DNA from: Myxococcales bacterium
GTDB lineage: Bacteria; Myxococcota_A; Polyangia; Polyangiales; Polyangiaceae
Direction of reading: 5' to 3'
DNA length: 53,941 nt
NCBI GenBank assembly: GCA_003154095.1
Contig: PMCK01000589.1
Location: 11,568-65,508, forward strand
Shown here: positions 1 to 53,941 of the stretch, piece by piece
How positions within the stretch are numbered: the stretch's first letter is position 1
Layout of the letters: each line of letters starts with the position of its first letter
The notes under the pieces: model-generated
Databases searched by the model: none
What the model was told of the DNA's origin: nothing
The model's input: only the letters and a program-made list of their open reading frames with translations
Translations under genes and position numbers: made by a program

Positions 1-6
1 CTGGGC

Positions 7-726
7 ATGACTCAATTACAACCATCCGTTTCATGCACCCCTAACCGTTCACAACTCTTTTATGTGCTGGAAAAGCTAGAAATCGCTCGGAAGGTCAACC
101 CCGCTTCCGCAGAGACAGCTTCCGAGCAAAGGCTCCCGTCCGAACTTGTCGAGCCTTTGGTTTCAGTCTTGACGATTCTGGAGAACAGTTTCGTCCCGTT
201 ATGGTCAGCAATCGAAAGGCAAGCCCTGTCGTCGATTCGTCGCAAGGTGGCGACAGCCCAACCACAGAGCATTGTCAATGACCTGCACACAACCGTCATG
301 GGATTGCTCGACCGCTGGATACACGAGGAGGCGCCGATAGACGAGTATGTCGAGATACTCCAACTCATGCTTGCAGTCACTCACCTGATGGACGTTGTTC
401 TTGGTGCGCACATATACCACCTCGACGCGGATGAGTTTCCGTGGTTGCGCGTCCTATTCGGGCAAAAGCCGGAGGATTGCCCTATCGAGCTGGACTCGTT
501 CATCTTGGATACTCGTACCTGGGTCATACCGGAAGACACCCGCACAATCCTTGAGCAAGCCATTCGGCAGGGCTCATGGCAGGCAGCTCGAGACCATCTG
601 CGCAAAGAACTCAATTTCGTTGGCCGCCCCGCCCATGCGGTTAGGCTCTTGTTTGCCTTGTGGACAATCGAGATGGCACTTCTCAATCAGGCAACGACAT
701 TTGCCTGCGCGCTGCTGCCGAACTGA
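7..726 (+). CDS. hypothetical protein, paralogous to 6526..7302
   Basis: ORF; C-terminal half aligns by eye with the second ORF (LDADEFPWLRVLFG / EEDFPWICLLYG; IRQGSWQAARDHLRKEL / IKNQSWSELRVSLRSVL; LLFALWTIEMALLNQATT / LVLLWTTEEYLIASSQGT). Confidence 0.7.
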   Translation: MTQLQPSVSCTPNRSQLFYVLEKLEIARKVNPASAETASEQRLPSELVEPLVSVLTILENSFVPLWSAIERQALSSIRRKVATAQPQSIVNDLHTTVMGLLDRWIHEEAPIDEYVEILQLMLAVTHLMDVVLGAHIYHLDADEFPWLRVLFGQKPEDCPIELDSFILDTRTWVIPEDTRTILEQAIRQGSWQAARDHLRKELNFVGRPAHAVRLLFALWTIEMALLNQATTFACALLPN

Positions 727-1478
727 GTCGCCGTTCGTGGACTGCATCCCAGGCACCAAAAACTTACAACGTTTCGAATGGGTACGGCCACGCAGTCCAG
801 CCAGAGGTCGTACCTATTGGTCCCATTATTGCCCAAAGACCCGCCCCCGTGAATCACATGACTAAAACTGAGTCGTTGGTAAACAGGATGACGAACTGGC
901 TACTTTCATCGGGCTTCCTGCTCGAAGTTCCGGTCCGCCATGTCGTACTCGTAAACGTTACGCATAGTCTGGTGAAGGTAATCCCTGAACCTATGGCTGC
1001 GAGAATTATGCGCCAAAGCGGAATGTCGGATCGCGAAATCGAGAAGTGGCGCGACCGGGAGGGTGATCATCACCGTTTGGTCTTCACTGTCGATAGAGTA
1101 GGACCTGGAGGCCGGATTGTAGATGCAGTCATACATCTCGATCGGGTGATGCTGCTCAACTAGCTTGATCTCGCTCGCATTATAGGACACGCGGGTTTGG
1201 TAGCACTGAGCTCCGACGAACGCGGGTTGGACCGCCTGCGCCTTGGCGCGAGCGATTCTTCGTTCGGTAACCGTGCGCGTGTATCGCGGTGCATCGCCCC
1301 CCAGCGAACCCGATCAACAATGTGTTATGACACCTTGGTCCGTTGCAGGCCTCTCAGCTTGGCTGTGGTAGTTCTCTGCCCAGAGCCGAATTACCCTGGT
1401 CGTTAACGCGCAGTTGGAAGGCCAACATCCGATCCGTACATGACGCGTGCAAGAAAGCGCAGGAGCGCTGCCCGCTGA

Positions 1479-1847
1479 TCAGTTAAGGTCGTTCACGGGA
1501 CTCAGGACGTTCCCGCGAGTTGCCTCAGCCAACGCGCGACGGGCGCGCTCTAGTGGCCACCGGCGCAACACAGCGAGCAAACGCTCGTAATTAAGCCCGG
1601 GTGGTTCGTGACCGGCGACTGACAGCAGCATCTCGGCAAGGTCGGCGTCCGTTGGCTCATTGCCTTCAGGCGGCAAGCCCATTTGTGCCTCAGCTCGCTT
1701 CACAGCCAACGCGGCACGCTCCGCTGCCCAACCACAGATCGCGGCGACCATGGTGATTGCGTTATGATTCTTCCACTCTTCCTCGGTCATTTTGATGACG
1801 TGGACGAGTAAGACGGCTGCTTCCGCGTCTTTGTGACTCTTGCGCAC
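1479..1847 (-). CDS. hypothetical 122-aa protein, paralogous to 5755..6123
   Basis: Shares GLPPEGNEPTDADLAEMLLSV..EPPGLN.ERLLA.LRRWP.ERAR.ALAEA with the second copy. Confidence 0.75.
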   Translation of the reverse strand: MRKSHKDAEAAVLLVHVIKMTEEEWKNHNAITMVAAICGWAAERAALAVKRAEAQMGLPPEGNEPTDADLAEMLLSVAGHEPPGLNYERLLAVLRRWPLERARRALAEATRGNVLSPVNDLN

Positions 1848-2527
1848 TATGGTACCTCCTTGAGTAGCACTTGTGTAGTTACACCGCCAGAGTCCCTCTA
1901 TGGAAGCGAAATCGGCTCAAACAACGGCGACATCGAACAAACTAATTGTTGCCGATTGAATTCCATGACTCGTGCTTGTCGATTGCCATCCAAAGAGCTT
2001 CCGCACCCAGCAATGCTGGATCGCCAGCCATTGGTTTCGCAGCGCGGCTTGGTTTCAACTCGCAGATCTACTCCACCAAAAGACGCGCAACAAATTCAAC
2101 TTCCTGTTGCGGGTACAAGCCGATCTGGATCTGAATTTGCCAAGTGTTCACGTTGACAATATTCATTCAACGCCTAGATATCTAACGACTCTCCGATGAG
2201 ATTGCCTTACCAGGTAGGGGTAAGTTCCCGGGTACAATTGGAGTCAGCTAATCACTTGCGCGGCGTTTCGATCTTGGGCATTTCATTGGGTATTCTGTTA
2301 TTCCGGCAATCTAACAACCAAAAGTGAATGACTTGGGCGGAGCCATTTTGACAGATCGGCTCTGAGTAGGACCTTTCAAGCAATCGGAGAAGAGTCTTCA
2401 GTTTCCGCTGTCACCGTAGTGAGCCCAATACTGCGTTCCGATTGCTGGGCGAATCAGCACTTATCGAAGTTGCATCGAACCGAGAGTACCTATTGATTTC
2501 GAGCCAGATTCTTGCGACCGTTACCGT

Positions 2528-3070
2528 ATGCGGCGGTCGGATGCACTGGTGGCTTTGATGACGACGATTGGCTGCGCCAGCCGAACCTCGCCTACAACCG
2601 CAATTTACAATGGTTCACGGACGGGGGCGACCGGACCGATAATTATGGCGCCTTGGCATGATGAACTTGGTCCTTGTCCCCCAAGATCTTCTGCCTTGGG
2701 CGTTACTACCGCGACTCCTGGGGACGTCGATGGAGACGGGCGCGCCGATCTTCTTATGTCCGTATGCGACGACAGGCGGTCGCGCGACAGCTGTGTAGTC
2801 CAACTATGTCTGACAGATGCGCAAGGTCAGCTGCGGCTCGCCGCATCATGGATGGCGCAAGCACCTGAATATGTTCTTGCTGAACAAGGGACAACGCCCA
2901 GAAGCTTTGAAGCTTACGCCATGGAGCAACGTGGAATTTCACAATACCGGAAGGCGCATGAGTTCGTTTGGTACCGTGGGGACGGGTACCTCTCCGCCGA
3001 CAAATGGCGCTGTTCGCTTATCTCTAGCGATGGCACGGAAAAGGGAGTCGCCTGTGGGGACCTGCCATGA
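2528..3070 (+). CDS. putative secreted/lipoprotein with FG-GAP/VCBS-like repeat
   Basis: N-terminal hydrophobic stretch with Cys; GDVDGDGRADLLMS calcium-loop-like repeat; ATGA overlap with next ORF. Confidence 0.6.
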   Translation: MRRSDALVALMTTIGCASRTSPTTAIYNGSRTGATGPIIMAPWHDELGPCPPRSSALGVTTATPGDVDGDGRADLLMSVCDDRRSRDSCVVQLCLTDAQGQLRLAASWMAQAPEYVLAEQGTTPRSFEAYAMEQRGISQYRKAHEFVWYRGDGYLSADKWRCSLISSDGTEKGVACGDLP

Positions 3071-3648
3071 GGCAATGGCTTATTGCTGTGGCCGTTGCCG
3101 AGCTAATCGTGGCATGTTCGCCCACTACGGCGGGGCGTCATGATTCTCTCAGCCTGTCCATTTCGCGTGACGAGCGGCGGGCGGCAGCGTTGCGGGCTGA
3201 CATTATGCGTCTACAACGCCTTCAAACAATTCAAAGCGAGTGTGTTAGCGCTGCAACTTGCTTGGCGAAGTTTGAGTCCGTCAAGGCGGACATTCATGCG
3301 GAGCTAGCGAAATGCAATGGAGAATTGGCCAATTGGGAAGCATGTAACGCCGAGCGCACCAGCAAGACGGCCAAGGGTGCTGGGTTGGGCTGCCTTGCAG
3401 GTTGGGCATTCGCTGCGGCTACCGGCGGGGCGGCGGCGCCGGCCGTTGTCATCGGTTGCGGCGGTGGAGGGCTACTTGGTCATGGCTCGGCGTCGGGGTC
3501 TTGCGTCGGAACCATTCAGCCTCCACCTTGCGGAACCAGACAGCCCGTATTTGAGACGATAGCGCTCTCTCGTCACGGCCTTGCACAGATGCCTCAATGC
3601 CAACCCGAACCCCCCATATGCGCACAGTTGGACTCACTTTTGCGCTGA
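3067..3648 (+). CDS. putative lipoprotein with coiled coil and Gly/Ala-rich (glycine-zipper-like) segment
   Basis: Signal/lipobox-like AELIVAC; GLGCLAGWAFAAATGGAAAPAVVIGCGGGG. Confidence 0.6.
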   Translation: MRQWLIAVAVAELIVACSPTTAGRHDSLSLSISRDERRAAALRADIMRLQRLQTIQSECVSAATCLAKFESVKADIHAELAKCNGELANWEACNAERTSKTAKGAGLGCLAGWAFAAATGGAAAPAVVIGCGGGGLLGHGSASGSCVGTIQPPPCGTRQPVFETIALSRHGLAQMPQCQPEPPICAQLDSLLR

Positions 3649-4241
3649 CGTTGTCGGCTGCTGCCTGTGGTCGTGAGCCGATTGTTGGTGACCGCGCCGA
3701 ACAGCGTCTTGACGAGGTGTCACAAACGTTTGACGTATCGGAAGCGGATGTTGTCGCCATGCGCGCGCTTGCGTCTGAAATCAACGAACGTGTCGTTCAA
3801 GCACGCGAAAATCTTGACAACGCTTCCGAAAGGTTCCAGGCAACTTCACGATCATACGATAATGCGTCTGAGGAATACAGGCACGCCACCGAAGAATATC
3901 GCACGGCCGAGACGCGCTACCGACAGGTCCTGTACACTATTATCCTTGCGGCCAGCTCTGATCTGTTTCTTCGCGGAGTTTGCGGGCCAGGCGTTTCAAC
4001 TCACGAGTACCGACAACAACTTCGCGCTCGAGGTGTTGAACTAGAGGGAATAGATATTGACCACATTGTCGCGCGAGCGCGCGGTGGACCCGATCGACCC
4101 TGGAACTACCAACCATTGGAGTCCAGTATCAACCGAAGCCTTGGGGCCGATGGACTTCCTTGGAAACTAAGCAACGCGCCCCTTGCCACTCTTGACGCGC
4201 TAGCCAAGTATGCAAGCTATTCATTACTTTGTGCACATTGA
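3597..4241 (+). CDS. putative lipoprotein with coiled coil and C-terminal HNH-like nuclease motif
   Basis: Lipobox-like ALTLSAAAC; coiled coil; GIDIDHIVARARGGPDRPWNYQPLESSINRSLG matches the HNH core pattern. Confidence 0.55.
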   Translation: MPTRTPHMRTVGLTFALTLSAAACGREPIVGDRAEQRLDEVSQTFDVSEADVVAMRALASEINERVVQARENLDNASERFQATSRSYDNASEEYRHATEEYRTAETRYRQVLYTIILAASSDLFLRGVCGPGVSTHEYRQQLRARGVELEGIDIDHIVARARGGPDRPWNYQPLESSINRSLGADGLPWKLSNAPLATLDALAKYASYSLLCAH

Positions 4242-4293
4242 GTTGAGCAGCGCCGTCACAAGACCGTTTCTGTTGGGTCCGGAATTGCTCAGC

Positions 4294-4942
4294 CTAGACC
4301 GACACCCAGGGCTGCCGCAACTCGCAACAGTTGAGTACTTCTGTTTTAGCCATCGGTGGCGAGTGTCCGAGTAGTAGCTGCGTCAATCGTAGGTCCCGTG
4401 TCTTCCCGTAGACTTCAACGGCGTAGCTGTGGCGCATCGCGTGGAAGCCCCACAGCGTGGGGAGTGCTGCGGCTTCAAGGGCCGCCTTCCAGATCCGGAG
4501 TACAGCACTACGGGACATGGCCCCAAATCGCTCCGAAAGGAACAATGGAGTGTTGCCGGTCATCGGCTCCTTGTTCTCGCTCTTCCACTCGATGAACACC
4601 CTAAGGTAGGCCGCAAGCCGGTTGTTGATAGCTACGAGACGAACCTTGCTCCCCTTTGCCTCTGCGAACCAGTACGTTGGCAGTTCCCACGTTGGGGAAG
4701 TGGTCACCAACCACAATCGAGCGAAGTTCACTCACTCAAAGCCCAGTACTAAGCCGCGGCCCGATGACTGCCGCGTTCCGCACGGTATTGCGCTTCCCGG
4801 ACGCGCGCTCCGTCGTCACGTGCGCACGAAGTTGAACGACTTGAATTGGTCTCAGAAACTTGTCGAGTGTATCAATCCAAGCGCTTGCGGTCAGGCGCGG
4901 TGTGGTCATGTAGTTACCACGCTGCACGCAACACTTACTCAA
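4294..4942 (-). pseudogene. tyrosine recombinase/integrase remnant (in-frame TGA plus 1-nt frameshift)
   Basis: C-terminal HAMRHSYAVEVYG...LLLGHSPP; upstream frame reads LSTGL*VSELRSIVVGDHFPNVGTANVLVRRGKG, then continuity needs removal of one G in a GGGG run to reach SKVRLVAINN. Confidence 0.75.
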
Positions 4943-5042
4943 TCAGCAATGTTGCAATTTCGGAAATGCGCTTCTTTCAATGCTGCCCGAGGAATTTCCA
5001 TATGAGCCTTCGTACAGGGGAAGGCTCAAAACGGAAGCCCAA

Positions 5043-5429
5043 TTACGCAATCGCGTCTTTGATTGCCTTGGCTGGCCGAGCCTTGACGGCCTTGCTGGCG
5101 GGCTTTGCGGCGAACGTCGTCGGCTCTTTGGTAAATGGATTGATTCCTTCGCGTGCAGGTTTGGCAGGCTTCTTGACGACGACGAACTTGGCGAATCCAG
5201 GCAGGATGAACATGCCCTTTTTCTTGAGTTCATTGTGTCCAATCTGGGTCAGCGAATCGAGAACTTTGACCACATCCTTACGTGCCCAGCCCTCGCCCAT
5301 GTTTTCGAGGATGGCTGCGATCAATGCGCCCTTTGTGAGCTTCTTGACTGTCTTCGTGGGGGCTTTTGCTTTTGGTTTTGCCAATCGAGATTCTCCCTTG
5401 CGAGTGAGTGAAGCGATTGAAAGCACCAA
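5043..5429 (-). CDS. HU/IHF-like DNA-binding protein with Lys/Ala/Pro-rich flanks
   Basis: LTKGALIAAILENMG..RKDVVKVLDSLTQIGHNELKKKGMFILPGFAKFVVVKKPAKPAREGINPFTKEPTTFAAKPA is HU-like. Confidence 0.8.
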   Translation of the reverse strand: MVLSIASLTRKGESRLAKPKAKAPTKTVKKLTKGALIAAILENMGEGWARKDVVKVLDSLTQIGHNELKKKGMFILPGFAKFVVVKKPAKPAREGINPFTKEPTTFAAKPASKAVKARPAKAIKDAIA

Positions 5430-5754
5430 TTACACTTCAAATCCAGTAAAAACGTAACCTGGCGCCGGCTACTGCAGCTCGGATGACCAACTACGCTCGC
5501 GCTCTACAAATGTTTCCGACGTAACCGAACCCGGTGAACTTCCATCAAGCCAATACTTGTGCTGCGTAACTGAGTATCGCGAGTCGCCGCTTGGGCCCCT
5601 GAACTAGTAGATTGCTGATTTGATACCCGTAACCATAACCCGTTGGAACGCTAAGTCGTGCGGCTTCCAACGTTCCGCGGGTTCCCAACGAGTTTGCGAC
5701 GAACCACAAGCCGAAACGTTAAGCGAAAGAAAGCAGCGGAACGCGTTCCATCGA

Positions 5755-6123
5755 TCAGTCCAACGCGCTCACGCGACGCAGCAGGCCGGCGCGAGCGGCC
5801 TCGGCCAAAGCGCTACGCGCACGTTCGCGTGGCCATCGGCGTAGCATTGCGAGTAAGCGCTCGAAATTGAGCCCAGGAGGTTCTCGAGCGACCACCGATA
5901 GAAGCATCTCGGCAAGATCGGCGTCCGTCGGTTCGTTACCCTCGGGCGGTAGGCCCCACTGTGCGTCCGCTTCTTGCACTGCCCGGAGAGCCCGGGGCTT
6001 GTCCCAACCGCAGACTTGGGAGACTATGGCAACCGCGCCAAGTTTCTCCATCTCATCCTCGGACATCGTGACGACGCGGACGAGCAGAATTGCAGCTTTG
6101 ACGTCGTTATGACTCGCACACAT
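5755..6123 (-). CDS. hypothetical 122-aa protein, paralogous to 1479..1847
   Basis: Strong internal similarity to the first copy, including upstream DNA (acctcctt...gtgtag.tacaccg). Confidence 0.75.
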   Translation of the reverse strand: MCASHNDVKAAILLVRVVTMSEDEMEKLGAVAIVSQVCGWDKPRALRAVQEADAQWGLPPEGNEPTDADLAEMLLSVVAREPPGLNFERLLAMLRRWPRERARSALAEAARAGLLRRVSALD

Positions 6124-6525
6124 ACTCGGACCTCCTTAGGTTGTTTGCGTGTAGGTACACCGGCAGGATCGGTGCCGGGGCGAAATACTGTCCAGCAACG
6201 GCGCCCCCCTGCCGCATGATCTATTGAGGCCACGACTTCAGTGTTGGCACCGATGCCCTGAGCCAATGTCCCCAACCAAAGCCAATGCGTGCGAAACGTG
6301 CTTCCCGAGCAGTGCTGATGGACACTCAACCTAAAGTTGCAGTCACAACTTGAGTGGTTACCACAGGGCAGGCGCTCCCGAGGAACGCTCCGCTGTCGTG
6401 CCCATGGTTACCCGCCGACAGTCCTGAAAAGTCAAAGTAGGACACACCGATACTCATGTGCGGTAGAAGTCCAAGCACTTCATCTCAAACTGCTAGTTCC
6501 CGCTCCCATCCGGTGTAGCAGAGGC

Positions 6526-7302
6526 ATGGACCAAACTTCTACTCTGCTCAGTTCCCCGTTCCACCTCGAACTCAACGATGCTTTCCGACTACTGCGTGAA
6601 CTCGAGAAACTTGCAAAAGCAGCAATTGACTCAGGCTGGGCGGACGACTCGAGAGATTACCCAAAGCCGGTTGAAAAGGCAGCCATTCGTGTGGTTGCCG
6701 CGCTCGAGAGAGCGATGCCTCTCTCGCAGCACTCAGATGATTACCCTGCATTGAAAACCGCCCCAATCAAGAGGGCAATTCGAGTTGAGGGCCTGCAGTG
6801 TGTTTTCGACACCATTGAGCAGGTGTTGGTAGTCTACCTTCAGTACCCATTGCGCTACAGCGTGCGAATGAAGGAATACTTAGGGGTGTTGCGAGTATTG
6901 CTGTTGCTCAAAAGGGTTGAACGTGTCCTCGACGCGGATACTCCGTTCACGCCTGACGAAGAGGATTTTCCTTGGATTTGTCTGCTTTATGGCGAAAGTC
7001 CACTAAACATTGTGGTCGACCCACACAAATTCATCACCACAAACCGCTTCCTGCGCCGGCTTCCTCCTGGCACTGATAAACTGATCGTTCGGGCAATAAA
7101 GAACCAGTCTTGGTCAGAATTGCGCGTTTCGTTAAGGAGCGTGCTAGACGTTGCCATCCGCCCCTGGCAAGTGCTTCCCATTTTGGTCTTATTGTGGACG
7201 ACTGAGGAGTACTTGATTGCCTCTTCACAGGGGACTTGCAATTTGTTCCACAGCACTCAGGCAGGCAATGGAGGTCGCAAGTTCGACCGATCAATTAATT
7301 GA
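6526..7302 (+). CDS. hypothetical protein, paralogous to 7..726
   Basis: ORF 6337..7302 with likely start at ATG 6526; similarity to first ORF. Confidence 0.65.
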   Translation: MDQTSTLLSSPFHLELNDAFRLLRELEKLAKAAIDSGWADDSRDYPKPVEKAAIRVVAALERAMPLSQHSDDYPALKTAPIKRAIRVEGLQCVFDTIEQVLVVYLQYPLRYSVRMKEYLGVLRVLLLLKRVERVLDADTPFTPDEEDFPWICLLYGESPLNIVVDPHKFITTNRFLRRLPPGTDKLIVRAIKNQSWSELRVSLRSVLDVAIRPWQVLPILVLLWTTEEYLIASSQGTCNLFHSTQAGNGGRKFDRSIN

Positions 7303-7472
7303 TGCCACTTGCGGACGACGCAACATTTCAGCCGCGAGACTTCCAGCGTTGACGGATTAAGACTTCGCACGGCCCAGCTAACACACCCCACCGAGAAGTC
7401 GAACCCCCGTATGCAGAGGTAACCCTCCGTTTCGTACACCCAGTCGGTTGCGCGAATAATTGAGCGTTCTGG

Positions 7473-8507
7473 TTGAAAGCCAACACCCTGCCGCGTGTTC
7501 CATCTATGAGAATACACGTTCTCGCTGACGCAAACGGCGCCGTCCGCAAGCTCAACAACTCCCGCCATCTTACATTGGTTACGGCCGACGATAGGTCGCG
7601 TCCAGGTATCACCGTAGCGAATCCAGCTGAGACGTACCTGCAGAGCCTTGCCGCAGGCTCTCGCCGGACCATGGCTCAGGTCCTCAATCTGATCGCCAAT
7701 GTCGTCAAACCTGGTGCCACCGCCAATACTCTCAATTGGAGTGAAGTTGGATACGCCCAAGTATCAATGGTGCGTGCCCATTTGGCTTCGAGATACGCGC
7801 CCAACACGGCGAACAAGTGCTTGGCCGCGCTAAGAGGAGTCATGCGAACCACCTTTCGCCTCGGGCTCATTGATTCGGATGCCCTGTTCCGAGCTATTGA
7901 CGTTCGCCGAATTAGGGGCGGTCGGGTCGCCAAGGGTCGCGCTCTCGATGGCCACGAGATCGGACGACTGATTGGTGCTTGCGACCAGACCAGTGCCCTT
8001 GGCGCTCGTAACGCCGCTATCATCGCCGTTGGATTCGGTTGCGGACTTCGCCGTGCGGAGCTCGTGGGACTTGATGTCGCGGATGTACTCGAAGGTGGGA
8101 AGGAAATCCGTGTCCGAGGCAAAGGAAACAAGCAACGGGTCGCATACTTGCCCGATGGGACACAGACTCATCTCGCAGCTTGGCTGAGACTTCGGGGCCG
8201 CCAAGAAGGCCCCCTCTTCTGCCGCGTAGGCCTGACTAGTGCGCGCCGACAAAGGCTTGCCGAGCAAACCATCTACGATGTGCTCAAAGCTCTCGCGGCC
8301 AAGGCCGGAATCGGTCGTGTTGCGCCACACGATCTGCGCAGAACATTCGTGTCAAGTCTGCTAGATCAAGGTGTGTCATTGAGCACCGTGGCCGCAATGG
8401 CCGGGCATTCAAACGTTTCGACGACAGCCGGCTACGACTTACGAGGCGAAAGGGCGAAGCAGGCCGCGTCTAGAATGCTGCAAGTGGCGATGAAAGGTCA
8501 GAGATGA
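7473..8507 (+). CDS. tyrosine recombinase/integrase
   Basis: Catalytic pattern: GLRRAEL, HDLRRTF, AGHSNVSTTAGYD. Confidence 0.95.
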   Translation: MKANTLPRVPSMRIHVLADANGAVRKLNNSRHLTLVTADDRSRPGITVANPAETYLQSLAAGSRRTMAQVLNLIANVVKPGATANTLNWSEVGYAQVSMVRAHLASRYAPNTANKCLAALRGVMRTTFRLGLIDSDALFRAIDVRRIRGGRVAKGRALDGHEIGRLIGACDQTSALGARNAAIIAVGFGCGLRRAELVGLDVADVLEGGKEIRVRGKGNKQRVAYLPDGTQTHLAAWLRLRGRQEGPLFCRVGLTSARRQRLAEQTIYDVLKALAAKAGIGRVAPHDLRRTFVSSLLDQGVSLSTVAAMAGHSNVSTTAGYDLRGERAKQAASRMLQVAMKGQR

Positions 8508-9313
8508 ATTTCTGCCCGAATCTCGAAGTGTCGCCTCAATACGTCTTTGACCTTGCTACGATATTTCGCTAGCCCTTGTTGCGTTAGTGGTTTTTCCCGA
8601 AGCGATGGCAGCATCTGGTTCTCGGCAATGGTCTTGTTAGAATAACCATCCAACAAAAGATCGAAATACAGCGGAAGATCTGGCAAAATCCGTGGGCTCA
8701 CGGCCTTCTCGAGTTCCCGTTTAATTTGCTCTTGCTCATGTTCGGGAATTAGATTGTCCAAGTTGTCCCATGAGCCTGGCTCGTGGAGTAATTCAGTCAG
8801 GTCGTCATGACGCCGCACACGATCGCTCCGGAGGAGATCCAAAGCCTGATTCTGGACCATCTTCAAGACATAGTTCTCGGCCTCGTAGAGCCACATTCCT
8901 CTCAAGCGGCCGTCCAAAGTCATATTGCCCACAAGCTTGAGTGCGGTGCTTGACAACACCTCGTCAACTTGATCGGCGTCGCTGAGGTACTTGCCCGCAA
9001 CTCGCCGTGCCTTCTGCCCGAATTCGAGCCCGTAGTTCGCGGGCAATTTGTCAATTTGGCGTAGTGTCTCCGGTATTGCGGGTGTGCGCGGCAGTCCATT
9101 CACACCATAAACATGAAACAGCCCGTAGGTGAGACGCCCGAAAGTGGCAGCATCAGCCGCGAATCTCAGATTGAACAAGGTCGATCCCAGTCGCACGCCC
9201 CACGGTAAGCTTGCGAAGACCTTTCGACGAAGGTCTTCAGCCGCTTTCACGAGTCTCATTCGAGGATCACTTCCCTGACGGCACAACCCCGAACTCTGCG
9301 CTAAGCGAATCAT
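8498..9313 (-). CDS. RNA polymerase sigma-70/ECF-like factor
   Basis: Region-2-like SDADQVDEVLSSTALKLVGN...LRGMWLYEAENYVLKMVQNQALDLLRSDRVRRHDD; possible region 4 at C-terminus. Confidence 0.6.
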   Translation of the reverse strand: MIRLAQSSGLCRQGSDPRMRLVKAAEDLRRKVFASLPWGVRLGSTLFNLRFAADAATFGRLTYGLFHVYGVNGLPRTPAIPETLRQIDKLPANYGLEFGQKARRVAGKYLSDADQVDEVLSSTALKLVGNMTLDGRLRGMWLYEAENYVLKMVQNQALDLLRSDRVRRHDDLTELLHEPGSWDNLDNLIPEHEQEQIKRELEKAVSPRILPDLPLYFDLLLDGYSNKTIAENQMLPSLREKPLTQQGLAKYRSKVKDVLRRHFEIRAEIHL

Positions 9314-9525
9314 GGTACGAGCCTTTCGAAGTTCGGAGCCAACTTCATGCCGGCAATCAATTTCGGTAGGCTCACGTACCAGCGTTTTCCCAATTTGAAG
9401 GCGCCCACGATTCTACCTTCGCGCGCCAATTTGCAGGCCTCACGACGGTCGATCATCAAGAGCTCGCGAGCGGCCGTCGCCAGCGGGAGAATTCGAGGAA
9501 GCTGATAGCGGGATGGAGTGCTCAT
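9310..9525 (-). CDS. excisionase-like/HTH DNA-binding protein
   Basis: 71 aa, LMIDRREACKLAREGRIVGAFKLGKRWYVSLPKLIA resembles HTH_17/Xis. Confidence 0.6.
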   Translation of the reverse strand: MSTPSRYQLPRILPLATAARELLMIDRREACKLAREGRIVGAFKLGKRWYVSLPKLIAGMKLAPNFERLVP

Positions 9526-9752
9526 TGCTGCCTCCGATCCAGACCTTGAACTGTCTCTGACTTCTCAAGACGCTCCACACGGTCCTCGATTGCTTGCCGA
9601 ATCAATTCGGTGAGAGTCGCGCCGGTCCGGTATGCCAGAGTCTTGGCCCGACGATGCAGCTCGTCGTCCAAAGTAATTTGAATAGACTTCATGGTGGATA
9701 CGATCTCCTTCATGAAACTGAGCGTCATAAGGAGTCTATTGGGGTTGCCCAC
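9522..9752 (-). CDS. ribbon-helix-helix (CopG-like) protein
   Basis: MKSIQITLDDELHRRAKTLAYRTGATLTELIRQAIEDRVERLE; start may be internal at MKSIQ. Confidence 0.7.
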   Translation of the reverse strand: MGNPNRLLMTLSFMKEIVSTMKSIQITLDDELHRRAKTLAYRTGATLTELIRQAIEDRVERLEKSETVQGLDRRQQ

Positions 9753-10262
9753 GAGCTAACCTACTAGAACCAAATTGGCTTCCAACGTGGCTACTTGCGT
9801 TGGTCTGTGTGCAACCGTCCCGAAAGATTCGGACAGTTTCGGACAGCGTGTTAGGGAAACTCCCAATTTCGCTCGATTATCAATCTGACCCGACCAAATG
9901 GGGGATACGAACCGAATTCACCCGACGCACGGTACTTCTCAGCACAAGGGCTCAATTGGGAAAAATATCTCTCCAAATGCGAAAGGGGGGTCAAATCCGA
10001 ATTGACCAGTGAGTAAGCCAAATTCAAATTTTGTTGCCCGGAAATATTTTTGTTTGGGACGACCTAAATAAGGGCTGTACGCACCCTTGCAAGCTAAGCA
10101 TTGAGTAACAATGAGCTAGTCAAACATTGGCTTCAGTGACGCAGCGTAAGACCCGTGGCCGAAAGGGAGCCTGTATCGCGGTGATGGCTCTCAGCTTGCG
10201 ATGAGCGAGCGTCCAAGGTTACCGAGCACTGACATACTCCGTCACCTCTGCGCAAATGGAGA

Positions 10263-10619
10263 TTGATCCGATGCTCATGTTCGATCATTACTAGCGCTAT
10301 GCGATTCAAGCTCAAACACCCGACCATCCCAATGCGTTCGGCAACGTACGGCCTTGACGCAGGGATGGGTGGCTACTTCGTAGAGGTGCGAGAAAACCGA
10401 AAGATCCTGAAGTGCTATGACCCAATCACTCAGGGCTACGACGCCAAGCACCCGCTACAGGGTGCACTCGAATTTCTCGCAAGTCTTGAATTCTTTGAGC
10501 AGGACGATATCTTCCTCGCAAATCTTGCCCTGCAGAATCAATTGCCAGAGGAGATTGAGGAACCCGAGTTGCGGCTTGCCGCGGAGGTAATCGTCAATTT
10601 CAAGACGGCGAGTGATTGA
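10263..10619 (+). CDS. hypothetical protein upstream of KAP NTPase
   Basis: ORF adjacent to and overlapping the downstream ORF frame. Confidence 0.5.
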   Translation: MIRCSCSIITSAMRFKLKHPTIPMRSATYGLDAGMGGYFVEVRENRKILKCYDPITQGYDAKHPLQGALEFLASLEFFEQDDIFLANLALQNQLPEEIEEPELRLAAEVIVNFKTASD

Positions 10620-10732
10620 AAGCGCACAGAATCGCTTGCCCCGTGGAAAAATGCGAGAATTTCCCAGGACCAAGCGATGATGATATCGTGCCAGTCTCAC
10701 TCAATAGAAGGATGCGGGGAGAAGGTCGCCTC

Positions 10733-12907
10733 ATGGGAACTAAGGATGCATCGGTGCCGAACAGATCCACACTTTCTCCAGATCGCGCCCTGGCGGACCC
10801 GGAAGACGACCGTCTTGGATACGCGCCATTTGCGAAGCACCTCGCGCACGGGATTCTTCGTGGTTGTCCGGCAGAGGGACTGGTCGTTGCACTGTACGGT
10901 GCATGGGGAACCGGGAAGTCAACAATACTGAACTTCATCCTGCGCTACTTGGAGCAAGATCCCGATAACGAGGCTCCAATTGTTGTGCGTTTCAACCCCT
11001 GGTGGTTTGCGGGGCAGGAGGATCTCGTTCGGCGCTTCTTTAGACAATTTGAAGCGAGCCTGTTCAAGGCCAAAGCGCGACGCCGCCGATTGCTCAAGAA
11101 GGTCGCCGCGTTTAGTGAAGCTATTGCGACAACGCCCGTCCCTTATGCCGCCAGCGCGGCAAAGGTCGTCAAGGCTCTGGTTGAAGCAGGCGATGTAGTT
11201 GCCCTCAAAGAAGAACTGGTTAGTGCGCTAGCAAGCGAGGCTACTCGCGTTGTGGTTGTAATTGACGACATCGACCGCCTCGATGCCAACGAGATCCGGC
11301 AACTATTTCAGCTTGTCAAAGCTATCGCTGACTTTCCTAACGTCATCTATCTACTTGCATTTGATCGGGACGTAGTCGTCAGTGCGCTCGATCTCGCCGT
11401 CGGCAACAAAGGCAACGACTACCTTGAAAAGATCGTGCAAGTGCCGTTTGCGATACCTCCTGTCGACCGCAGTAAGCTGCAGGCGCTGCTGTTTACGCGA
11501 CTAAACAGCCTGCTGGGCGACGTGCCTGAGGAACAATTTGATCAGCAGCACTGGGGAAACATCTACCTGGATGGCATCGAGCCTTTCATTCGGAAGCCTA
11601 GAGACGTCGTACGCCTTATCAATGCCCTCAGCGTGACTTACCCGGCGGTCGCTGGCGAAGTGAATGTCGTAGATTTCATAGCAGTTGAGGCGTTTCGTTT
11701 GTTCGTACCCGCTGCGTATGAAATCGTCCGCGTCAATTCCGAAATGTTTGCCGGTTCGAGCGCGCGAACGTCGGACAGCCGTTTCGAAAACGAGCGTATT
11801 CAGAAGTTCCACAATGATTGGCTCAAACAGGTGGGCCGCGACGGTGCTGTGGTTCAGAAGATGCTCACTCGACTCTTCCCGCGACTCGACTCCGTCTGGG
11901 GCAACACTGTCTACGGCGGGTCTTCACTGACTCAATGGCGCAAGACTTTGCGCGTCTGCAGTCCAGAAGTATTCTCGACCTACTTCCGACTCTCCGTGCC
12001 TGAGGATGAAGTTTCGGCTGCGACACTGACAAGGCTGCTCGAACAAGCTACCGATCCCAAGGCGACTGGGGACCTGCTGATTGAACTGGCTCGCCAGAAG
12101 CGTTCAGATGGTCACACTCGTGCCACATCACTCTTGACCCGACTACATGACTTCATCGAGAAGGACATGTCGTTAGAGTCACTGGAAGGTATTCTCGTTG
12201 CGCTGTTCGACGTGGGTGATGACATCAACCGTTGCGGGAAGAAAACAACCAACCCCCTCGACCTCGGTGATCACTACCGAATTGGCTGGGTCGTTCAAGC
12301 GATCCTCAAGAGACTGGACCCAGGCTCACGCGGTCAAGTGCTTTCACGTGCAATGGCGTCTGGCCGCTCGCTAATGACAATTGTGCGAGAAGTAGTCTAC
12401 TTCGGACGTCAGCACGGAAAGTGGGGCAATTCTGAGAAGACCGAGGGTGAAAGGCTGCTCGCAGCTGAAGACCTTACGATGCTTGAGGAAATCGTGCGGA
12501 AGCGAATTGCCTCGGTGGTCGAGGACCAGACAATTTGGAATCCCCCGATCTCCCTAGTATTGTTGGACGCGTGGGCCATGTTTGGAAACGCCGATGATAT
12601 GCGGAATGGGCTCGCGGAACGTCTTCAAGCTGACGATGTCCTTGTGGAGTTTGTCGGCCGATTCATCACTCATGTTCATAGCCATGGAATGACGGATCTC
12701 GTAGCTCGTGAGACGTTGCTGCTCGATCCAAAGGTCCTTGAAGCCTATGTGGACTTGAATTGGGTAGCGCCGCGCCTAGAGGCACTACGGACGCGCGGTA
12801 ACTTGTCAGCAGAAACGCAAGCGGTGCTCGATGCCTTTCACAGAGGCAAGAAAGCTCGCGACGCCGGAAGAGATGCAAGGGGCTTTGGCGACTTTGACGA
12901 CGAGTGA
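10733..12907 (+). CDS. KAP-family P-loop NTPase
   Basis: GAWGTGKST Walker A, RFNPWWFAGQEDL, VVVIDDIDRLDANEIRQLFQLVKAIADFPNVIYLLAFDRDVV, KPRDVVRLINAL; ORF opens at 10616, likely start ATG 10733. Confidence 0.9.
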   Translation: MGTKDASVPNRSTLSPDRALADPEDDRLGYAPFAKHLAHGILRGCPAEGLVVALYGAWGTGKSTILNFILRYLEQDPDNEAPIVVRFNPWWFAGQEDLVRRFFRQFEASLFKAKARRRRLLKKVAAFSEAIATTPVPYAASAAKVVKALVEAGDVVALKEELVSALASEATRVVVVIDDIDRLDANEIRQLFQLVKAIADFPNVIYLLAFDRDVVVSALDLAVGNKGNDYLEKIVQVPFAIPPVDRSKLQALLFTRLNSLLGDVPEEQFDQQHWGNIYLDGIEPFIRKPRDVVRLINALSVTYPAVAGEVNVVDFIAVEAFRLFVPAAYEIVRVNSEMFAGSSARTSDSRFENERIQKFHNDWLKQVGRDGAVVQKMLTRLFPRLDSVWGNTVYGGSSLTQWRKTLRVCSPEVFSTYFRLSVPEDEVSAATLTRLLEQATDPKATGDLLIELARQKRSDGHTRATSLLTRLHDFIEKDMSLESLEGILVALFDVGDDINRCGKKTTNPLDLGDHYRIGWVVQAILKRLDPGSRGQVLSRAMASGRSLMTIVREVVYFGRQHGKWGNSEKTEGERLLAAEDLTMLEEIVRKRIASVVEDQTIWNPPISLVLLDAWAMFGNADDMRNGLAERLQADDVLVEFVGRFITHVHSHGMTDLVARETLLLDPKVLEAYVDLNWVAPRLEALRTRGNLSAETQAVLDAFHRGKKARDAGRDARGFGDFDDE

Positions 12908-13680
12908 TTCGTAAACACTCCAGCTTCAGGGTGCTGTACGTCGCTATTCTGGGGCGACAAATGGCGCAAGTCGAAGCCAATTGGTCTTGCCGAAATTGAT
13001 GCGCGGACGACGCACGATTTCCTCGTCGGTGAACAGTTGACTCAGCCTTGGGAAGGTCAGGGCCTTGCGATTAGTGAACGTCATGCCGGTCCACCCCCAA
13101 CGATTCGCCAGGGAAGTTCCGACGGCTGTCGCCACTAGGAGTGGGAGACAATCGGTCTTGCGGACGAACCCGCCAAAGGCAGCAGCACTCCGGTGTACGA
13201 TCCTGCAGGACGGTACCTGGCCGGATGCGATCGCGACGTCACCATGTCGGCCTGAGCGCCAACAACGGGATTGCTCCTCGATCCGGCGACTTGGAGCGCC
13301 TGAGGCGCGACCGGGATGCCGTGAAACCTGCACTTTCGAGAGATCCCGAGGTCCAGTCGAAACCGGGCGCCGAAAATCCTCAATAATTTCGTAGGCGTTG
13401 AACCTTGGGCGCCGCTGATCGAGCTTCGAATCGCGGAGCGAAGGTTGAGTTCGGCTGATCGAGCGCTACAGCCGACCCCGAATCGAAGCGCAACAGCGCG
13501 ATTGACCCATAGAGCTCTCGACAAGAAGGCAGCACAATGATTCAACTGACCACTAATCGGGAGAAGAGCGATGTGTCAGAAAAGGACCGCTCCCCAGCAC
13601 TCGGCACTTTCCATACTGCGCGACAGGGTTTAGGTTGACTACGTGACTGCTCGTGGTGCGTCGCAACTTTCGAGGATGAC

Positions 13681-14709
13681 ATGGCCCGCGGCGAGTTGAT
13701 GAAAAAGCTTCTGGCAAGTTACGGACGAGATGATGAGTTTCGTGCGGTTGCCGAGCTAATCATTGATGAGGAAGAGCAGAAGAAGAACCGGGTCTTGGCT
13801 CGTACTCTGCGGCGGACCCTCGACAACGCGGTCTCGAGCGGGTCGTCATCCAGCACCAATGCGTCGAACGCTGTCGAAGGTTCCCGATCGGACGCGCCGC
13901 GGAGTCTTGCGCCGCTGTTGCCGTTTCCAGATCCGGCAAGCGAGTATGTGGAGCGTAAGGTCCCGACGCACGCGCTGCCCGATATTGCGCTCACGGAAGA
14001 CAATCAGGAAGTCATTCGTTTATTGGTGCTGGAGTTTCGGAAGGGCGAAGAGATCCGTTCACGCGGGTTACCGCTCCGAAGTAAGCTGTTGTTCTGCGGT
14101 CCGCCGGGATGTGGCAAGACGCTTTGTGCCGAAGTATTTGCTCAAGAGGTTGGCTTGCCGTTGCTATTGGTCAAGCTCGATCGGTTGATTTCGTCCTACC
14201 TGGGTGAGACTGCAACCAACATTCGGAAACTCTTTGAGCTGGCTCGAAAGCAACCGTGCATTTTGTTCTTGGACGAGTTCGACGCGATTGCTCACACTCG
14301 GCAAGACAACTCTGAACATAGCGAACTGCGGCGCGTGGTGAACAGCTTGTTGCTGTTCATCGATCGAATGGAGCCTCGTGGATTTCTAATCGCGGCAACC
14401 AACCTCGACGCTTCACTCGACGCTGCAGTTTGGCGCCGCTTTGATGAAGTGATTTGGTTCGACAAGCCAGACCGCAAAGCGATTGCCGACTTCGTTGCCA
14501 TGAAGTTCAAGAATGTCGAGCGCGCGTTCCGAATCGAGCCGCACCTAAAGGCGCTGCAAGGCTACTCCTACGCCGATATTCAACGGGTTTGCATTCAGGC
14601 CATGCGCACTGCTATCGTCGACCGGCGGGAGGTAGTTTCGAACAGTGACTTTGCGACAGCAATCGGGAACGAGGTGCGGCGGCACCACGGGAAGAAGACA
14701 CGGCGCTAG
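13681..14709 (+). CDS. ietA: AAA+ ATPase, IetA-like
   Basis: GPPGCGKT Walker A, ILFLDEFDAI Walker B, AATNLDASLDAAVWRRFDEVIWF; adjacent to subtilase. Confidence 0.8.
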   Translation: MARGELMKKLLASYGRDDEFRAVAELIIDEEEQKKNRVLARTLRRTLDNAVSSGSSSSTNASNAVEGSRSDAPRSLAPLLPFPDPASEYVERKVPTHALPDIALTEDNQEVIRLLVLEFRKGEEIRSRGLPLRSKLLFCGPPGCGKTLCAEVFAQEVGLPLLLVKLDRLISSYLGETATNIRKLFELARKQPCILFLDEFDAIAHTRQDNSEHSELRRVVNSLLLFIDRMEPRGFLIAATNLDASLDAAVWRRFDEVIWFDKPDRKAIADFVAMKFKNVERAFRIEPHLKALQGYSYADIQRVCIQAMRTAIVDRREVVSNSDFATAIGNEVRRHHGKKTRR

Positions 14710-14725
14710 GCGGGGACGCTAAATC

Positions 14726-17077
14726 GTGGCGCGACTGGAGCATCTCAGGCTGTTGCGCTTGCCGGAGCGGTTCGAGCGCCGCAAGCGACCAGGGTTCTCC
14801 AAACCACCTGCGCGAGAGCCTGGACAGCACGCCTCGAAACTGAGCACCGAGCTGGCCGAGGCAGTTGCGCAGCAAAAACGCCGGCGGCGGCCTACAGTGG
14901 ATCCGTCGTTGATCCTGCGTGTGCGCCTGTCTGGTGCAATCGCCGACGTTGAATGGGAGAAGTTGGGCCTGACGGTCTTGTCGGTCGACGCGGATCGTTC
15001 GCTGGTATTGTTCTCCTCTTCGGATGAGTTGACCGAATTTAGCGCCCGCATCGCGGCCTATGGGGCACCCATTCCAGCAGGACAGAAGCATCCGCAATAC
15101 AGCGGACTCGTGTCGACCATAGAGTCTATTGGATCCGTGGAACCGAAGGATCGGATCGGTCCTAGGTTGCGCTCAGCGGGGTATTCTGACGTTTCGGATT
15201 TCGACGACGAGACTCTGCTGTTGGACTTGGAACTCTGGGAAATTGGCGATCACGGCACGCGAGAAATCAGGCTTCACAAGATCAAGTTCGTTGTCCAGGC
15301 CGCAGAGGGTGAGGTTCTCGACCAGTACAATGGCCCATCGATCTCGGCTCTCCGTATCCGTGTCAACGGCAAGCGCGTTGGCGAACTGCTCACAATCGAG
15401 GACGTAGCGTCCATCGATCTCCCTCCCGATCCCGACCTCACAACGGCGAGTGTGATCGAAATGTCGCTCCCGCAAATGCCGTTGCTCAACGACATTGCCG
15501 ACGGCGTTCCAGTGGTTGGGATTGTTGACAGTGGCGTAGCGTCGCATCCGCTGCTCAAGGACGCTATTGTGGCTGCCATCGCTGAGCCGGAGTACTTAGG
15601 CACTCACGATGGCTGCGGGCATGGAACGCTCGTCGCTGGCGTGGCCACCTTCGGAGATCTCCGCGCCCAGTTGGCTGATGGGACGCTGACACGCGTGGCA
15701 CGCATTGCCTCAGCGAAGGTCCTCAACGACAGCGGCAAATTTGACGACTGCTCCTACGTCCCCAAGCAAATGCGCAAAGTGATCTCTCACCTGCATTCGG
15801 AGTGCGGTTGCCGAATTTTCGTTCTTTCGTTGGGACACGCCAATCAACTTTTCGACGGACACAAGGTGGGCCCCTGGGCAGCAACATTGGATGAGTTGGC
15901 GCGAGAGCTCAATCTGCTCATCCTCGTCGCCGCAGGCAATCGAAAGAGCCTGGATTCCGAGACTGTAGAGGAGTGGGTGACCGGATACCCGCAATACTTC
16001 AAGAAAAAAGGGGCCGCCTTCTGCGAGCCCGCGGGTGCAATGAATGTCATCACGGTTGGTTCGTTGGCGCATGGCACCGGAGTTGAAGAGGCTCATCAGG
16101 AAGACGCCAAAGTCCGCACAATCACTGAGCGTTGCCAACCATCGCCGTTTACGCGGGTTGGTCCAGGCATTGCTGGTGCAATCAAGCCAGACGTAGTGGA
16201 CTTTGGCGGTACTTTGGTCTTTGACGCAGTTGTGCCCAAAGCAAAAGGAGGCGGCGAGATTCCCGCAACGGGAATGGTCTCCTTGAACCACAAGCCAGCA
16301 GACCGACTGTTCGCTTCCTCGTCGGGTACATCCATGGCCGCACCGTTGGTGGCGTTCAAGGCCAGTCAGCTTCTTATGCGGTTTCCAACCGCTGGTGCCA
16401 ATTTGCTTCGCGCCCTGCTCGTTGGAGGGGCTGCGGTGCCGCGACCCGCAGCTGAGCTCCTAGCGCGCGTCTCGAAAGATACAGCGCGACACGTGTGCGG
16501 CAATGGCTTGGTAGATCTCGAGCATGCCGCATACTCAGACAACAATCGCGTGGTCCTATACGCCGAGGACGAACTGACTTTCGACCATTTTGCCGTGTAC
16601 GAAGTGCCCGTCCCCAAGGAGTACCAATCGGAGAAAGGTCGGAGGGAGATTCGTGTGACTTTGGCCTTCGACCCGCCCGTACGCCACCGGCGCGTGGACT
16701 ACCTGGGTACCACGATGAGCTTTCGCTTGGTCCGCGGGTGCAAGGCGGATTTTGTCTTTGAGCATTACCGCAAGCGTTCCAGCGCCGAGGGGAAACACCC
16801 CGATCTACCAGGCCGCTACAACTGCAAGCTCGAACCGGGGCCCAATATTCGTGACAACGGCACTGTGCAGACCGCGGTAGCCAACTTCGCGAAGGATGTC
16901 TCAGAATATGGCGACACCTACTACGTCGTCGTGCGCTGCGAGGCTGGCTGGGCTAGTTCAGTTTCCGTACAAGACCAGAAGCAGCGCTACGCACTTGCCG
17001 TGGAGCTCCGCCATGCCGCTCCCATTAGGCTTTACGAACGAGTCCGCATGCGGCAGCGCTTGAGGCGTGAAGCCTGA
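14726..17077 (+). CDS. ietS: subtilisin-like S8 serine protease, IetS-like
   Basis: Triad motifs: GIVDSGV (Asp), GCGHGTLVAG (His), SSGTSMAAPLVA (Ser); VAAGN oxyanion-hole Asn. Confidence 0.85.
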   Translation: MARLEHLRLLRLPERFERRKRPGFSKPPAREPGQHASKLSTELAEAVAQQKRRRRPTVDPSLILRVRLSGAIADVEWEKLGLTVLSVDADRSLVLFSSSDELTEFSARIAAYGAPIPAGQKHPQYSGLVSTIESIGSVEPKDRIGPRLRSAGYSDVSDFDDETLLLDLELWEIGDHGTREIRLHKIKFVVQAAEGEVLDQYNGPSISALRIRVNGKRVGELLTIEDVASIDLPPDPDLTTASVIEMSLPQMPLLNDIADGVPVVGIVDSGVASHPLLKDAIVAAIAEPEYLGTHDGCGHGTLVAGVATFGDLRAQLADGTLTRVARIASAKVLNDSGKFDDCSYVPKQMRKVISHLHSECGCRIFVLSLGHANQLFDGHKVGPWAATLDELARELNLLILVAAGNRKSLDSETVEEWVTGYPQYFKKKGAAFCEPAGAMNVITVGSLAHGTGVEEAHQEDAKVRTITERCQPSPFTRVGPGIAGAIKPDVVDFGGTLVFDAVVPKAKGGGEIPATGMVSLNHKPADRLFASSSGTSMAAPLVAFKASQLLMRFPTAGANLLRALLVGGAAVPRPAAELLARVSKDTARHVCGNGLVDLEHAAYSDNNRVVLYAEDELTFDHFAVYEVPVPKEYQSEKGRREIRVTLAFDPPVRHRRVDYLGTTMSFRLVRGCKADFVFEHYRKRSSAEGKHPDLPGRYNCKLEPGPNIRDNGTVQTAVANFAKDVSEYGDTYYVVVRCEAGWASSVSVQDQKQRYALAVELRHAAPIRLYERVRMRQRLRREA

Positions 17078-17139
17078 TATGCCCCTCCGTGTCCGGCGTC
17101 AAGACTCTGTAATTCCCATCCGGACATATCGAGCCTTCA

Positions 17140-17817
17140 ATGACCACGGATCTCGGCGAAGCCATGAGCGCCTATTGGGGACTGCGGGACATCTGTCGCA
17201 AGTACTCGCTCGCTGTCGATGGCCTGAGCGATACCGAGGTCGCTGCCTGGTTCATATACCTCAACAGGACCGGGTACAACGGCCTCTATCGGGTCAATAA
17301 GCAGAACGTTTTCAATGTTCCGTTTGGTGGGTACAACAACCCAACCATCTGCGATGCCGAGCACCTCCGAACGTGTTCACAGGCGCTGCAAGGAGTCGAC
17401 CTTCGTCATGCGTGCTTCGATGACGTTATGGCTGACGCAAAGCCGGGTGACTTTGTCTACTGCGATCCACCGTACGTTCCAATATCGGCGACGTCTTCGT
17501 TCACTAGCGATACTTCTGACGGCTTCGGCATAGACGAGCATCGTCGACTGCACGACATTGCTCTCGACCTAGCGAAGCGTGGGGTCAACATTTTGATTTC
17601 CAACTCTGCTGCGCCAGCAGTCTTGGAACTATACCGTGACCATCCGTTCCACATAGAAACCATCGCTGCGGCACGCAATATTGCGGCTAACGCAGCAAGT
17701 CGTGGTGAAGTGACCGAACTCCTGATCCAGAACTATCAGCCCGTGAAACCACAGATAGCTGGTCCCCTACTCGCTGCGGGAGCGTCTCTGCGTCACATTC
17801 GCGACACAAGCTGTTGA
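17140..17817 (+). pseudogene. D12-class N6-adenine DNA methyltransferase, 5'-truncated (motif I missing)
   Basis: WFIYLNRTGYNGLYRVNKQNVFNVPFGGY and FVYCDPPY Dam-like motifs; the N-terminal FxGxG region is absent. Confidence 0.7.
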
Positions 17818-18518
17818 ACAAATGTCGTCGCTGGTTGCTCACAAAGCTCCTCCCAAGTCCCAGCCTGAGCAATACGACCCGCCTCAAGCACGGCAAGGCG
17901 GTCGCCAAGAGTTCTGGCCTCGTTCGGGTCGTGTGTGACAACTATCGCAGGAATGTCGAGCTTCTTCAGATATGCGGCAAGAAATAATCGAACATCGTGC
18001 CGCGCCGCAACATCCAGAGCTCCAAGGGGCTCATCCAAAAGTAAGGCCTGTGGTTTTGCGGCCAGCGCTCGCGCGAGAGCCACCTTCTGCTTTTCACCTC
18101 CGGACAATTCGGACGATTGCCGCGCAGTGAGCTCCATCAAGTCCAGGTGGTCGAGTATAGCCTCTGCCTCAATACGGCGTGACTTGCGTTGACGGCCAGT
18201 AGAATCGCATTCGAGCGCAAATTCGACATTCTCGAGAACCGTCAAATGGGGAAATAGCCCGTAGTCTTGGGGAACGTAGCCGAGTCGGCGGTTCTCGACA
18301 GCAACCTCTAAATTGGCCGCCGTATCGAGCAATTTCGACTCGCCAACGGTGATGCGTCCGCTGTGAGGTCGCCGAATCCCCAAAAGCATAAGAAGCAGTG
18401 TAGTCTTGCCCGCGCCATTGGGACCCACGATTACGAGCGTTCCATCGCCGGTATCAATTTGGGCATCCACGTACAGCGCTCCGATACGACCGGCGACGAC
18501 AGCTTGAAGCGAATTCAT
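17793..18518 (-). CDS. modC: molybdate-type oxyanion ABC transporter ATPase
   Basis: GPNGAGKTT, LSGGEKQKVALARALAAKPQALLLDEPLGALD; follows modAB. Confidence 0.85.
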   Translation of the reverse strand: MNSLQAVVAGRIGALYVDAQIDTGDGTLVIVGPNGAGKTTLLLMLLGIRRPHSGRITVGESKLLDTAANLEVAVENRRLGYVPQDYGLFPHLTVLENVEFALECDSTGRQRKSRRIEAEAILDHLDLMELTARQSSELSGGEKQKVALARALAAKPQALLLDEPLGALDVAARHDVRLFLAAYLKKLDIPAIVVTHDPNEARTLGDRLAVLEAGRIAQAGTWEELCEQPATTFVQQLVSRM

Positions 18519-18523
18519 ATCCC

Positions 18524-19351
18524 TCAGTACTCCCGCATTTCGTCAGCCGTCGTTCTTGCGAGCACAACTCGAACGAAAAGCAGAACGGCAAACGCCACCA
18601 CGACGAGCAGCAGCGACAGTGCCTGCGCTGCACACAGATTGGATTCGAGCGCCGTATAGATTGCGAGCGGCAACGTTTGAGTCTTCCCAGTGAAGTTGCC
18701 AGCAAACATCAGAGTAGCTCCGAATTCACCGAGCGCTCGCGCCCAGCTCATGGCCGCTCCCGCGAGCAGGCTCGGTGTCGCCATTGGAAGGCCGATTCGG
18801 AAGAAGATGCGCAAAGGGGACGCACCAAGTGTTCTGGCAACGACAAGGCAGTTGCCGTCGAGTCGCCGGAATGCACTCGTTGCTGCCTGTACGAAGAAGG
18901 GCGCCGATATGAAAATCTCGGCCATAATCACGGCCAACGTTGTAAATGCGACGGACCATCCCCTCGGGTAGAGCCATCCGGCAAGCAATCCCCGACGGCC
19001 AAAGGCCAAAAGCAGCGCAATACCTGCGACAGCGGGCGGGATAACCGCAGGAAGGTTGGTAAGCACTTCGACGGCGCGTATGAATCGCCCATTGGCTCGC
19101 GCAAGAGTCCATGAAAGTGGAGTACCGAACACGACTACAAATAACAGACTAGCGCTTGTCGTGATTAGGCTGAGACGCAAAGCTGGCCAAACCAGCGGAT
19201 GCCGAAGTCCTGCAACGAAGTCACCGAAAGAGGTTGCAGTAACGAGTCCCAGCAATGGGGCAATCAGGAATACTACAAGTACCCCTCCCATGGCACTGAG
19301 AAGGGACTGTCCTGCCATGATGCGAATCCTAGTCCGCTTCATTACAATCAA
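18524..19351 (-). CDS. modB: molybdate-type ABC transporter permease
   Basis: ModB-like PLSWTLARANGRFIRAVEVLTNLPAVIPPAVAGIALL...ARALGEFGATLMFAGN. Confidence 0.9.
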   Translation of the reverse strand: MIVMKRTRIRIMAGQSLLSAMGGVLVVFLIAPLLGLVTATSFGDFVAGLRHPLVWPALRLSLITTSASLLFVVVFGTPLSWTLARANGRFIRAVEVLTNLPAVIPPAVAGIALLLAFGRRGLLAGWLYPRGWSVAFTTLAVIMAEIFISAPFFVQAATSAFRRLDGNCLVVARTLGASPLRIFFRIGLPMATPSLLAGAAMSWARALGEFGATLMFAGNFTGKTQTLPLAIYTALESNLCAAQALSLLLVVVAFAVLLFVRVVLARTTADEMREY

Positions 19352-20223
19352 TGCGCCGCTTTGCCGGCAGGTGCCACCAAAAAGCCCGAGTCTCTCAAAA
19401 TGGTCTGTCCTCGCTCAGAAAGAATCAGGGACGCCCATTGCTGACTGAGGACGGGATGGGGTGCACCCTTGACGATGGCAATCGGGTACTTTACTATGAT
19501 GTTGAACTCCGGCGGAATAGTCACCACGCTAACCTTGTCTCGATTGGCGCCGAGATCTGTCCGGTAGACGATACCGGCATCAGCTTCGCCCAGGGTTACC
19601 TTCGCGAGCACCTGCCGAACGTTCAGCTCACGTGAGACGATCTTTGCCTCGACTCGAGTTTCGAAGTCCGCTCCGAGACTTCGCGATGCCTTTTCAAGAA
19701 TCTGCAGCGTGTATTTCCCAATTGGAACTTCTGGCACTCCTACAACAATTCGCTCGGCCAACGGAAGCTCCGCGAGCGAATGAATAGACGTCGCCTTCTC
19801 TTTGGAGACGACAAGGACCGGTTCATTTTGAGCGAATATTGTCGATGACTCCACTTTTGCTGCATCTTGCAGAGCCTTCATGTGCCTCTCGTCTGCCGAG
19901 GCAAATACGTCCGCCGGTGCGCCCTGCTCCAATTGAGTGCGGATCTCCTGTGTTCCGGCAAAGTTGAACGTAACCTCGACGCCCGGGTGGGATTTCTTGA
20001 ACTCGTCTGCTTCGTGGCCAAATGCTTCTCGAAGGGAAGCAGCAGCAAAGACAACGAGCTTATCTTCACGGGGCGTTGGATTTGGCTCCGGCTTGGAATG
20101 GCGGCAGCCGCCCAATGTCACCAGCACCGTGATCACACAGAGTGCGTTCAGGATCTGAATCCCATGCCTGCGCCCCAGTTTGATTCGAGACTTTTCTTCA
20201 ATGGTATTCATTGGGTTCAGCAT
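19348..20223 (-). CDS. modA: molybdate-type substrate-binding lipoprotein
   Basis: LVVFAAASLREAFGHEADEFKK...FNFAGTQEIRTQLEQGAPADVFASADERHM; lipobox TLGGC. Confidence 0.9.
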   Translation of the reverse strand: MLNPMNTIEEKSRIKLGRRHGIQILNALCVITVLVTLGGCRHSKPEPNPTPREDKLVVFAAASLREAFGHEADEFKKSHPGVEVTFNFAGTQEIRTQLEQGAPADVFASADERHMKALQDAAKVESSTIFAQNEPVLVVSKEKATSIHSLAELPLAERIVVGVPEVPIGKYTLQILEKASRSLGADFETRVEAKIVSRELNVRQVLAKVTLGEADAGIVYRTDLGANRDKVSVVTIPPEFNIIVKYPIAIVKGAPHPVLSQQWASLILSERGQTILRDSGFLVAPAGKAAH

Positions 20224-20241
20224 AATTTCAATTCCAATTCT

Positions 20242-21141
20242 TCACGGCACAACCGCAACCTCGTAGGTACTAAAGTCGGCGCCTCCGCGCGAATCCCGCA
20301 GAACGACCCATAGCTTGGTAGTGCCGGGCGTGCTCGGAGCCGTCCATACATTGCTTGTGACCGTTGAAAGATCATTCTCGTCACGCCCCGTCGATTCAGT
20401 GTCGAGCCGTCCAGAGCTTACATACCACGCCACGCGCATCGACTCGCGTTTAGTTATGATGGTCTGAGATGATCGATCATAATACGCGTAGCTTTCTGCA
20501 TCCGCCGCAGTCCAGCTCGCTTCAAGCTCGACCCGGGCCCCCCTTGGAATGCCACTCGGTGACCCGGGATTCCCCCCTATAGTAGCGGCAATTGTTCCAA
20601 TGCGAGGGTTTGCGTTTGGGATGTAGTCTTTGCCGAATTCGGTGGCAACGTCGAATGACGCATCGGCAAGATTACAAAGGACGCGCTCAAGGTGAAATGC
20701 GGGCACGGCGTCCGGCGCGTCAATACGCAGCGGTTGGTAGTAGCCTCCTGTTTCGTCCGGATCACGAGGGCGAACACCTCCAGGCGGTGTGTTGGGCCCG
20801 AAGAGTGAACAAGCGTTGGACGGGGTCGCGGCAACAATGGAAACACCAGAACCCGCATCGACGAGTGACGAAGCATCGAGACATGCTGCGGAAACCACGT
20901 TGTTCTCGGTGGGTGGTTTGGGTGCAGTGCAGAACTGCCAGGTAATCGTCGACGCATCGCTCATGTCTGGCGGATTTGCTATCAAGGCCGTGAATGTCAA
21001 CGGAGTTCCGGGCTTGGCTTCAGCAGGTTCGCTCTTTACGGCAAGCACTCGCGCGGAGGTTATGAGCCAATCGTCCTCAGACAGATTCGGCTTGCAAGCG
21101 CTGAGTGCAAGCACAATGGGCAATACCGCGCGATGGGTCAT
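20242..21141 (-). CDS. putative lipoprotein in mod/TonB operon
   Basis: VLALSAC lipobox; 4-nt overlap with upstream ORF. Confidence 0.65.
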   Translation of the reverse strand: MTHRAVLPIVLALSACKPNLSEDDWLITSARVLAVKSEPAEAKPGTPLTFTALIANPPDMSDASTITWQFCTAPKPPTENNVVSAACLDASSLVDAGSGVSIVAATPSNACSLFGPNTPPGGVRPRDPDETGGYYQPLRIDAPDAVPAFHLERVLCNLADASFDVATEFGKDYIPNANPRIGTIAATIGGNPGSPSGIPRGARVELEASWTAADAESYAYYDRSSQTIITKRESMRVAWYVSSGRLDTESTGRDENDLSTVTSNVWTAPSTPGTTKLWVVLRDSRGGADFSTYEVAVVP

Positions 21142-23312
21142 AGTTCGAGCCTCGCCCCGGCCACACCTACGATGGGGAGACCCGTGATAGTGCCGCGCCG
21201 TGTGTAGTCCGGACTGTAGCTGTACTCCTCACCATTCGCATGATTCGTCACGTTGAGTGCTTCTAGGTAAACGACGAGTCGCGTGTCGTCGCTCAGCATG
21301 AAGCTTCGATCGACACGTGCGTCAATCTGCCAGAAAGCAGGCAGGCGAATTGAGTTGTGAGCGCCAAAAATGGGTTGGTACGAGTCGTCCTTTTCGTCGT
21401 AGAACGCGCCCATCACAGGGGTACATGGAGCCCCGCTCGTGTACCGGAAACGCAGCCCGAATTTCCAGCTTCCAAATTCTTTGCTTCCCACAGCAGTGAG
21501 AATACGAGGCTCATCATAGTCAAAGAGCCGCACGTTCGAGCCGGGTGAATCTCGCCGTTCGCTTCGAGAGATCGTGTAGGCAATCCAGCCAAAGAATCCG
21601 TTCCACGGTCTTTGACGAAGCATAATCTGTACGCCGTAGCTGCGACCAGTTCCGCTTTGCAGCAGAGCCGTGGCAAGTTTGGGCGTCGTGTTCGAGTCCC
21701 GAGCCACCAGATGATTCATGGACCGATAAAAACCGCTTACAACAGCCGACAAAGAATCCGTCACGCTGATCGACTCCCCGAGGGTCGCGTGCGTTGCGGT
21801 TTCGGGCCCGAGTGTTGGCGTGCCGAAGACGGCACTCAAATCTTGTGGGGAGGGCGGCTGCGAGTAGAGGCCTGCGGCTGCCAGCACGGCGACGTGGTCT
21901 GACAATCTCAGCCTCGCGCTTACGCGCGGTTCAAACTCTGCCCGCAGCGTTGATTGGCCAATAGACGGGGTTTGTCCGACCCGCGGTGTGCTTCGGCTAG
22001 CTTCGAGCAAATAGCCGTCGAAGCGCAGACCCGGTGTTAGCGTGAGCGGCCCCCAGTCAAAATCGAGACTCGCGTAAGGCGCGACATTGAGAACGAGAGC
22101 AGTCCATGTGTCCGTGTTGGTGTCATCCCCTGGAGGTTGACCAAATACAGTGATGTCGCCCTCGCGCGCCGGAATCGTGAGTGAGCCGTCACGCAAGAGC
22201 CGCGCCCGCGTCCCAGCCATGTCAATACCCATTGCGAGTGTCGCCACTGACTCAACGTGCGACCGATGCTCAGCGCGCAAGCCCCAGCGCAGTGAGCTTT
22301 GATCGAGATCCGCTGGGTTCGATCCAAAGTGAGCGTTGTAATGGCTCTCATCATGACCAATCCAGGGCACCACATCGACACTCGAACCGTCATCGAGCGT
22401 ACGCCGGTATCGCAGATAGACGCGCTCGAACGCATTGCTCGTCGCAAGGCTACGGTTCCGTGCCGGATCGACATTCAGAACGTTCTGAGAGAGCGCATCT
22501 GTGGATGCCAGCATCACCAGATCCAGCGATTCCCTATTTCGGAGTTTCAGTTGAACCTTGGCTTGGTAGTCTTGGTACCGCGGAATTGCAAAATAGTCGG
22601 TAACATTCGGTGCATTCACAGCGGCTAGGGTTCGGTCTAGCCATCCGTAGCGTGCGGCCAGCGCAACGCGTATTCGCTCACCCACTGGCGCGCTCACGAA
22701 CGCAGAGCCATCGAGCGTGCTCGCGTCGACAGTGGCATGAGCGCGGTCCTCCGGAAGCTCGCGGGTATCGAGTCGCACCAGACCACCGATGCCGCGTCCG
22801 TAGTCAGCGCCGTAGGCCCCCGGCGTAAGCGCCACACTTTGTAGCAGCTCACCGTTGAAGGTTGATCGAATCCCACTACCGTGAAAGAGTCGCGGAATCT
22901 CCACGCCATCAACGTAAAGCCGCGTATCTTCCGGTGCGGCACCCCACAGAATGAGCTGATCCGAACCAAACGGTGCCCGTGCAAAACCCGGTAGGCTCTC
23001 GATGATTTTTACAGGGTCGCCCTGCGTTCCAGAGACCTCACGAGCTTGTTCGACGCTCAGTTTCTCTTCAAAGGCGTCGTGACGCGGTCGCAAACCTCGC
23101 ACAATGATCTCGGTAGAAGGCGCGGCACTCACTTCCCTTGCCGGAGACATTTGCCCGGATGCCAACGGCTGCAATTCGGAGTTCGAAGACTCTGGTTCTT
23201 GCGACAGGTGACCGCCGGCCTCCGCCTGACCATGCGCTGCGCTCGGCGCAAAAATCGATACTGCCGGCAGTGCCATCACAAACAAGCGACCAGGCAACGA
23301 GCTCGTGCTCAC
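21138..23312 (-). CDS. TonB-dependent outer-membrane receptor
   Basis: Plug-like EIIVRGLRPRHDAFEEKLSVEQAREVSGTQGDPVKIIESLPG...VDGVEIPRLFHGSGIRSTFN; C-terminal beta-barrel. Confidence 0.9.
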   Translation of the reverse strand: MSTSSLPGRLFVMALPAVSIFAPSAAHGQAEAGGHLSQEPESSNSELQPLASGQMSPAREVSAAPSTEIIVRGLRPRHDAFEEKLSVEQAREVSGTQGDPVKIIESLPGFARAPFGSDQLILWGAAPEDTRLYVDGVEIPRLFHGSGIRSTFNGELLQSVALTPGAYGADYGRGIGGLVRLDTRELPEDRAHATVDASTLDGSAFVSAPVGERIRVALAARYGWLDRTLAAVNAPNVTDYFAIPRYQDYQAKVQLKLRNRESLDLVMLASTDALSQNVLNVDPARNRSLATSNAFERVYLRYRRTLDDGSSVDVVPWIGHDESHYNAHFGSNPADLDQSSLRWGLRAEHRSHVESVATLAMGIDMAGTRARLLRDGSLTIPAREGDITVFGQPPGDDTNTDTWTALVLNVAPYASLDFDWGPLTLTPGLRFDGYLLEASRSTPRVGQTPSIGQSTLRAEFEPRVSARLRLSDHVAVLAAAGLYSQPPSPQDLSAVFGTPTLGPETATHATLGESISVTDSLSAVVSGFYRSMNHLVARDSNTTPKLATALLQSGTGRSYGVQIMLRQRPWNGFFGWIAYTISRSERRDSPGSNVRLFDYDEPRILTAVGSKEFGSWKFGLRFRYTSGAPCTPVMGAFYDEKDDSYQPIFGAHNSIRLPAFWQIDARVDRSFMLSDDTRLVVYLEALNVTNHANGEEYSYSPDYTRRGTITGLPIVGVAGARLEL

Positions 23313-24220
23313 GGCACATTAAACCCAACGGCGAGCACGCCCGCGCCACGGTCGTGCGGCCCCCTTGTGTCTGAATCAAAAGCCGTTCCGGTGACTTCGA
23401 CCAGAGTCGTGCCATCGAGAACGACTCGAACTATCCAGTGTGCACTTGTCTGCCCGCAGAGCGAAGGCGTATCCACGCGTACCAGGTAATGCCCCGAGGG
23501 AGGCGTCGTCTCCCACGAGACGTCCTCTTGTCGTAGACCGTCGATGATGCAATCAGCATTGGAGTCAAAATCGAGTATTCCGTGCCCCACCGGTGATGCT
23601 GACGAGTGCGGCGCAAATGCATCCTGTGAACTGGGGGCTCCGTGGTAGATTTCGTTGCCGAGTGGGTCGAGCACATGCAAGTCGACGTCTGCCTCGGTGT
23701 CCCATGTCAGCGTGACAACGAGCTCACCTTGAACCGACCGGGACGGTGGCGCTGAGAGCGCCGTCAACGTTCGTACGCTGGGCGGTCCGAAGTGACCGGC
23801 ATTGTCAACTGCGTGAACCTCGAGTGAATAGGCACCCGGTTGGAGCGTGGTAGAAAAAGCCGCTGTGGCACGGAACGTGGGCAGCGTTGGGGCGGAAACA
23901 TCTGGAACACCGGCGGGGACAATCCAGTAACCTTCGTCGTCACTGAGCGCGAGAGTTGCGGCTGTTGCCAATGTCCCTAGCGCACCCTTGATGGGCTTGT
24001 TTGAATAACCTGGCCAAATGGTGTTGGTGAGCAGATCGACGCCGGCTACTTCGGGCCCGCTCTGAGGAGTCGGCATCGGGCCTGCCACGAACTGTCCGCC
24101 CGCAATCCGCATGCGCGCATTCAGCGCCGGATCATCCGATGCTCCGTTCGAGCAGCCTATTATTGTTGCCGCGGCACCAAAAGCCCAGCTGCGGCCGTGC
24201 ACGAGTACCGGGTGCATCAA
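23309..24220 (-). CDS. secreted lipoprotein with DUF2135-like domain
   Basis: Lipobox-like TIIGC; VVTLTWDTEADVDLHVLDPLGNEIYHG. Confidence 0.65.
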   Translation of the reverse strand: MMHPVLVHGRSWAFGAAATIIGCSNGASDDPALNARMRIAGGQFVAGPMPTPQSGPEVAGVDLLTNTIWPGYSNKPIKGALGTLATAATLALSDDEGYWIVPAGVPDVSAPTLPTFRATAAFSTTLQPGAYSLEVHAVDNAGHFGPPSVRTLTALSAPPSRSVQGELVVTLTWDTEADVDLHVLDPLGNEIYHGAPSSQDAFAPHSSASPVGHGILDFDSNADCIIDGLRQEDVSWETTPPSGHYLVRVDTPSLCGQTSAHWIVRVVLDGTTLVEVTGTAFDSDTRGPHDRGAGVLAVGFNVP

Positions 24221-25650
24221 AACCTCACCTGGGCGCGAACGGTGATTGCATCACTCTTGAGATTCGTCGGGGCACCGTTCGCACCGCGACCAAGCGCATT
24301 GCGATTAATGTCGTATTCGATCGCCAGGCGAGCATCGTCATAGCGAAGCATCGCGAGCAGGGCGCAGGTGCTGTAGCTGCGGTCGCGCGGCACCACTTGG
24401 ACCGCCCGCTGTTCGCTGGCTTCCTGGTCTGGATTATAGCGGTCGTAACGAATCCCAATCAGACCGAAAGCCGTGATCTCTTGCGTGGCGCCCAGGTACC
24501 ACCCGAGCTCATGCAAGTCGCGACCGACACTGACGGGATCGGCTGGCTCAACGCCGCGGTCCAGGTTACTCGCGCGTACGATCTCTGCGCGAAGGTTCAA
24601 CTCAGCGTGCGGCGCGAATCGAATCGCGAGCCTTGCGTCGCCTCCCAGCGCAAAGCGGTGAAATTGCTGCGAGGGCGTTGCTGACGAACCGGGAACTACC
24701 TGAATCTCCGTTGCTTGCACAATCCCGTCACCATTGTCGTCGCGCCACACCAGCTGATCTTTCGTGGTCGGCGTGCCCTCGTGAAAGCCGTTGCCCGTGT
24801 CAGCAGACACTCCCACATCAAGAACTATTGCTGGCGTAATCTCCGCGTGCGTACCGAGCCTTCCCACGAACTCTTTGGTTCGATTGGGGGCAACTGCGGG
24901 AAAGACCTTGTCACCCAGGGGATGACCATTCATTACGGCTACGGCTAGTTCGGCGAAGCGGTACCGGCCTAGAAGGCGCGCGCCCAAGTCGAATTCCCCG
25001 GGAAAAAGCGCACGCATTACGGTGGAACGGTCGAGAAAGGGTCGGTCAACGTCGAACTCCGGCACTTCGAACCCAAACGGTATCTTCATCAGGCCCGCAG
25101 TCGCGGTAAGTCGAGGCTGGCTCGGATCGGCCGACTCTGTCGAATGCAGCGAGACCTCGGCGTCAATCGGGCGAACTTGCGGACCATTAGTCGTATTCGC
25201 GTCAATCTCGAGCGCTCCGCTCAATAATCCACGCTTGGCATCGACTCGAACGTGCCCGCGCCGGAGCGTGAAGCGATCTTGATTCAGCGGCTTTCCGGTC
25301 GAATAATTGATTTCATCCTGTGAGGCTTGATTGTGCAAAGTCCAGTCAATTTGCACATAACCCGACACGCGCACCTTAGACTTTTCACGAGCGCGCTGCT
25401 CTTCGAGCGCCTTGAGCCGAGTGATCGCGTTGGACTGTTCCGCAAGCTGCGCTCGAATTGTTGCTACATCATCGACCGAAACCGATTGCGGGGATTCCGG
25501 CCGCCCCGCAGGCGCGCTTGTTTGCGCGCCTGCGGGACTTGTGTGAATCAGGTTGAGGAGCACTCCGGAGCTGGCGAGCCTATGAAGCCATCGCTCGCGA
25601 GCTGACAAAGATTGGTGAAGTTTAGCCCAGCAACTAAAACGCGTGCTCAA
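24217..25650 (-). CDS. OprO/OprP-like porin
   Basis: Signal peptide, coiled coil, FTLRRGHVRVDAKRGLLSGALEIDAN... phosphate-selective-porin-like barrel ending in Phe. Confidence 0.75.
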   Translation of the reverse strand: MSTRFSCWAKLHQSLSARERWLHRLASSGVLLNLIHTSPAGAQTSAPAGRPESPQSVSVDDVATIRAQLAEQSNAITRLKALEEQRAREKSKVRVSGYVQIDWTLHNQASQDEINYSTGKPLNQDRFTLRRGHVRVDAKRGLLSGALEIDANTTNGPQVRPIDAEVSLHSTESADPSQPRLTATAGLMKIPFGFEVPEFDVDRPFLDRSTVMRALFPGEFDLGARLLGRYRFAELAVAVMNGHPLGDKVFPAVAPNRTKEFVGRLGTHAEITPAIVLDVGVSADTGNGFHEGTPTTKDQLVWRDDNGDGIVQATEIQVVPGSSATPSQQFHRFALGGDARLAIRFAPHAELNLRAEIVRASNLDRGVEPADPVSVGRDLHELGWYLGATQEITAFGLIGIRYDRYNPDQEASEQRAVQVVPRDRSYSTCALLAMLRYDDARLAIEYDINRNALGRGANGAPTNLKSDAITVRAQVRF

Positions 25651-25661
25651 ACTTCACCCCT

Positions 25662-27248
25662 TTAGGGCAATGGTGTAAGTCCGCCTGCCGGAACCACAAC
25701 GGTCTTCGTCACACCGGGCGCGTTCGTGCAGGCATTGATGATATCGGCGTGGGTAGTGGGTGTGCCACTGAAGCAGGTCGAGGTTGGCGTGCCGGCAGTC
25801 GATACGCCGTCAGGCTCGCAGAAACCATGGTTGCAAGTGCCGGCACTGCAATCAGCAATGGATGAGCAAGCCTTGCAGCCATTGGGTGTTCCGCTGGCAC
25901 CTGGGACTTTGCTTAGGTAGTAGCAGGTACAAGACTCTGCAGGGCTATATGGACTCAGATCTCCGCCGTCGGCACTGCGAGTCACGTGCATAGCGCAATC
26001 AGGGATGAGCCCGACCTTGACTACGTCCGCAAGAGCATCGAAAGTAGTGCCGCCATTCGGGGGTTCGGCCTCCGCATGACCGAGCACCAAGTCGGTGATG
26101 TATTTGACCGTGGGGTTCGTGGGCACATTCGAGCCATCGACGCTGGTAATGTATACGGTGGGCGACCACAGGGTGTAGTGACCGTCACGAAGATTCTGCT
26201 TGTCGAAGCTGGTGGACGTCGAATCCGGATAGTACGCTGCGTTTTGATTGAATGCCTGAAACGCGAGCGTCTTAATGCCTTTGCTGCGGCTGCTGTCGTA
26301 GACTTCTGCGCCCAGAATGCCAATCGTCGGCTCCGGCTGCGCCGATGTTGACACTGCCGTGACCACATCACTCGAGGCTGCTTCCGGCACGCCCTTCCAT
26401 TTACTGGGCGGCACGTCGATATTCTTCGCCGTCGCGACCAAGGTGCTCTTGGTGGAGGGCCGGATGAACATGAAACTCTCGTTGTTCCACGGGTTGTACG
26501 TTGGTGCGAGCGGGTTAGCGGCGCCGAAACCAAAGGCGTAATAAGCTTCCTCCGCCCAAATTGCCGTTTGATCGCTCGCGGTTGGAACAATGAATGTGTA
26601 GGCCTGAACTGGGCCCTGGATCAGACCCAGATTGGAACCTGCTGGGGGCCCGCCAAGTCCACAGCTTTGCACGAACAGCGCGGAGATCGCCACGTCAACC
26701 GAGACCCCAGTGGCGCCCGTCGTGCAGGTGGGTTCCGCCATGGACGGCGTCCAAGTCGGATTCTCAGCGGTCGAGGGAATGTACTTGAGCGTGCCATTGG
26801 GCACGACCTTGGCGCCGGTGTAGATGTCGTTCGTCAACGTGCACGAGCCCGTTAGATTGAACACTATCGTAATGTTTGCGGTGTCCCTCAGGCGGCGGCC
26901 GAGATTCTTGAGCAGATTCTCCTGAGTATCACCGGACTCGATATAGACAATCTTTCCCGGCAACGTAGCGCAGGAGCCATCAAATGTCGTGCCGCCGGCA
27001 TCCGGGGGCGTGGTTGCATCCTCAGCGCCTGCATCGTCAGTGCTGGTTGAGCCTGTAACGCTTCCACCCGCACCACCCAAATCAGGGGAGCCACCTGCGC
27101 TATTCACACTGGACGTGCCGCCATCGGTATTCGCGACACCACCCGTTGGACCTGCAACCCCATTCTGGCTTGGCTGTTTGCTGCTGCTGCAGCCTGCGAT
27201 AATCGTGGCGATTGCAAGGAGAGTTGAAGTGGCACTGAGACAGTTCAT
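25662..27248 (-). CDS. lipoprotein with PstS/PBP-like body and Cys-rich C-terminus
   Basis: Lipobox TIIAGC, GGAGGS linker, KIVYIESGDTQENLLKNLGRRLRD, CKACSSIADCSAGTCNHGFCEPDG. Confidence 0.55.
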   Translation of the reverse strand: MNCLSATSTLLAIATIIAGCSSSKQPSQNGVAGPTGGVANTDGGTSSVNSAGGSPDLGGAGGSVTGSTSTDDAGAEDATTPPDAGGTTFDGSCATLPGKIVYIESGDTQENLLKNLGRRLRDTANITIVFNLTGSCTLTNDIYTGAKVVPNGTLKYIPSTAENPTWTPSMAEPTCTTGATGVSVDVAISALFVQSCGLGGPPAGSNLGLIQGPVQAYTFIVPTASDQTAIWAEEAYYAFGFGAANPLAPTYNPWNNESFMFIRPSTKSTLVATAKNIDVPPSKWKGVPEAASSDVVTAVSTSAQPEPTIGILGAEVYDSSRSKGIKTLAFQAFNQNAAYYPDSTSTSFDKQNLRDGHYTLWSPTVYITSVDGSNVPTNPTVKYITDLVLGHAEAEPPNGGTTFDALADVVKVGLIPDCAMHVTRSADGGDLSPYSPAESCTCYYLSKVPGASGTPNGCKACSSIADCSAGTCNHGFCEPDGVSTAGTPTSTCFSGTPTTHADIINACTNAPGVTKTVVVPAGGLTPLP

Positions 27249-27273
27249 GGACTAATCGTTCCTTTCTACAGAA

Positions 27274-28380
27274 CTACGCGGCGAGAATGTCAGCAACGCG
27301 GTCACCGCATGACCCAACGTCGTAACCCAACGACGAAAGCTCGCGACGTAGCGGCGCAGCCGTCATGACGTCGAACAGGCGAGCCATGCGAGGATCGTTG
27401 AGCTCGTCGAGGGGAACTACGAGATCGTAGCGTTCCTCGGCAATGGGTACGAAGGTGAGACCAAACACAAGTGCCGCATCGCGAGTCGCAATGCCCACGT
27501 CGGCGGCTCCGATGCTGACCGCATGAGCCACTTCCAGGTGCCCCGACACTTGAATTGCTGCGTCGCGAGCAATATCGACGGATAGCCCAGCTCGCTTGAG
27601 TTCTCGATCCAGCAATCTTCTAGCGCCTGAGCCGGGTTCTCTGGAAACTACGCGCAGGCCCTTCTTTCCAAGGTGCGACGCCTGGGATACTCCCATTGGA
27701 TTGCCGCGGGCGACAACGAGGCCAGCTTCCCAACGCGCAAAAGTAATAAGGGCAACTGCGCGTTTCGGGCTGTGCCGACGCACATCGGGAACATTCGACT
27801 CCCCAGTTTTTAGGTCCACGAGGTGAACCCCCGCTACATGGGTCTGATGCTGACTGAGCGCTTCGAGCGCCTTCATGCTGGAACGTCCTAACCAAAGGAA
27901 ACGTCCTGGTCCGGAGTGAGCGTTGAGCCTATCGGCGAGTAGCCCGAGGGCTGGGGCGCAACCCATGATGACAACGTTTTGTCGCAACTCGGAATCTGGA
28001 CGAAGTTGCTCGACTTCGACTTTACCACTCTTGGTCTTCGCGACCAGTGCGTCTGCTGACCGAGCAATGCCTTCGCGGTCGAGCGAATAGGACAGCCATC
28101 GTCCTGAAATATGAGCGAGTGCAACACGACCCGCGTTGGCTTCAGTCACCGCCTCTGTCATGAGCCGAGCATCGACCGTCGTTGCTCCAAATAGAGACTC
28201 GACAGGACAATCGAGTGCTCTCGCGATGCGCAAAGCGACATCAACGGCGGGAATGGCCCGCCCGGCTTCGATAGCGTGTACACTTTGTCGGGTAAGGCCG
28301 ATAGTTGCAGCTAGTGTCACTTGCGAGAGGCCACGCGCTTCGCGCAGCTCACGCACACGGTTTGACCCTGCGTCTGCCAT
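27274..28380 (-). CDS. XRE-family HTH regulator with PBP-like (molybdate-type) ligand-binding domain
   Basis: HTH VRELREARGLSQVTLAATIGLTRQSVHAIEAGRAIPAVDVALRIARAL; PBP-like LVVARGNPMGVSQASHLGKKGLRVVSREPGSGARRLLDREL. Confidence 0.85.
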   Translation of the reverse strand: MADAGSNRVRELREARGLSQVTLAATIGLTRQSVHAIEAGRAIPAVDVALRIARALDCPVESLFGATTVDARLMTEAVTEANAGRVALAHISGRWLSYSLDREGIARSADALVAKTKSGKVEVEQLRPDSELRQNVVIMGCAPALGLLADRLNAHSGPGRFLWLGRSSMKALEALSQHQTHVAGVHLVDLKTGESNVPDVRRHSPKRAVALITFARWEAGLVVARGNPMGVSQASHLGKKGLRVVSREPGSGARRLLDRELKRAGLSVDIARDAAIQVSGHLEVAHAVSIGAADVGIATRDAALVFGLTFVPIAEERYDLVVPLDELNDPRMARLFDVMTAAPLRRELSSLGYDVGSCGDRVADILAA

Positions 28381-28478
28381 ATCGGGAATCCTCGACGTTG
28401 TTGAATTGATGGTGGGATATCACCGGGAAGCGCGACACTGAATAGCGGCCGCGTCTCGCGACGAACGACACGTAGGAC

Positions 28479-28504
28479 TTACATCATGTATAGGCAACAC
28501 GCCA
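28479..28504. promoter_or_regulatory. conserved operator-like motif, copy 1: TTACATCATGT-N8-CACGCCA
   Basis: 18 fixed bases with identical N8 spacing match 31802..31827; contains perfect palindrome TACATCATGTA. Confidence 0.6.
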
Positions 28505-28514
28505 CGAGAAATAT

Positions 28515-28528
28515 GTACAAAGGCGAAC
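28515..28528 (-). promoter_or_regulatory. VnfA-like UAS match in reverse orientation (GTTC-GCCTTT-GTAC on minus strand)
   Basis: GTAC-AAAGGC-GAAC on plus strand; no sigma-54 promoter found nearby. Confidence 0.25.
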
Positions 28529-28759
28529 TAAGTCTCTGCAGCGTCATCGCCGTTTCGATGATGTTTCGAATGAGTGTATCCGGCTATTGCTTCCTGTGTC
28601 GTGCTCGTTGACTTGCGTGATTCGCTTCACTGACACTCCATCTTCAAGTATTCTGCAATACGCCTGTTAGCGCCGTTCGGAATGGAATCCATTTGTTGGC
28701 ATCTAACAGGGTGTCATTCTGGCACCTGAACAGCATTGATTGAATTTGCGATCGCCGCA

Positions 28760-30556
28760 TCACTGCGGAGGGTTGACCATGTCGAGCCGTAGAACATTCA
28801 GGAAATCAATGATTGCGGGTTCAAGTGCGGCGTCGAATGGTGGCAGGAATCGCTCGGCATCTCCCACCGTCAGCGTGCTGTCGGCGGGAAGCCCTGCGGT
28901 TCGATGGGCGTCGATCACGGATGTGAGACCACCGTAGGTTCCGCCATGACCATAGGGAAGCGTGAAAGCGACGCCTCTTAGATCCGACGTTTCAAATGCG
29001 CCAACAAGATTGGGCGTAGCGACGGGGTTCGGAGGCAAAGTTGTAGGCACAGAATCACTGTACTTGCCTGTTCGTCGGAACTCGCTGGCAATTAGGAATG
29101 CAATACCATCAGAGCGACCAGGATCTGCAGTCTTGTCGGGTCTCCCGGTTGGGAATCTCAGGTTGTGAAACGAATCATCCGCAAGGCGGGGCCCGTAATG
29201 ACACTGAGCGCATCCTGCCGAGAAGTACGCAAGAAGGCCATCCTTCTGCCGCGCCGTGAGTGCGCTGAGGTCGCCATTCGCATAGGAATCCAGGGGACTT
29301 TCCATCACGCGGAGACTTCTCAAGTAGGCCGCGACGGATTTGCCCATGTTCACCAATACGCGCGTGACGGCGTCCTGGTCGGCAGCCGCCATTGAATCCC
29401 ACTCTGGGGTTCCGGGCATACCTGCAGGTGGGAAGCGGGTTGTGTCGTCGAGCGGTGGCATGGGGCCGAAGATGGCCTCGTATTCAGAGCGATAGCTCGT
29501 GAAAATGGCATGTGCCGCAAACAGTCGCGAAGAAGCATACTCGAAATCAAGTTCGACGGGGAGGACCGAGAGCATCCAGAGCGAATCGGCAACACCTGCC
29601 CAAGACAGCCACTTGCGATAACCCGCGAGCACGATGCTCGGCACGTTGCGAGTACCGAACTTTGCGCCCTCGGGCGGCACCTCTTTACCGTCTGTCAGGA
29701 GCAGGGCTGGATTGTGACAGCTGCGACAGCTTACCTGCTGCGGCGAGAATTTGGGCGTCTCAAAGAACGTGAGACCAAGTGCTGCCGCGTTCGGATCGTC
29801 CGCCACATGGTTGGTTGGATCAGGTGGTGGCGGTTGATTGAGGCGCATGGCCGCAATCATGTCCCATTGGTCGCGCGTAAAGCGGTCGTCGTACTTCACG
29901 GATGGCTCCGCTGAAGGTGGAGTCTTTCCATCGAGTTGCGCCAACACCTGCCGAAACGCTGCGGTGACGTCGTCAGGCGCTGGGTTCGACAGCGCAAGCA
30001 TCGGTCTTAGGTTCCGTGCATCCACTATTAGGTACAATGGCAACGCTGGATGCGGGTCAAAGAACGGCGCAAGAGTAAACGTTGGATCGGCAAGTACTGG
30101 GATCTGTCCATCGCCGTGGGCTCCATACGACGGGAGATCGCTGCTCGATGCGAGCTGGTTGTTGTCATTGGCAAGTAGCAAATCGACGAGTTGAACCCGG
30201 AAAGCGACATCCGCCGCGAGAAGTTCCGAAGTATTGTCGGAGTGCCAGCGGCAGGTGCCACACCAACCAGCGACCGTGCGCAGCACCAGGAGACTTGGAT
30301 TCGATGAACACGAAGTCGCAAAGGACTGAAGCGAAATGTTTCCGTCTTCTGCAGTAAACTCGAGATTGGGAAGCGATGAACCAAACGAAAGTGTGGCCCC
30401 AGCGTCGAGCGCCGCAGAATTACATTCGCCCCCAGCATCGGAGGAAACGCTGGGTTGGGGAGCCGACCCGCTATTGGAGCAGGATGCAACTGCTAAGAAC
30501 AACGGAAATAGACTCGCGAGGGCTAGAACCCTGAAAAGGTCGCAACGGATTTTCAC
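28760..30556 (-). CDS. di-heme cytochrome c peroxidase/MauG-like with N-terminal thioredoxin-like domain
   Basis: WCGTC thioredoxin-like site; heme motifs CRSCH and CAQCH; lipobox ASC. Confidence 0.8.
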   Translation of the reverse strand: MKIRCDLFRVLALASLFPLFLAVASCSNSGSAPQPSVSSDAGGECNSAALDAGATLSFGSSLPNLEFTAEDGNISLQSFATSCSSNPSLLVLRTVAGWCGTCRWHSDNTSELLAADVAFRVQLVDLLLANDNNQLASSSDLPSYGAHGDGQIPVLADPTFTLAPFFDPHPALPLYLIVDARNLRPMLALSNPAPDDVTAAFRQVLAQLDGKTPPSAEPSVKYDDRFTRDQWDMIAAMRLNQPPPPDPTNHVADDPNAAALGLTFFETPKFSPQQVSCRSCHNPALLLTDGKEVPPEGAKFGTRNVPSIVLAGYRKWLSWAGVADSLWMLSVLPVELDFEYASSRLFAAHAIFTSYRSEYEAIFGPMPPLDDTTRFPPAGMPGTPEWDSMAAADQDAVTRVLVNMGKSVAAYLRSLRVMESPLDSYANGDLSALTARQKDGLLAYFSAGCAQCHYGPRLADDSFHNLRFPTGRPDKTADPGRSDGIAFLIASEFRRTGKYSDSVPTTLPPNPVATPNLVGAFETSDLRGVAFTLPYGHGGTYGGLTSVIDAHRTAGLPADSTLTVGDAERFLPPFDAALEPAIIDFLNVLRLDMVNPPQ

Positions 30557-30565
30557 GATGACACC

Positions 30566-31579
30566 TTACGGAACGGGGAAAATGTGAATACCGTTCAGCA
30601 GTGTGCTGCTGTCCGCAACAAAGAGGCGTCGGTGGACGGCGTCATAGGCGCAGCCGCTTGGCTTGCCAACAACTGGATCACTTCTAAAGAGTGCCACCGT
30701 TCCGTCAGGTTCTATTTTGCGAACTGATATGGGGTCTGTGGAGTTCGCTGCTGCTTGGAACTGCCCCGAGAAGATGACGCCACTTGGTCCCGCACAAATT
30801 TGGTCCGGTACCGGGAATGTTGCAAGGACAGTATAACCGCCTGCATCAGGCACCGGGCCATCCAGAGGCAGCACGTAGATGCTGCTGTTGCCTTGGTCCG
30901 ACACATAGATCTTCCCATTGGCTACAAGTACGCCAACGATCTTGGCGAAACCTGTAGCGTAGTCCGTCTCTCCAGTCTGCAAATCAACCTTCGTTACAGA
31001 ACCCGCCATAGCTCCGCCGGGAGTGCCAGCAAAATAGCTCCCATAGAGCTTGTCCCCTGGTGCAAGGCCTAGCCCAAGGTGGTGCCGCGCGGGATCTACT
31101 CCAGGGACCAGCCCAGTATCGCCATTTGAAGTAATATATGCAATCGCTGCGTACGCGCCTCTTGGTGATCCAAAACGCGCAACGACAACCGTCCCGTCGC
31201 GCTGCCGCACGAGCTGACCCACCAACGTGGCCCCTGCATCGAGCTCTCCAGCGGTCGGTTCGGTGGCTTCGTATTTTGAAAGGCCAGCAGAGTCCGTCCA
31301 AGTCCACACTTGATTGTTCTGGTTGTCCGCGATGTAGAGAGTCGAAGTGGCTTCGTCCCACCAAAGGCTTGCAGGCTGTCCCTCAGTCATCGGGATGAAC
31401 TTGTCCAAAGAGGCATCAGGTGTTGCATCCTGGGTTCCCGAATCTCGAACGGTCACGCTGGCATCCTGCAGTGGCACGACGCTCGTTTTCCCGCCTGAAC
31501 TGCAGGCAGTTAGCGCCAGAACGGAACCAAGAATAGGCCCGGGAAGATTCCGTAGAGCGGTGGGGAAGTTGTTTCTCAT
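30566..31579 (-). CDS. beta-propeller (SMP-30/NHL-like) lipoprotein
   Basis: Lipobox LALTAC; repeated PSLWWDEATSTLYIADNQNNQVW-type blades; start at ATG 31579 with GAGGT RBS. Confidence 0.7.
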   Translation of the reverse strand: MRNNFPTALRNLPGPILGSVLALTACSSGGKTSVVPLQDASVTVRDSGTQDATPDASLDKFIPMTEGQPASLWWDEATSTLYIADNQNNQVWTWTDSAGLSKYEATEPTAGELDAGATLVGQLVRQRDGTVVVARFGSPRGAYAAIAYITSNGDTGLVPGVDPARHHLGLGLAPGDKLYGSYFAGTPGGAMAGSVTKVDLQTGETDYATGFAKIVGVLVANGKIYVSDQGNSSIYVLPLDGPVPDAGGYTVLATFPVPDQICAGPSGVIFSGQFQAAANSTDPISVRKIEPDGTVALFRSDPVVGKPSGCAYDAVHRRLFVADSSTLLNGIHIFPVP

Positions 31580-31801
31580 ATGAATAGACCTCGTTGTCTG
31601 ATGCGAGCATGCAAACGGACCACCAAATGCAACCGTAACCAACAGCAACAGTTGCTCACATTCTCCCGAGTGACAGCTCCACGAATGCACTCTCGTGGTG
31701 CGGCAAAGGGAAAAATCATCCCACACGTGTGTGAGATCAGGAAACAACGAATGATACAAGAATGTCTTGTAAATTCGCTTCGGGCGAGTGACAGGTTCGA
31801 T

Positions 31802-31827
31802 TTACATCATGTTATGTTTGCACGCCA
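31802..31827. promoter_or_regulatory. conserved operator-like motif, copy 2: TTACATCATGT-N8-CACGCCA
   Basis: Matches copy 1 at 28479..28504 with same spacing. Confidence 0.6.
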
Positions 31828-31991
31828 TACGAAAAGTGAGCAGAGCGGAACTACGTCCGAGCAGAGTCGTTGCGATTGCGTCGATGTTTCGTGGGCGCAG
31901 CCGACAATTGACTCGCCTGCCAAACGCCGTTGCGTTACCTGGCGCATGTGATTGCGAGACCGATTGGAAACATTACATCGAATAACAGATT

Positions 31992-33179
31992 GTGAAGTCA
32001 CTCATGAGCCCAATCTATGTCGATCATTTTGCGACGACGCCACTAGATCAGCGAGTGTTCGATGCCATGCGCCCGTACTTCCAACAGGACTTTGGCAACC
32101 CAGCGAACGACGGCCACCACTTCGGTCAAATAGCCCGAGAAGCCGTGGAGGAAGCGCGAGATACGGTTCGTCACGCAGTTGGCAGCCCGAGCAATAGTCC
32201 CGTGATTTTCACTTCAGGCGCAACCGAAAGTAACAACTTGGTGTTCCGAGGGCTAGCCGAACGCCAAAAACATCGGCGACGTCACGTTGTTGTCTCATCA
32301 ATCGAGCATAAGTCCGTTCTAGCGCCAGTTCGTTGGCTTACACAGAACGGATATGCCGCCACTCTTGTCCCGGTGGCCCAGACAGGGGTCATAAACTCGG
32401 ATGAAATAATCAGTGCTCTCACGGACGATACGTTACTCGTCAGTGTGATGGCGGCTAATAACGAAGTTGGCACGATTCAACCCTTGGAAGCCATCGGGCA
32501 AGCAACTCGGAGTCGCGGGATCCTGCTGCATAGTGATGCTACCCAAGGTGTGGGCAAGGTTCCGATTGACATGGCGAGACTCGGAATCGATCTCTTATCT
32601 TTTTCTGCCCACAAGATCTACGGACCCAAAGGATCAGGTGCATTGTGCGTCGCCGCCGCCAGCACTGCCGCTGAGCTCGCCCCGCAGATGTTGGGAGGCG
32701 GACAGGAGAACGAAATGCGCTCAGGTACATTAAACGTGCCAGGCATTGTGGGCCTCGCCCGCGCTATTGAATTGATGCAGGAACTTACTCCTATTGAGCA
32801 GGTAAGAATTCGGGCATTGCGCGATGCGCTGCTTTCTGGCCTCCAGAAATCAATTGAAGGCGTACAAATCAACGGCAATCTAGATTGTGCAGTGCCAGGA
32901 GCCCTAAACGTATCGATTGATGGCGTGCGCAGCACCGCGTTGTTGGCCCGAATCCGCGATATTGGGGTGTCTGGCGCCGCAGCCTGCGGGGGAAAATCAG
33001 CTACGAGCCACGTCCTTGCAGCGATGGGGCTCAATCGCAGCCGCATTGGATCAGCTCTGCGCTTTGGGATTGGGCGCTTCAATACGCCAGAAGACGTGGA
33101 TTCGGTCATCGACCAGATTGTCACAGCAGTAGGTTGGATTCGGAACCAACCGCAATTTGGAGTGGAGATACAAGCATGA
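31992..33179 (+). CDS. nifS: cysteine desulfurase (NifS/IscS family)
   Basis: IYVDHFATTPLD, TSGATESNNL, HSDATQGVGK, SFSAHKIYGPKGSGAL (PLP Lys). Confidence 0.9.
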   Translation: MKSLMSPIYVDHFATTPLDQRVFDAMRPYFQQDFGNPANDGHHFGQIAREAVEEARDTVRHAVGSPSNSPVIFTSGATESNNLVFRGLAERQKHRRRHVVVSSIEHKSVLAPVRWLTQNGYAATLVPVAQTGVINSDEIISALTDDTLLVSVMAANNEVGTIQPLEAIGQATRSRGILLHSDATQGVGKVPIDMARLGIDLLSFSAHKIYGPKGSGALCVAAASTAAELAPQMLGGGQENEMRSGTLNVPGIVGLARAIELMQELTPIEQVRIRALRDALLSGLQKSIEGVQINGNLDCAVPGALNVSIDGVRSTALLARIRDIGVSGAAACGGKSATSHVLAAMGLNRSRIGSALRFGIGRFNTPEDVDSVIDQIVTAVGWIRNQPQFGVEIQA

Positions 33180-33532
33180 GTCCAACACTTCGTATTGCCG
33201 TTAGCTCGAGTGATGGTCGAATGGTGGATGAACATTTCGGCGCGACCGTGCAATTCGTAATCCTGGACGTTCAACCTGACACGGTGCGGTTCGTGGAGAA
33301 CCGAGTCAATGAACCTTCCTGCCAAGCGGGTGGCCATAGCGGCGGCGCGTCGGCAAGGAGCGTTGCCTTAATTTCAGATTGTCAGGTCTTGTTCACCGTG
33401 CGCGCCGGTCCGCCCGTACTCGCACGCTTGGCCGCGCAAGGCATTGAGGTTCACCAGACATCAACGTCAATTGCGGAAGCGATTGAGACACTCCGCAACG
33501 CTCGGGTGGATTCTGGCGGGGTCTCTAATTAG
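33176..33532 (+). CDS. NifX/NifB-C-terminal-like FeMo-co-binding domain protein
   Basis: LRIAVSSSDGRMVDEHFGATVQFVILDV... ; start overlaps nifS stop. Confidence 0.8.
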   Translation: MSPTLRIAVSSSDGRMVDEHFGATVQFVILDVQPDTVRFVENRVNEPSCQAGGHSGGASARSVALISDCQVLFTVRAGPPVLARLAAQGIEVHQTSTSIAEAIETLRNARVDSGGVSN

Positions 33533-34608
33533 TTATACCGAGTGACCATGCGGGTACCGTCCATAGAGCGCCCGGCGAGAAGACTCACGATGGAATGATC
33601 GCCAAGCGTCACACCGTAAAACTTCGAGTAATACTCGCGGACTTTCGATGGTAAGTCCAGATCGGCGAAGAGTTCCGGATGCACCGTCTTAGCAACCCAA
33701 AGCATCAATAGTACCGATTCGGGGCCGCCGTCCCAAAAGAATACGCCGGCTGGCATTGGATATACTTCGTGATTCCTAACTGCGCGTAGTGTGCGAAAAC
33801 GCGGATCCTTGAGGAGTAAGTCGACCGAATAGAGGCGTCCAACGAAGACCACCTCCGGATCCCACATAATGAGTTGTTCGGCTGATATCGATCCGCGACC
33901 TTCCACTCGCGCACGACCCGTCACCATATCCGCCCCAGCGAATTGCGTATACCAATAAGTGCAGGTTCTACGGCCATGGCTCGAGAGCGCATCGGGACCG
34001 CGGAGATAATACGCGCTCGGTCGTCTTTGCTGAGAAAGTGCTCGCGTTCGCGATGTCACGTATCGGACTTGCTCATCGACATAGCTTGCCCACAGGGTTG
34101 CTCGCTGCATCGCCCGAGCTCCGAGTACCTTGCCGTAGAGCAGAAGGCTCTCTTTTTGACCCGCGAGAAAGCTCTCGGCGCTGACGGCATCGCGCGTCGT
34201 CGATTGACTCACGAACGCCGCAACGCCTGCGCGTTGATAGCATTCCAATGCACGCGGATCCGGGTAGACGAAAGCAACGTCAATGCGGTCGGCAAGCATC
34301 CGCTCAAGTGTCGGCTGTTCGAATCGAGTAATCGCCCGCACATGAGGGTCCAAATTCATCCAGGGGGTGTTCGTGTCTCGCATTTGGACGATCCGAGACG
34401 ACTCGCCCAGGGTCAGCATCGACTCAAAACACAGAATATCATCACAACTCACGCGGTGCGGCCGGTCCGAGACGCATACACTACGGTGCTGGCGATCAGT
34501 AAAACAACGTGACCTGTCCAGACTTCGCTCACCGTGCGTGTGGGAACACGCCAAAAGCCAAAATGCGACGAGTGAGACAGGGAAGCGCCGCAATTGCAGT
34601 TGGTTCAT
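33529..34608 (-). CDS. FecB/BtuF-like periplasmic metal(-chelate) binding lipoprotein
   Basis: Lipobox FWLLAC; ISAEQLIMWDPEVVFVG..YSVDLLLKDPRFRTLRAVRNHEVYPMPAGVFFWDGGPESVLLMLWVAKTVHPELF. Confidence 0.8.
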   Translation of the reverse strand: MNQLQLRRFPVSLVAFWLLACSHTHGERSLDRSRCFTDRQHRSVCVSDRPHRVSCDDILCFESMLTLGESSRIVQMRDTNTPWMNLDPHVRAITRFEQPTLERMLADRIDVAFVYPDPRALECYQRAGVAAFVSQSTTRDAVSAESFLAGQKESLLLYGKVLGARAMQRATLWASYVDEQVRYVTSRTRALSQQRRPSAYYLRGPDALSSHGRRTCTYWYTQFAGADMVTGRARVEGRGSISAEQLIMWDPEVVFVGRLYSVDLLLKDPRFRTLRAVRNHEVYPMPAGVFFWDGGPESVLLMLWVAKTVHPELFADLDLPSKVREYYSKFYGVTLGDHSIVSLLAGRSMDGTRMVTRYN

Positions 34609-34657
34609 TTCAATCGACCTATGCAAAGGTTATCCCTCGCTTCCGGCACGCCTCCGC

Positions 34658-37159
34658 TCACCACAAGCCGACTTTTGCTGAGAGCGATAAGGTCCGGGGC
34701 GCACCGGCAAGCAATCCCGAGCCACTTCTATAGTAGGCCCAATAACGCTCATCAGCGAGGTTGGTGATAAACAGCGTTGCGCTCACCTTATGTTGCGACA
34801 CGAGTCGCTCGTATCTGGCTCCAGCATCGAATGTAACGGATGAGTCAAAACTGTCCGTGTTCAAGTTATCGACGTAGCGTTTCCCGTTATAGTTCGCACC
34901 AAGATCGAGTGACAGCCCGCCCGTGAAGGGTATGGCATAATCAAGAAACAATCGGCCCATTTTTTCGGGAACATTGACTGGCACTTTGCCCTCGAGGGCG
35001 GGGTTGTTTCGGGCCTTGGTAATCTCGGCGCGCATGAGAGTGAAACCGCCGATCAGCGAAAAGCCCCCCGCGACCGGGCCAGTGGCTGTAGCTTCCAACC
35101 CTTGATTGGTCTGACGACCGTCTTGCTTGTAGTAGTTGTCAGTTGGGTCAAGGTATTCGCTAACTTGGTTGATACGGAAAGTAGCCAATGTCCATTGCAG
35201 ATCGGCAAGGTTTCCTTTGGCCCCGAACTCAATTTGCCTACTGTGACTCGACGGCATGATCTGATATGCGTTTTGAGCATTCGCGGGTGCCGTACCTCCC
35301 TGCGACAAGCCTTCCATGTACGAGCCGTACAACGCGAGCGGTACAATTGGATGCACCACGAAACCAACGCTCGGTGTAAACGCACCCTGCGTCGAATCCG
35401 TGGGTCCGTTGCCGGGGCATTGACCGGCAGTCGTGCAGACACTGGAAAACGCCCAGGCTTTTGCACGAATTTGGGCATAGTTGATTCCCGCAAGCACGGT
35501 CAACCAACGCCACACGGCGCGGTCACCTAGGATGAGCGAATCATAGTAGGTACGGCTCGCATTGGCCGACCCGGCATTGGCCCAATTCGGAGCAAATTGC
35601 ACGTTGAGCGGCGCGCCGACGTTTGAGGTGCCTAGCGCTGTCTTAACGTCATTGCCCCTTTCGTAATAAAACGTGGTTCCATTGTAGCCAGTGGTAACGT
35701 GGTGCTTGAGCGGCCCAGTCGCGAATTGAATGTCGGCAAGCGCATACGCTGAGTCGGTGCGCTCGAATTGTCGCGGAGTTGTCACATAGGTTTCTGTGTA
35801 GTCGCCTTGGTTATCAGTGAACGTGCCAAACGTGGTGTTGTAGTCGCGCCACATGGTGCCATGTCGATACGCGGCGCGCACAGTGATCGCGTCCGACACC
35901 GGGGCTTTTGCCGCCGCACCTACGAGTATCTTGTTCGACTCGCTAAATGTCCAGGGTTGCCCATATTGCCAGCGCGGATTAATGATGGAAGCGTCCGGGA
36001 CGAATATGCCCTTCGATGGATTGACGTCGATATAGTTTTGCATCCCTTGGACATAGAAGTGTTGGTAAGCGATATCTGCACTCAATTCCGTTTTTTCAGA
36101 CGGTCGATACGTAGCCATGGTCGTCAGGAGCGTGCGACGTTCAGTGCTGCCAGCTACAAACGTCTTGCCATATTCCTCATGGACCACACTTCGATACCTA
36201 ACCTGATCGGAATTGAGCAACGGAACAGTACCGCTGAAGTCGCCAGTGGCATAGTTGATCCCACCACCATAGTCACCGATGGCTATGCTGCCGTAAGGTT
36301 TGGGCTTGGGTCGCTTCGAAACATAGTTGACTGTACCGCCGAGCGTGCCAAATCCGTACAAGAGACTGCTCAGGCCGTTCATGGCCTCGACGCGCTCCAC
36401 GTTCTCGAACCACGGAAACGTGAAGCCCCGGTCGACCAGACCATCGCGCAGTACACCCTGGTCACCCATGGTTCCTCCTCGAACCATCGTACGTGACATG
36501 CCACCACCTCCCGGCGCGAGTGGGCTCATCAAATCAGAGACGGTTGGATTAGTTCGCAACACTTCTTGTTCTGTATGAGCATTGCGGTTCTCCCAAAGCG
36601 CCGCTCGGGTAACGTTGAGCGAAAAAGGCACGTCTTTCAGCGAAAGCTCCCCGAATGCCCCCAAGTAACCCCGGTTGGCGCGATAGCCGTCGTCGGCACT
36701 ACCCGGTCGTTTGCCGGCGACCGTTACCTCAATTGTCTCACCCTCCGCGGGTACGTCACCAACGGATGGCGGCGGAGTTGGTACGGCTGAGATAGGCGTT
36801 GGACTCTGGGGTGCTGGCGGAGTCCTGTTCGATGTGGGGGATGTGGCTTTGCTAGGTGTCTGTGAATCGCCAAGTCCTTGTGGGCTTGCATTCGGTGTCT
36901 CGGGCGCACTGTCATCAGTTGCTTGAACGCCGCCAGTAGTTCCCTCCGGTGCGCCGCCATCAAGTGACGGGGCACTATTGCTCTCGGCCGCTTCCGCCGA
37001 AGTGCTGGCGGACGCAGAACCCGCAGGCGTCGCCTCTGTGTTCGTTGCTGGCTGAGCGTGCACGAAGCGAATACACAAAAGTATTGCCACCGGACACATT
37101 GCCGTGGCGCACAACACGAAGCCCTTTGATCCCAATCGAGAGTGAATCTGTCTCATCAT
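34658..37159 (-). CDS. TonB-dependent siderophore/metallophore receptor
   Basis: Plug NPTVSDLMSPLAPGGGGMSRTMVRGGTMGDQGVLRDGLVDRGFTFPWFENVERVEAMNGLSSLLYGFGTLGGTVNYVSKRP; barrel; likely start ATG 37159/37156 with GGAGAAGGG RBS. Confidence 0.9.
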   Translation of the reverse strand: MMRQIHSRLGSKGFVLCATAMCPVAILLCIRFVHAQPATNTEATPAGSASASTSAEAAESNSAPSLDGGAPEGTTGGVQATDDSAPETPNASPQGLGDSQTPSKATSPTSNRTPPAPQSPTPISAVPTPPPSVGDVPAEGETIEVTVAGKRPGSADDGYRANRGYLGAFGELSLKDVPFSLNVTRAALWENRNAHTEQEVLRTNPTVSDLMSPLAPGGGGMSRTMVRGGTMGDQGVLRDGLVDRGFTFPWFENVERVEAMNGLSSLLYGFGTLGGTVNYVSKRPKPKPYGSIAIGDYGGGINYATGDFSGTVPLLNSDQVRYRSVVHEEYGKTFVAGSTERRTLLTTMATYRPSEKTELSADIAYQHFYVQGMQNYIDVNPSKGIFVPDASIINPRWQYGQPWTFSESNKILVGAAAKAPVSDAITVRAAYRHGTMWRDYNTTFGTFTDNQGDYTETYVTTPRQFERTDSAYALADIQFATGPLKHHVTTGYNGTTFYYERGNDVKTALGTSNVGAPLNVQFAPNWANAGSANASRTYYDSLILGDRAVWRWLTVLAGINYAQIRAKAWAFSSVCTTAGQCPGNGPTDSTQGAFTPSVGFVVHPIVPLALYGSYMEGLSQGGTAPANAQNAYQIMPSSHSRQIEFGAKGNLADLQWTLATFRINQVSEYLDPTDNYYKQDGRQTNQGLEATATGPVAGGFSLIGGFTLMRAEITKARNNPALEGKVPVNVPEKMGRLFLDYAIPFTGGLSLDLGANYNGKRYVDNLNTDSFDSSVTFDAGARYERLVSQHKVSATLFITNLADERYWAYYRSGSGLLAGAPRTLSLSAKVGLW

Positions 37160-37241
37160 TGCCCTTCTCCGACTTGAACCGCCATCTCGGCACCAGAGCG
37201 GGAGGTGCTCTGCTGTGGCAACCGCATCGAACAGAAGTGAG

Positions 37242-37257
37242 AGCAGACACCGTGCCA
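37242..37257 (-). promoter_or_regulatory. sigma-54 -24/-12 promoter for TonB receptor operon (TGGCAC-GGTGT-CTGCT)
   Basis: GG-N10-GC spacing on minus strand, about 83 nt before start. Confidence 0.65.
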
Positions 37258-37386
37258 ACTGGGGCGATTCCCCCTCAGGATGCCAAACATAACGGCAAGG
37301 GCAGCGAATGCTTCGGTATCTTGTGCGTCATTAGTCGAATGCAGCCAACGCGGAGCGTTCGTCAGTGAACAACCCCTGTTGTGAAC

Positions 37387-37400
37387 GTTCAATATCGTAC
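37387..37400. promoter_or_regulatory. VnfA-like UAS GTTC-AATATC-GTAC
   Basis: Matches motif recurring upstream of vnf-island genes; about 130 nt upstream of the sigma-54 match. Confidence 0.55.
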
Positions 37401-37437
37401 ACCGCGAATGTTCCGCACGAGCGCCCAACGTGCTCCG

Positions 37438-38277
37438 CTAACTGAGCTCGCCCAGAAACACCCTGCGCACTTTGGCTCCGAGCGCATCAATTACCGTCAC
37501 GAGGAGCAAAATCACGAGCAGCAGCGCCAGGGCCTCGCGATACTCAAACAGGTGAAAGGCAGTCACAATCTCGAGCCCAATGCCTCCGGCGCCCACGGCA
37601 CCGAGCGTCGTTGCTTCGCGAATGTTATGTTCAAAACGGTAGAGTGATACATCGGCCATTCGGGGATGCAATTGAGGCAAAATGCCGAAGCGTGCGACCC
37701 CGAGAGAACTAACGCCTTCGCTCCTTAGAGCTTGCAATGGCCCCGGCTCGACGTGTTCCGTGAGCTCGGTGAAGAATTTGCCGAGCATTCCCGTCGAATG
37801 AGCAGCTAGTGCAAACACACCTGCCAAAGAACCGAACCCGAAGGCTGCCACGAACAAGATGCCCCAAACCAGACTAGGAATGGCCCGAAGTGCGTTGAGC
37901 AGCAGGTGTATTGGGGTCGTTACGATCATTGGACACAAGGTTCGCGCTCCCAGTAGTCCAAGAGGAATGGCAAGGAGAGTACTCAGCAACGTGCCCGCGA
38001 CGCCCATCAGTACCGTGTCGATAATTGGGCGCATCCAACTATGGCACCGGGAGAAGTCCGGTGGAATCGAATCGCGAAGGAGCGTAACTACGGTTGCGGC
38101 GGCAGATCCGTACTGGTCCCGGGCAAAGCCTCCGGTGTTCCCGAAGGAACCTACCGCGAGTGCGACGATGCCGAGCACGACAAGATATCGAACGGCGCTG
38201 CGTTTGCGACGCCATTGATCGAGGCACTGTTCGTAGTGCTCCTCGAGAACTGGCGTGAAGGCTCGCTCTTCGTTCAT
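37438..38277 (-). CDS. PhnE-like ABC transporter permease
   Basis: DTVLMGVAGTLLSTLLAIPLGLLGAR...LLNALRAIPSLVWGILFVAAFGFGSLAGVFALAAHSTGMLGKFF. Confidence 0.85.
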   Translation of the reverse strand: MNEERAFTPVLEEHYEQCLDQWRRKRSAVRYLVVLGIVALAVGSFGNTGGFARDQYGSAAATVVTLLRDSIPPDFSRCHSWMRPIIDTVLMGVAGTLLSTLLAIPLGLLGARTLCPMIVTTPIHLLLNALRAIPSLVWGILFVAAFGFGSLAGVFALAAHSTGMLGKFFTELTEHVEPGPLQALRSEGVSSLGVARFGILPQLHPRMADVSLYRFEHNIREATTLGAVGAGGIGLEIVTAFHLFEYREALALLLVILLLVTVIDALGAKVRRVFLGELS

Positions 38278-39149
38278 AGATTCGAGAATTCCTCCGGACT
38301 CGCTGCCCGGACCGACTCCACCCAGTTGCGCACGATATCTACATCCGAATCTTTGGCTCCGATGAACGATTCTGCCCGAAAGACGCCAAGTGCCTTCCCA
38401 TCGCGAAGCTGTAAAAACGCCTCTTGGAGCTTCAGTCGCAACTCAGCAGAGACGTTTTCGCGCACCGTCCACATGTATTCCGGAATCGCCATCGACTCAG
38501 CCAATACTCGAACACTACTCGGGGCAATTTTGCCTTCTTTAGTGAGCCGCTTGAAGATAGGCAGCGAAAGGCCTCCAGCGTCCACCTTGTGATTGGCAAC
38601 GGCCAGGGCAACCGCATCGTGAGCGCCCAACACGACTTTCGTGTAGTCCCTGCCCGCAGCCAAACCCGCGCTCAAGAGTTGATATCTTGGTACCCACGTG
38701 CCCGAGGTCGAGGCCGGATCCCCGAAGGCAACGGACTTGCCCCGCAGTTCTTCGAACCGCTGCACCGGGCTTTCGCTCGAAACGACGATGACCGCCTGGA
38801 ACGTGGGACCAACGTCAGGGTGCGACGGGCGAGCGATCGGTTGAATGTTTGCATGACGTTTTTGGAGAACATACGTTACCGGGCCGAGATAAGCGACGTC
38901 GATGCGTCCAAATCGCAGAGCCTCGCCGGTTGCCGCATAGTTGGCCCCAACCACAAGTTTCACGGGAACGTTAAGCTTCTTTTCGAGATATGCGCGCATG
39001 GGTTCATTCAGGCGCATCACCTTTGGTGCAGATGCACCAGGCAAAAGCCCCACCGTCAATACCTTGGGGTTCCGTTTGGAACACCCGAAGATCGACAGTA
39101 AGCCTACGAGCAGGAGGAGCCATCGGGTCAATGGTTGCGTTTTTGCCAC
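38274..39149 (-). CDS. PhnD-like oxyanion substrate-binding lipoprotein
   Basis: Lipobox IFGC; YLEKKLNVPVKLVVGANYAATGEALRFGRIDVAYLGPVTYVL; RGKSVAFGDPASTSG. Confidence 0.85.
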   Translation of the reverse strand: MAKTQPLTRWLLLLVGLLSIFGCSKRNPKVLTVGLLPGASAPKVMRLNEPMRAYLEKKLNVPVKLVVGANYAATGEALRFGRIDVAYLGPVTYVLQKRHANIQPIARPSHPDVGPTFQAVIVVSSESPVQRFEELRGKSVAFGDPASTSGTWVPRYQLLSAGLAAGRDYTKVVLGAHDAVALAVANHKVDAGGLSLPIFKRLTKEGKIAPSSVRVLAESMAIPEYMWTVRENVSAELRLKLQEAFLQLRDGKALGVFRAESFIGAKDSDVDIVRNWVESVRAASPEEFSNL

Positions 39150-39183
39150 AGGTATCTACGTTTCTCGTTCATTGCTGAATGAT

Positions 39184-39927
39184 TCAAGTCCCAAACACTA
39201 GTCGCTCCGCGGAAGCGTCGAATTCTGGCGACCTGCCGTTGAACACGACGGTCCCCTCACACAAGCCGATGACCCGATCAGCTACCGCTCTTGCCGTGGC
39301 CAGCTGATGTAGTGTCAGTACAACCGCAAGCTTCGTGTTCTCTACGAGCTGTCGGAACTCATGACACAAGTAGCGAACGAAGGCTGGATCAACCGACGAA
39401 AAGGGCTCATCGCCGAGCAATAGGCTTGGTTCACGCACGAGGGCGCGGGCGATGCCTACGCGCTGCTGCTCGCCGCCGCTCAGTCGTTCGACACGCGAGC
39501 GGGCGCTCGGCGCCAAACCGACGGAGGCGAGTGCACGAATCGCCAGGCGTTCTTGCTCGCGAGAAAACGGGTTGAGCGCAAACGGGCTACACGCGCCGGC
39601 AAAACCCAGAAGAACGTTATCGAGAGCCGACAGTCGACCAATCAAGGCGCGCTCTTGAAATACCGTCGCCAGGCGTCGCTGATGCTCAAGTAAAACCCTG
39701 GGTTCCGCTAGCTCCCCGAGGCCCAAAATCGAAATGGTTCCTGCACTACAAGGGAATAGCCCATTGAGCGCACCGAGTAGCGTTGTCTTGCCAACTCCAG
39801 ACCGGCCAACGATGACCGTGACCTCGCCACCCGCGATCTCGAATGAGATATCTTTCAATATCAATCGATTCGAGCGCTTTACATCGAGTCGCTCGACACG
39901 AATCTTCATTGTCTTTGTGGGATCCAT
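39184..39927 (-). CDS. PhnC-like ABC transporter ATPase
   Basis: GRSGVGKTTLL, LSGGEQQRVGIARALVREPSLLLGDEPFSSVDP. Confidence 0.85.
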   Translation of the reverse strand: MDPTKTMKIRVERLDVKRSNRLILKDISFEIAGGEVTVIVGRSGVGKTTLLGALNGLFPCSAGTISILGLGELAEPRVLLEHQRRLATVFQERALIGRLSALDNVLLGFAGACSPFALNPFSREQERLAIRALASVGLAPSARSRVERLSGGEQQRVGIARALVREPSLLLGDEPFSSVDPAFVRYLCHEFRQLVENTKLAVVLTLHQLATARAVADRVIGLCEGTVVFNGRSPEFDASAERLVFGT

Positions 39928-40013
39928 TCTGCTGGCACGTCATGCGCGCGAAAACGAACGCATGCCCAATCAGTCGCGAGGTTAAAATGAGTACATTCGC
40001 CAAGAGCACAAAC

Positions 40014-40029
40014 TGCATTTGCTGTACCA
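40014..40029 (-). promoter_or_regulatory. candidate sigma-54 promoter for phnCDE-like operon (TGGTAC-AGCAA-ATGCA)
   Basis: GG-N10-GC spacing on minus strand, about 87 nt before ATPase start. Confidence 0.5.
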
Positions 40030-40082
40030 ACTGGACAAAGCGCTGGTCCGTCGCAAACATGGCAACAGACAGCTTGCCAAAC

Positions 40083-40096
40083 GTACGTGTAAGTAC
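40083..40096. promoter_or_regulatory. VnfA-like UAS, exact GTAC-GTGTAA-GTAC
   Basis: Matches the described A. vinelandii VnfA site GTAC-N6-GTAC. Confidence 0.6.
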
Positions 40097-40111
40097 ACAC
40101 GAGACCCAAGT

Positions 40112-40125
40112 GTTCGTTTTGGTAC
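40112..40125. promoter_or_regulatory. VnfA-like UAS GTTC-GTTTTG-GTAC
   Basis: Recurrent motif in divergent intergenic region. Confidence 0.55.
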
Positions 40126-40179
40126 GATTGGCTTCATGGTATGGTTGTCGCTCATCCTTTATCGGAGGCTTTCGCGCCT

Positions 40180-40195
40180 TGGTGTGCGCTTTGCA
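40180..40195 (+). promoter_or_regulatory. sigma-54 promoter for the five-gene cluster (TGGTGT-GCGCT-TTGCA)
   Basis: GG-N10-GC with TTGCA; UAS sites 55-85 nt upstream. Confidence 0.7.
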
Positions 40196-40238
40196 AAGTG
40201 GCCATTGACCGCGCGTCGAGCGCGGGGCGGAGCGTCCG

Positions 40239-41309
40239 ATGAATTCAAGAATTTGCGAAACTCCTGGGGCGCAGAGCCGCAACACGTTGGAAACGTCCGC
40301 GAACGCAATGCCTTCGCTCGGACGGCTCGATTTTCTCGGACGCATGCCAGTGCCCGTGCGACGACTATTCAAGGCCGGACTTGATCGAGCGGTAGCGAAA
40401 GAAGCCGAACAACGGGCACCCCTTGAATGCTGTTTTCTGCGTGGTGGTGAATGGTATCAGCCGTTCGATGCCCTCGCTGTTGCCAGAAACGTGGACGACG
40501 TACCGGAGATGATCGTCACTACGCTGCAGGAGGATATTCTCTCGCCACGGCTATTGTCATTCTACAAGGCAGGCCCAAACTGCGCGGACTCCTCGAACTA
40601 TCACCCTGCATTTACATCGGGCGAGCTATTCGATCCAACGGGGACATTTCGAACGTTCGCCGCGGTTCCGTTCGTCTTCTTGATTGATGTCCAGCGGCTC
40701 GCGGGACGCCCAATGCCTAGAATATGGTCAGACTTGCTTCAGCCGCGTTGGCACCGAGAAATCGTATTCGGCGGTTGGCGACCCAACGAATCCGTTGCCT
40801 ACAAGGACTTCAATTCTTACCTGTTGCTCTCGATCCTCCAGGAGTTTGGGGTTTCTGGATTGTTGGCTTTTGCTTCCAACGTCCATCACTTACAACACAA
40901 CGTTCGCACGACGACACTCTTCGGCACTAATAGCCGGCATGCAGCAACCATTGCGGTTCTGCCCTGGCTCCACGCTGAAATGTGCCCCCGGCGCGATAAT
41001 ACGCGCGTCGTGTGGCCCGAGGATGGCGCACTCGCGATGCCTATTGGCTATCTCACGAAGGGGGAGCGACCCACGCGTGTAGCACCACTCATTGACTTTG
41101 TGAGGGGTCCCGAACTTGCTCGACTGTTAGGTCGCAATTGCTACCCAGCTGCAGGCGCCGACGTGCATAACCCATTGCCCGTCAATGCGTCGTTCAAGTG
41201 GCTTGGCTGGGAGTACATCTACACTCATGATTTAGCCGAGGAATCCATCCGTGCGGCTCGCCTGTTCTTCTCGGCCCTGAACCCATCGGAACTGCGAGCA
41301 TGCGCCTAG
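40239..41309 (+). CDS. substrate-binding-protein-fold protein without evident signal peptide
   Basis: PFVFLIDVQRLAGRPMPRIWSDLLQPRWHREIVFGGW...RVVWPEDGALAMPIGYLTKGERPTRVAPLIDFV...FKWLGWEYI; alternative starts 40308, 40344. Confidence 0.7.
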   Translation: MNSRICETPGAQSRNTLETSANAMPSLGRLDFLGRMPVPVRRLFKAGLDRAVAKEAEQRAPLECCFLRGGEWYQPFDALAVARNVDDVPEMIVTTLQEDILSPRLLSFYKAGPNCADSSNYHPAFTSGELFDPTGTFRTFAAVPFVFLIDVQRLAGRPMPRIWSDLLQPRWHREIVFGGWRPNESVAYKDFNSYLLLSILQEFGVSGLLAFASNVHHLQHNVRTTTLFGTNSRHAATIAVLPWLHAEMCPRRDNTRVVWPEDGALAMPIGYLTKGERPTRVAPLIDFVRGPELARLLGRNCYPAAGADVHNPLPVNASFKWLGWEYIYTHDLAEESIRAARLFFSALNPSELRACA

Positions 41310-42001
41310 TTACAGTTGCCGGTGGCCCATCGGTTGGCAAGACGTCGATCATCTTGCGCGCAAGTGAGTTACTGCACGAGCAGGGCCTGCGCGTCGGGGT
41401 CGTCAAATTCGATGCACTCTCAACGCGCGACGACCAACTCTACCGCGAAAAAGGGATTGACGTTACCGTCGGGTTATCGGGCTCGCTCTGCCCCGATCAT
41501 TACTTCGTATCGAACGTGCAGGATTGTCTCGAGTGGGGCAAACGGCAAGGTTTCGACCTTCTATTCACCGAGAGTGCAGGACTTTGCAGTCGATGCTCGC
41601 CGCATGTCAAAGGAGTGCTCGCCATTTGCATCGTGGACGCGTTGGCGGGCGTGCATACCCCCAAAAAGATAGGGCCAATGCTACGGCTTGCTGACATCGT
41701 GGTAATTACGAAAGGAGACGTCGTATCGCAAGTGGAGCGGGAGGTATTCGCTTACAACGTTCGCCTCGTTTGCCCCGGCGCACATTCGCTATTTTGCAAC
41801 GGTATCACTGGGCAAGGAGCAGCGCGGCTCGTGGATCGATTGTTGTGCGCTGGAGCAACGGAAAGCCTCGAAGGAAGCCACTTGCGCTTTCCAATGCCTG
41901 CGGCTGTCTGCCCGTATTGCGTTGGTGAAACCGTGATTGGTGAGACGCACCAGCGGGGCAATGTAAAGAAACTGCAATTTGCCGATGCCGAGGTCAAGTG
42001 A
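41300..42001 (+). CDS. P-loop GTPase, HypB/UreG/CobW-like, with CxxC motifs
   Basis: VAGGPSVGKTSII, ESAGLCSRCSPHVKG, ADIVVITKGDVV, VCPYCVGET. Confidence 0.75.
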   Translation: MRLVTVAGGPSVGKTSIILRASELLHEQGLRVGVVKFDALSTRDDQLYREKGIDVTVGLSGSLCPDHYFVSNVQDCLEWGKRQGFDLLFTESAGLCSRCSPHVKGVLAICIVDALAGVHTPKKIGPMLRLADIVVITKGDVVSQVEREVFAYNVRLVCPGAHSLFCNGITGQGAARLVDRLLCAGATESLEGSHLRFPMPAAVCPYCVGETVIGETHQRGNVKKLQFADAEVK

Positions 42002-43008
42002 GCGATCTGTCCGAGCTACCGATGAGCGCGCTTCTCGCGAAGCACCCGTGTGTCAGGGAATTCTTCCGATCGGTTGGCCTCAATGTATCTGAAACGAGAC
42101 GGACGTTTCGCGTGTGGCTGAGTCAACTGGCGGACGAAGCCGTGTTCGACGCCGGGATGGATCGTGAGCAAATTCTCTCGCACATCGAACGCCTAATCGT
42201 TGAGGTCGCAACCTTAGAAAGCACCCGTCTGTCGCCGATTCAGCGTCTAACGATTCGAGGAGGCCGCGACAAGGCGGGTCACGCCGAAAACGTGTGTATC
42301 GAAGCCGGCGCTGGCCAAGTCGTGTGCATTGTTGGCCCGACGGGTTCGGGGAAGAGTCGTTTGCTCGCCGATATTGAGTGTTTGGCCCAGGACGACACCC
42401 CCACGGGGCGTACAATCTTGCTGGACGGTGAGTTGCCTTCCAACGACACACGCTTCTGCCTGGATCAAAAGCCTGTCGCGCAGTTGTCGCAGAATATGAA
42501 CTTCGTTGTCGATCTGAGCGTGCAGGAGTTCATATCTATGCACGCCCAATGCCGCATGGTCGCTGACGTGGCGGCGCAAACCGCACACGTGATTGCGTGT
42601 GCCAATCGGCTCACGGGCGAGACATTCTCAGCCGATGTCTCCGTCACACAGCTTTCCGGCGGTCAGGCGCGCGCGCTGATGATTGCCGATGTGGCGCTTC
42701 TTTCGGCTTCCCCTATCGTGCTCATCGACGAAATCGAGAATGCTGGCGTCGACCGCAAGCAAGCCCTCGAACTCTTGATCACAGGCAACAAGATTGTATT
42801 TATATCGACCCATGATCCGTTGCTCGCATTGCGCGGACACCTGCGAATCGCCGTGCGCAACGGGGGGATCGCGGAAATATTGGTGACAACTGATGCTGAG
42901 CGTAAGAACCTCGAAGCCATCGAAGCCATCGATGTGACACTATCGAAGATTCGGGACCGACTGCGCCAGGGCCAGAGAATCGAGGAGCCCATCGAATGGC
43001 CACAATGA
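41998..43008 (+). CDS. soluble ABC-type ATPase with N-terminal ScdA/DUF1858-like domain
   Basis: GPTGSGKSR, LSGGQARALMIADVALLSASPIVLIDEIENAG; N-term MSALLAKHPCVREFFRSVGLNVSETRRTFRVWLSQL. Confidence 0.75.
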   Translation: MSDLSELPMSALLAKHPCVREFFRSVGLNVSETRRTFRVWLSQLADEAVFDAGMDREQILSHIERLIVEVATLESTRLSPIQRLTIRGGRDKAGHAENVCIEAGAGQVVCIVGPTGSGKSRLLADIECLAQDDTPTGRTILLDGELPSNDTRFCLDQKPVAQLSQNMNFVVDLSVQEFISMHAQCRMVADVAAQTAHVIACANRLTGETFSADVSVTQLSGGQARALMIADVALLSASPIVLIDEIENAGVDRKQALELLITGNKIVFISTHDPLLALRGHLRIAVRNGGIAEILVTTDAERKNLEAIEAIDVTLSKIRDRLRQGQRIEEPIEWPQ

Positions 43009-43580
43009 ATTTCTCGATTCCTCCCGCTTTGGAACTGTTGCTCAACCGACGCTCGGTTCGTGGCCTTGTTGCTCCAGGTCCCGATGACGCAGAGCTTGCT
43101 TTGATTCTCCAAGCTGTAACCCGCGTCCCCGACTTTCAACATTTGAGGCCGTATCGATTCTTGTTTGCTCGGGACGAAGGGCTGACTCGCCTCGGTGAGG
43201 CGATGCAACGCGCCGCTGTCCGTATGGGTAAGACCGGGGACGTTGTAGAGCGGGCACCTCGAATGCCACATCGGGCACCGCTCGTTGTCGTTGCTATATT
43301 TAGTCCAAAGCCGAGCCGCGTCGTCTCCGTCTTCGAACAACAACTATGTGCAGCTTGTGCCACGCTGACACTACAGTTGGCTGCCAATTCCCTAGGGTAT
43401 GGGAGTGTCTGGCGAACGGGCTGGCACGCTAGTGAGCCAACATTTCACGAAGAGCTTCGTCTGACGACGAATGAAACCATCGTCGGCTTCTTGTACTTGG
43501 GTACGACGCCAAAGGGCTGTGACGCGGGGCAATCGGTCACCATCGAAAACTCGCCATTGCCCGAAATTGCCTGGATCTAG
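42996..43580 (+). CDS. nitroreductase-family protein
   Basis: LLLNRRSVRGLVAPGPDDAELALILQAVTRVPDFQHLRPYRFLF...CATLTLQLAANSLGYGSVWRTGW...VGFLYLGT. Confidence 0.85.
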   Translation: MATMNFSIPPALELLLNRRSVRGLVAPGPDDAELALILQAVTRVPDFQHLRPYRFLFARDEGLTRLGEAMQRAAVRMGKTGDVVERAPRMPHRAPLVVVAIFSPKPSRVVSVFEQQLCAACATLTLQLAANSLGYGSVWRTGWHASEPTFHEELRLTTNETIVGFLYLGTTPKGCDAGQSVTIENSPLPEIAWI

Positions 43581-43587
43581 GTGAATT

Positions 43588-44733
43588 ATGAAATGGGGCA
43601 TCGAATTCGAGTACTTGCTCATCGACACGGCTCCGAGCACGTTCGGCCGAGTACGAGACTTCACCAATCTTGTGTTCGAGGACATGAGGCGCATCCTCGC
43701 CGAAAAGCCTGGGCGAAACGATCCGGCAATGGCAACCGGTGATCTCGGAATTCGAACCGGGTACTGGTATCTCGAGGGGGACGAGCGGTTCGATGACAGT
43801 GGTCAATTTCGTACCTTCAAGGTCAAGGGCGTGGAAGTTCGTACGCCACCCCGAAGCACGGTGGGCGACGCGTGTAAGGCACTGCTCGCGATCGAACAGG
43901 AACTCGCTGAGAGTTTGGCCATGCATGACCTGGGTCTCGCTATCGTTGGCTTCAATCCGATCCAATGCAGTTATGACTTCGACCCGCCACTGAATGCTTG
44001 GGAAAGGGACCTGCGTCAAGCAGACCGGGGCTATGATGGTTCCCTAGTTTCTACCCTGAGTTATGGGCCCGACATCAATCTTTCGAGTGACTCGTGGTCG
44101 ATGCAGCAGCTCCTCGACAACGCTCGCAAGGTCAACTGGTACGCTCCGTACATCGTTCCCTTCAGCTTCAGCAGCCCATTTTTCGGGAATGCACCGTGGA
44201 ATGGCTGGTCCGTTCGCACGCACAAGCGGGCGCCGTTGCGACCTGCCGTTAGGTACTTCTGCGATCCCACCGAGTATGAGGCACTATCGCAAACCTCGAG
44301 TCTCGTGCACCCTGCGCGGCTGGCGAGTGAAGTTGGCCGACTCGAGTTCAAAGCGTTCGACGCCATCACCTGCGTCGAACGCTTGCGTGCGTGTTGTCAT
44401 CTCTTGCACGGCCTTTGTCTCGACCGCGAGCTAGAAGAGCGGAGCGAAACCGCGGATCTCATACTCTACGAGCGAGCATGCCGCCGGGCATTCGATGACC
44501 CGCTAATCTTTGAAGGTGCCAAACGGGTCATTGCGGCAGCAAGCAGGGCCCTGTTGCGTGAGGGGCACCGTGAGGCCTGCGAGTCGCTGGGACTCCTGGA
44601 ATCTTCGCTATGGCGGAAACGAACTCCCGCACATGGAATGCTGGCGGCATTCAAAGAAACCGGTCTCACTTACACGCCAGGTGGATTGCGCCTTCGACCT
44701 GCACTCATTCGGTGTTTGTCTAAGGGCGCGTGA
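43588..44733 (+). CDS. glutamate-cysteine ligase family 2 (GCS2)-like enzyme
   Basis: MKWGIEFEYLLID..., KGVEVRTPPRSTVGDACKALL, RLEFKAFDAITCVERLRACCHLLHGLC. Confidence 0.75.
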   Translation: MKWGIEFEYLLIDTAPSTFGRVRDFTNLVFEDMRRILAEKPGRNDPAMATGDLGIRTGYWYLEGDERFDDSGQFRTFKVKGVEVRTPPRSTVGDACKALLAIEQELAESLAMHDLGLAIVGFNPIQCSYDFDPPLNAWERDLRQADRGYDGSLVSTLSYGPDINLSSDSWSMQQLLDNARKVNWYAPYIVPFSFSSPFFGNAPWNGWSVRTHKRAPLRPAVRYFCDPTEYEALSQTSSLVHPARLASEVGRLEFKAFDAITCVERLRACCHLLHGLCLDRELEERSETADLILYERACRRAFDDPLIFEGAKRVIAAASRALLREGHREACESLGLLESSLWRKRTPAHGMLAAFKETGLTYTPGGLRLRPALIRCLSKGA

Positions 44734-44830
44734 AGCTCACACCTTCTCCGTCTGGGCCATTGCATCCGTCGCCTTCGCGTTGCCCGCTACGTAGGACGCA
44801 TGTTGCCCATTGGGGCTGCAATGCGAGACT

Positions 44831-45832
44831 TCATTTGGCATTGGCGGCACGTGGCAACGGTTCACTTCGCGCCGCGAGACACTCGACGAGTGCCGGCACC
44901 GCCTCGAACATATCCGCGATGAGACCGTAATCAGCCCAGCGAAAGATCGGTGCTTCGGGGTTCTTGTTGATTGCGATGATGACCTTTGCACCTTTGATTC
45001 CGGCCATGTGCTGCACGGATCCGGAAATTCCTATGGCCAGGTACAACTGCGGCGTGACGACCTTTCCGGTTTGTCCAATTTGGCAGTCGAACGAAGCGAA
45101 ACCTGCAATGCATGCGGCTCGTGTGGCGCCAATGACCGCTCCCAATTCGTTAGCAAGCGGCTGAAGGACTTGGAAGAACTTCCCCTTAAGGTATCTGCCT
45201 CCGGAGACGATGACCTGAGCTTCCGTCAATCGTGGCGATTCGGTGTCAGCTTCCGTCAATTCGACAAGTTCGATGGAATTCGCGGCAATGCTCATGGGAC
45301 TGATCGAACAGAATTCGATGGGCGATTCACCGGTGACAATTGCGGCGGGCGCGAAATGGCTTGCACGAACCGTGACGAGTTGTATCGGCGTTTCGATACG
45401 AAGCCAACCCGTTACGTTGCCGGCATACAGTGAACGTCGAAATGCGAGTGTGCCCTCGTGCTCGCAGACGCCCGAACATTCCGCGACATACCCGGCATCA
45501 AGCAACCCGGCTAGCCTCGGCAGCAATTCGAGCCCGAGGCGGTCCGCAGCCGCTGCCACGAGCGTGTAGTCTCTGGCAATCGGAGCGACACTATCAACCA
45601 ATGTCTCTGGCACGTTGAGATCAAACGAATCGCCTTCGAGTACGAGCACCCGTCGAGCTCCGTAACGGGCGAGCAATCCGGCAGCAATTTGACCCTCCCT
45701 TCGGGCAATGACAAGGACGTCGTACGAACCCTGGAGATACGAAGCGGCAGTGCGAACCATAGCGATGCTTGGCCCCACTGAGTGGCCACCAGTGCAAGTT
45801 GCCGCGTCGACTATCAGAAGTGCCTCTGGCAT
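44831..45832 (-). CDS. fixB: electron transfer flavoprotein alpha subunit (FixB/EtfA)
   Basis: C-terminal LYLAIGISGSVQHMAGIKGAKVIIAINKNPEAPIFRWADYGLIADMFEAVPAL. Confidence 0.9.
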   Translation of the reverse strand: MPEALLIVDAATCTGGHSVGPSIAMVRTAASYLQGSYDVLVIARREGQIAAGLLARYGARRVLVLEGDSFDLNVPETLVDSVAPIARDYTLVAAAADRLGLELLPRLAGLLDAGYVAECSGVCEHEGTLAFRRSLYAGNVTGWLRIETPIQLVTVRASHFAPAAIVTGESPIEFCSISPMSIAANSIELVELTEADTESPRLTEAQVIVSGGRYLKGKFFQVLQPLANELGAVIGATRAACIAGFASFDCQIGQTGKVVTPQLYLAIGISGSVQHMAGIKGAKVIIAINKNPEAPIFRWADYGLIADMFEAVPALVECLAARSEPLPRAANAK

Positions 45833-45842
45833 AGCTGAGATC

Positions 45843-46664
45843 TCACAATCTTGCTGAGTGCTTCGTGAGTACGTCTGCGAGCTCCGCGACGTCCTTTAGC
45901 ATCGTTACATTGGCTCGAGCGGGTAGGCCCTCGAACTTGAAATATCGCGTCGACCGTTGTATTCCCGGCAAGAGAGTTTCGAGGGCGATGCGTTCGAGCG
46001 GCTTTTTTCGTGCCTGCATGGTGGCGGGCAATGCCGCAAAACGGATGCCATCGTAGTACTCGAAGTCATATGCGGTAAGGCTCGAGAGCGCGCCATCCGG
46101 TGCCATCACGCGCAAGTCCACGCTGACGACCGCGGGCAGCCGCACCCGCAATAGGCAGCTCGCTCCGTCTGCCTGGCGCCGCACGAGGAGCGCGCCGTCA
46201 TGTTCGATGATGCTCGTTGCCGCTGACACCATCGGGGTGTTTAGCATTGTTGCCAACATGGGGCCTACGGTTGCCCCCTCACCATCGACGGTCTTTCTTC
46301 CAAGCAATATGAGGTCGGGTTTCTCCCGGCGGGTAATCTCCCGAAGCGCCTGCGCAACAATTCGCGCATCGAGCAACTCATCGGAAGCTTCGATATGAAT
46401 CGCCCGGTTCGCGCCACAAGCTAACGCCGTTCTCAGTATCGCTTCGGATTGAGGCGGCCCCAAAGTGACGACGACGACTTCACCCTGGCGCACCTTTGGG
46501 GTCACCCCATTCTCCGTTAGCCGGAGCGCGGCTTCGACCGCCGCCTCGTCGAAGGGGTTGATCTTGAACTCGAGGCCATCAGTAACGACTTGATTACCCT
46601 GCGCCTTGACGTCGCTTGCACTATGGGGGTCAGAGACACGTTTGATCGGGACGAGTATTTTCAC
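45843..46664 (-). CDS. fixA: electron transfer flavoprotein beta subunit (FixA/EtfB)
   Basis: VKILVPIKRVSDPHS...FKINPFDEAAVEAALRL...DLILLGRKTVDGEGATVGPMLATML; GTG 46664 preceded by AGAGGT; alternative ATG 46682. Confidence 0.9.
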   Translation of the reverse strand: MKILVPIKRVSDPHSASDVKAQGNQVVTDGLEFKINPFDEAAVEAALRLTENGVTPKVRQGEVVVVTLGPPQSEAILRTALACGANRAIHIEASDELLDARIVAQALREITRREKPDLILLGRKTVDGEGATVGPMLATMLNTPMVSAATSIIEHDGALLVRRQADGASCLLRVRLPAVVSVDLRVMAPDGALSSLTAYDFEYYDGIRFAALPATMQARKKPLERIALETLLPGIQRSTRYFKFEGLPARANVTMLKDVAELADVLTKHSARL

Positions 46665-46692
46665 GGCACCTCTTGTACTCATCAGGTCATTA

Positions 46693-46708
46693 CGCACGGA
46701 TCATGCCA
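46693..46708 (-). promoter_or_regulatory. sigma-54 promoter for fixAB (TGGCAT-GATCC-GTGCG)
   Basis: GG-N10-GC spacing on minus strand just upstream of fixA. Confidence 0.5.
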
Positions 46709-46773
46709 GCGGCTCTGCTTCGGGCCCAACTCGGACTAACGCCACCGCTCGGTTTTTAAACCTCGTGTTTTGC

Positions 46774-46787
46774 GTTCTGAAATGTAC
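46774..46787. promoter_or_regulatory. VnfA-like UAS GTTC-TGAAAT-GTAC
   Basis: Recurrent motif, intergenic upstream of fixA. Confidence 0.55.
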
Positions 46788-46802
46788 AAAACGGGGCTTC
46801 CT

Positions 46803-46816
46803 GTTCCCATGGGTAC
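46803..46816. promoter_or_regulatory. VnfA-like UAS GTTC-CCATGG-GTAC
   Basis: Second copy 29 nt from the first. Confidence 0.55.
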
Positions 46817-46820
46817 AACT

Positions 46821-47693
46821 TCAGCGGCTCTTGACTTCCGGAACACAGGTCTGCATGGGCCCCTCATCGGTTTCAACGGTGACAATCCGAACCGGAATGC
46901 CGTACACAGCGGATAGCCGCTCTTCGGTGACCATGTCCGCGACATTACCAACGTTGAACTGGCCCTTCCTGTCGAGAAATCCAGCAGTGGTTCCACAGGC
47001 AAAAGCATGGCCCGGAGAGTGGGAATTCATGATGATTCCAAGTCCGGACCTGGACAGTGCATCCAGGTGCCGCAAGACCCGCACTTGATTGGCAAAGTCG
47101 AGGTTGGCCGTGGGCTCGTCGAGCAAAAGAAACGGCGACTGTTGCACTAGCGCTCGCGCGATGAGCATCAGGCGCTGCTCTCCACCGCTCATCTCTGCAC
47201 TGGATACGTTTGCCAAGTGCGATATTCCGAGCCTTTCTAGTGCTGCATCGGCCATCGCCAGATCGCTATTCGATGGCAAGGCGAACGCAGGCAAGAAGGG
47301 CGCACGACCCATTGCCACAATGTCGCGAACACGAAAGCCAAAGCCGAAGCGCTGTGACTGTGGCACGTAGCCAAGCAGGCGGGCGCGTTGCTTTGGGGTG
47401 CAATGCAGAAGGTCGACATCACCGAGTTCAACCGTGCCGGAGAGTGCCGGAATCAGACCGAGCAAGGTTCGAAGTAGCGTCGTCTTGCCAGCACCATTGG
47501 GCCCCAAAATGACGAGAGACTGCCCCGTCCTAAGCTCAAAAGTCACTTGGTCGGCGATGGTTCTTCTATCATTCGCTCTTGCCGAGAACCAGCCGCGTTT
47601 CTCGGCGACAAACCCGATGCAAAGCCCAGTAGCTCTCATTGCATTGCTTTTCGATTTGCCGGCCCGCTCGGTGGCTCCTGGCGCGAGTTTCAT
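46821..47693 (-). CDS. FecE/BtuD-type ABC transporter ATPase
   Basis: GPNGAGKTTLL, RLLGYVPQSQRFGFGFRVRDIVAMGR, MSGGEQRLMLIARALVQQSPFLLLDEPTANLD; likely start overlaps permease stop. Confidence 0.85.
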   Translation of the reverse strand: MKLAPGATERAGKSKSNAMRATGLCIGFVAEKRGWFSARANDRRTIADQVTFELRTGQSLVILGPNGAGKTTLLRTLLGLIPALSGTVELGDVDLLHCTPKQRARLLGYVPQSQRFGFGFRVRDIVAMGRAPFLPAFALPSNSDLAMADAALERLGISHLANVSSAEMSGGEQRLMLIARALVQQSPFLLLDEPTANLDFANQVRVLRHLDALSRSGLGIIMNSHSPGHAFACGTTAGFLDRKGQFNVGNVADMVTEERLSAVYGIPVRIVTVETDEGPMQTCVPEVKSR

Positions 47694-48757
47694 AGCTCCA
47701 CCCGTTGGCGGCGAAGCATCATGAGCAAGAACGGTGCCCCGAGTAACGAGAACAAGATTCCGATTGGAATTTCCGTCGCCCATAGCGAGCGTGCCGCAGT
47801 GTCAACGGCCAGCACGAACAACGCGCCAAGAACCATTGATGCTGGCAGCAATCGATCGAAACGCGGCCCCACCATGGCGCGTGCCATGTTCGGAACGAGC
47901 AGCCCGACCCAGCCAATCATACCGCAGATAGCCACGGACGAAGCGGTGAGAAGTGTGGCACAGGCAACGATGACCGGCTGAATTCGTGACATCGAGACAC
48001 CAAGGGCTAGCGCATGATCTTCGCCAAGTGCCACGATGTTCAATCGCCAGCGGATGAGCAATAGGGGAACGGCCCCTATGAGGGTCGTTACGAATATGGC
48101 GGCAAGGTCTCTGTGGGTAGCGTTCGTGAGCCCACCCATCAACCAGAACGTGATTGCTGGAAGCTTATTGGCTGGATTGGCCATCAACTTCGTAATCGAG
48201 GTAAATGCGGTAAACAGTGCTGTCACGGCAACGCCCGACAACAATAGCGGCAATGTTCCTCGCCCAAGCGAGCGACTCACCGCATACGCCAACGAAACCG
48301 CGAGAATCCCGAACGCAAACGCCGTTACTTGGGTTGCCAGTGTTCCTAGCGAATAGAGAATCGCCAGTGACGCTCCAAAGCCTGCCCCGGATGACGCTCC
48401 GAGTAAATCCGGCGAAACGATCGCGTTACGAAACAGGCCCTGAAACGCAGCTCCAGCGAGCGACAGCGACGCCCCAATCAGCACCGCAATCAAGATTCTC
48501 GGTAACCGCACGTAGAGCAGTATCGTTTCTGTTTGGGCGGACGCGCCGCGCAATGCAAATCCGAGGCAACCCCGTGCCCATCGAAGTGTCTCGAACCAAG
48601 CGATTGGGAAGCGCCCGACCTGCAGCGCGACGAGCATGCCAAGAAAAAGCGCCCCAATAAGCCACATCAGGGCCCGACCCGACTCGTCGGGGGCAGCCTT
48701 TTCTTGGAGGCGAGGCGACGCGGACAAGTCAGATCGAACACTGCTGCTAGTCACCAT
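47690..48757 (-). CDS. FecCD/BtuC-family ABC transporter permease
   Basis: LRLPRILIAVLIGASLSLAGAAFQGLFRNAIVSPDLLGASSGAGFGASLAI-type FecCD pattern; GMIGWVGLLVPNMAR. Confidence 0.9.
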   Translation of the reverse strand: MVTSSSVRSDLSASPRLQEKAAPDESGRALMWLIGALFLGMLVALQVGRFPIAWFETLRWARGCLGFALRGASAQTETILLYVRLPRILIAVLIGASLSLAGAAFQGLFRNAIVSPDLLGASSGAGFGASLAILYSLGTLATQVTAFAFGILAVSLAYAVSRSLGRGTLPLLLSGVAVTALFTAFTSITKLMANPANKLPAITFWLMGGLTNATHRDLAAIFVTTLIGAVPLLLIRWRLNIVALGEDHALALGVSMSRIQPVIVACATLLTASSVAICGMIGWVGLLVPNMARAMVGPRFDRLLPASMVLGALFVLAVDTAARSLWATEIPIGILFSLLGAPFLLMMLRRQRVEL

Positions 48758-48790
48758 CGGGGTGTGCCTTGCGACGCTGGTAAAGACCCA

Positions 48791-49249
48791 CTATGCCGAG
48801 ATGGACAAAGGCTCGAAGACGAGCCGTCTTCTGAGCCAAAGCGGCGGTTTCGTACAGAGTAGATGTTGAATTTGGCTCAGTACTCGGTCCACGCCTCGCT
48901 TGACTTCCATTTTCACAGGGAAGGTGCAGCCCTCATGAATTCGCACTGCCGCGAAGTCACTTAGTCTGCACGTGAACAACACACCACAGCCGCGCAGGGC
49001 CTCAAACTTCGCATCGAGCATGTCCGCCGCTTCGCCGTCGAGGGGATCCATATTGGAACAGCCGGTGCCCCCTCCCGGGCCCTTCTGCCCATCGGGGCGC
49101 CCCGGATCGAACTGCTTAACGTCCAGGAATACCGCGCCGTCGCAACTGACATCGTAGAACATGATTTGTCTTGCGTTGGCAAAGTCAGCATCAACCTCCG
49201 TCAGGCTATTGGTTGTAAGGGCTACCTTGACATGACCCGATTGTGCCAT
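48791..49249 (-). CDS. NifX/NafY-family nitrogenase cofactor-binding protein
   Basis: VKVALTTNSLTEVDADFANARQIMFYDV...LRGCGVLFTCRLSDFAAVRIHEGCTFPVKMEVKRGVDRVLSQIQHLL; downstream of vnfK. Confidence 0.8.
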   Translation of the reverse strand: MAQSGHVKVALTTNSLTEVDADFANARQIMFYDVSCDGAVFLDVKQFDPGRPDGQKGPGGGTGCSNMDPLDGEAADMLDAKFEALRGCGVLFTCRLSDFAAVRIHEGCTFPVKMEVKRGVDRVLSQIQHLLCTKPPLWLRRRLVFEPLSISA

Positions 49250-49360
49250 CGAATACTCTCCTTATAGCTACGCACTAAACCTTTGAATTGTTGGGCGGGC
49301 GATATGCTCAGACTCGAATTTCGGAGTAACCCCGCCATCGGCGGCGGACCGCCCCAACTT

Positions 49361-49374
49361 GTTCCTGCTCGTAC
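49361..49374. promoter_or_regulatory. VnfA-like UAS match GTTC-CTGCTC-GTAC between vnfK and nifX-like gene
   Basis: Motif match; no convincing sigma-54 promoter found downstream. Confidence 0.3.
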
Positions 49375-52644
<3,270 letters not shown>

Positions 52645-52722
52645 TCACCGTGCGCCAGAGCCTGGCGGCAGCCAAACTGAAGCCAGATATCGGCGAACTC
52701 TCGTAAACAATTCGACCTCCAT

Positions 52723-52736
52723 GTTCCCGAATGTAC
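52723..52736. promoter_or_regulatory. VnfA-like UAS GTTC-CCGAAT-GTAC
   Basis: First of three copies in vnfD/nifX-like divergent spacer. Confidence 0.6.
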
Positions 52737-52753
52737 GCGGGGGACTATCTTTG

Positions 52754-52767
52754 GTTCCGTTTGGTAC
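52754..52767. promoter_or_regulatory. VnfA-like UAS GTTC-CGTTTG-GTAC
   Basis: Second copy, 31-nt period from first. Confidence 0.6.
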
Positions 52768-52789
52768 AGAGCAAGCGCGTCAGGGCCCC

Positions 52790-52803
52790 GTTCGAACATG
52801 TAC
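52790..52803. promoter_or_regulatory. VnfA-like UAS GTTC-GAACAT-GTAC
   Basis: Third copy, 36-nt period from second. Confidence 0.6.
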
Positions 52804-52853
52804 AAAGGGCGCGGCACGTCAGATTCGCTTAGGACGAGAGAGCGCCCGAGGCG

Positions 52854-52869
52854 TGGCACTCAAGTTGCA
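52854..52869 (+). promoter_or_regulatory. sigma-54 promoter, near-perfect TGGCAC-TCAAG-TTGCA, for nifX-like gene
   Basis: Matches TGGCAC-N5-TTGCA, 55 nt upstream of ATG 52925. Confidence 0.8.
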
Positions 52870-52924
52870 GATGGTTCAGTCACAACGTGGCGAGAACGTT
52901 CGCCCAGTGAGGAGGAATGGATCT

Positions 52925-53329
52925 ATGCGAATTGCCTTTGCTAGCAACGATGGTACGAACATCAATGAGCACTTCGGCAGTGCAAAACAGTTCTTCTTCT
53001 TCGATGTGGGCCCCGACTTCGCCAGGCCGTACGGCAAAGCCGTCGTTGGTTGGGCGAAGGACGATCACGAGCACAAGCTTATGATCCGAGTCAACGCTGT
53101 CGATGGGTGCACCCTCATGTATTGCGCACAAATTGGCGGCCCTGCCGCTGCCAAGCTAGTGGCTCGGCACATCCATCCACTGAAAGCTAGACCCGAGCAA
53201 ACAATTGAGAGTGCGATAATCGAACTGCAACAGGTGTTGTCGAAGCCTCGGCTTGCTCCGTGGTTACGGATCGCGGCCGGTTTGAAAGCGCCAGAGCCCG
53301 CTCCTCTAGAGGAAACACCGGACACATGA
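52925..53329 (+). CDS. NifX-like nitrogenase cofactor-binding protein
   Basis: MRIAFASNDGTNINEHFGSAKQFFFFDVGPDFARP...CTLMYCAQIGGPAAAKLVARHIHPLKARPEQTIESAIIELQQVL; GAGGAGG RBS. Confidence 0.85.
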   Translation: MRIAFASNDGTNINEHFGSAKQFFFFDVGPDFARPYGKAVVGWAKDDHEHKLMIRVNAVDGCTLMYCAQIGGPAAAKLVARHIHPLKARPEQTIESAIIELQQVLSKPRLAPWLRIAAGLKAPEPAPLEETPDT

Positions 53330-53582
53330 TCGACTTCAACGATGTGTAGACCCACCTTCCTTCAACTTAGGGGGCACTCCGCACGTCGAATTCCCAGCGC
53401 CGCGATTCTGCTGAAGTGATGGGTCCCTTTCCGCCCTGAAGCCGTCAATTGCGGCCCGGTCCTCGTGTTTCTTGGTAGTTGCCCCGAATCGAATACGTCA
53501 TTTCATTGCTAGCCGCCGTTTGGCCTCGCAGCAGAACTCCTGACTTAATTGGATTCGCAAGCCTAAGTTCTGAGGGCAGACA

Positions 53583-53941
53583 TCACGAGATGTCGTCCAT
53601 CGACGTTATGAGTGGTAGCGTCGACTCTCCAGTCATTGCCTCAGCCCATGCATCGCTCAGCTCACCGAGAGCCTTCGGGTGTTCCTGGGTTCGTTCGACC
53701 CAGGATAGACCTCCGCACACCATCGCAAGGCTGACCTCGTTGAGCAGATCGATGATGAGAAAGCCCTTGTTGACGATGATCGGCTGAATGTTGGCCTGCA
53801 TGAGTCGTTTGATCGAGGACATTCCGATTTTCGCGGCATACACGCACGAACACGAATTGAGGAACTCTATCTTTGCGATGACCTTATCCTCAGTCATGCG
53901 CTCTTCCTCGTCTAGGGGAGGAGGTTCGTCGGGTGGGTGTT
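53583..53941 (-). CDS. NifX/NafY-like protein, 5' end outside window (partial)
   Basis: IEFLNSCSCVYAAKIGMSSIKRLMQANIQPIIVNKGFLIIDLLNEV matches C-terminal half of NifX domain; frame stays open upstream of ATG 53897 (...HPPDEPPPLDEEER) to the window edge. Confidence 0.65.
   Translation of the reverse strand, partial: HPPDEPPPLDEEERMTEDKVIAKIEFLNSCSCVYAAKIGMSSIKRLMQANIQPIIVNKGFLIIDLLNEVSLAMVCGGLSWVERTQEHPKALGELSDAWAEAMTGESTLPLITSMDDIS

Follow-up and report, generated by a model that had tools for sequence, protein, structure and literature searches.

In Azotobacter vinelandii, the motif recovered for VnfA1 by ChIP-seq is GT(T/A)C-N6-GTAC, which lies upstream of sigma-54 promoters, mostly as similarly spaced pairs (PMC9542535). 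One of the targets is the Avin_02430/Avin_02450 intergenic region, where ChIP-seq, Cappable-seq and qRT-PCR revealed two divergent, VnfA1-dependent sigma-54 promoters; the products of the operon Avin_02430-02390 are an SBP, a GTPase of the nickel-binding type, an ABC ATPase, a nitroreductase and a glutamate-cysteine ligase (PMC9542535). The same bacterium bears vodABC (Avin_02540-02560), a predicted vanadate ABC transporter of which VodA is the SBP, and in R. palustris an SBP of the vnf cluster annotated as phosphonate-binding, RPA1385, was shown to bind vanadate (PMC3223731). The window analysed here (the whole stretch of 53,941 nucleotides) contains an intergenic region that we regard, with a probability of about 0.9, as a bidirectional enhancer-type control region through which VnfA and sigma-54 would govern two divergent operons. 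The motif, its pairing, the sigma-54 partner and the status of the orthologue of the plus-strand operon as a VnfA1 target were already known from A. vinelandii; what appears to be new is the predicted placing of a vod operon and an Avin_02430-type operon under one enhancer, together with the evidence that the plus-strand operon is probably soluble. The region is composed as follows:

39928-40238 (311 bases), intergenic control region between the PhnC-like gene (minus strand) and the SBP-like gene (plus strand)
40083-40096, no strand assigned, UAS 1, GTACGTGTAAGTAC, VnfA-type with palindromic half-sites
40112-40125, plus strand, UAS 2, GTTCGTTTTGGTAC, of the form GTWC-N6-GTAC, 29 bp from UAS 1
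40029 to 40014, minus strand, -24/-12 (sigma-54) element TGGTACAGCAAATGCA, putative promoter of the vod/phnCDE-like operon, rank 7 in the window
40180 to 40195, plus strand, -24/-12 element TGGTGTGCGCTTTGCA, putative promoter of the plus-strand operon, rank 10 in the window

The initial annotation had placed two UASs at 40083 and 40112, and back-to-back sigma-54 promoters at 40014 (minus) and 40180 (plus); all four were found there, the GTTC half-site of UAS 2 falling within the published VnfA1 motif and both promoter elements having the canonical GG-N10-GC spacing. The two UASs lie between the outward-facing elements, which are correctly oriented and at a plausible distance. The ranks 7 and 10 refer to the ~108,000 positions of the window (both strands) scored with a sigma-54 PWM approximated from the published consensus; with this matrix, both promoters of the region, which read TGGT instead of TGGC, scored below those of vnfD and the TonB receptor operon. 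It might be argued that VnfA acts at just one of the divergent promoters and that the other -24/-12-like element arose by chance, since a competitor at 40137 (score 10.5) lies close to the plus-strand element (11.5) and comparable scores are reached elsewhere in the window. This is unlikely: in the orthologous region of A. vinelandii both divergent sigma-54 promoters depend on VnfA1 (PMC9542535), both elements of the window are suitably placed and oriented, and a search for sigma-70-type promoters in 37240-40300 found none that might act in their stead.

On the minus side of the control region, three genes scored as PhnC, PhnD and PhnE:

39184-39927, minus strand, VodC/PhnC-like ABC ATPase, with vnf-linked homologues at 48-56%
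38274-39149, minus strand, VodA/PhnD-like vanadate-type SBP with a lipoprotein-like signal, 62% identical to an A. vinelandii vnf-cluster protein
37438-38277, minus strand, VodB/PhnE-like permease, assigned by family scoring

A phosphonate-family SBP with an export-type signal, a permease and an ATPase are all present. The A. vinelandii protein that the SBP matches is encoded downstream of vnfDGK-nifX and, from this position in the vnf cluster, was taken to be VodA (Avin_02550). A PhnD-like protein (at least 50% identity) was present no more than 10 kb from vnfD in 21 of 31 VnfD loci, a few of these proteins being VnfZ-like second copies; when a second PhnD-like protein (VnfZ) was sought in the present genome none was found, VodA being the only PhnD-like copy. 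The label 'phnCDE-like' given earlier to these genes holds as far as the Phn-family match is concerned, but the phosphonate reading it implies does not agree with the identity of the SBP to a VodA-type protein of a vnf cluster. These comparisons support the view that the three genes specify a predicted vanadate-type transporter, VodABC, and not a phosphonate transporter.

On the plus side, the following genes were recognised:

40239-41309, plus strand, soluble SBP_bac_6-family protein without signal peptide (Avin_02430-type; Pfam E 7e-52)
41300-42001, plus strand, HypB/UreG/CobW-type GTPase with conserved CxxH, CxxCxxH and CxxC (Avin_02420-type)
41998-43008, plus strand, soluble ABC-type ATPase (Avin_02410-type)
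42996-43580, plus strand, nitroreductase-family protein (Avin_02400-type)
43588-44733, plus strand, glutamate-cysteine-ligase-like protein (Avin_02390-type)

The five genes match Avin_02430-02390 in order, with identities to the A. vinelandii proteins of 53, 72, 63, 60 and 52%; the cluster, first described as unknown, has described orthologues, although its proposed membership of the regulon stands. The first gene has a match in 22 of the 31 VnfD-bearing genomes. A hydrophobic signal-type N-terminus was absent from the SBP-like protein of the window and from 20 homologues (VodA proteins mostly have one), no permease was found in the operon, and the ABC ATPase showed no clear membrane segments. 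Since an ABC importer would comprise an exported SBP and a membrane permease, and neither is encoded here, the operon is probably soluble and not a transporter. In the GTPase, the motifs C64-x2-H67, C96-x2-C99-x2-H102 and C204-x2-C207 are kept in nearly all of 21 sequences. Upstream of the orthologous SBP operons of Azotobacter, Azomonas, Plasticicumulans and UBA5811, a UAS pair 29-31 bp apart was found with divergent -24/-12 elements, several of these UASs carrying one mismatch and others being exact; at the same position Rhodoblastus, UBA1303 and BP5.bin101, all alphaproteobacteria, yielded no such pair.

Three further regions of the window bear UASs and sigma-54 elements:

52723-52803, plus strand, three UASs (52723, 52754, 52790) in the vnfD/nifX-like intergenic region, from the motif scan
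52612-52627, minus strand, -24/-12 element TGGCATGGCTAATGCT of vnfDGK, rank 3 in the window
52854-52869, plus strand, -24/-12 element TGGCACTCAAGTTGCA of the nifX-like gene, rank 2 in the window
49375-52623, minus strand, vnfD-vnfG-vnfK structural genes
46774-46787, plus strand, UAS before etfBA, from the motif scan
46803-46816, plus strand, second UAS before etfBA, 29 bp apart from the first
46693-46708, minus strand, -24/-12 element TGGCATGATCCGTGCG of etfBA, rank 12 in the window
44831-46697, minus strand, etfB-etfA, electron transfer flavoprotein pair
37387-37400, plus strand, UAS before the TonB receptor operon, a perfect site
37357-37370, plus strand, near-UAS GTTCGTCAGTGAAC with 1 mismatch, 30 bp from 37387
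37242-37257, minus strand, -24/-12 element TGGCACGGTGTCTGCT of the TonB operon, top sigma-54 score of the window
34658-37258, minus strand, TonB-dependent siderophore-type receptor, listed ORF start overlapping the promoter

The architecture seen at 39928-40238 had been said to recur between vnfD and the nifX-like gene, and it does so with three UASs and the promoters ranked second and third in the window; the UAS regions of etfBA and of the TonB receptor are additional to those of the initial annotation. The true start of vnfD is probably downstream of 52612, and that of the TonB receptor, in view of the overlap with its promoter, probably downstream of ~37230. Neither fixC nor fixX was recognised near etfB-etfA among the genes scanned; etfBA is likely a VnfA-controlled electron supply for the vanadium nitrogenase. 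The TonB receptor/Peripla_BP_2 operon carries its UAS and near-UAS upstream (37242-37400); operons for TonB receptors belong to the class B targets of VnfA1 in A. vinelandii. The fourth region of the genome with paired motifs is on contig C621, between divergent vnfH-like and vnfE-vnfN-like genes, which were named from their translations rather than by family search. Elsewhere in the window, 10616-17817 encodes a QatA-like ATPase, an IteA-like ATPase with an IteS-like S8 peptidase and a Dam-family methyltransferase, a possible defence island.

The genome-wide specificity of the motif was borne out for pairs but not for single copies. Single GTWC-N6-GTAC sites were not enriched (173/159 matches versus 226/228 for the reversed control); under the refuting condition set in the initial annotation a lone site therefore carries no weight, and the lone sites at 10336, 28515, 43641 and 49361 were therefore not counted as regulatory. 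The site at 28515 lies upstream of a one-component regulator with HTH_3 and PBP_like (PF12727) domains (27274-28380), which could be a metal-oxyanion sensor. Pairs (two motif copies with a gap of 10-30 bases) occurred five times in the whole 8.66-Mb genome, in four control regions, all of them vnf. The bare count is modest, as the reversed-control pair pattern gave three matches in the same 8.66 Mb; the confinement of all five pairs to vnf control regions is the stronger argument. A count over 143 further genomes of this phylum gave ~11 unique pairs, at 0-1 per genome, and against this background the Poisson probability of five pairs is ~2e-7. The exact pair was found in only 11 of the 31 proteobacterial or archaeal vnf genomes (16 matches versus 4 for the reversed control). 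Of the 12 highest sigma-54 scores in the window, six lie inside the four UAS regions, which make up 1.8% of it, a figure to be taken as descriptive since these regions had been picked by their UASs.

As for the activator, rpoN was found in this genome and a VnfA-like gene lies on contig C227, represented by its N-terminal half, which ends at the contig edge with the HTH/DNA-binding domain beyond it. This fragment is closest to vnf-linked bEBPs, its GAF part showing 61% identity to the vnfD-adjoining bEBP of Azospirillum sp. TSO22-1 and 57% to the Magnetospirillum counterpart; in its Cys motif, YCDGGEC, one Cys of the CxCxxxxC of Azotobacter/Azomonas-type VnfA is not kept. Within C227 (1-4360) the gene adjoins SBP-like, ABC ATPase and CxxC-GTPase genes, a set similar to the plus-strand operon that looks like its paralogue; no GTWC-N6-GTAC site was found between the gene and this set. 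Contig C395 carries a NifA-family bEBP fragment ~5 kb from a NifD-like gene, and the genome probably has a molybdenum-nitrogenase cluster as well. The idea that the C227 and C395 fragments form a single vnfA was rejected, their AAA+ parts overlapping and differing. The sites could in principle be used by another bEBP, AnfA- or NifA-like (that of C395, for example), so that the response would be to nitrogen or molybdenum and not VnfA-specific; the genome contains many bEBPs, including the one just mentioned, and in A. vinelandii VnfA1 has targets in common with its paralogue VnfA3 (PMC9542535). We hold this to be very improbable: no NifA-type TGT-N10-ACA site was found in 39928-40238, the motif is that obtained by ChIP for VnfA1, its pairs are limited to vnf regions, and the nearest relatives of the C227 fragment are vnf-linked.

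In a VnfD tree, the window sequence was placed beside Azospirillum among alphaproteobacterial VnfDs (SH-aLRT 92, long branch). No VnfD/NifD-like match at E<=1e-60 was found in 385 other genomes of the same phylum, an absence that would be surprising in Pseudomonadota; the host is apparently not a member of that phylum, and its vnf system was apparently acquired horizontally. The abundance of FHA/GAF-type bEBPs and the style of the lipoproteins may point to Myxococcota, while a 16S search gave no taxonomic name; in the library searched, no paper on a vnf system in Myxococcota was found. The position of VnfD within the alphaproteobacterial sequences, the lack of a comparable protein in any other of the 386 sampled genomes of the phylum and the fragmentation of the assembly (714 contigs) would also fit a binning artefact, that is, a proteobacterial contig mixed into the assembly, which would make the claim about the host wrong and leave the control region real. 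Such contamination is improbable, though, because the composition of the vnf part matches that of the other contigs of the genome: its GC content is 56.4% versus 57.0%, and its tetranucleotide profile correlates with theirs at r 0.92, compared with 0.62-0.72 against proteobacterial vnf loci. In addition, vnfH/E/N and the VnfA fragment lie on two further contigs of similar GC.

The preferred reading is that the VnfA-like activator, a bEBP that combines GAF and AAA+ domains with an N-terminus bearing Cys residues, would bind both GTWC-N6-GTAC sites cooperatively and contact sigma-54 RNA polymerase at the two outward-facing -24/-12 promoters, ~55-100 bp off on each side, activating them in response to vanadium and molybdenum. 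The minus promoter would then drive vodCAB, and hence vanadate import, while the plus promoter would drive the soluble five-gene module (SBP-like, GTPase, ABC-type ATPase, nitroreductase and GCL-like proteins), with a presumed role in intracellular vanadium handling; vnfDGK, the nifX-like gene, vnfH/vnfEN and etfBA would also be driven by this activator, as would probably the operon of the TonB receptor. The original proposal that the vanadium-nitrogenase regulon includes both divergent operons is supported by the exclusiveness of the pairs, the A. vinelandii precedent, the conserved UASs and promoters, the VodABC orthology and the presence of a VnfA-like gene and rpoN. More tentatively, the plus-strand operon may constitute a cytosolic pathway for vanadium processing and delivery. 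Its SBP-fold protein would be a soluble carrier of vanadate and its GCL-like enzyme a thiol-ligand synthetase, the nitroreductase might reduce vanadate, and the HypB/UreG-like GTPase with its conserved Cys/His metal motifs and the soluble ABC-type ATPase would complete the set; through the shared enhancer, vod import would be coupled to processing for FeV-cofactor assembly, and the whole regulon would have crossed phyla together with its preserved control sites. A VnfA/sigma-54 regulon can thus be read from sequence alone in a host that is apparently non-proteobacterial, down to the five motif pairs of its 8.66-Mb genome. The putative vanadium-handling operon becomes a clear target, being probably soluble, recurrent with vanadium nitrogenase and, on the present prediction, wired directly to a predicted vanadate importer, and if the soluble-module reading is true, the preparation of vanadium for the FeV-cofactor would be directly testable in A. 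vinelandii.

Compared with known systems, the vanadate importer genes vupABC of Anabaena variabilis likewise lie inside the vnf region, but they are of the tungstate-type transporter family, and there the vnf genes are repressor-controlled, with no VnfA (PMC4284476). In Pseudothauera rhizosphaerae (vnfZ-vnfA-like genes), a VnfA-type site flanked by divergent sigma-54 elements separates a PhnD-like gene from the SBP operon opposite; unlike the VodA of the window, however, the PhnD-like protein lacks a signal peptide and its gene is followed by a vnfA-like gene, so that it is VnfZ-like and not an importer, and the locus was rejected as an earlier case of vod lying opposite the SBP operon. Among the vnf loci examined, no other was found in which vod and an Avin_02430-type operon are immediately face to face. 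The Avin_02430/Avin_02450 region shares with the window two VnfA-type sites (~31 bp apart there) between divergent -24/-12 promoters and the orthologous five-gene operon on one side; one of the two A. vinelandii sites has a mismatch (GTTC..GAAC), whereas both window sites fit the ChIP motif exactly, and the divergent partner is the uncharacterised Avin_02450 there and the vanadate-importer-like vodCAB here. The latter genes resemble vodABC (Avin_02540-02560) and RPA1385 in being a phosphonate-family SBP/permease/ATPase set at a vnf cluster, but while vod is usually codirectional with, and downstream of, vnfDGK-nifX, that of the window has its own UAS and putative sigma-54 promoter, and diverges from the Avin_02430-type operon.
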